38,290 bases of DNA from Vulcanimicrobiota bacterium (GTDB lineage: Bacteria; Vulcanimicrobiota; Vulcanimicrobiia; Eremiobacterales; Eremiobacteraceae), in contig JAFAKE010000001.1 of the NCBI GenBank assembly GCA_019235715.1, forward strand, positions 1-38,290. Reading direction: 5' to 3'. Positions 1 to 38,290 of this stretch are shown here, piece after piece. Made by a program: the position numbers and the translations under genes. The notes under the pieces are model-generated. The model saw only the letters and a program-made list of their open reading frames with translations. It was not told the DNA's origin and ran no database searches. The stretch's first letter is position 1. Each line of letters starts with the position of its first letter.

Positions 1-2213
1 AGGCGATTGTCTTGGACGCCGGCGATGACGCGCACCACGCCCCCGCGTACGCCATACGCATGCTCGATCGCGTTCATGATCGCCTCGCCCACGGCGACCT
101 GCATGCTCGAGCTTTTTTCCTCCGCAAGACCGACGGCCGCGTAGAGCCTTTGCAGCGCCTGACGGAAAAGGCGCGCGCTGGCCGGGCGCGCCGGCAGCGT
201 GAGGTCCAACTCGTGCAAGGGCTCGGCCTCCATCGTGACGGTCAGCACGGCCAAGTCGTCGCTCGGCGCTCCTTTGACCATCGTCTCGGCGATGAAGCGC
301 GCGGCGTTTTGTTCTCCGCGTGCAAGTGCCTCACGCGCGGTCTGCGCGAGCTTTGACTCGCCGTCGTCGATGCGCCGCTCCGACTCGACCAGACCGTCGG
401 TGTAAAGGACCAACAACGAACCCGACTCGAGCGCAAGCTCTTGCTCGGGATACGCGCTTTCTTGGAAGACGCCGAGCGGCGGCGACATCGGCTGCGCCCA
501 TTCCGTCTCGCCGGAGGGCCTGATCATGACCGGCATAGGATGCCCGGCGATCGAGAAATTGAAACGTTGCTTGATCGGATCGAGCACGCCGAAAATGGCG
601 GTGACCATCGTCGGCCGGTCGTTGAGCAGGAAGTGATTGGTGCGCGCCATGACGGCCGGCGGTGATAATCCCTCGAAGGCGGCTGCGCGCAGCGCCAGGC
701 GTACGGAACTCATCGTCGCAGCTGCCTGAAGTCCCTTGCCGGCGACATCGCCGATCGACAGCGCGAGCCTGCCATCGGGCAACTGAAACGCGTCGTACCA
801 GTCCCCGCCGATCTCCGCTTCTTGCGCGCCCGGCGAATAATGCGAGCGCACCTGCATTCCAGGCACGTTGGGCAACGAATCCGGCAGGGACGCTCGTTGC
901 AGAAAATCGGCGACCTCGTGTTCGCGCGCGTAGAGCCGGGCGTTGTCGTATGCGATGGCGACGCGCCGCGAGATCAGATAGGCGAACAGCAAATCGCTCG
1001 CGTCGAAGTGCCGGCTGCCGTCGCACGAGATGAAGCTCAGCGCACCAATCGTGCGCTCGCGCGCGACGAGCGGCACGACGATCGCGGCGCACAGCCCAAA
1101 GCCTTCCACGAGACCCTTGCGCGAATCGCCGCCCGCGAGCTGCGCGACGGCATCGAGTGGGATCTTCTCGTAGACCTCAGGTCTTCCGCTCGCGATCACG
1201 CGCGGCGCACCCGCAGGAAACGAAGGATCTGCGGGCGCGAAGGGCAGCAGCTCGCGCATCTTATCGGTAAGCGCAGGATCGGAGTGGACCATAAGAACGC
1301 GCTTGACGCTCCCGGCGTCGGTCATCAGATCGACCGCGTACCAATCGGCGACCCGCGGCACCATCAAGGCAGCCGTGCGTTCGAGGGTCGTATCGGGGTC
1401 AAGCGAAAGCGACATCACGCGGCTAAGCTCGGCGAGGAACTCTACCTGTTCGGCGGCTCGACGCCGCTCCGTCACATCTAAGGCGAAGCCGATCCACCCG
1501 CGCGGCCGATCGGCGTCGTCGCGCATCGCGACCCCACGTGACAGAATCGAGTACATCTTGCCGTCTGCGCCGCGCACGTGATAGTCTGCCTCGAACAGCT
1601 GGTCGGGCGTGCGTGCTCTCCACGCTTCCGTAAAGCGGCGCGCATCGTCGGCGGGCATTCCCGCCAAGAATCCGCCCTGTTGCATCTCCTCGAACGACAA
1701 GCCGAGCATGTCGAGGTACGAGCGGCTCATGTACACCAGACGATCCTCTTCGTCGACCTGCCAGATGCCGAACGGCAACGATTCGCTCAGCTCGCGGTAG
1801 CGGGCCTCACTGCGCCGCGCTGCTTGCTGCGCGACGTGAAGCGCCTTGAGGTGGTCATGTTCGGCGCGCGCGGTCTTCAGGTCGCGGGAAACGGCATCGC
1901 CGTGCTCGATGCGCCGGCGTATGATCTCCACCAGTGCCACAACCGCCGCCAGGGCCACGAAAAGGATGATGCTGTTGGTCACGAGCGCGAGCGGATCGCC
2001 GGAATTGTGCGTATCGACGAACGCGAACAGCGGCGCCGCGATGACCGCGCAACCCACTCCCCATGCGAGTCCGCCGACGGCGCCGGCCGCGATGACGAAT
2101 ATAAAGGAGAGTGGCGCCAGACTGAAGGCGGGCAGGTAGCGGTCCAGAACGGCGACCGCCAGCATCGCGACGATGATGGCGCCGAGTGCCAACCCTTTGT
2201 GTTTCAAAGCCAA
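1..2213 (-). CDS. Membrane PAS-GAF SpoIIE-type PP2C phosphatase with C-terminal HATPase (partial)
   Basis: The open frame runs off the left edge, so the C-terminus is missing; about 737 codons are visible. In order I read two to three N-terminal membrane segments (about residues 8-100), a PAS domain (about 120-240), a GAF domain (about 255-400), and a SpoIIE/PP2C phosphatase (about 436-640) with the metal-site motifs GGDWYDAF, GDVAGKGLQAA and YTDGLVE. An RsbW-like HATPase begins near residue 666 (VGEAIMNAIEHAYG, the N-box). Proteins of this type dephosphorylate a STAS anti-sigma antagonist, and the HATPase can act as its kinase or anti-sigma arm. A STAS protein lies nearby at 3664-4005 and is a plausible partner, though not in the same operon. 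A TAA at 2237-2235 closes the frame upstream, so the start is probably TTG at 2213 or TTG at 2207. No strong ribosome-binding site decides between them. Confidence 0.88.
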   Translation of the reverse strand, partial: MALKHKGLALGAIIVAMLAVAVLDRYLPAFSLAPLSFIFVIAAGAVGGLAWGVGCAVIAAPLFAFVDTHNSGDPLALVTNSIILFVALAAVVALVEIIRRRIEHGDAVSRDLKTARAEHDHLKALHVAQQAARRSEARYRELSESLPFGIWQVDEEDRLVYMSRSYLDMLGLSFEEMQQGGFLAGMPADDARRFTEAWRARTPDQLFEADYHVRGADGKMYSILSRGVAMRDDADRPRGWIGFALDVTERRRAAEQVEFLAELSRVMSLSLDPDTTLERTAALMVPRVADWYAVDLMTDAGSVKRVLMVHSDPALTDKMRELLPFAPADPSFPAGAPRVIASGRPEVYEKIPLDAVAQLAGGDSRKGLVEGFGLCAAIVVPLVARERTIGALSFISCDGSRHFDASDLLFAYLISRRVAIAYDNARLYAREHEVADFLQRASLPDSLPNVPGMQVRSHYSPGAQEAEIGGDWYDAFQLPDGRLALSIGDVAGKGLQAAATMSSVRLALRAAAFEGLSPPAVMARTNHFLLNDRPTMVTAIFGVLDPIKQRFNFSIAGHPMPVMIRPSGETEWAQPMSPPLGVFQESAYPEQELALESGSLLVLYTDGLVESERRIDDGESKLAQTAREALARGEQNAARFIAETMVKGAPSDDLAVLTVTMEAEPLHELDLTLPARPASARLFRQALQRLYAAVGLAEEKSSSMQVAVGEAIMNAIEHAYGVRGGVVRVIAGVQDNR

Positions 2214-2369
2214 GTCTGACCCACGTCTTCCACCTTATGGTACCCAGGTTTGACGGTGCGCGGCGCATGCCCGCAGAGCCCGCAAACTCGGATGCCAGCA
2301 GCCTGTAGGTGACCCAGTTTTACGAAAGGGAATGCAGCGCCCTAGAAACGGGAACGGGCGGACGGCTCC

Positions 2370-2552
2370 CTAGGAATGGCTTTGGGGTGCGTCGTCCTTT
2401 AGATCGTCCGGCGAGCTCCCGCTGCGCTCCCTAAGCTCGCCGATACGTCCTGCGCGCAGGCATTGTTCGCAAAGCTTACCGGCGCCCTCGACCTCGAACA
2501 ATTTGCGCCCCCGATTTCCGCATACGTCGCACTCTTGCATCAGTCCGATCAC
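2370..2552 (-). CDS. Small zinc-ribbon protein
   Basis: A 60-residue protein with two CxxC knuckles, C8/C11 (ECDVCG) and C28/C31 (LCEQC), separated by 16 residues, followed by a charged tail. This is a four-cysteine zinc-ribbon arrangement. No catalytic domain is present, so the job is unknown; small zinc ribbons of this kind bind nucleic acid or other proteins. It lies 23 nt downstream of the ribbon-helix-helix gene on the same strand, and the two are probably co-transcribed. The start is GTG at 2552 or the in-frame ATG at 2540 (residue 5); an AGAAG directly abutting the GTG makes the ATG equally likely. Confidence 0.6.
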   Translation of the reverse strand: MIGLMQECDVCGNRGRKLFEVEGAGKLCEQCLRAGRIGELRERSGSSPDDLKDDAPQSHS

Positions 2553-2575
2553 TTCTTATTTCTTTTTCTGTCCGA

Positions 2576-2833
2576 TCATAAGGTCTTGGCAAGCGGCTTC
2601 CCGTTCGCTTGGCCGTCGAGGTGACGGCGTGCCCCAGCGCCATGTTTGCGCATGACGGATATGACGTTGTCGTGACTCATCATCTCGCGCAGCGCTACTT
2701 CGACGAACGCCGAAAACGATACGCGATGTCCGCTGCGGCGCATCTTGAGGGTGAGCTCCTGGACGTCGAGCACCAGAGGCTCCGGTAGACTCATCGAGAG
2801 CCGCCGCAAGTAGCCATTTGGTTGTTGCCCCAT
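2576..2833 (-). CDS. Ribbon-helix-helix-like small protein
   Basis: An 85-residue protein with a short beta-like segment (RRLSMSLPEPLVLDVQEL) followed by two helices (about residues 22-50, including GHRVSFSAFVEVALREMM). This resembles the ribbon-helix-helix DNA-binding fold of Arc/MetJ/CopG-type regulators. I chose ATG 2833 because an AGAGG sits about 10 nt upstream. An upstream GTG at 2938 would add a hydrophobic 35-residue extension that looks untranslated. The zinc-ribbon gene follows after 23 nt. The pairing recalls autoregulated two-gene modules, but there is no recognisable toxin. The assignment is by pattern only and other small DNA-binding folds are possible. Confidence 0.6.
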   Translation of the reverse strand: MGQQPNGYLRRLSMSLPEPLVLDVQELTLKMRRSGHRVSFSAFVEVALREMMSHDNVISVMRKHGAGARRHLDGQANGKPLAKTL

Positions 2834-2862
2834 AGAAAATGTCGCCTCTTTAATCCCCAGTG

Positions 2863-2964
2863 TTAACAAAACGATAAGGCCCGGCTGTTTCGATTCATGC
2901 GTAAGGACGAATCGCCTCCAGCCGAATGGATTGTCCACTCGGATATCGTTATGCCGTCCCGCAT
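2863..2964 (-). CDS. Possible 33-aa small ORF or leader with strong ribosome-binding site
   Basis: An ATG at 2964 follows a strong GGGAGGA Shine-Dalgarno (about 10 nt spacing) and opens 33 codons ending in TAA, 29 nt upstream of the ribbon-helix-helix gene. It is not in that gene's frame. The peptide (MRDGITISEWTIHSAGG, then a basic end LRMNRNSRALSFC) matches nothing I recognise. Third-position GC looks near 60 %, not elevated as in neighbouring genes, which weakens the coding case. It could be a leader peptide coupling translation of the downstream pair, or chance. Confidence 0.25.
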   Translation of the reverse strand: MRDGITISEWTIHSAGGDSSLRMNRNSRALSFC

Positions 2965-3031
2965 TTATGCTCGTCCTCCCAAGTGCTTGAGCGCTTATGG
3001 GTGAGAACGGCCTTCGGGCGGGGGCGGAGAG

Positions 3032-3595
3032 TCAGTGGCTTTCTTGGCCGGTTCGCGCGCTTTTGCCGAACAGTTCGAGCATGCGCTCGTTGAAGACCGG
3101 GATGTCGTCGGGCTTGCGCGATGTGACCCAGTTGCCGTCGACCACGCAGGCCTCATCGACCCAGTGCCCGCCGGCGTTGCGGACGTCGTCCTGAATCGTA
3201 TGATAGCTGGTGATCTTGCGCCCCTCGACGACGCCGGCCGAGATCAGCTCCCAGGGCGCGTGGCAGATGGCCGCGATCGGTTTGCCTTTTGCATCGTGTT
3301 GGCGGATCGCACCCGTCACCCGGTCATCGGCGCGCATACGATCGGCATTGACGGCACCGCCGGGCAACAACAGCGCATCGTAGTCGCCGACGTCGAGGCC
3401 GTCTATCGAGCGATCGACCGGAATCCGTGACGCTTTGTCTATGTGGCGCAAGGCTTGCACCGGATTCTCGTCAAGCCCGATCAGCTCGACGTCTGCTCCG
3501 GCCTCGCGCAACGCCTTGACGGGCTCCGTCAGTTCTGCCTCTTCGACGCCGTCTGTGACAAGCGCGGCTACTTTGAGATGTCCAAGCTCTGCCAT
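3032..3595 (-). CDS. DJ-1/PfpI family stress protein (type 1 glutamine amidotransferase fold)
   Basis: 187 residues, the normal length for the PfpI/YhbO/general-stress-protein-18 group. The nucleophile elbow is clear: C111-H112 in AAICHAPWELI, with the acidic N-terminal cluster GVEEAEL (E18, E19, E21) expected to contribute the Glu that polarises the cysteine. The C-terminal half (ITSYHTIQDDVRNAGG, then NWVTSRKPDDIPVFN) is typical of this group. Members are reported as chaperones, glyoxalase/deglycases or weak proteases; the actual substrate cannot be read from sequence. The ATG at 3595 is preceded by GGAGGAG at 8 nt spacing, an excellent start. It appears to be a single-gene unit and points to oxidative or carbonyl stress defence. 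Confidence 0.9.
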   Translation of the reverse strand: MAELGHLKVAALVTDGVEEAELTEPVKALREAGADVELIGLDENPVQALRHIDKASRIPVDRSIDGLDVGDYDALLLPGGAVNADRMRADDRVTGAIRQHDAKGKPIAAICHAPWELISAGVVEGRKITSYHTIQDDVRNAGGHWVDEACVVDGNWVTSRKPDDIPVFNERMLELFGKSARTGQESH

Positions 3596-3663
3596 CGTGT
3601 CTGCTCCTCCGCATCGCTCGCGTACCCGTTTGGGGCGCTGACGGCTCGGGAAAAACCTGGCAA

Positions 3664-4005
3664 ATGATGAATTTCACCATCGCGTTTGCCGCCCGTGGCC
3701 CGGCAGTGCTGCTCGAGCTCCACGGCGAGTTCGACTTGGAGGCCGTGCCCGTTTTCGAAAGCGTCATGCGCGATCAGCTAGGGCGCGGCTGCCGGCTGCT
3801 CGTGCTCGACTTCGACGCGCTGCAATTCATCGATTCGGGCGGCATCTACGCGGTCATCGAAATGCTGCGTGCCGCACGTTCCGAGCGCAGCGACGTGCGC
3901 TTCGTCCTCACGAATCAGCGCATCGCGCGCGTCTTCGAACTGAGCGGCATCGATCGTGCTCTGCGCTTTTTCCCAAACCGCGCGGCCGCGCTCGCGGCGT
4001 CTTAG
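3664..4005 (+). CDS. STAS-domain anti-sigma factor antagonist (SpoIIAA/RsbV-like)
   Basis: 113 residues, a stand-alone STAS domain. The phosphorylatable serine is S58 in the signature QFIDSGGIYAV, and the strand LLVLDFDALQFIDS matches RsbV/SpoIIAA proteins. In this family an anti-sigma kinase phosphorylates the serine and a PP2C phosphatase removes it; the unphosphorylated form binds the anti-sigma factor and frees the sigma factor. The phosphatase/HATPase protein at 1-2213 is the obvious candidate partner in this window, but no sigma factor is encoded nearby. The start is ATG 3664 or the adjacent ATG 3667, with only a weak ribosome-binding site. The 3' end overlaps the convergent small gene at 4002-4187 by 4 nt. 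Confidence 0.9.
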   Translation: MMNFTIAFAARGPAVLLELHGEFDLEAVPVFESVMRDQLGRGCRLLVLDFDALQFIDSGGIYAVIEMLRAARSERSDVRFVLTNQRIARVFELSGIDRALRFFPNRAAALAAS

Positions 4006-4187
4006 CGAGCGGCGCTCGCGTGCGCCGTCGTCGGCGCGACCTCGGTCGGCAACCCACGCACGTTCTTCTGCTGCCACGGGTGCCACACGAGAATCACCGC
4101 GAATGCGGCGATGAACAGCCCGACGATCATCAAGTATTGGAGTGCGGGACCTCGTAGCTCGGGCGAACTACGTTTGACTTGGTGCAC
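4002..4187 (-). CDS. Small single-pass membrane protein, unknown function
   Basis: 61 residues with a basic N-terminus (HQVKRSSPELR), one hydrophobic helix (about residues 18-36, QYLMIVGLFIAAFAVILVW) and an Ala/Thr-rich tail. No family is recognised. The start is GTG 4187. There is no Shine-Dalgarno, but TATACT at 4198-4193 (minus strand) ends 5 nt before the GTG, suggesting a leaderless message. It is divergent from the GlsB/YeaQ-like gene and overlaps the STAS gene's stop by 4 nt. The clear membrane segment and promoter-like element support it being real, but the short length leaves doubt. Confidence 0.5.
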   Translation of the reverse strand: MHQVKRSSPELRGPALQYLMIVGLFIAAFAVILVWHPWQQKNVRGLPTEVAPTTAHASAAR

Positions 4188-4192
4188 ATCTG

Positions 4193-4198
4193 AGTATA
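4193..4198 (-). promoter_or_regulatory. Candidate -10 element of a leaderless promoter
   Basis: TATACT on the minus strand, five of six bases of the sigma-70 -10 consensus, ends 5 nt before the GTG of the small membrane protein. Transcription would begin at or next to the start codon. The -35 region is weak (TTAGGC at 17 nt spacing). Confidence 0.4.
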
Positions 4199-4238
4199 TA
4201 CCCTACAGGCTGGTCGCCTAAAAGGAGCTTGCAGCAAC

Positions 4239-4505
4239 GTGGACATCATCGCTTGGATTGTGGTCGGCATCATCGCCGGCTTCCTCGCTAAAGCCGTCGT
4301 ACCGGGCGAGGGACCCGGCGGCGTGCTCGGAGACATGATCATCGGCATCGTCGGCGCCATCATCGGCGGATGGCTGTTCAACACGTTCGGACACATCGGC
4401 GCGACGGGTCTGAACTTGTGGAGCATCCTCGTCGCATTCATCGGCGGCGTGGTGCTGCTGCTCATCATCCGCGCGCTGACAGGCCGGCGCTTGCCGGCCG
4501 CCTGA
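4239..4505 (+). CDS. GlsB/YeaQ/YmgE family stress-response membrane protein
   Basis: 88 residues with three hydrophobic helices (about 3-20, 28-48, 60-82) and the glycine-rich pattern of this family: IIAWIVVGIIAGFLAK, GGVLGDMIIGIVGAIIGGWL, then a third helix ending in IIRALTGRR. These small inner-membrane proteins (also called transglycosylase-associated) rise in general stress, but their biochemical role is not established. GTG start with AAAGGAG at 4221-4227. It is followed by a strong terminator at 4565-4594, so it is probably monocistronic. Confidence 0.9.
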   Translation: MDIIAWIVVGIIAGFLAKAVVPGEGPGGVLGDMIIGIVGAIIGGWLFNTFGHIGATGLNLWSILVAFIGGVVLLLIIRALTGRRLPAA

Positions 4506-4564
4506 CGGAGCCGCGGCAGCGCCAGGATCGTTCGACGAACCGCGGCATTGCCGGCTCTTTGCGA

Positions 4565-4594
4565 GCGGCCGAGTTTCTCGGCCGCTTCCTTTTT
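4565..4594 (+). terminator. Rho-independent terminator
   Basis: A perfect 9-bp GC-rich stem, GCGGCCGAG (4565-4573) with CTCGGCCGC (4577-4585), a TTT loop, then TTCCTTTTT. It lies 60 nt after the GlsB/YeaQ-like stop codon and separates it from the exported protein gene that follows. Confidence 0.85.
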
Positions 4595-4635
4595 GCGCAC
4601 CAGGGGCGCGCGCACGCAGCGCCAATCGCTTGACT

Positions 4636-5229
4636 ATGATCGCGGTTGTCGCAGCCGTCACGTTGACATTTGTGCCGTATTCCTGGGTGGCCGCTCAGGG
4701 CGCCGGCGCGGCGCTGGCGGATCCGCAGGTCTTCGTCAAAGACGCGACCGCGCAGCCGGGAGTCGGCCAGGAAGGCATCGACCACGACGCAGGCTTGCGG
4801 CCCGCACAGGTCTCGGCAGATCCGCCGACCATGCCGTTGTTCAACGCGCGCGGCGCACCGCTGGGCGTCACGATCGGGCAATGGATGAGCGCGGGTGGAA
4901 CGTTGGTGATCGAGCCGATCAACGCATCGGCGCAACAAGTCAGTATTTCGCTGCATGGATTGTCGCGCTACGGCGTCTATAGCGTCTTCGTCAACCGCAC
5001 TCCGGATTCGCCTGGCTCCGACCTGCCGCTTGACGGCGCAGGTACGGGTAACTCAGTCGTCGCCGATGCCGGAGGAACCGCGCGTGTGATGCTGCTCGTC
5101 ACACCGCCGCTGACCACAGGAAGCCTCATCACCGTCGTCTTCCACAGCGACGGTGCGTCGCATGCGATGTCGCCCGGAGCGCCGGGCGTGACGGCGCATG
5201 TACAGCTCGCCGCCACCGTCAAGCTCTAG
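4636..5229 (+). CDS. Exported protein, unknown function
   Basis: About 197 residues. The first 22 (MIAVVAAVTLTFVPYSWVAA) form a signal-like hydrophobic stretch. The mature part has a low-complexity linker and then a beta-rich domain of about 120 residues (ISLHGLSRYGVYSVFVNR; SVVADAGGTARVMLLVTPP; LITVVFHSDG), which looks like an immunoglobulin or jelly-roll type fold. I recognise no named family. TTG 4630 is an alternative start two codons upstream, and neither has a ribosome-binding site. It lies between the terminator at 4565-4594 and a convergent exported protein gene. Confidence 0.75.
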   Translation: MIAVVAAVTLTFVPYSWVAAQGAGAALADPQVFVKDATAQPGVGQEGIDHDAGLRPAQVSADPPTMPLFNARGAPLGVTIGQWMSAGGTLVIEPINASAQQVSISLHGLSRYGVYSVFVNRTPDSPGSDLPLDGAGTGNSVVADAGGTARVMLLVTPPLTTGSLITVVFHSDGASHAMSPGAPGVTAHVQLAATVKL

Positions 5230-5249
5230 CGACGCGCTGATTTTCCCGC

Positions 5250-5933
5250 TCACATCGAAGGCGCGGCGACGATCGACAGGCGCAGCTCGATCTGTCCGAT
5301 CGCAGCCAAGCAGTGTTTCGTCGCGATGTTCTCGACGGTGCCGTCGAACGCGAGACCGTTGGTCTTGATCTCATCAAGGCGCGTTTTCAACAACGGCGTG
5401 ACGTCGATCGGCGGACCTTTGAGATTGGTGCGCGGCGCGTGCAGCGATTCGTCCTGTGACAGGATCGGCGTGATCGACTTCTCCTCCGAGCTCCAGCTCT
5501 GCTTGAGCGTGCCGATCGAGCCGATGCACAGCGCGCGGTTGCGATCGGGCGCGCCGTCGGCGAAATAATCCTGTTTTGCTTGGTAGAACAGACGCGCGCT
5601 CACGATCGAGGCGGCGTCCAAGCCGTCAAGATCGAAGCGGATCAATCCCTGGTAGAGCGAGCAGACATTCCCGTTCTTGATGATCCCGCCGACGAAAACG
5701 GTGTTCGCAGGATGCGCGGCCGGCGGCTGCGGCGAGCCGCACGCGGTGCTAAAGGCGTTTGCGTATTCGACCGGCGTCAGCGTGACCGTGCGCACGGGAA
5801 CAGACGTCGCTGCAGGCGACGCTGCGAGCAGCGCAGCCAGCGCGCTAAGCGCCCCTGTCACGCCTATCGTCACGCTCGGGCGCTCAAAGACCGAATTGCA
5901 GACGCCATTGCTCGATCTCGTCACGGCCCACAT
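5250..5933 (-). CDS. Exported protein, DNRLRE/disaggregatase-like beta domain
   Basis: 227 residues from ATG 5933, or 207 from GTG 5873. A hydrophobic signal-like segment (GVTGALSALAALLAASPAA) is followed by a beta domain with the pattern LYQGLIRFDLDGL...ASIVSARLFYQ and a later IDVTPLL. This resembles the DNRLRE/CBM96-type domain found in cell-surface proteins. Four cysteines (ACGS, VCSL, LCIG, KHCL) could form two disulfides. The ATG start overlaps the dehydratase gene by 50 nt, while GTG 5873 leaves a 10-nt gap but removes the arginines before the hydrophobic segment. The start is unresolved. It is probably the last gene of the PPK2-dehydratase transcript. Confidence 0.7.
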   Translation of the reverse strand: MWAVTRSSNGVCNSVFERPSVTIGVTGALSALAALLAASPAATSVPVRTVTLTPVEYANAFSTACGSPQPPAAHPANTVFVGGIIKNGNVCSLYQGLIRFDLDGLDAASIVSARLFYQAKQDYFADGAPDRNRALCIGSIGTLKQSWSSEEKSITPILSQDESLHAPRTNLKGPPIDVTPLLKTRLDEIKTNGLAFDGTVENIATKHCLAAIGQIELRLSIVAAPSM

Positions 5934-6837
5934 TGGAGCCGCATAGAATGACGACGGTGCTGCCGCTCGCCGGTTGCGGGATCAAGCCCGCGCTCAGCGC
6001 TGCATGCGTGCACGATGACGCCGGCTCGACGTCGACGCCGAGCTCTGCGCGCAGCTGCAGCAGCGATCGAACCGCCTGCGCATCGCTCACGACCACCACC
6101 TCATCGACGAGCGCGCGCGTCGCGGCGAGCGTTCGTTCGCTCACCGCCGGCGCGCCCAGCGTGCGTGCGATCGAGGTGATGGCCGCGAGCTGCACGGGAT
6201 GCCCGGCGTCGAGCGCCCGGCGCATCGCATCGGCGCCCTGGGTCTCAACGCCATAGACGCGCACGCCGGGCCGCAGCGCCTTGATCACCGCCGCGATGCC
6301 GCCGATCAAACCGCCGCCGCCGATGGAGACGACGACCTGCGCGAGGTCGGGGACGTCTTCATCAAGCTCGAGCGCGATCGTTCCCTGACCCGCCATGACG
6401 CGCGCGTCATCGAAGGGGTGCAACGGCGTTTGCCCGGCGGATGTGCGCGCCTCCATCTCCGCAAATGCCAAGCCGATCGAATCGAAGAGCAATACTTCTG
6501 CGTCATCCGCTTTTGCGCGATCGACCATCCACGCCGGCGTGCTCTTCGGCATGAGAACCGTGGCGCGGATGCCGAGCCTGCGACCGACATGGGCGACCGC
6601 CAATCCATGATTGCCGCCGCTGACCGCGACCAGGCCGCGCGCGCGCGCATCCTCGGAGAGCTGCAGCGCCGCGTTGAACGCGCCGCGCGGCTTGAACGAA
6701 CCCGTCACTTGCTGGAATTCAGCTTTGTACGTGAGGCCGCCGTGCGCGATGAGCGGCGTACGTCTGACGTATGGAGCGATGCGCGCGGCGGCGGCGCGCG
6801 CATCTTGGACGGTGGGCGGTGCGAGCGTCGTGCTCAT
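5884..6837 (-). CDS. PLP-dependent threonine/serine dehydratase family protein
   Basis: 317 residues, a fold-type II PLP enzyme. The Schiff-base lysine is K49 in GSFKPRGAFNA; SGGNHGLAVA (73-82) is the substrate loop; GGGGL (173-177) is the phosphate-binding loop; the C-terminal CGSNV replaces the usual SGGNV cofactor-ring contact. The family deaminates threonine or serine to 2-oxo acids, or racemises serine. There is no C-terminal ACT-like regulatory domain, so this is the short catabolic type. The ATG at 6837 overlaps the TGA of the upstream PPK2 gene (ATGA), giving translational coupling. The same frame stays open upstream to 7377, but that segment is the antisense shadow of PPK2 and is not coding. 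Confidence 0.9.
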   Translation of the reverse strand: MSTTLAPPTVQDARAAAARIAPYVRRTPLIAHGGLTYKAEFQQVTGSFKPRGAFNAALQLSEDARARGLVAVSGGNHGLAVAHVGRRLGIRATVLMPKSTPAWMVDRAKADDAEVLLFDSIGLAFAEMEARTSAGQTPLHPFDDARVMAGQGTIALELDEDVPDLAQVVVSIGGGGLIGGIAAVIKALRPGVRVYGVETQGADAMRRALDAGHPVQLAAITSIARTLGAPAVSERTLAATRALVDEVVVVSDAQAVRSLLQLRAELGVDVEPASSCTHAALSAGLIPQPASGSTVVILCGSNVGRDEIEQWRLQFGL

Positions 6838-7691
6838 CCGGCCTTGAGCCGGCGCTCGACCGCGCGTAACGTCCTGCGCATCGCGGGATCGAGACGCGGA
6901 TAAGTGAGGTGCAGCGCTTGCAGCCTGCGCACAAGCGTGTCGGCCACGACCGCATGCGCGAACCATTTGTGATCCGCGGGGATGATATACCACGGTGCCC
7001 ACGCCGTGCTCGTCGCGTTGAGCATGTCCTCGTAGGCCTTCATGTACCGGTCCCACGAGGCCCGCTGCGAAACGTCGGAGGACGAGAACTTCCAGTGCTT
7101 GTCCGGACGTTTGAGGCGGTCGAGCAAGCGCTCTGCCTGCTCGGCTTTCGAGATGTGCATGAAGAACTTGATGACCTGGATGCGGTTCTCGGCCAAGTAA
7201 CGCTCGAAGTCGTTGATCTCGCGGTAGCGCCGGCGCCAGAACGCGGCATTGGCGTGCCGGGCCAGCGGCTGTCCCAAGAGCTCGGGATGCACGCGCACGA
7301 TAAGGACCTCTTCGAAATACGAGCGGTTGAAGATCCCGATGCGCCCGCGCTCCGGCAGTCGGCGCACGCAACGCCACAGGTAGTCGTGCTTTCGCTCCTC
7401 CTCAGTCGGCTCGCGAAAGCCGTGCACCTCGACGCCCTGTGGGTTCACGCCGGTCATGACGTGTTTGATGGCGCTGTCTTTGCCTGCAGAATCCATCCCC
7501 TGCAGAATGATGAGGATGCCGTGCGCGCCGGATGCGGCGAGGACGTCTTGCAACGCGGCGAGCTTCTTGATATCCGCTTTGAGCTTGTGCTTGGCCGCGT
7601 CTTTGTCCGCATATCCGCCGGTGTCGCCCGGATCGAAGCGCTTGAGCGCCGCGCGCGTTCCCACCGGCCAGCGATAAGACGTGGCATCCAT
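6834..7691 (-). CDS. Polyphosphate kinase 2 family protein (class III-like)
   Basis: 285 residues. Walker A is GMDSAGKD (65-72), followed by AIKHVMTGVNPQGVEV, and the Walker B region is IGIFNRSYFEEVL (118-130). GMDxAGKD followed by SGVNPQG-type sequence is characteristic of the PPK2 branch that phosphorylates nucleoside mono- and diphosphates from polyphosphate (class III), rather than the FEGRDAAGKG form of class I. The role would be making ADP or ATP from polyphosphate in the cytoplasm. The ATG at 7691 has no clear ribosome-binding site. It overlaps the downstream dehydratase by 4 nt. An upstream minus-strand terminator at 7733-7767 makes this the first gene of its own transcript. Confidence 0.92.
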   Translation of the reverse strand: MDATSYRWPVGTRAALKRFDPGDTGGYADKDAAKHKLKADIKKLAALQDVLAASGAHGILIILQGMDSAGKDSAIKHVMTGVNPQGVEVHGFREPTEEERKHDYLWRCVRRLPERGRIGIFNRSYFEEVLIVRVHPELLGQPLARHANAAFWRRRYREINDFERYLAENRIQVIKFFMHISKAEQAERLLDRLKRPDKHWKFSSSDVSQRASWDRYMKAYEDMLNATSTAWAPWYIIPADHKWFAHAVVADTLVRRLQALHLTYPRLDPAMRRTLRAVERRLKAG

Positions 7692-7732
7692 ACGTGTGGA
7701 AGTGTGTTGCGTCCGCCAGGCGCTCCTGCAAC

Positions 7733-7767
7733 AAAGAAAAAGCCCGAAGGCGCCTTGCCTTCGGGCT
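7733..7767 (-). terminator. Rho-independent terminator (minus strand)
   Basis: A perfect 10-bp stem (7741-7750 with 7758-7767, AGCCCGAAGG / CCTTCGGGCT) with a 7-nt loop. On the minus strand it is followed by TTTTCTTTGTT. It sits 19 nt past the stop of the exported-protein gene at 7787-8212 and isolates PPK2 from it. Confidence 0.88.
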
Positions 7768-7786
7768 GTGTGCGTCGCGGCTGCGG

Positions 7787-8212
7787 TTAACCGTTCGATA
7801 CCGGAGCTGCGGCGAAGTCGTATGTTCTCGCCCCGATAGTGCCGGCGATCGTGACAAAGCCCGGCAGCTCTGTCGCGGTTCCGGTCAGCGCACCGCCGTT
7901 CTCGACCGCCGCGTTGACGTGCAATTCGCCGTTGTCGCCGATGTCGAGCCACATCGCTCCGTTGCTCAGTCCGCCGGTGACCGCCAGCGGCGTGCCGCTA
8001 TCCTGCGGTGTGTACCACCCGCTGACGATACCATCGGGCGAGGTGGTCAGCTGCAGAGTCCCTTCGTATGCGCCGGGCGCGGCGAGCACGCCGGTCTGCA
8101 CGAGGGAGGTGTGGTACGTCGCGGTCGTCGCTCGCGCGTCGGCCAGCGATGGCGCAGCTGAAAGCGCCGCGAGGGCCGCTGCCGCTGCGATGCTTGCAAT
8201 GAGTTTGTCCAT
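7787..8212 (-). CDS. Small exported protein, unknown function
   Basis: 141 residues. MDKLIASIAAAAALAALSA followed by APSLADA is a good Sec signal peptide. The mature part is about 115 residues, beta-rich with alternating hydrophobic residues (YEGTLQLTTSPDGIVSGWY; GAMWLDIGDNGELHVNAAV; LTGTATELPGFVTIAGTI), suggesting a small beta-barrel or sandwich. No family is recognised. I chose ATG 8212 because GGGAG lies about 10 nt upstream and the signal peptide begins there. A strong terminator follows. It may be co-transcribed with the S10 peptidase, whose stop is 78 nt upstream. Confidence 0.72.
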   Translation of the reverse strand: MDKLIASIAAAAALAALSAAPSLADARATTATYHTSLVQTGVLAAPGAYEGTLQLTTSPDGIVSGWYTPQDSGTPLAVTGGLSNGAMWLDIGDNGELHVNAAVENGGALTGTATELPGFVTIAGTIGARTYDFAAAPVSNG

Positions 8213-8290
8213 GCTATCATTTCTCCCACGCATAGTGTACCGCGCCATGCTGAGATGCACGGGAAAACGCTGATGAGAATACGTTAAGAG

Positions 8291-9889
8291 TTAAGGCAAC
8301 GCAAGCACGGAATCGTACCAGCGCTCGAGATCGTTATGGAACACCGCGAGCGCGCTGGGGTTGACATAGACCATGTGCCCCGACTGGTAGAAACCAAATG
8401 TGATGTGGTTGTGCAGCGCCTGGTCGATGCCCATGTGATCCAAGAGATATTCGGTCTGGAAGAATGGCGTCGCCATATCGAAGTATCCGTTGGCCGAGAA
8501 CACACGCAGTCGCGGATTTTCGGTCAGCGTGCGCCCGAGGTCGGGCAACACGTCGCCAAAGGAGCCGCTCTTGCGCCGGAAGTCCCAGTCCAACCCCCCG
8601 CGCAACGGCATGTACTGCGCGTCGGTGCGATAGCCTAAGTCTTTGCGCACGTAGTCGTTGAACGTCGAGATGTAAGCGGATGCGACGTCGCTGTACGACG
8701 GGTCATATTCCGGGACCTGAGCGGTGCGGTCCCACGCGGTGCCCGTGTAGCGGCCGTCGTAGCGGCCGATCACTTCGGCATTGCCGCCGAGCAGCTGCTT
8801 TTCGAATTGTTCAGGGCCGATGCGCAGATCGGTGCGCGCCAGATACGCCTCGCTTATCCCCGTCAATTCGTGCAGCCGGCGTACGATCTGTGCACGCCGT
8901 GCGCTCGGAAGATTCGAGCCTTGCGCCAGCGCCGACGCATAGTCACCGAGCGCGAACGACTCGGAGCTGCGGATCACGGCTGCAAGGTCGCCGCTTTGCG
9001 GCAGCTTGTGCTGATACCAGGCGACGGCTGTCTCGGTCGGCAGATAGGTGAAATAGGTCGCGTCGATGCCGTCACCGGCACCGAAGAGCACGGGGAGATT
9101 CAGCGCGGAGGACAGCAGCACGATCCCATTCACATCGATTCCGCGATCGTGCAGATATGAAGCCACGACGCACGAGCGCGTCGTGCCATAGCTTTCGCCG
9201 AACAGGAACTTTGGCGAGTTCCAACGGCCATATTGCGAAAGATAGCGCTGGATGAACTGCCCGAACGCGGCTGCGTCTTGGTCGATGCCATAGAAATCTT
9301 TCGGATCGCTCTTGCCGAGAAGCCGGGAAAAGCCCGTACCGGGCGCGTCGATGAAGACCAGGTCGGTGCGATCGAGCAAGCTGTATTGGTTGGTCGTGAA
9401 GTCATACGGGGCGCCGCGCGACGGTGCCGCATTTCCCGCTGCGACGCGGCGCGGCCCGAAGGAGCCCAGGTGCAGCCAGATCGTCGACGAGCCGGGGCCG
9501 CCGTTGTACAAGAACGTCACGGGGCGGCGCGCCGGTGCCCCGTCCATGCTGTATGCGACGTAGAAGATCGACGCTGACGGCTCGTCCTGCGCGTTGCGCA
9601 ACGCGATCGTGCCGGCAACGGCGGTATACGCGATGGTTTTGCCGCCCAATTGCAGCGTGTGATGGGTGATCGAGTCCGGCGGAGCCGTCCACGCCGAGCT
9701 TGGCGCCGCGGTCTGCAGCGCAGTGGGCGATGCCGATGCCGGTACGACCGTGCCCGCCGGCGAGGGCGGCGGCGGAGGCGGCGTCTCTGCCGGCCGCGCC
9801 GGCCCGACCGCAACGACGATCGACGCCGCCGCCGCGAGCGCTGCGAAACACATCTTCATACGCTTGTACTTGCCCGGCTTGGACCCCAT
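8291..9889 (-). CDS. Exported serine carboxypeptidase-like protein (peptidase S10)
   Basis: 532 residues from ATG 9889, or 522 from ATG 9859. A signal peptide (MKMCFAALAAAASIVVAVG) leads into a Pro-rich linker. The catalytic triad of S10 peptidases is complete: S233 in FLFGESYGTTR, D471 in ANGYFDMATP and H505 in YQSGHMVYVN. The substrate-pocket motif NGGPGSS is also present. Members remove C-terminal residues from peptides at acidic pH; the length fits. The protein is exported to periplasm or medium. Neither start has a strong ribosome-binding site. The frame stays open far upstream to 10654, but that part lies inside the divergent peroxidase gene. The 49-nt gap between the two starts must hold both promoters. 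Confidence 0.93.
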   Translation of the reverse strand: MGSKPGKYKRMKMCFAALAAAASIVVAVGPARPAETPPPPPPSPAGTVVPASASPTALQTAAPSSAWTAPPDSITHHTLQLGGKTIAYTAVAGTIALRNAQDEPSASIFYVAYSMDGAPARRPVTFLYNGGPGSSTIWLHLGSFGPRRVAAGNAAPSRGAPYDFTTNQYSLLDRTDLVFIDAPGTGFSRLLGKSDPKDFYGIDQDAAAFGQFIQRYLSQYGRWNSPKFLFGESYGTTRSCVVASYLHDRGIDVNGIVLLSSALNLPVLFGAGDGIDATYFTYLPTETAVAWYQHKLPQSGDLAAVIRSSESFALGDYASALAQGSNLPSARRAQIVRRLHELTGISEAYLARTDLRIGPEQFEKQLLGGNAEVIGRYDGRYTGTAWDRTAQVPEYDPSYSDVASAYISTFNDYVRKDLGYRTDAQYMPLRGGLDWDFRRKSGSFGDVLPDLGRTLTENPRLRVFSANGYFDMATPFFQTEYLLDHMGIDQALHNHITFGFYQSGHMVYVNPSALAVFHNDLERWYDSVLALP

Positions 9890-9938
9890 CGCCTTGCCAG
9901 GAGGAGCGCTCTCATCGCAAACGCCAAGGCTCGACAGG

Positions 9939-11285
9939 ATGAGCCTCCAGAGCTGCGTTCTCGATCTGCGCCTGAAGCCCGATCTGTCCGCCGGCGCGGG
10001 CGGCAAATACGGCCGTATGTTCCCGGACCTTGCGCCGCTGCACTGTGAAGAAAAGGATCTGCTCGCGTTGGGACGTGCGGGCTCCGCGCTCGACGTCACC
10101 GTCGACGATCCATCATCCGACAACCCCAAAATTCCAGCCGGGCACACGATGTTCGGACATATGCTCGCCCACGACCTCACCGCCGATCGCAGCCTGCTGG
10201 CCGCGCATGCGAGTCTGCGCCGGATCCACAACTTCCGCACACCCGCGCTCAATTTTGAATCGTTGTACGGCCTTGGACCGTCAGGAGCGCCGTACATGTA
10301 CGATGCGGACGATCCCGACAAGTTCTTGCTCGGCGTCGACGAGACCGGCGCGCGCAGCGACGTGCCGCGGAACAGCCAAGGACGCGCGCTCATCGGCGAT
10401 CCGCGAAACGATGTCCACCATATCATCGTGCAGCTCCACCTCATCATGCTCAAACTGCACAACCGCTTCGTCGAACGCGTGCGCGACGAAGGCGCCGCGG
10501 CACACGACGTCTTCGGACAGGCGCAGCGCAACCTGCGCTGGCACCTGCAGTGGATCGTGCTCAATGAGTTCTTGCCGCTCACCGTCGGCGACGATCTGAT
10601 GCGTGACATCGTGCGCAACGGCCGGCGGTTCTTCCGGCCGGCACATTCGTACATCCCGGTCGAATTCGCCGATGCGGCCTACCGTTTCGGGCACGCACAA
10701 GTGCGCGTCACATACCGGCTCAACGAGCGCACCCGAGCTGCGGTGTACCCCGATCTTGCCGGTGGGCGTTCCCTGCCAAGCGCGCATGTCGTCGACTGGC
10801 GGCGCTTCTTCGCGCTCGATGCCGGATCCCAGCCGCAGGCGAGCAAACGGATCGAGCCGCGCGTCGCGCACACGCTCATCGACCTGCCTGAGAGCGTCGT
10901 CGGGCAGACGCCCCTGCCCGAGTTCCACTCGCTCGCATGCCGCGATCTGACGCGCGCCCGCGCGCTGAATCTCCCATCAGGAGAAACTATCGCCCGGCAC
11001 ATCGGCGCCCAGCCGCTCACGCCTGCTGAGGTGGGATTGGGCGACTACGGCTGGCGCTCCGAGACGCCTCTGTGGTACTACATCTTAAAGGAAGCATCGG
11101 TGCGCCACAACGGCGAGCGCTTGGGCGAGGTCGGGGGCACGATCGTCGCAGAGGTGCTCAGCGGCGTCATCGACGCCGACCCGACGTCATACCGCTCTGC
11201 CGATCCGGCGTGGGTACCGGTGCTGCCCTCACGCCAAGGCGGGCGATTCACACTCGCGGATGCGGTCGCGTCTGCGACGGCTTGA
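9939..11285 (+). CDS. Animal-type heme peroxidase (peroxidase-cyclooxygenase superfamily)
   Basis: 448 residues. The distal histidine is H78 in MFGHMLAHDLT (compare FGQxxDHD of animal enzymes). The proximal histidine is H252 in ADAAYRFGHAQVR, which matches the FAAAAFRFGH signature closely. The GRMFPDL segment near residue 25 is typical of bacterial members. At the usual active-site positions the Gln is replaced by His74 and the heme-linking Asp by Ala77, so a covalent ester at that site is not expected. No signal peptide is seen, so it is probably cytoplasmic or exported by another route. The likely start is ATG 9939 (AAGG about 9 nt upstream). A strong AGGAGGAG at 9900-9907 lies too far upstream to serve that ATG. 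It is divergent from the S10 peptidase. Confidence 0.9.
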   Translation: MSLQSCVLDLRLKPDLSAGAGGKYGRMFPDLAPLHCEEKDLLALGRAGSALDVTVDDPSSDNPKIPAGHTMFGHMLAHDLTADRSLLAAHASLRRIHNFRTPALNFESLYGLGPSGAPYMYDADDPDKFLLGVDETGARSDVPRNSQGRALIGDPRNDVHHIIVQLHLIMLKLHNRFVERVRDEGAAAHDVFGQAQRNLRWHLQWIVLNEFLPLTVGDDLMRDIVRNGRRFFRPAHSYIPVEFADAAYRFGHAQVRVTYRLNERTRAAVYPDLAGGRSLPSAHVVDWRRFFALDAGSQPQASKRIEPRVAHTLIDLPESVVGQTPLPEFHSLACRDLTRARALNLPSGETIARHIGAQPLTPAEVGLGDYGWRSETPLWYYILKEASVRHNGERLGEVGGTIVAEVLSGVIDADPTSYRSADPAWVPVLPSRQGGRFTLADAVASATA

Positions 11286-11310
11286 CGAATCGCCGCTGAT
11301 CTAGCCCCGG

Positions 11311-11967
11311 CTAAGTCCTTCCGCAGGGTGCTCCCGGCGCGGCCGCACGGACGGGACTCCATTGGAAGCTGAAGATCGCCTGCGTTTCCGCAAGCGCGCC
11401 GTCGAGCGTCTCGCCGGCGCGGATGCACCGCGACTGCGGCTGACTGTTGAACGACCAGCCGGGCGGTACGCTGGAAAGTCCCACGCGCACGATCGCATCC
11501 GCCGGCGAAGCGCTCATGGGCACGGCGAAAATGCACAAACCATCGACGCTTTGACTTGCAAGGACGCCGTGCACGGGACCTTTGCCATAGTCGGCCTGCA
11601 CTTCGAAGCCTGCGCAGCCGACCGTCACGGTCTGACGCATGAGCGGCGCAGCGTTGACGGGTTTCGATTCCGGGGAGCCGCCGGCGATCGCGCTCGAGAG
11701 CGCGCCTGAGTTCTTGGGCTCCTTCGTAATAGTGATTTCGCCGAACTTCACTTTGCCAGTCCCTGCACCGCCCGTCGCGCTGCCGATCGTCAGATCGTTC
11801 TCAAACGCGATCGCCGCCCCGCCGCCGCGGCCGGTCAGCGCCGGAACGCGTACCGGTTTCGGCCCCTGAATGCGGATGTAGAACTCAGACGCTGCAGCGG
11901 CCGGAACAGCCATGCACCAAGCGAGCGCGCATGCCGTCAGCAACGCGACGAAACCGAGCCGTTTCAT
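11311..11967 (-). CDS. Exported Hcp-like (type VI tube-fold) protein
   Basis: 218 residues with a clear signal peptide (MKRLGFVALLTACALAWCMA, cleavage near AAA-AS). The segment FYIRIQGPK, then GGAGTGKVKFGEITITK (66-82) and a following SGALSSAIAGG match the core Hcp/T6SS tube pattern (short beta strand, GAGxGKV, TxTK, helix). Canonical Hcp is about 160 residues and has no signal peptide, and no other type VI genes are here. The C-terminal 90 residues (AIVRVGLSSVPPGW, FQWSPVRAA) are extra. Exported Hcp-fold proteins exist outside type VI systems with no established function. An excellent ribosome-binding site (GGAGG) precedes ATG 11967. It may be transcribed with the antiporter upstream (57-nt gap). 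Confidence 0.6.
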   Translation of the reverse strand: MKRLGFVALLTACALAWCMAVPAAAASEFYIRIQGPKPVRVPALTGRGGGAAIAFENDLTIGSATGGAGTGKVKFGEITITKEPKNSGALSSAIAGGSPESKPVNAAPLMRQTVTVGCAGFEVQADYGKGPVHGVLASQSVDGLCIFAVPMSASPADAIVRVGLSSVPPGWSFNSQPQSRCIRAGETLDGALAETQAIFSFQWSPVRAAAPGAPCGRT

Positions 11968-12024
11968 AGGTCGCAGCCTCCTGCCTGAACAACGCGGTCC
12001 GCAAACGCATTGGTTCCCGTTTGC

Positions 12025-13632
12025 TCACTCATCTTCACCGGCTTCCAGGTCGCTTCTGCCCCCGGCACTCCCCAACAGCTGAACCTCCTCGGTCTCGAGA
12101 TCGAGCAGACGCTGTATCCTGCGCATGACGGTGTTGTCGATCTTGCCGCGATCGCGCAAATCGATGAGCGCCTTGCGCTGGGCATCGAGCAGCGCGCATG
12201 CCGTTTTGCGATAGAGCTCGTTGGTCCTCGCGGCCTTGCGCGCATCGCCGTCCAGCGCGCCAAATTCCCACATGCGTGCCTTGAACCGCCGGCGCAGCTG
12301 CTCGACGACGCCGTCCGGCAGATCGCCGGTCTTCGCAAGGCGGTCGAGTTCGGCCACCGCCGCGCTCGCGGTTTGCGCCAGCGCCGTGCGCTCCTCGCGC
12401 GCGTCGACGTCATCCGCGGTGACATGCAGCCAGCGGATGAGCAGCGGCATGGTCCCGCCCTGACCCACCAGCGTCGCAAGCAGCACGCAGAACGTCAAAT
12501 AGATGATGAGGTCGCGCCCGGGAAACGGCCCGCCCGCTGCGGTCAGCGGAATAGCCAGAGCCGCCGCAATGGTGATGCCGCCGCGCATTCCCGACCACGC
12601 CAGCAGCGCGACGTGCGACCAGTCCGCCTTGCCTTCGACGTGCTCGGGTTCGTTCGTGATCGGCAACAGGCCCTGAGCGAAGACCCAGGCGAGGCGCAGG
12701 ACGATCACCGTCGCGCTGACTGCGACGCCGTACCAGATGAGCGCGCCGACCGTGTAATGTCCAAGGCGTGTGACGATCGCATGGAACTGCATGCCGACGA
12801 GCACGAAGATCACCGCGTTGGTCACGAACACCGCCGTGACCCAGAAGCCGCTCGCGCGCTCGCGCGCGGACGGGGTAAGCACGCGCGGGGTGAAACGGTT
12901 CACGAACAGTCCGGTCACGACAACCGCGAGCACGCCCGATGCGCCGATGAGATGGGCGGGCAAATATGCCAGGTAAGGCACGGAGATCGAGATGACCGCC
13001 TGCAACGCGGGGTCCGGCGTGAAACGCCATGCTTGCACCGCGATGAAACCGGCAGCGACGCCCAAGGCGACGCCGCCGGCGACCGAGAGCGCGAGCGCGC
13101 CGACTGTCTGCATGAGCGAAAACGCGCCGCTCACCGCCGCGCCGATCGCAACCGCATAGAGCACGAGTGAGGTCGCGTCGTTGACGAGGCTCTCGCCCTC
13201 GATGGTGGCGACGACGTGACGGGGCAGGGGCAGGCGGTCGACGATCGGCGCAAATGCGACCTCGTCCGTGGACGACACCGCAGCGCCGAGCACGAACGCA
13301 GCCGCCCATCCGATGGCGGGCACGAGCGCATGCGTCACCGCCGCCACCACGACCGTGGTGACGATCACCAACCCGAACGCGAGCTGGAAGATCCACCATG
13401 CGCTGGCGCGGAACTCGCTTTCCGGCGCGGTGACGCTCTCCCAATACAGCAGCGGCGGCAAGAAGATGACGAGCACGAGCTCGGGCGGCAGCGCGATGGC
13501 GGGAAAGCCCGGGATGAAGCCGACCGCCATGCCGGCGAGCAGCAAGAGGATCGGATACGCGACGCCGATGCGGTTGCTGATGCTGACGACGATGACGATG
13601 AGGCCGAGGACGGCGAGCAGCACGAACGGCAT
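12025..13632 (-). CDS. Na+/H+ (cation/proton) antiporter, CPA1 family
   Basis: 535 residues: about 12 membrane helices over residues 1-415, then a soluble, charged alpha-helical tail of about 110 residues (AELDRLAKTGDLPDGVVEQ onward). The transport-site motif is SSTDEVAF (120-127) and the second conserved motif IEGESLVNDATSLVLY contains N151-D152. Both match bacterial NhaP/YjcE-type CPA1 exchangers. The common TDP is TDE here. The family exchanges cytoplasmic Na+ or K+ for external protons. ATG 13632 lies 5 nt after the TMEM175-like stop, giving translational coupling. The frame's long N-terminal extension to 14034 overlaps that gene and is not used. Pairing with a K+ channel suggests joint control of cation and pH balance. 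Confidence 0.92.
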   Translation of the reverse strand: MPFVLLAVLGLIVIVVSISNRIGVAYPILLLLAGMAVGFIPGFPAIALPPELVLVIFLPPLLYWESVTAPESEFRASAWWIFQLAFGLVIVTTVVVAAVTHALVPAIGWAAAFVLGAAVSSTDEVAFAPIVDRLPLPRHVVATIEGESLVNDATSLVLYAVAIGAAVSGAFSLMQTVGALALSVAGGVALGVAAGFIAVQAWRFTPDPALQAVISISVPYLAYLPAHLIGASGVLAVVVTGLFVNRFTPRVLTPSARERASGFWVTAVFVTNAVIFVLVGMQFHAIVTRLGHYTVGALIWYGVAVSATVIVLRLAWVFAQGLLPITNEPEHVEGKADWSHVALLAWSGMRGGITIAAALAIPLTAAGGPFPGRDLIIYLTFCVLLATLVGQGGTMPLLIRWLHVTADDVDAREERTALAQTASAAVAELDRLAKTGDLPDGVVEQLRRRFKARMWEFGALDGDARKAARTNELYRKTACALLDAQRKALIDLRDRGKIDNTVMRRIQRLLDLETEEVQLLGSAGGRSDLEAGEDE

Positions 13633-13637
13633 CGTTC

Positions 13638-14240
13638 TTACTTCGGGCGGAAGGCGACGGCGGCGACGTTGCTCGGCAGCATATAGAAGATCGCGAGCAG
13701 CGCGAACAAGCCGATGCCGGCGTATGGTGCGAAATAGGCGATGATCGTCGCCAGCGGATACACCGATACGCCGACGACGTTCCACAGCAGCGGGCGGCGC
13801 GGCAGCTGTGGATGCGCCGCGAGGATCTGCCAGTAGACGAGATTGTAGCCGAGCGTGCAGCCGAGCAGCACAATACCGTAATAGACGACTGTGACGTTGT
13901 TGATGCCGAACTTCGCGAGCACCTCGGTTGCAAACGGTATCAAACACACGAACAGCAGCAGCGCGAGACTCGCGACGACCATGCCGTACGTGATCCGTTC
14001 GAGGTGCCGGAATTGCGCGTGATGGTTGAGCCACATGATGCCGATGGTGGCGAAGCTCGCGAAATAGACGAGGTACTGCGGCCAGATGCCGGCGAGCGCG
14101 TGCAGTTCATCCGTTCGGGTCGGAGCGCTTTCAAACGCGGGCAGATGAAACTCCAAGACGAGCAGCGTGATCGCGATGGCGAAAACGCCGTCCGAGAACG
14201 CCTCGAAGCGCGACTTGCTCAACGTGAAGTCCTTGGCCAT
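13638..14240 (-). CDS. TMEM175-family potassium channel-like protein (DUF1211)
   Basis: 200 residues from ATG 14240, or 216 from GTG 14288. The family signature RxxxFSD is present (R11, F15-S16-D17) in FEAFSDGVFAIAITLLVLEF. About six membrane helices follow, as expected of bacterial TMEM175 subunits, which assemble as tetramers and conduct K+ through a pore lined by helix 1. A second recognisable element is WLNHHAQFRHLERI after helix 3. The 14240 start fits family N-termini better; GTG 14288 has a GAGG only 2 nt upstream. It is the first gene of the pair with the CPA1 antiporter and is divergent from the chromate transporter genes. Confidence 0.88.
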   Translation of the reverse strand: MAKDFTLSKSRFEAFSDGVFAIAITLLVLEFHLPAFESAPTRTDELHALAGIWPQYLVYFASFATIGIMWLNHHAQFRHLERITYGMVVASLALLLFVCLIPFATEVLAKFGINNVTVVYYGIVLLGCTLGYNLVYWQILAAHPQLPRRPLLWNVVGVSVYPLATIIAYFAPYAGIGLFALLAIFYMLPSNVAAVAFRPK

Positions 14241-14341
14241 GTCGGCGCGCTTCGGCAACGCGCGAGATGCTACTTGCCGTGTGTCCACCGCCTCTTCTTC
14301 TAGGACTCGGAAAACTGTGCGCGAAGGCCTCCGGACCTACG

Positions 14342-14364
14342 TGCACCGTCGTTCAGACGGTGCA
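14342..14364. promoter_or_regulatory. Perfect 9-bp inverted repeat upstream of the chromate transporter pair
   Basis: TGCACCGTC (14342-14350), 5-nt spacer, GACGGTGCA (14356-14364), ending 24 nt before the transporter ATG and just upstream of its GAGGAG ribosome-binding site. It is not followed by a T-run, so a simple terminator is unlikely. An operator for a dimeric repressor or an RNA hairpin in the leader are both possible. Confidence 0.5.
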
Positions 14365-14388
14365 TCGGCCAACGTTGAGGAGCTCGAC

Positions 14389-14994
14389 ATGAGTGACGCC
14401 ACCGCGTCCGGCGCAGCGCCGCAGATCGCGGCCGCCGCACAGAAGGTCTCGGTCAAAGATCTCTTCGTCGCGTTCCTTATCATCGGAGCCACAAGTTTTG
14501 GCGGCGGCGCGGTCGCATACTTGCGCTCCACGTTGGTCGCCAAAACGAAGTGGCTCGACGACAAGAGCTTCCTCGAATTGTTCTCGATCAGTCAATCGCT
14601 GCCGGGCTTGAACACGACCAACATGGCTATTCTGGCGGGTGACCGCCTGTGCGGCTGGATTGGCGCGCTCGCTGCAGTCGTCGGCGTCATCTTACCCGGC
14701 GCGATCTTGATGACCGTGGCCGGCGTCTTGTACGGCATGCACCACGAACGACCGTTGGTCGATGCGGCGCTGAAGGGCGTCGCTGCGGGCGCGACCGGCC
14801 TCATCTTCGCGACGTTCTTCCAACTCGCAGGCAAGACGATGCGCGGATGGTGGGATCTGCTGTTCTTGGCCGCCGCCGTGCTGCTGGTGAACCGGCTCCA
14901 CGTCTCGGTGCTGTATGCATTGATCGCGCTTGGCATCGCGGCGACGATCATCTATCGTCCTGGTGGCGCCGCCGAGCGATCGAGGGCCCAATGA
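14389..14994 (+). CDS. Chromate transporter, first half-size subunit (CHR family)
   Basis: 201 residues, about five to six membrane helices. The CHR motifs are visible: FGGGAVAYL in helix 1, and SQSLPGLNTTNMAILAGDR after it. Full-length ChrA is a fusion of two such halves; here they are separate genes, as in the paired short-chain CHR proteins of Bacillus. The role is probably anion (chromate or sulfate-like) transport across the inner membrane, inferred from family only. ATG 14389 follows GAGGAG at 6 nt spacing. The stop overlaps the next start (ATGA), so the two subunits are translationally coupled and should form a heterodimer. Confidence 0.9.
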   Translation: MSDATASGAAPQIAAAAQKVSVKDLFVAFLIIGATSFGGGAVAYLRSTLVAKTKWLDDKSFLELFSISQSLPGLNTTNMAILAGDRLCGWIGALAAVVGVILPGAILMTVAGVLYGMHHERPLVDAALKGVAAGATGLIFATFFQLAGKTMRGWWDLLFLAAAVLLVNRLHVSVLYALIALGIAATIIYRPGGAAERSRAQ

Positions 14995-15551
14995 ACCAGA
15001 TACCGTCTCTTATCGCCGTCTTCGCGTATATCTCGCTGCTCACCGTCGGCGGCGGTATGGCGGCGTACCCCGAAATGCAAACGCTGACCGTGCACGTGCA
15101 CAATTGGCTGACCGACGCGCAGCTCGTGCACTTCTATTCGATCGGACAGATGGCGCCGGGTCCGAACATGAACATGGTCGCGGCTGTCGGCGAGTTCGTT
15201 GCCGGACCGCTCGGCGCACTCGCGGTGCTGCTCGCGTTCTATGCACCGACCGGATTGCTGACGTTGGGCGTGGGCCGCCTATGGACGCGGCTTGCGAACT
15301 GGCCGTGGCGTGATTCGATTCAGCATGGCTTGGCGCCGGTGGCGCTCGGGCTCATGCTCGCGGGCGCGATAACGTTCGGCAAGACGTCGCTTGACTTTGG
15401 CAAAGTGGCCGGCGAACTCGTCCAATTCAACATCATCGCAGCCGTGATCGCGGCGGCGATGCTCGCGCTCGTGCTGCGTACGAAGATCAATCCGGCGTTG
15501 TTGATTCTCGCCTGCGGTATTGTGGGTGCGATCGCGTTCCGCTCGCCCTAA
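14991..15551 (+). CDS. Chromate transporter, second half-size subunit (CHR family)
   Basis: 186 residues, about five membrane helices. Helix 1 carries LLTVGGGMAAYPEM and is followed by FYSIGQMAPGPNMNMVAAVG, the counterpart of the SQSLPGLN motif in the first subunit. It starts at ATG 14991, overlapping the first subunit's stop by 4 nt. The two proteins are homologous halves with only partial identity. A stop at 15551 and a 36-nt gap precede the Lhr helicase. Confidence 0.9.
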   Translation: MNQIPSLIAVFAYISLLTVGGGMAAYPEMQTLTVHVHNWLTDAQLVHFYSIGQMAPGPNMNMVAAVGEFVAGPLGALAVLLAFYAPTGLLTLGVGRLWTRLANWPWRDSIQHGLAPVALGLMLAGAITFGKTSLDFGKVAGELVQFNIIAAVIAAAMLALVLRTKINPALLILACGIVGAIAFRSP

Positions 15552-15587
15552 ACGCCTCAAAATCGCTAGCCCAAAGCACGCGACCTT

Positions 15588-18500
15588 GTGCCGGAAATCT
15601 GCGCCGTCGCCGCGAAACGCTTGCGTTCGATGATCTTGGAACAAAACACAGGGACGCACGCCGCTTTCGATCCGCTCGTCGAAGAGTGGTTTGCCGGACG
15701 CTTCGCTGGCCCCACCGCGCCGCAGATCGCCGGCTGGCCCCGCATCCAGTCTGGAAGCGATGTGCTTATCAGCGCCCCCACCGGATCCGGCAAGACGCTG
15801 GCTGCGTTCTTAGTCGCCGTCGATCGTCTGCTGCGTGCGGCGCGCACCGGACTGGCGGCGCAAACGCAGATCCTCTACGTCTCGCCCCTCAAAGCGCTCG
15901 TCAACGACGTGCACACGAATCTGGAGCGGCCGCTCGCAGAGATCACCGCTCTTGCCCAACTGCATGGCGTCGCGCTCGAGCCGATCCGTGTGGCGTTGCG
16001 CACGGGCGACACGACCATGCGCGACCGCGCGCGCATGCTCACAAGTCTCCCGCACATCCTCGTGACGACCCCCGAATCGCTGTTCATCCTTTTGACCGCC
16101 GCGCGCTCGCGTGAGGCGCTGCGCACGATTTCGACGGTGATCCTCGACGAGATCCACGCGCTGGTGCCGAACAAGCGGGGACCTCATCTCGCGCTGTCGC
16201 TCGCGCGCCTCGATCAGCTCGTCATGGAAAACGGCGGCTCCAAGCCCCAGCGCATCGGCCTGTCGGCGACGGTGAAGCCGGTGGAAGAAATCGCGCGGTT
16301 TCTCAGTCCGGCGGCCGAGGTCATCAACATCGGGCACCGCCGCGAAATGGACCTTTCGGTCGAAGTTCCGCGCGACGAACTCGGACCCGTCGCAAGCAAC
16401 GAGATGTGGGCCGAGATCTACGACCGCCTCGCGCAGCTCATCAGCGAACACCGCACCTCGCTGATCTTCGTCAGCACGCGCAGGCTGTCCGAACGCGTCG
16501 CGCACAACTTGGTCGAGCGCTTGGGCGCGGGCACCGTGATGCCGCATCACGGCAGTTTGGCGCGCCACATACGGCTCGAAACCGAGCGACGCCTCAAGCA
16601 GGGCGAGTTGCGCGCCGTCGTCGCGACCGCATCGCTCGAGCTTGGCATCGATATCGGCTCGGTCGACTTGGTCATACAGATCGGGTCGCCGCGTTCGATC
16701 GCCGTCGCCTTGCAGCGCATCGGGCGCTCGGGGCACTGGGTCGGCGCCCGCCCCAAAGGAATTTTGTTCCCAACAACGCGTGACGACCTCATGGAGTGCG
16801 CGGCGATCGTCAAAGCGATCCGCACGGGCGCGCTGGACCGCCTCGAGCCCGTGACCAACGCGCTCGACGTCTTGGCGCAACAGATCGTCGCGGCGTGCGC
16901 CGCGGCCGACTGGAAAGAGGACGACCTTTACGAGTTGATGCGCGGCGCGCACCCGTATCGTTCGTTGTCGCGCGCAGCCTTCGATGCGGTGCTCGCGATG
17001 CTCGCCGACGGCATCGCGACCTCGCGCGGACGCGCGAGCGCTTTGCTGCATCGCGATCTCGTGCACGGCAGAGTGCGGGGCCGGCGCGGCGCGCGCCTGG
17101 CCGCGATCACGTCGGGCGGCGCGATTCCCGATACGAGCGCCTACGCGGTCGTGGCTGAGCCCGAGGGGACGGTCGTCGGTACGGTGGACGAAGACTTCGC
17201 CGTCGAAAGTCTGGCGGGCGACATCTTCCTACTTGGCATGAACTCGTGGCGCATCAGGCGCGTCGAGCAAGGACGCGTGCGCGTCGACGATGCGCACGGC
17301 GCCCCGCCGACCATACCGTTCTGGCGCGGCGAGGCGCCGGGACGGACGCGCGAACTATCGCAGGAGCTGTCGCGGCTGCGCGAGCGCATCGCAGAGCTCG
17401 CGCAGGCGCCGGCGGCGGCTGTCGAGTACCTCGAGCGCGAGTGCGGTCTCGACCGCCTCGGAGCCGAGCAGGCCGTGCAGTATATAATGGAAGGGAAGGC
17501 TGCGCTCGGAGCCGTTCCCGCGACCGCGTGCGTTATCGCCGAACGCTTCTTCGACGAGTCGGGCGGCATGCAGTTGGTGATCCACGCTCCGCTCGGCGCG
17601 CGCATCAACCGGGCGTGGGGATTGGCGCTGCGCAAGCGTTTTTGCCGCTCGTTCAACATCGAGTTGCAGTCGGCGGCGACGGACAACGGCATCGTCATCT
17701 CGCTGAGCGAACAGCACGCATTTCCCCTCGCATCCGTCTTCGGCTTCCTCAAGGAGCCGAGCGTTGAGGATGTGCTCATCCAGGCTATGCTGCCCTCGCC
17801 GATGTTCACCGCGCGCTGGCGCTGGGACGCGCAGCGCTTCTTAGCCCTGCCGCGCTTCCGCGGAGGCCGCAAGGTGCCGGCCAACATCCAGCGCATGCGC
17901 GCCGACGATCTGCTCGCCGCCGTCTTTCCCGACCAGGCCGCGTGTCCTGAAAACCTAGGCGGGGAAGCAGTGCGCATACCGGACCACCCGCTCGTCGCCG
18001 AAGCGATCCACGATTGCCTGCACGAGGCGATGGACATCGACGGCCTCAAAGAGGTCTTGCGCGGCATCCGCGACGGCTCGGTCCGGGCGCTGGCCGTCGA
18101 GACCGCGGAACCCTCGAAGTTCGCGCATGAGATCCTGAACGCGAATCCGTTCGCGTATCTCGACGACGCGCCGCTCGAAGAGCGGCGCGCACGCGCGGTG
18201 CAACTGCGCAACAGCGTGCGCGCAGACCTCACGATGGGCGCCGGTGCGCTCGACGCCGACGCGATCGCGGCCGTCGCCGACGAATCGTGGCCGGTCGTTC
18301 GTGACGCCGATGAGCTGCACGACGCGCTGCTGACGCTCGTGCAGCTGCCGAGCCCGCAGGCCGGCGAATCCCGCGACGTGTCGGCATGGCAGGGTTACTT
18401 CGAGGTGCTCGCCGGCGCACAGCGCGCGTCCGTGCAGCATGTCGCCAGCGCGGCGTATTGGGTGCCGGCCGAGCGTCTGGCGATTTTCAACGCTGCCCAT

Positions 18501-19718
18501 GGACGGGCTCAAGAGCCCGCGATCGAGGACGCCGTCACGCACATCGTGCGCGGCTGGATGGAGTCGATCGGTCCGATCACGGCTGCGCGGCTTGCGCAGA
18601 TCTTGGAACTGGAACAGCATCTCGTGGAAGCGGCGCTCGTGCGTCTCGAGACCGAAGGTCAAGTGCTGCGCGGTTCGTTCCATCAGGGCACCGAACACGA
18701 ATGGTGCAACCGGCGCGTGCTCGCGCGAATACACCGCCGCACGCTTGGCGCCCTGCGCCGCGAGATCGAACCGGTCAGCACGCTTCGCTATCAGCAGTTC
18801 CTGGAAACCTGGCAGCACCTCGCACCCGGCACGCAGCTGCACGGCGTCGACGGCACGCTGCAGGTCATCAAACAACTGCAAGGACTGGAATTCGCGGCCT
18901 CAGCCTGGGAACGAGAGATCTTGCCGGCTCGTGTCGCGCACTACGATCCGGAATATCTCGACCGCTTGTGCGCATCGGGCGAAGTGATGTGGGGCCGCCT
19001 CTCGCCGCATCCCGCTTTTGACGAGCCGGCGAACGAACGCACGCGCCGCGTACGGCCGTCGCGCATCGCGCCCGTCTCACTGTTCCTGCGCCAGGATGCG
19101 GACTGGCTTCTTTCACGCGCGCGCAGGTCGCGCGCGACGGCGGGCGACGCGTCCTTGTCCGCGGCCGCGTTGGATGTGCGCGACGCCATCGCGCAGAACG
19201 GCGCTTCATTCTTCGCGGACATCGTGCGTTTGTCGGGCAGGCTCGCGAGCGAAGTCGAAGACGGTCTGTGGGAGCTTGTGGCCGCCGGCGAAGTCACCGC
19301 CGACGGCTTCGATAACCTGCGCGCGCTCATCGATCCGCGACGACGCCTCGCCTTAGGGCGTCTCAACCCGGCGCGACCGCGCAACGCAGCAGGGCGCTGG
19401 GCGCTGTTGCGCCCGCCCGCGGCGCGTGCCGCGAGCGCGACGGCGCTCGCCGAGCACGACGCGCAGCTCGAGGCTTTTGTGCACCAACTGCTGGCGCGGC
19501 GAGGCATCCTGTTCCGCGACGCGATCAAGGAGGAGACGCTGGCGCCTGCCTGGCGCGACTGCCTCATCACCTTACGCCGCTTGGAGCTGCAGGGAACCAT
19601 TCGCGGCGGACGATTTGTCGCGACCTACGTCGGCGAGCAGTTCTGCCTGCCTGAGGCGCTCGAGCTGCTGCGTTCGCTACGCCAACCTGAACAGATGAAA
19701 ACCGGCCTTTCAGCCTAG
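15588..19718 (+). CDS. lhr: Lhr-type large DEAD/DEAH helicase
   Basis: 1376 residues, in the size class of full-length bacterial Lhr (about 1500) rather than the 850-900 residue core form. Walker A is APTGSGKT (63-70), the Walker B box is DEIH (187-190), and motif VI is QRIGRSGHW (about 376-384). A winged-helix and Lhr-specific central region follows. A C-terminal part from about residue 960 (STLRYQQFLETWQHLAPGT near 1063) resembles the AlkZ/YcaQ-like HTH_42 domain of Lhr C-termini. Lhr is a 3'-5' ATP-dependent DNA or RNA-DNA translocase linked to DNA repair. Start: GTG 15588, or ATG 15630 (residue 15); neither has a clear ribosome-binding site. There is no nuclease or phosphoesterase partner gene. 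The long antisense frames inside are high-GC shadows. Confidence 0.92.
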   Translation: MPEICAVAAKRLRSMILEQNTGTHAAFDPLVEEWFAGRFAGPTAPQIAGWPRIQSGSDVLISAPTGSGKTLAAFLVAVDRLLRAARTGLAAQTQILYVSPLKALVNDVHTNLERPLAEITALAQLHGVALEPIRVALRTGDTTMRDRARMLTSLPHILVTTPESLFILLTAARSREALRTISTVILDEIHALVPNKRGPHLALSLARLDQLVMENGGSKPQRIGLSATVKPVEEIARFLSPAAEVINIGHRREMDLSVEVPRDELGPVASNEMWAEIYDRLAQLISEHRTSLIFVSTRRLSERVAHNLVERLGAGTVMPHHGSLARHIRLETERRLKQGELRAVVATASLELGIDIGSVDLVIQIGSPRSIAVALQRIGRSGHWVGARPKGILFPTTRDDLMECAAIVKAIRTGALDRLEPVTNALDVLAQQIVAACAAADWKEDDLYELMRGAHPYRSLSRAAFDAVLAMLADGIATSRGRASALLHRDLVHGRVRGRRGARLAAITSGGAIPDTSAYAVVAEPEGTVVGTVDEDFAVESLAGDIFLLGMNSWRIRRVEQGRVRVDDAHGAPPTIPFWRGEAPGRTRELSQELSRLRERIAELAQAPAAAVEYLERECGLDRLGAEQAVQYIMEGKAALGAVPATACVIAERFFDESGGMQLVIHAPLGARINRAWGLALRKRFCRSFNIELQSAATDNGIVISLSEQHAFPLASVFGFLKEPSVEDVLIQAMLPSPMFTARWRWDAQRFLALPRFRGGRKVPANIQRMRADDLLAAVFPDQAACPENLGGEAVRIPDHPLVAEAIHDCLHEAMDIDGLKEVLRGIRDGSVRALAVETAEPSKFAHEILNANPFAYLDDAPLEERRARAVQLRNSVRADLTMGAGALDADAIAAVADESWPVVRDADELHDALLTLVQLPSPQAGESRDVSAWQGYFEVLAGAQRASVQHVASAAYWVPAERLAIFNAAHGRAQEPAIEDAVTHIVRGWMESIGPITAARLAQILELEQHLVEAALVRLETEGQVLRGSFHQGTEHEWCNRRVLARIHRRTLGALRREIEPVSTLRYQQFLETWQHLAPGTQLHGVDGTLQVIKQLQGLEFAASAWEREILPARVAHYDPEYLDRLCASGEVMWGRLSPHPAFDEPANERTRRVRPSRIAPVSLFLRQDADWLLSRARRSRATAGDASLSAAALDVRDAIAQNGASFFADIVRLSGRLASEVEDGLWELVAAGEVTADGFDNLRALIDPRRRLALGRLNPARPRNAAGRWALLRPPAARAASATALAEHDAQLEAFVHQLLARRGILFRDAIKEETLAPAWRDCLITLRRLELQGTIRGGRFVATYVGEQFCLPEALELLRSLRQPEQMKTGLSA

Positions 19719-19745
19719 ACTCAGTCAACGCTCCCAAATCTCGGG

Positions 19746-19751
19746 TATAAC
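19746..19751 (+). promoter_or_regulatory. Candidate -10 element of a leaderless promoter
   Basis: TATAAC, five of six consensus bases, ends 6 nt before the GTG start at 19758. There is no Shine-Dalgarno sequence between them. A weak -35 (CAGTCA) lies 18 nt upstream. Confidence 0.4.
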
Positions 19752-19757
19752 GGACGG

Positions 19758-20186
19758 GTGGAACAGGCCGCGCCAGCCGTCAACACGCCGTCAGCCGCCG
19801 TAAAGCTGCCGTCCCTCGCGGCCATCGCGATCGGCGCGGCTCTCGCGCTGCTCGCGCTATTTTTCCTCGTCGTCTTGCTGTCGATGAACGCCAAACTCGC
19901 CACACTCGACCGCATGAACGCGACGCTCGTCCACATGGACCGCGGCTTGGCGGAGACGAACCATCAGCTCCTGCTCGCGAACCGGGCGCTCTCCTTCACC
20001 GATCAGCAACTGGGCGCGTCGTTGCACGTAGCCCAGAGTGGAAACCAAAGTTTGAGCCTCACCAACGGGGAGCTCAAGAAGACTCAGGCCGGCATCGACG
20101 ACATGCGCGCGACGTTGCGCGATCTGACTGCGCAGATCTCGCAGCTCAACCATACCGTGGGCAAGTCACACCTGCTGCATATCTAA
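19758..20186 (+). CDS. Membrane-anchored coiled-coil protein, unknown function
   Basis: 142 residues. One membrane helix (about 19-43, SLAAIAIGAALALLALFFLV onward) is followed by a long heptad-rich helix of nearly 90 residues (KLATLDRMNATLVHMDRGL; ATLRDLTAQISQLNHTV), i.e. a coiled coil on one side of the membrane. No family is recognised; the shape is common to small scaffold or methyl-accepting-like fragments. GTG start at 19758 with a TATAAC -10 box 6 nt upstream and no Shine-Dalgarno. It overlaps the convergent Kelch gene by 4 nt at its 3' end. Confidence 0.7.
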   Translation: MEQAAPAVNTPSAAVKLPSLAAIAIGAALALLALFFLVVLLSMNAKLATLDRMNATLVHMDRGLAETNHQLLLANRALSFTDQQLGASLHVAQSGNQSLSLTNGELKKTQAGIDDMRATLRDLTAQISQLNHTVGKSHLLHI

Positions 20187-21109
20187 GGCGTCAGCGTCCA
20201 GAACTTGTTGGTCTTATAGCACGCGCTCGCTCGGCACAGGTCCCCGCCTGTCGCATAGATCGTTCCGCTCACCGCAACCGCGCTTTCGAGCGGTCGCGAG
20301 GCCGGCATCCCGCCGATGGTCTTCCAATGATCGGCCGCAATCGTGTACGCGTCGACGTTTGAATACATCGCGGTGGTGGTGCTGCCGCCGAGGATGTAGA
20401 TGACGCCATTCACAAGCGCAGAACCTGACGTAAAACGCGGCGTCGGCATCTGCGCGCCTTGCGACCACGCTTTGGTCTTAAGGCTGTAGATCTCGGTTTT
20501 GCCAGACGGGTTGCGAGTCTGCTCGTTGAAGCCGCCGATCGCGAACAGGCGGCTGCCCGACTGGTCCGCCACAAGCGCAAGCCCGTCCCGCGAGGTCGGC
20601 ATCGGCGTCGAGCTGTGCCACGCATTCGTCACCGGATCGTAGACGAGGTGGTCGTTGACGTCGACGAGCGTCGCGCCTTGATACGCTCGCCCTCCGACCA
20701 AGTGGATCTTCCCAGCCAGGACCGCGGCCGCGCCCGCGCCCCGCGCCGACGGCAGCGGCGCGATGCTCGACCACTTGTCGGTCGCCGGGTCGTAGACGAC
20801 GCAATTTGCCGTGATCTTGGGACCGGTCACGCCGCCGAGCAGGTATATCTTGCCATTCATCGTCACCGCCGGCCCATACTGGTTAAGTGGCGGCGCCGTG
20901 CCTTTGCTCCACGAGTTGCCCGCGATGTTGTAGATGTGCAGGTTGTCGCGGTCCCCGATGAGATAAATGGCCGGTCCATCGTGCACGGCTATCATCGCTG
21001 CATGCGTCCAGTCCATGGTCGCGGTTTCGCCCCAGCTGAGCGAAGCCGGCGACGCGGGGGCGCCCGCCAGCACGGCAAACATCGTAAACGCGGCTGCGAG
21101 AATTCTCAT
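20183..21109 (-). CDS. Exported Kelch-repeat beta-propeller protein
   Basis: 308 residues. The signal peptide MRILAAAFTMFAVLAGAPAS is followed by five to six Kelch repeats of about 48 residues, each with the GG doublet and a Y/W pair (for example KIYLLGGVTG...VVYDPATDKWSSIAPLPSARG; LFAIGG...EIYSLKTKAW; VIYILGG...DAYTIAADHW). This is a six-bladed propeller, a binding scaffold rather than an enzyme in most exported bacterial proteins. The start ATG 21109 has AGGAGGT 8 nt upstream. It is convergent with the coiled-coil gene (4-nt overlap). Confidence 0.9.
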   Translation of the reverse strand: MRILAAAFTMFAVLAGAPASPASLSWGETATMDWTHAAMIAVHDGPAIYLIGDRDNLHIYNIAGNSWSKGTAPPLNQYGPAVTMNGKIYLLGGVTGPKITANCVVYDPATDKWSSIAPLPSARGAGAAAVLAGKIHLVGGRAYQGATLVDVNDHLVYDPVTNAWHSSTPMPTSRDGLALVADQSGSRLFAIGGFNEQTRNPSGKTEIYSLKTKAWSQGAQMPTPRFTSGSALVNGVIYILGGSTTTAMYSNVDAYTIAADHWKTIGGMPASRPLESAVAVSGTIYATGGDLCRASACYKTNKFWTLTP

Positions 21110-21187
21110 CGCGCAAGACCTCCTGTGAGCGCGCCGCGTTTCGGCGAACCGCTCTAGGCATCCCGCGTTCGTGCGAGATATGACGAA

Positions 21188-21212
21188 GGCCGCTGCATAC
21201 TGCACAGCGGCC
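21188..21212 (-). terminator. Terminator-like hairpin (minus strand)
   Basis: An 8-bp GC-rich stem (GGCCGCTG 21188-21195 with CAGCGGCC 21205-21212) and a 9-nt loop, 24 nt past the stop of the exported protein gene at 21237-21923. On the minus strand it is followed by TTCGTCATAT, a weak U-tract. Confidence 0.55.
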
Positions 21213-21236
21213 CTCGGCGTTTGGCGCACGCGTTGG

Positions 21237-21923
21237 TCAGCGGTTCGGTTCCGTGCGCGGCTGTTGCGGTGTATCGTTCTGCGGACTGACGTTGTCCGAG
21301 CTGTGGTGCGTCACGCCGAATATGAGCAGCGCTCCGGCGAGGATCGGAAGGAGCAGGCGGGCGTGATGCGCAGGGGGGTCGTTGACCGCGACCCACGTGC
21401 CCGACGCCGGATCCCAGCGATCGTGCTCTTTCGTCGTCTTGCTGCCGTCGAAGTTCGAGCGGGTTGAGTCGCCGCCAAGCACATCACCCTGACCGTTGGG
21501 CGCGGAGAAGTGCTGATTGGTGTCGACCGAACCGGAGGTGTTGCCGTTGACCGTCTGATCGTTCGCGATCACATCCGACGTGCCGTCGGCGTTGTTGATG
21601 GTCGTCGCCTCGGCGGATGCCAACTTGAGCACCTGTTTCGCCTTCTTGGTGACGCAGCGTTTGCGCACGGTCGTCTTGACGACTTGGCCGGTCTTGAGGC
21701 TCGTCCATGTCGTCGTGCTCTGCGTGCAGGTCGTGACACTGCCGTCGGGGTTCACAGTATCCGTCGACGTGCCTTCAGCGGAGACGGAGTTGCCGTTGCC
21801 GTCGTCCGGCGTCGACGCCGTCCAATTGCCGGCAGACGCCGGCGCTGCGATGACGACATCGAGCATGGGTGCGCCTAGCAGCAATGCGAGCACGAGCGCG
21901 CTGAGTTTGTGTGCCTTATTCAT
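21237..21923 (-). CDS. Exported Thr/Asp-rich protein with C-terminal membrane helix
   Basis: 228 residues. The signal peptide MNKAHKLSALVLALLLGAPM ends near APASA. The mature part is rich in Thr, Asp, Asn and Ser with a basic patch (VRKRCVTKKAKQVLK), then a hydrophobic helix (about 188-205, LLLPILAGALLIFGVTHH) and a short Asn/Pro tail. Topology is therefore a surface or periplasmic domain anchored at its C-terminus. No family is recognised. The ATG 21923 has AGAGAGG about 11 nt upstream. A perfect 9-bp inverted repeat lies in the probable leader at 21952-21972 and a hairpin follows the stop. Confidence 0.72.
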   Translation of the reverse strand: MNKAHKLSALVLALLLGAPMLDVVIAAPASAGNWTASTPDDGNGNSVSAEGTSTDTVNPDGSVTTCTQSTTTWTSLKTGQVVKTTVRKRCVTKKAKQVLKLASAEATTINNADGTSDVIANDQTVNGNTSGSVDTNQHFSAPNGQGDVLGGDSTRSNFDGSKTTKEHDRWDPASGTWVAVNDPPAHHARLLLPILAGALLIFGVTHHSSDNVSPQNDTPQQPRTEPNR

Positions 21924-21951
21924 CTGATGCCATTCCTCTCTTGCGATGGGG

Positions 21952-21972
21952 CGGTCGAAGTGGCTTCGACCG
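21952..21972. promoter_or_regulatory. Perfect 9-bp inverted repeat in the 5' region of the exported protein gene
   Basis: CGGTCGAAG (21952-21960), TGG spacer, CTTCGACCG (21964-21972). It ends 28 nt upstream of the ATG at 21923 on the minus strand. No T-run follows on either strand, so it reads as an operator or a leader hairpin, not a terminator. Confidence 0.45.
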
Positions 21973-22044
21973 GTGCCCGAGCGTGCGGGCTTGGCTCAGA
22001 TAGTACTCAAGTGAGAGTGCGCGCGAATCGGGAGAGGTACGGAT

Positions 22045-23580
22045 TTAAATGGCCGGCGTCCCATCCCGCGCCATATAGGCGATAAGCTCGGCCCGCGATG
22101 CGAGGCCAAGCTTATTGAGCAAGGACGAGGCGTGGGACTCCACGGTACGCTCTCCGATCGCCAGGCTCTCGCTGATCGCTCGGTTGGACTTGCCGAGCGC
22201 GATAAGCGCCCCGACCTCCAGCTCGCGCGGACTCATCCCACCCGGGCCGGCCGACCGCGGACGGCCTCGCTTGCGGGCCGTCTCCATGCGCCGCACATCG
22301 CGCGCATCGCCGATGCGACGGTAGATCGCGAGCGCCCGGTCGCGCTCGCCCGCGACCTCGCGCGCCAAGGCCTCGTAATAGTCCCAGCCGAGCTGACTGA
22401 ACTGCTGCGCCGCCCTCGCTGCGAGCGAGCGCGCCTGTGACGCGTGGTTCTCGCGCAGCGCGACGCGCGCATCGAAAAGCGTCAGGTAGGCGCGCGTGTC
22501 GTGTTCGCGCGCGAGCTGCGCTTCGTCCAACCCGGCGAGCAGCGTGCGCGCACGCGCGACGTGCGCTGGATCGCCGTGCACCGCGATATGCACGAAGACC
22601 ACGTTCTCGGTTTGTTTGCCGCGCAGGACCTCGAGGGCGTTGAGCGTGCGGTCGATGATGCCGCGCGCATCGTCGAAACGCCCGCGCGCCACGCTATAGT
22701 CGATATACGCGCAGGCGGCGTATGGCACCGCGCTCTCGTCGAGGCCCTCGATGATCTCAAAGAAGTCACGAGCGGCGCTGCGCTCGACCAGCTCGTCATC
22801 CAGCAACAGCAGCCCGATCGCGATGCCGATGCGCGCGGCGACGATTTCGAATTTGCGCAGCTCAATTCCCATAGCGCAGGCGTGCGCGACCAGTTCGCGC
22901 GCGCACTCGAGCAGGCCGAAACGATGGCAGGTGACCGCGTACTGCATGAGGCAAAATCCTGCCGACACGCTGTGCGAGCCGCTCTCGCCGACGAGTCTGC
23001 GCGCTCGCTCGAAAAGCTGCAGCGTCTCGTCACGCGCGCCGAGTTTGGCGAGATTGACCGCGATGTTGCCCAGCGCGCGCACCGCACCGTCCGGGTCTCC
23101 ACTGGCTGACGCGATCGCGGCCGCCTGCTCGCAGGCGCGCACCGCGTCGTGCGCATCACCGGCTGCGACGCATGCGAGCGCGCGGAATTGATGCAGCCGC
23201 GAGTCCTCCGCGGGTGGGCGCGGCCCGCGATAACGTTCGGCCTGCTCGATGTGTTCGCGCGCGTGCGGCGCGTCGTCCACAAATGCGTGCAGTCCGGCGA
23301 GACTGACGTGCGCGGTGAACCACAAGACGTCGTCCACCCCGTTCGCGGCGGCGAGCGCGCGATCGAACAACACATGGGCGCGCGTGACGTCGCCGGTGTT
23401 GAACGCGAGATGGCCGGCCTCGAGGCACACGGCTCCCGCCGCCGGCAGGTCGCCCGCTCGCTCTAGCAATGCGAGCGAGCGCTCAAATGCGTCGCGCGAT
23501 TCGTCCGCATGGCCGCCGTGATGCAGCTCGAGCGCGAGCTCGCGCAGCATCTGCGCGCGCGCCGGATCGTCCAACGACAT
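22045..23580 (-). CDS. TPR-repeat transcriptional regulator with LuxR-type HTH
   Basis: 511 residues. Residues 1 to about 430 are helical TPR-like repeats (for example ALELHHGGHADESRDAFER; LEAGHLAFNTGDVTRAHVLF; GNIAVNLAKLGARDETLQLF). The C-terminus carries a LuxR/GerE helix-turn-helix: MSPRELEVGALIALGKSN, RAISESLAIGERTVESHAS, LLNKLGLASRAELIAYM. The N-terminal ATPase of MalT/LAL regulators is absent, so this is the ATPase-less type. The ATG 23580 lies 10 nt after the stop of the giant exported protein gene, so the two are transcribed together. It probably responds to a peptide or protein partner and controls neighbouring genes, but the ligand is unknown. Confidence 0.9.
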   Translation of the reverse strand: MSLDDPARAQMLRELALELHHGGHADESRDAFERSLALLERAGDLPAAGAVCLEAGHLAFNTGDVTRAHVLFDRALAAANGVDDVLWFTAHVSLAGLHAFVDDAPHAREHIEQAERYRGPRPPAEDSRLHQFRALACVAAGDAHDAVRACEQAAAIASASGDPDGAVRALGNIAVNLAKLGARDETLQLFERARRLVGESGSHSVSAGFCLMQYAVTCHRFGLLECARELVAHACAMGIELRKFEIVAARIGIAIGLLLLDDELVERSAARDFFEIIEGLDESAVPYAACAYIDYSVARGRFDDARGIIDRTLNALEVLRGKQTENVVFVHIAVHGDPAHVARARTLLAGLDEAQLAREHDTRAYLTLFDARVALRENHASQARSLAARAAQQFSQLGWDYYEALAREVAGERDRALAIYRRIGDARDVRRMETARKRGRPRSAGPGGMSPRELEVGALIALGKSNRAISESLAIGERTVESHASSLLNKLGLASRAELIAYMARDGTPAI

Positions 23581-23590
23581 CGCGCCGAGC

Positions 23591-26500
23591 CTACGGGGCG
23601 CGGAGCTTCACGACCGCGCTTTCCGCGCTGCGCGTGCCGTCGGTCGTGATGACCTTGATCCAGAGCGACGTCTGATGGAGGTACACCGGCGCGTGACCGG
23701 CCGTCTCGGTCACTTCGTGTTCGCTGGTCAGCCAGTTCGCGCCGTGATCGGACGAATACAACACGCTTGAGAACAGCACGCGGTCTTTTTGGCCGCTCGC
23801 CTTCCAAGCAACGTGCACGGCGGCAGGGCCGATCGGCATAACGGACCCATCCGCGGGCTCGCTGATCGTAACCGCCGGTGCGTGCGCCGAGAAGCGCATG
23901 GTCTCGATCATGCCGCGCGGACCGTCCAGCTCTACGCTCGCCATTCCGGGGTTCGAACGCACGCGATAGGCGAAGTGCAGCATATCCCGGACGATATCGG
24001 TATCTTGGAACTTCCACTGCGGTTCGAATCGATATGTTGCAAGCGCGCCGCCATGGGCGTCGCGCAGCACGATAGCCCAACTGCCGCGGCTGCGCTGGTC
24101 CAGATCAACGCTGCTCGAATACGTGTACAGCGGGCCCATGAAGGCCGCAAACGACGGCGGCCGATTGAATAGGAACCCGCGCACGAGCAGTATGTCTGGG
24201 TCCTGCGGCGGCTGCAAATTCTTGAGCAGATGCCAGTACGTGCACTGATCGCTCCAGTCGAGATTCTCGGGCGCCAATCCCGTCGCCGATGCACCGAAAT
24301 AGAAAAGATCGTGGTCCATCCGCGTACGCCCGGTCCGCTCGCTGTTCGTGCGCAGCCGCTCGCCATTGCCGATGCTCGCATATACGGTTGTGCCGCGCGC
24401 GCTCTTGGTCGTCGGCTGAAGGTTGTGGTAGGTCTTCTGACACTCGGCGTTTGCTGCACCACCATCCCACCCCGGCAACGGGATGCTGTGCGCGACCTCG
24501 TGCGCGACTTCCCAATGCTCGGTGTTTTGCGGCACGAGAATGACTTTTTGACCGCTATATTTGCCGAGCATACTCGCCGGCATCAGCGAGGACCACATCG
24601 AATTCGGCAGCACGACGATCGCGCGGCCCGCTTTCTCGGTAAATGCCTTCGTGTCGGCGTCGTCGATGATGATCTCTCGCAGCAGATCCTCGCGCGCTTC
24701 GTTGATCAAAAACGTCGCACCGTTCATCGCTCCATACCCTGTCCACCAGCCCCCGAGCTCGCCTTTAAGGATGCGGTATGTCGTCGACGGCATAGACGGT
24801 TTTGTCCGATCGTATTCGATCTTCTTTATCTCGGCGACCGCCACCGGCATGTCGTCGTTCTGAACGGGATAATAATCTGGGATCGCAAGGTGGGATGACT
24901 GGGCCAGCGCATCCGTGTCCGATTTGAGCTTGGTTTCGAGCGCGCCGTAGTCTTTGGTATCGCCCTTCCACACCCACTCGACCGGTATGAAGTGCAGCGT
25001 CGGCGCATGCGTTTCGACCGCCTCGTCGTAGACGATCACGCGCAGACTCGACGGATTTTGACGCGACGACGAGTTGTCGTCGTACGATTTGATCTCGGCC
25101 ACAAAGCTGTAGCCGCCCTTGTCCAAGAGGAACGGCGTCGTGCCTTCGGGCGGGATGCCGCCAGGCACGGCGATCTTCAGCTGGTAGGTCTTGTACGCGC
25201 CGTTCGGATTCGGCGGTCCGACGATGTAGGCTTGCAGCTTCGTCTTGTCGGCGTACACGGTCGTGTTCGTCTGCTCGAGGGTGAAGACGAAATGCACGTC
25301 GCGCGTCTTGCTGCAATTGCTCTTATAGTCTATCTCGATGACGTCGCGGCCGGGAGCGTTGTGTTGGCTGCCGCCCTCGACATAGTAATCCTGGCCGAAC
25401 AGCACCGTGTCGCGGTTAGAAACCATCTTAAGCTCGGCGTCGTAGGACGGCACGGGCGCGAACTTGCTGCTCTTGGTGATTTGTTTTGTCTTCTGATCGG
25501 GGAAATCACGATCGTCCTGCCACACAGCTTGCGTCGGTTCGAACCATCCATCGAGCGGCTCGACCTTGCAGGCGACGTTGGGCTCGTGCCCATAGATGAC
25601 AGGTGACTCGAGCGGGCTGGGATACGCGCTCGGCTCTGAGCTTGGGGCGGAGCCGCCGGGCGTGGCTGTGGCTTCGCGCGTCACGCCGCCTGGGGCCGGC
25701 GTCGTCTGTCCGATGTTCTCCGCAGCATGCTCGGCAAGTCCCGGGATGAAGTCTGCGAGCGCGACGTCGAGCACCGTTTTGATGATCAGCTCTCCGGGAT
25801 GCTCGGCGCGGATCTCGCAACTGGCCTTTCCGTCGCGCACGGGCACCTGCTGCGTCGGCGCGCCGTCGGCCAGCTGCGCGGCGCCGCCGACGTTGAAGAT
25901 GACGATCGCTGCATCTTGCGGGCGCAAGCCGGAGATGTGCAGCGTAACGGGTTGCGTGCTGCCCGGCTTCATCGGCGCGAGCGCATCGAAGCGCTGCGCG
26001 ACGAACACGGACGAGAACGAATTAGTCTGTTTGTCCCCGGAAGCGACCGCGACGCGATGCGCGCCCAACGGCGCGGTATCTGCAAGTTTGGCGACGATGC
26101 TGCGATCGGAGGCGGCGAGCGTTTCAACGCCCTTCGCTGAGCCGTCGACGAGGACGCGCGCATTGCCCGGGTCGAGGCCGCGGATCTGCATCTGCATCAA
26201 GCCTTGGCCCTGACCGCCGATCTCGTATGCGGAGTTTGCTTCAGTGACAGCCGCTCCGCTGCTCGGCACGTGCGCAAGCGCTTGGGCGTCCTCGAGGTGC
26301 GTCGGCGCGTCGCTCACGCGACAAGTCGAACCGCTGTCGGGCGCACCGTCTTTGCCGAAGTGCCGGAAGAGCAGCAGCGCCGCGACGCCGCCGGCGATCT
26401 CCGGCAGTTTGAGCTTGAAGTGCCCGCTCTGATCCGTCAGCCCTTTGAAAAAAGTCTTATGGCCTGCTTGATCGACGGTCGCGACATAAAATGCTTTTGG

Positions 26501-26746
26501 ACCGGGCTCGTCCTGCGCGACGACGGAGCCGGTGATGACTGAGGTCGGACCCGCCAACGGCGGCAGATAGACACCGCTGTCGGTGCCCGTTCCGTCACCC
26601 GGCGCCGGCCGGGCGGCCTGATACGCGGGATCGGAGCCGAGCGCAGGCGTTGACGAGGCTGCGATGCCGGACGACTGGTTCACCGCAGCGGCAGCGGCAA
26701 GCGCGCACAGCGCGGCCAGGATCGCGGAAAGGCGTGCGAGATGCAT
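23591..26746 (-). CDS. Giant exported protein with HExxH zinc-peptidase-like motif
   Basis: 1051 residues. A signal peptide (MHLARLSAILAALCALAAAA) is followed by a region resembling a carboxypeptidase-regulatory-like strand domain (KAFYVATVDQAGHKTFFKG) and several Ig/IPT-like segments (for example IRGLDPGNARVLVDGSAKG; VTLHISGLRPQDAAIVIFN). Residues about 744-748 are HEVAH in WEVAHEVAHSIPLPGW, the zinc-binding HExxH pattern, with nearby His and Glu as possible third ligands. The C-terminus is a fibronectin-III-like domain (SSVLYSSDHGANWLTSEHE). I recognise no named family; a cell-surface metalloprotease or a degenerate one is possible. ATG 26746 has AGGG at 8 nt. The TPR-LuxR gene follows after 10 nt. 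Confidence 0.8.
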   Translation of the reverse strand: MHLARLSAILAALCALAAAAAVNQSSGIAASSTPALGSDPAYQAARPAPGDGTGTDSGVYLPPLAGPTSVITGSVVAQDEPGPKAFYVATVDQAGHKTFFKGLTDQSGHFKLKLPEIAGGVAALLLFRHFGKDGAPDSGSTCRVSDAPTHLEDAQALAHVPSSGAAVTEANSAYEIGGQGQGLMQMQIRGLDPGNARVLVDGSAKGVETLAASDRSIVAKLADTAPLGAHRVAVASGDKQTNSFSSVFVAQRFDALAPMKPGSTQPVTLHISGLRPQDAAIVIFNVGGAAQLADGAPTQQVPVRDGKASCEIRAEHPGELIIKTVLDVALADFIPGLAEHAAENIGQTTPAPGGVTREATATPGGSAPSSEPSAYPSPLESPVIYGHEPNVACKVEPLDGWFEPTQAVWQDDRDFPDQKTKQITKSSKFAPVPSYDAELKMVSNRDTVLFGQDYYVEGGSQHNAPGRDVIEIDYKSNCSKTRDVHFVFTLEQTNTTVYADKTKLQAYIVGPPNPNGAYKTYQLKIAVPGGIPPEGTTPFLLDKGGYSFVAEIKSYDDNSSSRQNPSSLRVIVYDEAVETHAPTLHFIPVEWVWKGDTKDYGALETKLKSDTDALAQSSHLAIPDYYPVQNDDMPVAVAEIKKIEYDRTKPSMPSTTYRILKGELGGWWTGYGAMNGATFLINEAREDLLREIIIDDADTKAFTEKAGRAIVVLPNSMWSSLMPASMLGKYSGQKVILVPQNTEHWEVAHEVAHSIPLPGWDGGAANAECQKTYHNLQPTTKSARGTTVYASIGNGERLRTNSERTGRTRMDHDLFYFGASATGLAPENLDWSDQCTYWHLLKNLQPPQDPDILLVRGFLFNRPPSFAAFMGPLYTYSSSVDLDQRSRGSWAIVLRDAHGGALATYRFEPQWKFQDTDIVRDMLHFAYRVRSNPGMASVELDGPRGMIETMRFSAHAPAVTISEPADGSVMPIGPAAVHVAWKASGQKDRVLFSSVLYSSDHGANWLTSEHEVTETAGHAPVYLHQTSLWIKVITTDGTRSAESAVVKLRAP

Positions 26747-27139
26747 GGTCAAGCCCTATCACAAAAAGCCACGACGTGATATGACTCGCGCGGTCGGCTC
26801 GCGTGTTCGCACGTCGCACGCGGGATTCCCGCGAACGCTTCAGGCGCGGACGAACGCGATAGATCTAGCGGTTAGCCGTTTTTGCGCAACGCGCTCGATG
26901 TGGTCTGCGAGCGATCGATCGTCGTTGCCTATGAGGTTACCTCCGGGAAAGAGGCGCTGAGGGCGTGGCACTTTCAACCGGCGGTCAGGCGCCCTCCCGG
27001 CCCGCCTAAGACGGCCAAGCGGCGGCTCGTGAGTGGAACCTGGGATTTGGCGGAGAAAGCACAAGCTGAAAATAGCCGGCAGGCAGGGCACGCGCAAGAA
27101 CGAAATTCTATAGCGCACGGGGCAGGGGGCTTCGAAATC
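26747..27139. other. 393-nt intergenic region, no gene seen
   Basis: This is the longest gap in the window, between the divergent starts of the HExxH protein and the TonB-like protein. A frame is open across part of it (from 26882) but its translation is Arg/Pro-rich and unlike a protein. It contains a short palindrome, GAGGTTACCTC, at 26933-26943, and G+C-rich complementary blocks between about 26945 and 27060 that could fold. I see no riboswitch or small RNA family I can name. Both divergent promoters must lie here. Confidence 0.5.
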
Positions 27140-27799
27140 TTGAGCGATCAAATCCCCGATAAAACTGATTCGATCAGCGAATACAAGCGCGATCTTCCGT
27201 TCGGCTTTAGCACGTCGTTTGCGGTGCACATCACCGCGGCCATTTTGCTGTTCACAGTCGTCGCTTCCGCGATCGCCGTCAGCGACGCGAAGTATCCCAT
27301 CAAAGAACAGAAGAGCACGATCATCACGATTGAGACCTTGGTGCGCACGCCGACGACGGCCGCCCATCAGACGCAGCCCTCCGAGCAGCGCGTCGCGCGC
27401 AGCGCAACCTCGTCCTCGAGTTCCGCGTCGAGCGCGTCGTCGTCGCCCGCGCATGGCGCGCGGTCGACCGCCGATTCGTCGGCTTCGACGTCTGGCGGCG
27501 TCCGGACTGAGATCTCCAAACTTGCGAGCAGCTTGCCGCGCATCAAACCGGCGATGTCCGCCGTCGCGCACGCATTCACCGGTGCGGCGTCTGAAGGCAG
27601 CGCGTCTGCATCAGGCAGCAATGGCAGCGGCGGTGCGACGAACGGGCAGAGCACGGTGAACGGGCCTGGCCCAAGCGATGTCGACAACGGCGGCCGCGGG
27701 CATACCGGACCGGTGTGGGGCGAAGAGCAAGCGGATGGTCCGTTCGGTCACGCCCACGGCGACAGCTGCACTCCTTCGCGCGGAGGCTGGTTCCACTAG
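27140..27799 (+). CDS. TonB-like N-terminal membrane protein with Ser/Gly-rich tail
   Basis: 219 residues from TTG 27140 (AGGGGG about 10 nt upstream). Residues 19-45 (DLPFGFSTSFAVHITAAIL onward) resemble the cytoplasmic arginine/membrane-anchor region of TonB or periplasmic-linker energy transducers. They are followed by a Ser/Ala-rich linker and a Gly/Asn/Ser-rich stretch, ending GHAHGDSCTPSRGGWFH. The usual TonB C-terminal domain (about 80 residues) is absent. It could be a truncated TonB paralogue or a surface adhesin-like linker. Low-complexity composition limits any better call. A strong hairpin follows at 27841-27866. Confidence 0.6.
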   Translation: MSDQIPDKTDSISEYKRDLPFGFSTSFAVHITAAILLFTVVASAIAVSDAKYPIKEQKSTIITIETLVRTPTTAAHQTQPSEQRVARSATSSSSSASSASSSPAHGARSTADSSASTSGGVRTEISKLASSLPRIKPAMSAVAHAFTGAASEGSASASGSNGSGGATNGQSTVNGPGPSDVDNGGRGHTGPVWGEEQADGPFGHAHGDSCTPSRGGWFH

Positions 27800-27840
27800 C
27801 GCAGAGCGCGCGCCACGCCGGCGCGTTCCGTCAAGGATAG

Positions 27841-27872
27841 AAAGCGCGTTCGCAAGAACGCGCTTTTCGTTC
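27841..27872 (+). terminator. Perfect 11-bp hairpin before the cytochrome c gene (terminator or leader structure)
   Basis: AAAGCGCGTTC (27841-27851), GCAA tetraloop, GAACGCGCTTT (27856-27866), then TCGTTC and the cytochrome c ATG at 27873. As a terminator it would serve the TonB-like gene, but its U-tract is short. An AAGGA at 27834-27838 lies just before the hairpin, so if the stem forms it would bring that Shine-Dalgarno about 8 nt from the ATG. Confidence 0.6.
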
Positions 27873-28769
27873 ATGCGTTGGCTCGTGCGCGCCGTTCTCG
27901 TCGTGATCGTGCTGCTCGTGGTCGCGACAGTCGCCGTCTATGCGATCAGTACGGCCGACCTCAACCGCTCGTACGACATCCCGGCACAGGCGCTTACGCT
28001 GAGCGTTCCGACCGATGCCGCGAGCGTCGAGCGCGGCAGGCATTTCGCGACGGCAATCGCCAAGTGCAGCGACTGCCACAGCGCCGATCTTGGCGGCAAG
28101 GTTTTCCTCGACGTGCCGCCGTTCTTGATCACCGCACCCAATCTCACCCGTGGACAGGGCGGTCTGGGTAGTTCTCTGACCGACGCGGATATCGTGCGCG
28201 CGGTGCGCGACGGCGTGGCCCCGAACGGACACGCGTTGCTGATCATGCCGTCGAGCGCGTTCCAGTATTTGAGCGATGAAGACCTCGGGGATATCATCGC
28301 ATTCGTGCGCGCGCGGCCGCCGGTCGACCGGACGCTGCCCGCCAACGACGTGCGGCCGTTGGGGCGCGTTCTGCTCGTCATCGGCGCGCTGCCGCCGCCG
28401 GATGCGGCGACCATCGACCACTCGGCGCATCCGCCCGCGACCATGCCGGCGGCGATCACACCCGAGTACGGCCGATACATGGCGATCACGGGCGGCTGCA
28501 CGGGCTGCCATCGCGCGAATCTTGCCGGCGGCCCGATCCCCGGCTTGCCGCCGGACGCACCGCACGCGCAAAACCTCACGCCGGCGAACATCGGATCGTG
28601 GACCGAGGACGATTTCGCGCGTGCATTGCGCACCGGAAAACGCCCGGACGGCACAACGATCAACACGCTCATGCCGTGGCCCTATACCGCACAGATGACG
28701 GACACGGAGATCAAAGCGCTCTGGCTTTACGTGCGCTCCGTGCCGCCCGTGCAAACGCCCGCGAAGTAG
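27873..28769 (+). CDS. Membrane-anchored diheme cytochrome c
   Basis: 298 residues. One uncleaved-looking membrane helix (about 3-26, WLVRAVLVVIVLLVVATVAV) anchors two cytochrome c domains on the outer face. The first heme motif is C65-S-D-C-H69 in AKCSDCHSADLGG; the second is C209-T-G-C-H213 in GCTGCHRANLAGG. Candidate axial methionines follow each (LLIMPSSAF and TLMPWPY). This is the fold of diheme cytochromes that pass electrons from a periplasmic dehydrogenase or oxidase; the partner is not encoded here, but the multicopper oxidase 1.6 kb away is also a redox protein. The ATG 27873 has no Shine-Dalgarno directly upstream (see the hairpin entry). Confidence 0.92.
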   Translation: MRWLVRAVLVVIVLLVVATVAVYAISTADLNRSYDIPAQALTLSVPTDAASVERGRHFATAIAKCSDCHSADLGGKVFLDVPPFLITAPNLTRGQGGLGSSLTDADIVRAVRDGVAPNGHALLIMPSSAFQYLSDEDLGDIIAFVRARPPVDRTLPANDVRPLGRVLLVIGALPPPDAATIDHSAHPPATMPAAITPEYGRYMAITGGCTGCHRANLAGGPIPGLPPDAPHAQNLTPANIGSWTEDDFARALRTGKRPDGTTINTLMPWPYTAQMTDTEIKALWLYVRSVPPVQTPAK

Positions 28770-28775
28770 TAGCTT

Positions 28776-29168
28776 CTAGGCCGCCTTCACCCGTTTGAGC
28801 TGGTGCAGGACAAAGCCGTTGCCCTCGCTGTCCTGGCAGATGGCCATAAGGCAGTGGTCGTTTTCAATGACGTCGCCGACGACGCTCCCCCCACGCTTGC
28901 GGTAACCCGCCAGAGTCCGGCGCATGTCTTCGACGGCGAACATCACGCCGCGGCTCTCGTGCCATGACCCGTCCTCCATGCGCCACAGGCCGAACGTCGA
29001 GCCATCGGGCAGCTCGAATTCAGCGCCGCTGCTGCCGAGTTCCCGGGTGAGCTGCAAGCCCACGACGTCACGATAGAACCTGATGGCGCGGCGTGGATCC
29101 TTGACGAGGTAGCAGTGGACGTCGATTCCCGTGATCTCACCCGCTATGGCGATAGGCATGGTGCGCAT
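28776..29168 (-). CDS. VOC (glyoxalase/bleomycin resistance) family protein
   Basis: 130 residues, a two-module beta-alpha-beta-beta-beta fold. H18 (GIDVHCYLVKD) is a likely metal ligand, followed by RAIRFYRDVVGLQLTREL, SRGVMFAVEDMRRTLAGY, and a C-terminal CQDSEGNGFVLHQLKR in which the usual Glu ligand position reads Val-Leu-His. It is a small stand-alone VOC protein; dioxygenase, glyoxalase and binding functions cannot be separated by sequence. ATG 29168 has AAAGGA at 6 nt. It is divergent from the WYL regulator, across a palindromic region, and is a plausible regulated target. Confidence 0.85.
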   Translation of the reverse strand: MRTMPIAIAGEITGIDVHCYLVKDPRRAIRFYRDVVGLQLTRELGSSGAEFELPDGSTFGLWRMEDGSWHESRGVMFAVEDMRRTLAGYRKRGGSVVGDVIENDHCLMAICQDSEGNGFVLHQLKRVKAA

Positions 29169-29218
29169 GGCATCCTTTCTTTTCAGTGTTTGACACCACC
29201 ATAGTAGCGTGGCATACT

Positions 29219-29233
29219 TGACATCTGATGTCA
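29219..29233. promoter_or_regulatory. Palindrome between divergent VOC and WYL genes
   Basis: TGACAT-CTG-ATGTCA, a perfect 6-bp inverted repeat with a 3-nt centre, 25 nt before the WYL start codon (GTG 29258) and 51 nt before the VOC start. Its left arm overlaps a consensus TTGACA (29218-29223), so binding could block a promoter. It suits a dimeric helix-turn-helix regulator and suggests autoregulation. Confidence 0.5.
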
Positions 29234-29257
29234 TATTGGGTGTGAGATGCTATCTTC

Positions 29258-30253
29258 GTGAAATCGGGACGGCTGCTCAATCTTCTTCTCTTGCTGCAGG
29301 CACACGGCGCGCTGACGGCGTCGGCTCTGGCCGAGCGGCTCGAGGTTTCCGAACGCACCATTCATCGGGACGTCGACGCGCTGAGCTCTGCCGGCATCCC
29401 GGTGTACGCCGAGCGCGGTTCTAGTGGCGGAATCCGGCTTTCCGATGGCTACCGGCGCGCCCTCACACAATTCGGCGAAGACGAGATCCGCGCGCTTTTC
29501 ATCGCCTCTGCGAATCCGCTGGCCGACATCGGGCTCGGCGAAGGGCTTGTCAAGGCGCTGGAAAAGCTCGCCGGCGCGTTGCCTCCGCCGCAGCGCCGCG
29601 CAGCGGAGCGAAGCCGCAGTCTGATCTTCTTCGATCCGCGCCGCTGGCGCCAAGCGTTGGCGCCGGTGGAGCATCTGGCGGTGTTGCGACGTGCGGTCTG
29701 GGACGATCGCCGCGCGCACCTCGAGTACCGCGACCGCAACGGCAAGATCACCGAGCGGGTCGTCGATCCGCTGGGCCTCATCGCGAAGGCCGGCGTCTGG
29801 TACGTCGCTGCCCTCTATAGAGATGAAATGCGCGTGTTCCGCTGCGACCGCATCCGGCGCGCCGCCGTCCTGCATGAAACCTTCGAGCGTCCGGCGGGTT
29901 TCAATCTCGCCGAGTTTTGGCAATCGTGGAGCGAGCGCTTTGAGGCGAGCCTGCCGAAGTATCCGGTTCGGTTGCGCGTCGCGCCGCAAGCCATTGACGA
30001 CGTGACTTCGTACTGGGAAGCCGAATATCTGGATGAAGGCGCGGGCGCCGATGGCTGGACCGAGGTACGCGTCGTGTTTCCGTCGCTCGAGACTGCGGTG
30101 CCGCATCTAGTGGCCTGGGCGCATATGACGCGCGTCGTCGAGCCGGCGGAAGTGCACGAGCGGATGATCGCGTGCGCGCGCGCGCTCTTGGAGCGGGAGA
30201 CGGGCCTCGAACCCGCGACCTATAGCTTGGGAAGCTATCGCTCTACCAACTGA
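29258..30253 (+). CDS. WYL-domain transcriptional regulator (HTH_11/DeoR-type N-terminus)
   Basis: 331 residues. Residues 1-60 form a winged helix-turn-helix (LTASALAERLEVSERTIHRD, then IPVYAERGSSGGIRL). A WYL domain occupies about 140-215 (YRDRNGKITERVVDPLGLIAKAGVWYVAAL) and a WCX-like part about 235-320. These regulators bind nucleotide- or metabolite-like ligands and often repress a divergent gene; here that would be the VOC gene. The GTG at 29258 is the first start after an in-frame TGA at 29243-29245 and has no good ribosome-binding site. The last 21 or so codons are read antisense through tRNA-Gly (30189-30264), so the true C-terminus may be shorter in family terms. Confidence 0.9.
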   Translation: MKSGRLLNLLLLLQAHGALTASALAERLEVSERTIHRDVDALSSAGIPVYAERGSSGGIRLSDGYRRALTQFGEDEIRALFIASANPLADIGLGEGLVKALEKLAGALPPPQRRAAERSRSLIFFDPRRWRQALAPVEHLAVLRRAVWDDRRAHLEYRDRNGKITERVVDPLGLIAKAGVWYVAALYRDEMRVFRCDRIRRAAVLHETFERPAGFNLAEFWQSWSERFEASLPKYPVRLRVAPQAIDDVTSYWEAEYLDEGAGADGWTEVRVVFPSLETAVPHLVAWAHMTRVVEPAEVHERMIACARALLERETGLEPATYSLGSYRSTN

Positions 30254-30264
30254 GCTACTCCCGC
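30189..30264 (-). tRNA. tRNA-Gly (anticodon CCC)
   Basis: A complete cloverleaf of 76 nt including encoded CCA (30189-30191). The acceptor stem GCGGGAG / CTCCCGC is perfect over 7 bp. The D arm is GCTC-AGTTGGTA-GAGC, the anticodon stem ATAGC / GCTAT with loop TTCCCAA gives anticodon CCC (reads GGG), and the T arm is GCGGG-TTCGAGG-CCCGT with one G-U pair. The discriminator base is T. It overlaps the 3' end of the WYL gene on the opposite strand by 65 nt. Confidence 0.97.
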
Positions 30265-30395
30265 GCGCGACTGCGCTTTCGGCGCTCGCACCGCCCGCTC
30301 CCGCGCTTCCCGCTGTAGCGGCTCGCGCGCGTAGGACAGGGCAGGCTTAGCGCTCACCAGAAAAACTTGCGCTCAATGTTTTTCCGGCGGCTGGC

Positions 30396-31547
30396 GTGAT
30401 CACGCGTCGAGAAGCGATCAAGCTTGCGAGCGCAGGAGCGTTCGCGCTCGCTGCGTCGCGTGCGCATGCCGCGATGGCTGGCGCGACGCAGCCGAACGCA
30501 ACCGCAATCGCTTCCGCTGCATCTTCGGATACGGCACTCGATCTGCGCAGATTGACGACTGCAGACTTGCGCGCGCTGCCGAGATTAGAATCTCCGAGCG
30601 AGATCAAAAGAACGGGGCGTACGCGCTCGTTTTCGCTCGTCCTCGCGGCCGGCGCCGTTGAGCCGCTTCCGGGGCACCGCGTGCAGACGCGCACCGTCAA
30701 TGGCGCATCGCCGGGCCCCATCTTGCGCATGACCGAAGGCGACGACGTCGAGATCACGATCGTCAACCGATTGAACAAAGGCACGTCGATCCACTGGCAC
30801 GGGGTACCGGTGCCGTTTTTGATGGACGGCGTCGCGACATTCTCGCAAGCGCCAATCGCACCAGGCTCGCACTACGTCTATCGCTGGGTGGCGCCTCAAG
30901 CCGGAACGTACATGTACCACTCACACTACAGCGAGATGGAGGAAGACAGCGTCTCCGGCATGATGATCGTCGATCCGCAAGACGCATCTCGCCAGCCCCG
31001 CTACGATGTCGATGTCGCGATCTCCGTGACGTCGCTGCAGTGGGAGCCGTCGCGGCGTGCCGAAGCGCAAGCGATTCTGGCCGATGCGATGCTCATGCGC
31101 GGCATGGGCGGCGAGTCGAAAGCCGATCCGAACCCGGGCATGGGCGATGCCATGGAACGCATGGACATGGTCGAGTACTGGTGTTTCAACGGCAAGACGT
31201 TTCCGGCCACCGATCCGATCCGCGTGAAGCAAGGCGACCTCGTCCGCGTGCGCTTTGCCAACGTCACGCATATGTCGCACCCGATGCATCTTCATGGGCA
31301 CTGGTTCCGTTGGATCGCCCAAGACGGCGCGCCGCTGTCCGATCCACACGTGATGAACACGATCGCCGTCGACCCTGGGCAAACGATCGACATCGACTTC
31401 ATCGCCAACAATCCTGGGGTATGGCCGTTACACTGCCACATCGTATCCCATATGGTGGATAACAAAGATGTGATGAGCGGTCTGGTGACCGCCGTCGTGT
31501 ACGAGGGCTTCTCGCTGCCTTCGATGATGCAGCAGTATCTGAGGTAG
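30396..31547 (+). CDS. Tat-exported multicopper oxidase (laccase-like)
   Basis: 383 residues. A Tat signal (TRREAIKLASAGAFALAASR) leads the mature enzyme. All copper-binding motifs are present: HWHG (133-136), HSH (175-177), HPMHLHGHW (near 295) and HCHIVSHM (near 346). The last includes the T1 cysteine. Two cupredoxin domains are recognisable, fewer residues than the 450-500 of three-domain laccases. The T1 loop HCHIVSHMVDNKDVM places the likely axial Met 13 residues after the Cys, against 10 in CueO, so there is an insertion. A Met-rich insert (MLMRGMGG, MGDAMERMDM) may bind Cu(I). GTG start at 30396. Possible roles are copper or phenol oxidation. Confidence 0.93.
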   Translation: MITRREAIKLASAGAFALAASRAHAAMAGATQPNATAIASAASSDTALDLRRLTTADLRALPRLESPSEIKRTGRTRSFSLVLAAGAVEPLPGHRVQTRTVNGASPGPILRMTEGDDVEITIVNRLNKGTSIHWHGVPVPFLMDGVATFSQAPIAPGSHYVYRWVAPQAGTYMYHSHYSEMEEDSVSGMMIVDPQDASRQPRYDVDVAISVTSLQWEPSRRAEAQAILADAMLMRGMGGESKADPNPGMGDAMERMDMVEYWCFNGKTFPATDPIRVKQGDLVRVRFANVTHMSHPMHLHGHWFRWIAQDGAPLSDPHVMNTIAVDPGQTIDIDFIANNPGVWPLHCHIVSHMVDNKDVMSGLVTAVVYEGFSLPSMMQQYLR

Positions 31548-31587
31548 GACCCAACGGCCTTTAAGCGTCGCGCGCTAGCATCACACT

Positions 31588-32148
31588 ATGAAGAAGTTCA
31601 TCGGAGCGGCGCTCGTCGCCGCATTCACCTTCGTTCCGTTCGCGGCGTTCGCGGATTCAACGCAGCCGCAGCCCGGTCCGGTCGAACCAAGCGGCATGAC
31701 GCAGATGCGCCAGCAAATGGACCGCCTGCGCGCCCAGGCGCGCACGAGCGCGCTCAACTCGCTGACGCCGTCGAATCGCGCGAAACTCGCGCAAGTCGCG
31801 GGCGCGCTTGCGGTCGCGGAGACTCCCGATATCGCCGCGGCTGCGAAGACGCTTGACGCATCGCTTTCGCAGCGAGAATCCAAGGCGATCCTCGATGCGC
31901 AGACGTCATTCGAGACGCAGATGCGCCAAGCTATGGAGCAAATGCGCGATGCGGACGGCGGCGGTCCGGCTATGGGCGGCGGCCCCAATGTCGGCGGCAA
32001 CGGGCCGAATGGCACCGGTCCGCGCGGGGATATGCAGTTTGTGAACGATCCGCTGCACAACGACGCGGGTGCGGCGCTGTTGCGTCTCGCGCTGCCGCCA
32101 ATGGGTCCGCCGGTGTTCTTCCGGCGGGAGATCCAGCGCACGGAGTAG
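31588..32148 (+). CDS. Exported helical protein, unknown function
   Basis: 186 residues. Signal peptide MKKFIGAALVAAFTFVPFAA (cleavage near AFA-DS) is followed by a charged helical domain (MRQQMDRLRAQARTSALNSL; RAKLAQVAGALAVAETPDIA; AKTLDASLSQRESKAILDAQ), then a Gly/Pro/Asn-rich linker and a hydrophobic end (LLRLALPPMGPPVFF). The helical part loosely recalls CpxP/Spy-type periplasmic proteins, but the LTxxQ motif is not convincing, so no function is claimed. ATG 31588 has a TAGCAT -10-like box ending 6 nt upstream and no Shine-Dalgarno, suggesting a leaderless message. It follows the multicopper oxidase by 40 nt. Confidence 0.75.
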   Translation: MKKFIGAALVAAFTFVPFAAFADSTQPQPGPVEPSGMTQMRQQMDRLRAQARTSALNSLTPSNRAKLAQVAGALAVAETPDIAAAAKTLDASLSQRESKAILDAQTSFETQMRQAMEQMRDADGGGPAMGGGPNVGGNGPNGTGPRGDMQFVNDPLHNDAGAALLRLALPPMGPPVFFRREIQRTE

Positions 32149-32160
32149 ACCGGCTATCCG

Positions 32161-32937
32161 TCAGCGCGGAAAATCGTAGAAAAACGTATTCGCCGCGCGT
32201 TGGTCGCGACCGCCGAGCAGATCGCGCGCCAGCGCGAAGTGCTTGAGGACGAACCAGTCGCCGAAATGGTCGAACTTGCGGCACGACGTCGTGATGGGCG
32301 CGTTCCACAGCGTAGCGAAGCGCTTGCGGCGCGCGCGGCCGTAGCGCCGCAGGCGCACCGCGAAGTCGATGTCTTCCACCGATACGAGCGACTCGTCAAA
32401 TCCGCCGAGCGCTTCAAAGACGTCGCGCGGCAGCCAAAACATGCCCGCCGACACTTGGTAGCGCAGCGCGAGATATGCGAGCAACACACCGGTCGCGGCG
32501 ATGCCTAACGACATGCGCTCGGGATGGATCATCGCGCCTCCGCCGATGACGTCGCCGCGTTCGAAGTGGCGCTGCATTTCGGCGAATGTGTTAGGCGCCA
32601 TCACCGAGTCCGCGTCGATGGTCACGATCGTCCGTCCGGTCGCCAGGCGCGCACCGGCATTGCGCACCACGGACAGGTTTTTCGCATCGCACTCGTGCGT
32701 TCGCGCGCCGAAGTCGCGCGCGATCTGGCCCGTGCGGTCGGTGCAGCGATTGAGCACGACGACCGTTTCGGTCGCATAACCGGGAGAGCCCACGTCTTGC
32801 TGAAATTCCGTCGCTGCGCGGATGGAAGCGAGGCAGGCCCCGATGCGGCGTTCTTCGTCGCGCGCGGGGACGATTATCGAGAACTGATGCGCTTCAGCCG
32901 GCGGCGGTGTTGGCGGCGTTCGACTCGTACTTGACAC
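32161..32937 (-). CDS. Family 2 glycosyltransferase
   Basis: 258 residues from GTG 32937. The GT-A fold signature is IIVPARDEERRIGACLASI, then VVVLNRCTDRTGQIAR, and a DxD metal/nucleotide-sugar motif at D108-A-D110 in IVTIDADSVM. GGFDESLVSVEDIDFAVRL is the acceptor-side catalytic segment (ED), followed by a basic tail. Such enzymes add sugars to surface glycans or lipids from UDP- or GDP-sugars at the membrane. It overlaps the preceding gene by 44 nt and is the last member of the CheA-like operon, so it may be an output of that pathway, or a co-transcribed bystander. Confidence 0.88.
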   Translation of the reverse strand: MSSTSRTPPTPPPAEAHQFSIIVPARDEERRIGACLASIRAATEFQQDVGSPGYATETVVVLNRCTDRTGQIARDFGARTHECDAKNLSVVRNAGARLATGRTIVTIDADSVMAPNTFAEMQRHFERGDVIGGGAMIHPERMSLGIAATGVLLAYLALRYQVSAGMFWLPRDVFEALGGFDESLVSVEDIDFAVRLRRYGRARRKRFATLWNAPITTSCRKFDHFGDWFVLKHFALARDLLGGRDQRAANTFFYDFPR

Positions 32938-33616
32938 CGAATGTCGTTTCGATCGCGCGGACGATCGCGTCGTATAGCTCCTTGTTGTGCACTTCAATCG
33001 TCGGATCGCCGATCTTCAGCGAGTGGATGTTGTCGGCGAGCACCAACTCGCGCGGCACGCGCCGGAAGACGCGATAGACGGCCAACTGCGCCGCGATTTT
33101 CGGCAGATTTTTGCCGCCGGCCTGGTCGATGATGAAATCGAGCAACGGCTTGAGCTTGTAGCCGCTGATGCCGACCGCGACGCGCGGCATCATCGGCGCG
33201 GACGTCGGCTTGACCGAGAACGACAGGCGCGGCGGCTGCGGTTTGATCGTCGCGCGCAGTTTCGGCTCGACGGCGGGCGATGGAAGCGTTGCCGCTGCAA
33301 GCGCCGCCGCAGCTCCGTTGGTCGCCGTGGGCGCAGCGGGTTGCACGTCTGCGGACCTTGCGGCCGTCGTTTCGCGCTCGCGCATGAATTCGCCATACGT
33401 GACGACGCACTGGTCCATCAATCCTTTGCCGGTCAGTTCGTCTGCCACCTCATCGGCATCGAGCTCGTCCAAACCCATGCGCCGCAGCAGCTGCACGAAC
33501 GGCGTGCGTCCATCCAGCGCGAGCAGCACTTCCCACTCGTACGGGCGCAGGCTCACGCCCAGCGCGCGGTCGTCAAAGTCGCGCGGCCGTTTGAAGACGT
33601 CGCGGCCGGCGCTCAT
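32894..33616 (-). CDS. Unrecognised protein of the CheA/CheX-type operon
   Basis: 240 residues. The N-terminal part (about 20-75: VSLRPYEWEVLLALDGRTPF, QLLRRMGLDELDADEVADEL) looks like a winged helix-turn-helix of the kind seen near DUF4388-type proteins. Residues about 85-145 are an Ala/Pro linker. The C-terminal part (about 150-230: IIDQAGGKNLPKIAAQLAVY, RVFRRVPRELVLADNIHSLK) is a compact alpha/beta region I do not recognise. There is no membrane segment. It overlaps the preceding CheX-like gene by 4 nt, which implies function with that pathway. It could be an adaptor or a DNA-binding output. Confidence 0.8.
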   Translation of the reverse strand: MSAGRDVFKRPRDFDDRALGVSLRPYEWEVLLALDGRTPFVQLLRRMGLDELDADEVADELTGKGLMDQCVVTYGEFMRERETTAARSADVQPAAPTATNGAAAALAAATLPSPAVEPKLRATIKPQPPRLSFSVKPTSAPMMPRVAVGISGYKLKPLLDFIIDQAGGKNLPKIAAQLAVYRVFRRVPRELVLADNIHSLKIGDPTIEVHNKELYDAIVRAIETTFGVKYESNAANTAAG

Positions 33617-34080
33617 GACGCTTTCACCGCTTCGACGCTGGAAAAGACGCCGATCCCCAGATGCGCGGTGCGCCCATCCCAGCGGATCGGCAAGACGAAA
33701 CGCGTGCCCGGCACGGAGAACGGCGGCTGCTGTCCGCCCACCAGCGTGCGCGGCACCGATATCTTGAACTGGCCGCCGAAGCGTTCGCGCGCGTTGCTGG
33801 CGATCGTGCTCGCCATCTCGCCGACGAAGTCGCTGAGCAGCGCGTCGTCGCTCGCCATTTCGCCCGTGCGGCGCAAGAACGAAACCGCGAAATCGCGCGG
33901 CATCGTGATGTACACGCAGCCGTCGTCGCTGCCCGAGATCTGAATGAAACCGCTGTAGTCGAGCAGCTTGGGCGGCGTGAACTCGATCACCGGCTCATCG
34001 AGCAGCGGCGCCTCATCGACCACCTTCGCGAAATAATTCGAGACGATGTCGACGAACATCTTGAGATCGTTGTCGGTCAT
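33613..34080 (-). CDS. CheX-like protein lacking the catalytic Asn (probable pseudophosphatase)
   Basis: 155 residues with the CheX/CheC fold. The first strand region FIQISGSDDGCVYITMPRDF and the helix DFVGEMASTIASNARERFG match CheX. In active CheC/CheX the motif is D/S-x3-E-x2-N; here D84 and E88 are kept but the Asn position is S91 (EMAS). This makes loss of phosphatase activity likely, although another residue could substitute. The tandem paralogue immediately upstream keeps E-I-A-N. Possible roles are a sensor or partner that tunes the active paralogue, or binding of phosphorylated receiver. ATG start overlaps the upstream gene's stop (ATGA); the stop overlaps the next start by 4 nt. Confidence 0.85.
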   Translation of the reverse strand: MTDNDLKMFVDIVSNYFAKVVDEAPLLDEPVIEFTPPKLLDYSGFIQISGSDDGCVYITMPRDFAVSFLRRTGEMASDDALLSDFVGEMASTIASNARERFGGQFKISVPRTLVGGQQPPFSVPGTRFVLPIRWDGRTAHLGIGVFSSVEAVKAS

Positions 34081-34559
34081 TGCGCAGCCGCCATGCGCCG
34101 GCTATGCGGCTGATCGGAAAGGCAGATGATCAAGGTCGAGCGGTGCCCAGTCCAGCTGATCGGAATGACGAACGCAGGAGCATCGTCTGGGAAATGCACG
34201 TCCTCAGCGCGCCCGCGGATCACCACCGGCACGGAGATCAAAAAGCCGGGTCCGAGCTCAAGGCGCGCATTGCCGGATATCGTGTTGGCGATCTCGCCGA
34301 CGAAGTCGGCGCAGATATCGTCGGACAGATCCGACTCGCCGAAGATCTCGGCAAGGGCCTGCACCATGTCGCGCGGGGCCGTGTAGTAGACGCAGCCGCG
34401 CTGGTTGCCTGAAATACCGATGACCGCGGAAAAATCGGACATGACGCGGTCGGACTCGTCGCGCAAAAACGGGGTCCCGACCTCGGCCGGCGTGGGCGAG
34501 ATCTTGCTGAAGAACCGAGCTGCACCGTGGACGAACACCTTGAGGTCGTCCTCAGACAT
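34077..34559 (-). CDS. CheX-family phospho-receiver phosphatase
   Basis: 160 residues. The catalytic helix is complete: D85, E89 and N92 in ADFVGEIANTISGNARLELG, followed by FLISVPVVIRG, which supplies the Pro of the family signature. CheX dephosphorylates CheY-like receivers and works as a dimer. The first strand GIGISGNQRGCVYYTAPRD-type region (residues 48-64) aligns with the paralogue downstream. The start ATG 34559 lies 2 nt after the receiver gene's stop, so it is translationally coupled to its probable substrate. Confidence 0.9.
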   Translation of the reverse strand: MSEDDLKVFVHGAARFFSKISPTPAEVGTPFLRDESDRVMSDFSAVIGISGNQRGCVYYTAPRDMVQALAEIFGESDLSDDICADFVGEIANTISGNARLELGPGFLISVPVVIRGRAEDVHFPDDAPAFVIPISWTGHRSTLIICLSDQPHSRRMAAAQ

Positions 34560-34561
34560 GC

Positions 34562-34918
34562 CTACTCCGCGAGGAGTTCGGCCAATTCTGTGTGCAGCAT
34601 CTCCGCTGTGAACGGCTTGAGTAAGAATCCCTGTGCTCCCCGTTTGATGGCCTCGACCGCAGTCGCTTTATCGGCGAGCGCGGAGATGACCAATATCTTC
34701 GTATCCGGTCTCCGGTTGAGAATCGCGTCGACGCACGACAGCCCATCCAACTCGGGCATCGTGATATCCATGGTGACGATTTCGGGCGCGAACTCGTCGA
34801 AGACCGCGAGGGCCTCCGTGCCGTTGCCCGCAGAGCGTATCTCGTAGCGCGACGATCCGATCTCGCGCGCGATCGCGCGCCTGATCACGTTCGAGTCGTC
34901 GACGATGAGCAGCTTCAT
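34562..34918 (-). CDS. CheY-like single-domain response regulator
   Basis: 118 residues, a lone receiver domain. Acidic pocket D7-D8 (LLIVDDSN), phosphoacceptor D51 (IVTMDITMPELDG), the switch serine S79 (ILVISALADK) and K101 (FLLKPFTAEM) are all in place. There is no output domain, so like CheY it must act by binding a partner: the unrecognised protein or a flagellar or pilus target elsewhere. ATG 34918 has GGAGG 8 nt upstream. It follows the kinase by 20 nt and precedes the CheX gene by 2 nt. Confidence 0.95.
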   Translation of the reverse strand: MKLLIVDDSNVIRRAIAREIGSSRYEIRSAGNGTEALAVFDEFAPEIVTMDITMPELDGLSCVDAILNRRPDTKILVISALADKATAVEAIKRGAQGFLLKPFTAEMLHTELAELLAE

Positions 34919-34938
34919 CGCCGGGGCCTCCGCGCCGA

Positions 34939-37200
34939 TCACGCGACGCCTGCCGGCGCTGCCGTCGTCGCGATCGGCAGCGAGAAGGTGAATTCGCAAT
35001 ATTGGCCAGGATCGGAGCTGACCCCGATCTCGCCGCCCCATTCGTCGACGATGACGTGCTTGACGACGTCCATGCCGACGCCGCGGCCTGCATCCGTCGT
35101 CGCGCCGTTGCTGGTCGTGAAGCCAGGCGCGAAGATGTAGCGCGCGACCTGGCTCTCGTCGGCTTTTACCGCCTCGTCGCCGGCGAGCAGCCCCAGCTCA
35201 AGCGCCCGTTTGCGGATAGCGGCTGGATCCAGACCGCGCCCGTCGTCGCGGAAGGAGAACGCAAAGGCGTTCGGCGCGCTGGCCAGCCCGCGGATCAAGA
35301 TCGTCGCCTGCGCCGGCTTGCCGGCCGTTTCGCGCAGCTGCGCCGTTTCGACGCCGTGCGCCAGGCTGTTGCGCGTCAGTTGCACGAGCACGTCGCGGAC
35401 GGCGCGCCGCATCTCAGGACCGAGCGCGCGCGTGTCAAAACCGTCGTCGACGACCCGTACGTCTTTCTCGAGCTTGATCGCAAGCGATTGGGCGAGCGCA
35501 CGAATGGCGACCACGACCTCATCGGGCATGCGCGCGCCGCTTTCGCGCGCGCCAGCTCCGTCGGCCGCGCGCACGTGCGCGCCGAACGCCGATATCGCGC
35601 CAGGCGACACGCGCTGGATGCCGGTCAGCTTCTCGCGCAGGTCTTGCAGCTCGGCGATGTCCGCGCGCAGATCGGATTCTGCGATGACGATCGACAAGAA
35701 GTCGTCCCCGCCCAGTATCGGCCGGTTGCGCAGCTCGACGATCTTCTGCTCGAACGTATCGCAGGTCTTTTGGAAATACTCGAGGTTGAGCAGGGCGGCG
35801 TTGCCCTTGATATTGTGCACGCAACGGAACACGATATCCAGCCGCTGGCGCAGCTTTTCGATCTGCCCTGCGGACGCCGCGGCGAAATCCTGCGCCTTGA
35901 GCGCGTCGTTCATCTCGCGCGTGCGCGTCTGCGCACCGGCGATGAATTCGTCAAGCATGCGAGGATCGACGTGCAGGATGCCGAGCAGCAGCTCGAACTG
36001 GCGCTCCTTCTTGTGCTCCGACTCGCGCAGCTGGCGCTCCAGCTGGACGCGTCCGGTCACATCGGTCACCGCGATGAACACGCGCGTGATCTCGCCGCTT
36101 TGCACGATGCGCCGGAACGAGAACCCGAGGTACTTCGAGATGAAGCCGCCTTCAGGGTTCGGGAAATTGACCTCGACCTCGTCCAGCGGGTTGACGCGCA
36201 GGACGGCGCGCTCTTTCTTCTTCGCATCGAACAACAGCCCGAGATAGTCGCGCGAGGTGTTGTACATGCGCTCTGTGAGGATGCGCTGTAAGATGTTGAG
36301 CAGGTTGTGCCCCGCGAGATCTTTCATCCTGAAGATCTCCTCGAGCTCGCGCGAGTACTGCGCTTCGATGCGGTAATCGGGACGGATGAGCAGCAATCCT
36401 TGACGCACGGTCTCCATGATGAGATCCGTGCCGCGTTTGGCGTGCGCCAGCGCCGTCGTGCTTTCCGCCAGTTCGTCGTTGCGCAATTCGAGGGAGCTGG
36501 CGTAGACGCGGATCTGGTTTTGACCCTCGGTGACGCGCGTGAACAGGATGCCGACGATCGCGACGACGCACAACACCGCAAGCCCGATGAGCAGGTTGCG
36601 GATGAACGTCAGGTCCTTCGCGCCTTGCGTCGCGGTCCGCTCGATCGAGAGCGCGATGTCGCTCATCATGTTCGAGATCTGTGCGCCGTTCGCGACGGCA
36701 TAGGATGCGGCGTCGTCCACGGTCGCGACCGGCGGTGCTACCAGAGTAAAGGAAGCGATTTTTTGGCGCAGCGGCGACCAGGCGTTCTGCGCCTGCGCGA
36801 GCGCAGCGACCTGCGCATCGCCCTTGAGGGGCGCGACCGTCAACGCCGCGCCGGCGAGATCGGTTGTCGACCCGCCGTTCATGAACGCCTTGAGGGTTTG
36901 ATCGAACGTCGCGGCCGCGTCGCTCACATCGCCCAAGGTCGACGGCAGCGGCGCTTGGTTCGTGTGCTCGGCGAGCTGGATCTGCAGCAGGTCCTTGGAG
37001 ATGCGCTGCACGAGCTCGCTCTGCCGCGCCGCCACGCTGACGAGACGGATGTTCGCTTGCGAGCGCACGGTGATGGCCGCATTGACCAAGACGGTTCCGA
37101 ACAGGGCGCCCGTGAAAAGCAATACGCACGCGACCAAGCCTATCGTCAGCCAGACCTGCGACGACGGCGCCTCTCGCGGTGCTTGCGATACGTATCTCAT
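34939..37200 (-). CDS. Membrane CheA-like histidine kinase with PAS and HPt domains
   Basis: 753 residues. Two membrane helices (about 16-39 and 198-221) bracket a periplasmic domain of about 155 residues resembling the helical PilJ-type sensor. A PAS domain follows (about 255-390). The phosphotransfer motif FRCVHNIKGNAALLNLEY gives phospho-His H462. The CheA-type HATPase begins near 600: QLTRNSLAHGVE (N-box), DDGRGLDP (G1), GRGVGMDVV (G2). The protein stops soon after the ATPase, so there is no CheW-like regulatory (P5) domain. That makes it independent of CheW arrays. The kinase probably phosphorylates the adjacent receiver. The first ATG is 37200; TACCAT ends 5 nt before it and AAGGG abuts it. 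Confidence 0.92.
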   Translation of the reverse strand: MRYVSQAPREAPSSQVWLTIGLVACVLLFTGALFGTVLVNAAITVRSQANIRLVSVAARQSELVQRISKDLLQIQLAEHTNQAPLPSTLGDVSDAAATFDQTLKAFMNGGSTTDLAGAALTVAPLKGDAQVAALAQAQNAWSPLRQKIASFTLVAPPVATVDDAASYAVANGAQISNMMSDIALSIERTATQGAKDLTFIRNLLIGLAVLCVVAIVGILFTRVTEGQNQIRVYASSLELRNDELAESTTALAHAKRGTDLIMETVRQGLLLIRPDYRIEAQYSRELEEIFRMKDLAGHNLLNILQRILTERMYNTSRDYLGLLFDAKKKERAVLRVNPLDEVEVNFPNPEGGFISKYLGFSFRRIVQSGEITRVFIAVTDVTGRVQLERQLRESEHKKERQFELLLGILHVDPRMLDEFIAGAQTRTREMNDALKAQDFAAASAGQIEKLRQRLDIVFRCVHNIKGNAALLNLEYFQKTCDTFEQKIVELRNRPILGGDDFLSIVIAESDLRADIAELQDLREKLTGIQRVSPGAISAFGAHVRAADGAGARESGARMPDEVVVAIRALAQSLAIKLEKDVRVVDDGFDTRALGPEMRRAVRDVLVQLTRNSLAHGVETAQLRETAGKPAQATILIRGLASAPNAFAFSFRDDGRGLDPAAIRKRALELGLLAGDEAVKADESQVARYIFAPGFTTSNGATTDAGRGVGMDVVKHVIVDEWGGEIGVSSDPGQYCEFTFSLPIATTAAPAGVA

Positions 37201-37205
37201 CCCTT

Positions 37206-37211
37206 ATGGTA
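37206..37211 (-). promoter_or_regulatory. Candidate -10 element of the CheA-like operon
   Basis: TACCAT on the minus strand ends 5 nt before the kinase ATG at 37200, consistent with transcription starting at or near the start codon. The same ten bases, TACCATAAGG, occur upstream of the SpoIIE-type phosphatase gene (2242-2233). The -35 region is weak. Confidence 0.3.
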
Positions 37212-37272
37212 GTCATCGGCGTCCCCCGTAAGCGGCTTGCGTTGCGCGGCGTGTGACCGCTCACACAAAGCG

Positions 37273-37291
37273 CGGGCGCAAGTCGCGCCCG
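37273..37291. repeat. Inverted repeat in the divergent promoter region
   Basis: CGGGCGC (37273-37279), AAGTC loop, GCGCCCG (37285-37291), 24 nt upstream of the MFS start codon. It could be an operator or a leader hairpin; no T-run follows. Confidence 0.35.
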
Positions 37292-37315
37292 GCTCGGTCC
37301 GATAGTCCGAATAGT

Positions 37316-38290
37316 ATGAGTCAGCGATGGTGGATCGCGCTGGCGGGCATCATGGTGATGCTCGGCCCTGGCGCGGTCTACGCGTACAGCCTGTTCACAC
37401 AGCCGCTCGAGGCCAGCTTCAATTGGACCACGACCCAAGCGACCTGGGCGTTCGCCTTGGCCAACTTCTTCTTGGGCCTGGGCGCGGTCGCCGGCGGCAT
37501 CCTCGCGTACCGCGTCGGCGTGCGCAGCGTCGCGGTGATCGGCATCGCGCTCTGGGGTCTTGGCAACGTGCTGGCGGGCTACGGCACGGCGGCGTTCGGC
37601 GCGCAGTGGCTGTGGTGGACGTACGGCGTTGTCGGCGGCCTGGGCTGCGGCATGGCATACATCGCCTGCGTCACGAGCGTGATCAAGTGGTTTCCGGAGA
37701 AGCGCGGGTTCGGCGGCGGCCTCATCATCATGGGGTTCGGCCTCGGTGCGCCCGTCTACAGCTTGATTGTGCGCAATCTTCCCGGCTTTGGCGCGCTTGC
37801 GAAAAGCGCGGCCGCCTTCGTCGCCGCACGCGCGCTCGCGGAGACGACGCAAACGGCATTCAACGCCGCCGCGTATGTCCTCAAGCCGGACGTCGTCGCG
37901 AACCTGATGAACCTCTTCAGCTATTCTGGCATCGCGTTCGTCGCGTTCGGCTGCGTGTTCGCGTTCGCGCTGCGCGAGCCGCCGCGCGGGTTCACTGCGA
38001 ATGGCTTCCCTTCAAACGACGACGAGCTTTCGTACACGACCACCGAGATGCTCGGGACTCCGCAATTCTATCTGTTATGGGTGATGCTGTTCTTGAACGT
38101 CACCGCCGGCATCATCGTCATCAGCAACGCGACCGGCATCATGCAAGAGCTGACCGGCGTCGCCGCGCCCGCGGTCGTCGCGATCTATGCGTACCTGTCG
38201 TTCTTCAACGGCTTCGGCCGCTTGTTCTGGGGCTGGCTCTCGGATCGCATCGGCCGGCGTCTCGCCTACACGCTGATTTTCGGCATCCAA
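37316..38290 (+). CDS. MFS transporter, oxalate/formate antiporter (OFA)-like (partial)
   Basis: The frame is open to the right edge; 325 codons are visible. ATG at 37316 without a clear ribosome-binding site. The first helices (WWIALAGIMVMLGPGAVYAY, SLFTQPLEASFNWTTTQATW) match the OFA family, including the short N-terminal loop and the QATWAFALANFF segment. Later elements are VIKWFPEKRGFGGGLI (the loop 4-5 signature) and a loop 8-9 motif GFGRLFWGWLSDRIGRR. About eight to nine helices are visible. The family exchanges small organic anions such as oxalate for formate, or other carboxylates; the actual substrate is not given by sequence. It is divergent from the CheA-like operon. Confidence 0.9.
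   Translation, partial: MSQRWWIALAGIMVMLGPGAVYAYSLFTQPLEASFNWTTTQATWAFALANFFLGLGAVAGGILAYRVGVRSVAVIGIALWGLGNVLAGYGTAAFGAQWLWWTYGVVGGLGCGMAYIACVTSVIKWFPEKRGFGGGLIIMGFGLGAPVYSLIVRNLPGFGALAKSAAAFVAARALAETTQTAFNAAAYVLKPDVVANLMNLFSYSGIAFVAFGCVFAFALREPPRGFTANGFPSNDDELSYTTTEMLGTPQFYLLWVMLFLNVTAGIIVISNATGIMQELTGVAAPAVVAIYAYLSFFNGFGRLFWGWLSDRIGRRLAYTLIFGIQ

Follow-up and report, generated by a model that had tools for sequence, protein, structure and literature searches.

How might a CheA-like kinase, a CheY-like receiver and CheX proteins be put to use in a genome that yields neither CheW nor a chemoreceptor? The question is raised by an operon in the 38,290-nucleotide stretch of Vulcanimicrobiota DNA analysed here (the window). 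We propose that its genes form a stand-alone phosphosignalling switch, assembled from chemotaxis parts and operating with no receptor array. Sequence comparison and structure prediction lead us to give this reading a probability of roughly two in three (0.68).

Operon layout and domains of the kinase

Six open reading frames were confirmed, all on the minus strand and either overlapping or spaced by 2–20 nt (Table 1); coordinates and Pfam matches thus agree with the six closely packed genes of the first-pass annotation. The kinase is followed after 20 nt by the receiver (REC) and the latter after 2 nt by CheX1, while ATGA overlaps join CheX1 to CheX2 and CheX2 to the gene for a 240-aa protein, which also overlaps the GT2 gene. 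The 118-aa receiver was taken to start at 34918, a longer listed frame beginning at an upstream start, and for the GT2 gene GTG at 32937 is a more likely start than TTG at 32997. Pfam returned Hpt (E 4.7e-7), HATPase_c (1.1e-13), Response_reg (6e-27), GT2 (4e-16) and CheX (1e-18 for CheX1, 2e-11 for CheX2). The Hpt, HATPase_c, Response_reg and CheX matches all exceeded their cut-offs, the two CheX proteins scoring 67.7 and 44.4 bits against PF13690 (cut-off 27).

Table 1 Features of the cassette and its flanks, in window coordinates
Feature	Coordinates	Strand	Remarks
Receptor-kinase	34939..37200	-	753 aa; TM1 ~15-39, periplasmic PilJ-like helical domain, TM2 ~200-222, PAS-like, HPt (P1), CheA-type P4 ATPase
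PilJ-like (PF13675) periplasmic sensor region of kinase, aa 54-152	36745..37041	-	Pfam E 0.004, below cut-off
PAS-like domain of kinase, aa ~256-380	36061..36435	-	AF2 model; kept in relatives
HPt domain of kinase, aa ~413-529	35614..35964	-	Pfam, AF2, residue check; phospho-acceptor H462, codon 35815-35817
CheA-type P4 ATPase of kinase, aa ~561-744	34969..35520	-	N, G1, F and G2 boxes
CheY-like stand-alone receiver (REC), 118 aa	34562..34918	-	Pfam; DD pair D7/D8, phospho-Asp D51, S79, K101
CheX1, 160 aa	34077..34559	-	Pfam; catalytic E89 and N92 present (ExxN)
CheX2, 155 aa	33613..34080	-	Pfam; E74 retained, N replaced by S77; predicted pseudophosphatase
240-aa protein	32894..33616	-	Winged-helix-like aa ~5-90, disordered linker with SFSV motif, helical C-terminal domain aa ~153-230
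GT2 glycosyltransferase	32161..32937	-	Pfam; overlaps 240-aa gene
MFS transporter, L-lactate/oxalate-formate family	37253..38290	+	Divergent; incomplete, runs off contig end

The domain layout of the kinase bears out the suggested fusion of sensor and kinase in one chain. Its P1 domain matched PF01627, and a residue check upheld the earlier assignment of H462 as the HPt histidine; the active-site residues of both kinase and receiver are intact. The P4 domain is ~30% identical to solved CheA P4 domains and matched CheA P4 structures with phmmer (7e-25) and Foldseek (TM 0.8–0.87, by target). An AlphaFold2 (AF2) model (mean pLDDT 79.5) contained a PAS-like alpha/beta domain at the site of the annotated PAS, which Pfam had missed. 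The PilJ match is weak in the window kinase; a homologue (L065) carries this domain above cut-off (E 3e-12). No HisKA family was matched in the Pfam scan.

Beyond P4 the resemblance to CheA ends. The chain terminates 3–9 aa after this domain, and the Pfam scan gave no PF01584 match, in keeping with the proposed lack of a CheW-like (P5) domain. Tails past P4 span 0–13 aa in the cassette kinases, as opposed to 133–220 aa in CheAs. Nor is there room for the P3 dimerisation domain, a hairpin of ~60 aa,(PMC10782961) as only ~32 low-pLDDT residues separate HPt and P4 in the model. The name "membrane CheA" given at first pass was therefore too strong: the transmembrane helices, HPt and CheA-type P4 are present, but P3 and P5 belong to the core of all 13,673 surveyed CheAs,(PMC10782961) and the kinase falls outside the published definition. 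In the P4 tree a single branch (support 100/99) divided 34 cassette-type kinases from all 29 P5-bearing CheAs, so that, by sequence, the cassette kinases are a single clade separate from CheA.

Distribution of the cassette, its neighbours and array components

Comparison of gene neighbourhoods, the check proposed at first pass, found the order kinase–REC–CheX–240-aa protein conserved in relatives and recurring in distant genomes far beyond chance. The conserved unit is kinase–REC–CheX, which spans at least six phyla. Besides six Vulcanimicrobiota genomes, members of Verrucomicrobiota, Bacteroidota, Gammaproteobacteria, Campylobacterota and Spirochaetota carry it, with 18 kinases at 17 loci outside Vulcanimicrobiota. 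Such spread is not visible from the window sequence alone. Around this unit the sensors differ (PilJ-type, the ammonium transporter Amt, HAMP), and the adjoining genes variously encode a winged-helix protein, a class III cyclase or a PP2C phosphatase. A topology that unites all Vulcanimicrobiota kinases could not be rejected (p-AU 0.39), so that transfer to and transfer from Opitutae-type Verrucomicrobiota are both compatible with the tree.

A conserved neighbour absent from the first-pass annotation is the MFS transporter, which adjoins the kinase in five of the six Vulcanimicrobiota loci, divergently in four and on the same strand, 14 nt upstream, in G024. Two of its copies exceed the cut-off of the SfMCT L-lactate transporter. 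The cassette might accordingly sense a monocarboxylate such as L-lactate, or control its transport, but with the ligand itself conjectural and the transporter absent from cassette neighbourhoods outside Vulcanimicrobiota we hold this to be somewhat unlikely. A general link between cassette and MFS transporter was rejected, Verrucomicrobiota and the other phyla having no such neighbour.

An output through type IV pili, with the PilJ-type sensor tied to pilus motors via the CheY-like receiver, would suit both the PilJ-like domain and the pilus-type ATPases encoded in 6/6 cassette genomes. Yet T2SSE-type ATPases are near-universal, each of the 14 control genomes giving matches, the cassette has no pilus gene beside it, and PilJ/NarX-type folds occur in many sensors; we regard a pilus output as unlikely.

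The suggestion of an array-independent pathway held for this genome. Searches of the window genome (96% complete) gave no match to CheW or MCP, and its only P4-type kinase is that of the cassette, with no other CheA; no chemotaxis genes adjoin the cassette. Across the class CheW occurred in none of 12 genomes with this kinase but in 67 of the 105 others (Fisher p 1.6e-5; p 2.7e-5 at genus level), a pattern that partly reflects shared ancestry and comes mostly from MAGs. The 12 genomes together held one MCP fragment, and CheX passed the curated cut-off in six of them, always in the cassette operon beside a full-length kinase.

The cassette could instead branch off, or be left over from, a canonical chemosensory system, its kinase feeding or draining the CheY~P of an array that has been lost here. 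CheW is indeed present in sister genera of the window's family and in 14 of 19 other genomes with the kinase; in L075, a Bacteroidota genome of the Cyclobacteriaceae, the cassette comes immediately after genes for CheW, MCP, CheR, CheD, CheB and CheY-like proteins, and in genome L051 CheB/CheD lie ~8 kb away. Array independence is therefore not universal, and in L075 cross-talk or recruitment to an array is possible. Whole cassettes nevertheless persist in CheW-less genomes of Verrucomicrobiota (L068, L069, L071) and Bacteroidota (L081) as well as in the Vulcanimicrobiota carriers, and intact active sites, low dN/dS and a kinase clade apart from CheA fit a relic poorly. We consider this origin quite unlikely.

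The CheX pair, the 240-aa protein and the glycosyltransferase

The receiver has no output domain and is followed by two CheX-family proteins, which had been taken for a duplicated phosphatase. The duplication stands at the level of family, but the two members are not equivalent. The ExxN motif was kept in 24/24 CheX1 sequences and was ExxS or ExxG in all ten CheX2 copies found, which form one clade (support 100/99). With a dN/dS of 0.13, indicating purifying selection, CheX2 is probably a pseudophosphatase. That both are active phosphatases, a simple dosage duplication, would agree with their common fold and the retained glutamate of CheX2, but the consistent difference at the asparagine makes it very unlikely.

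The 240-aa protein, unrecognised at first pass, was modelled with AF2 as a winged-helix-like N-terminal domain and a helical C-terminal domain. A fold search returned nothing below E 0.001, the sub-threshold matches being headed by parts of SEA/GATOR1 subunits, with MarR-type regulators and KorA next; the winged-helix label, drawn from the model and from sub-threshold fold and HMM matches, is therefore tentative. Strong matches to this family were restricted to the six cassette genomes within the class. The small protein that follows CheX in Rubritalea-type cassettes scored 17 bits against it in L071 and nothing in L069, which is only suggestive of a relationship.

By gene neighbourhood, the 240-aa protein and the MFS transporter are more conserved partners of the cassette than the GT2 enzyme. 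Surface glycan synthesis, the output first proposed, is highly improbable, because the GT2 gene, though it overlaps the final gene of the cassette in the two genomes of the window's genus, is missing from every other cassette, even in the same-family genome G024, and with a dN/dS of 0.26 shows weaker constraint than any other gene of the operon.

Proposed pathway and relation to known systems

In the stand-alone switch that we propose, the periplasmic PilJ-like domain would sense a signal, which would travel by way of TM2, a coiled coil and the PAS domain before reaching the P4 ATPase; this in turn would phosphorylate H462 of the built-in HPt. The phosphoryl group would move to D51 of the receiver and be removed by CheX1, while CheX2, its fold kept, probably adjusts turnover by pairing with CheX1 or by protecting the receiver. 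Once phosphorylated, the receiver would act on an effector, for which the putative winged-helix 240-aa protein is the best candidate in this lineage; the monocarboxylate-type MFS transporter may be a target or a signal source. It is conceivable, at rather less than even odds, that kinase–REC–CheX represents a distinct, horizontally spread signalling class, with array-free CheA-style chemistry, plug-in sensors and effectors and, in one lineage, an active/inactive CheX pair setting receiver-phosphate lifetime.

CheX is labelled a chemotaxis protein wherever it is found. If the cassette works alone, many cheA and cheX annotations in non-chemotactic bacteria would denote a separate signalling system, and with its few parts it would be a simple system for examining if CheA-type catalysis depends on P3, on P5 or on an array at all. 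The CheX pair, one member active and one inactive by motif, would let the idea of a pseudophosphatase be tested in a bacterial signalling pathway.

In the CheY/CheX pathway of Thermotoga and Borrelia, reportedly treated by Park et al. (2004, cited in PMC10782961), a single-domain receiver is dephosphorylated by an ExxN-bearing CheX. The cassette has both components, but its kinase is itself the receptor and is not array-bound, and one lineage adds the ExxS/G pseudo-CheX. With the Pil-Chp system of Pseudomonas, comprising the receptor PilJ and the kinase ChpA, it appears to share a PilJ-type periplasmic sensor feeding a P1–P4 kinase; here, however, receptor and kinase are one protein with no CheW-type adaptor. 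Orthodox two-component kinases likewise carry a membrane sensor, TM segments, PAS and an ATPase on a single polypeptide and have a cognate receiver gene alongside, but the cassette places its phospho-histidine in an HPt rather than a HisKA/DHp domain, has a separate dedicated phosphatase and uses a receiver lacking an output domain.

Among open-licence PMC papers we found none on a CheA-like kinase that lacks P5 and is accompanied by CheY and CheX. Kinases of this type were left out of the CheA survey because CheA was defined there by a core including the array-binding P5. The surveyed CheAs (F1–F17, ACF and Tfp classes; PMC10782961) resemble the cassette kinase in their HPt-type P1, CheA-type P4 and CheY-like partner, whereas the cassette kinase, without P3 and P5/CheW, carries its own membrane sensor and PAS-like domain, belongs to a separate clade and occurs in genomes without CheW or MCP.

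The operon and its kinase

All six genes that the first-pass annotation had assigned to a minus-strand operon were found in the window: a kinase, a receiver (REC), CheX1, CheX2, a 240-aa protein and a GT2 enzyme. The kinase has two hydrophobic segments (aa ~15-39 and ~200-222), a weak match to PilJ, a PAS-like fold at aa ~256-380 of its AF2 model, an HPt domain carrying H462 and a CheA-type ATPase (P4) with 4/4 boxes (N box 611, G1 652, F 690, G2 705). As had been claimed, it carries no CheW-like domain, the chain stopping 3-9 residues past the ATPase. In the AF2 model ~32 mostly low-confidence residues separate the HPt domain (to ~529) from P4 (from ~561); since the P3 hairpin of CheA spans ~60 residues (PMC10782961), no space is left for P3. 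REC retains D7, D8, D51, S79 and K101.

The duplicated phosphatase proposed earlier is present as two CheX genes, but only CheX1 keeps the catalytic ExxN motif (24/24 sequences); in 10/10 CheX2 copies the Asn is lost and the motif reads ExxS or ExxG, with Glu retained. Judged from these residues, CheX2 would be a pseudophosphatase. Its sequences form one clade (100/99) and, between two genus members, it is under purifying selection (dN/dS 0.13) similar to CheX1 (0.08) and REC (0.11). Of the 15 loci with a 240-aa protein, 14 have either both CheX2 and that protein's C-terminal domain or neither (Fisher 0.004, ignoring relatedness of loci). CheX2 may bind the 240-aa protein, CheX1 or the receiver.

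Features of the window and of related loci
Feature	Location	Strand	Remark
Kinase	window 37200-34939	minus
MFS transporter, L-lactate/oxalate-formate type	window 37253-38290	+	divergent from kinase
Large Lhr-type DEAD-box helicase	window 15588-19718	+	ordinary
Multicopper oxidase, then small putative exported protein	window 30396-32148	+	exported protein: sub-threshold LTXXQ (Spy/CpxP-like) match, E 0.041; homologue also near cassette in L028
Amt-fused CheA-like kinase	L066:8267-11449		adjoins REC + CheX
Amt-fused CheA-like kinase	L070:8633-11251		adjoins REC + CheX
Two full tandem cassettes, Verrucomicrobia genome	L060:3858-8206 and 9203-13524		kinase, REC, CheX1, CheX2, 240aa-type
CheX/CheC-like gene near canonical CheA	G127:C196:12055-12273

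Conservation and absence of CheW

Full-length kinase orthologues were found in genomes G044 (80%), G024 (50%), G122, G131 and G012 (48%) of the class. The proposed six-gene order was conserved in part: kinase-REC-CheX1-240aa is common to all five loci, but within the phylum CheX2 is restricted to the window's family, and the cassette (kinase-REC-CheX) has an adjoining GT2 gene only in the window's genus. The MFS transporter adjoins the kinase in 5/6 Vulcanimicrobiota loci. Strong class-wide matches to the 240-aa family are limited to the six cassette genomes. In the 12 genomes with this kinase type, CheX above the curated cut-off is confined to cassette operons; the rest of the class adds one genome, G040, with a marginal match (28 bits). 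Vulcanimicrobiota also have kinase versions lacking the PilJ-like sensor; three loci (L030, L032, L033) carry kinase and REC without CheX, and five kinases (L034-L038) have lost the HPt histidine and retain the ATPase N box.

The window is the entire contig C27 of a 2.5-Mb genome (107 contigs, 96% complete). The lack of CheW and MCP noted earlier extends to this whole 96%-complete assembly, in which a second P4-type kinase was also not found at E 1e-10. CheW is present in 0/12 class genomes with this kinase type vs 67/105 others (Fisher p 1.6e-5; 2.7e-5 at genus level). In place of CheW, genera g1 and g2 of the window's family carry the cassette; CheW occurs in nine genomes from their sister genera. 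Many relatives in the class have a second system, of array type, in which a canonical CheA has CheW close by and, ~1.4 kb away, a gene weakly matching CheX/CheC (20-25 bits).

Kinase relatives in other phyla

When ~85,000 genomes were searched with the PAS-HPt region of the kinase, relatives (named as in record titles) turned up in Verrucomicrobiota (L050/L051, 68% identity), Bacteroidota, Gammaproteobacteria, Sulfuricurvum (Campylobacterota), Brevinematales (Spirochaetota) and Calditrichota. Locus L054 ('Rhodospirillales bacterium') is apparently G012:C180, from the window's class, so at least this title looks wrong. The phylum name Vulcanimicrobiota, earlier Eremiobacterota, is likewise taken from titles of this kind. 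REC and CheX adjoin 18 kinases in 17 loci, ordered kinase-REC-CheX or REC-CheX-kinase; they do not adjoin the kinases of L067, where the contig ends, and of both Calditrichota loci. Of the 19 other-phylum genomes, 14 encode CheW and five, including Rubritalea marina and Persicirhabdus sediminis, do not; at L075 a canonical che cluster immediately precedes the cassette.

Both ends of the cassette are interchangeable. The sensor is PilJ-type above cut-off in L065, HAMP in L072 and, in L066 and L070, a complete ammonium transporter (PF00909, E 1e-114 or better) fused ahead of the P1-P4 kinase. Candidate effector neighbours are a winged-helix-like protein in Vulcanimicrobiota and Opitutae, a class III cyclase 3' of the kinase in L072 and probably L066, and a SpoIIE/PP2C phosphatase in L081 and probably L075.

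In the P4 tree a 100/99 branch splits 34 cassette and solo kinases from all 29 CheAs with P5, and the tail after P4 measures 0-13 residues in cassette kinases vs 133-220 in CheAs. The Vulcanimicrobiota kinases cluster (98/97) with those of Opitutae-type rather than Rubritalea-type Verrucomicrobiota, which implies transfer between phyla in one direction or the other.

Proposed pathway and known systems

Gene content, residues and conservation of the cassette were read from the sequences; its biochemical steps, effector and signal are all inferred. A signal would act through the PilJ-like domain on PAS, upon which P4 would phosphorylate H462; the phosphoryl group would pass to D51 of REC, and REC would act on an effector, with CheX1 as the predicted off switch and CheX2 as a putative modulator.

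No paper describing this kinase-REC-CheX set was found in the open-licence literature. Under the published definition of CheA (P1, P3, P4 and P5, present in all 13,673 surveyed CheAs; PMC10782961), the cassette kinase is not a CheA, and the cassette, having neither MCP nor CheW, is no chemosensory array system. Its predicted working is like that of the CheA-CheY-CheX pathway, from which it differs by its built-in receptor.
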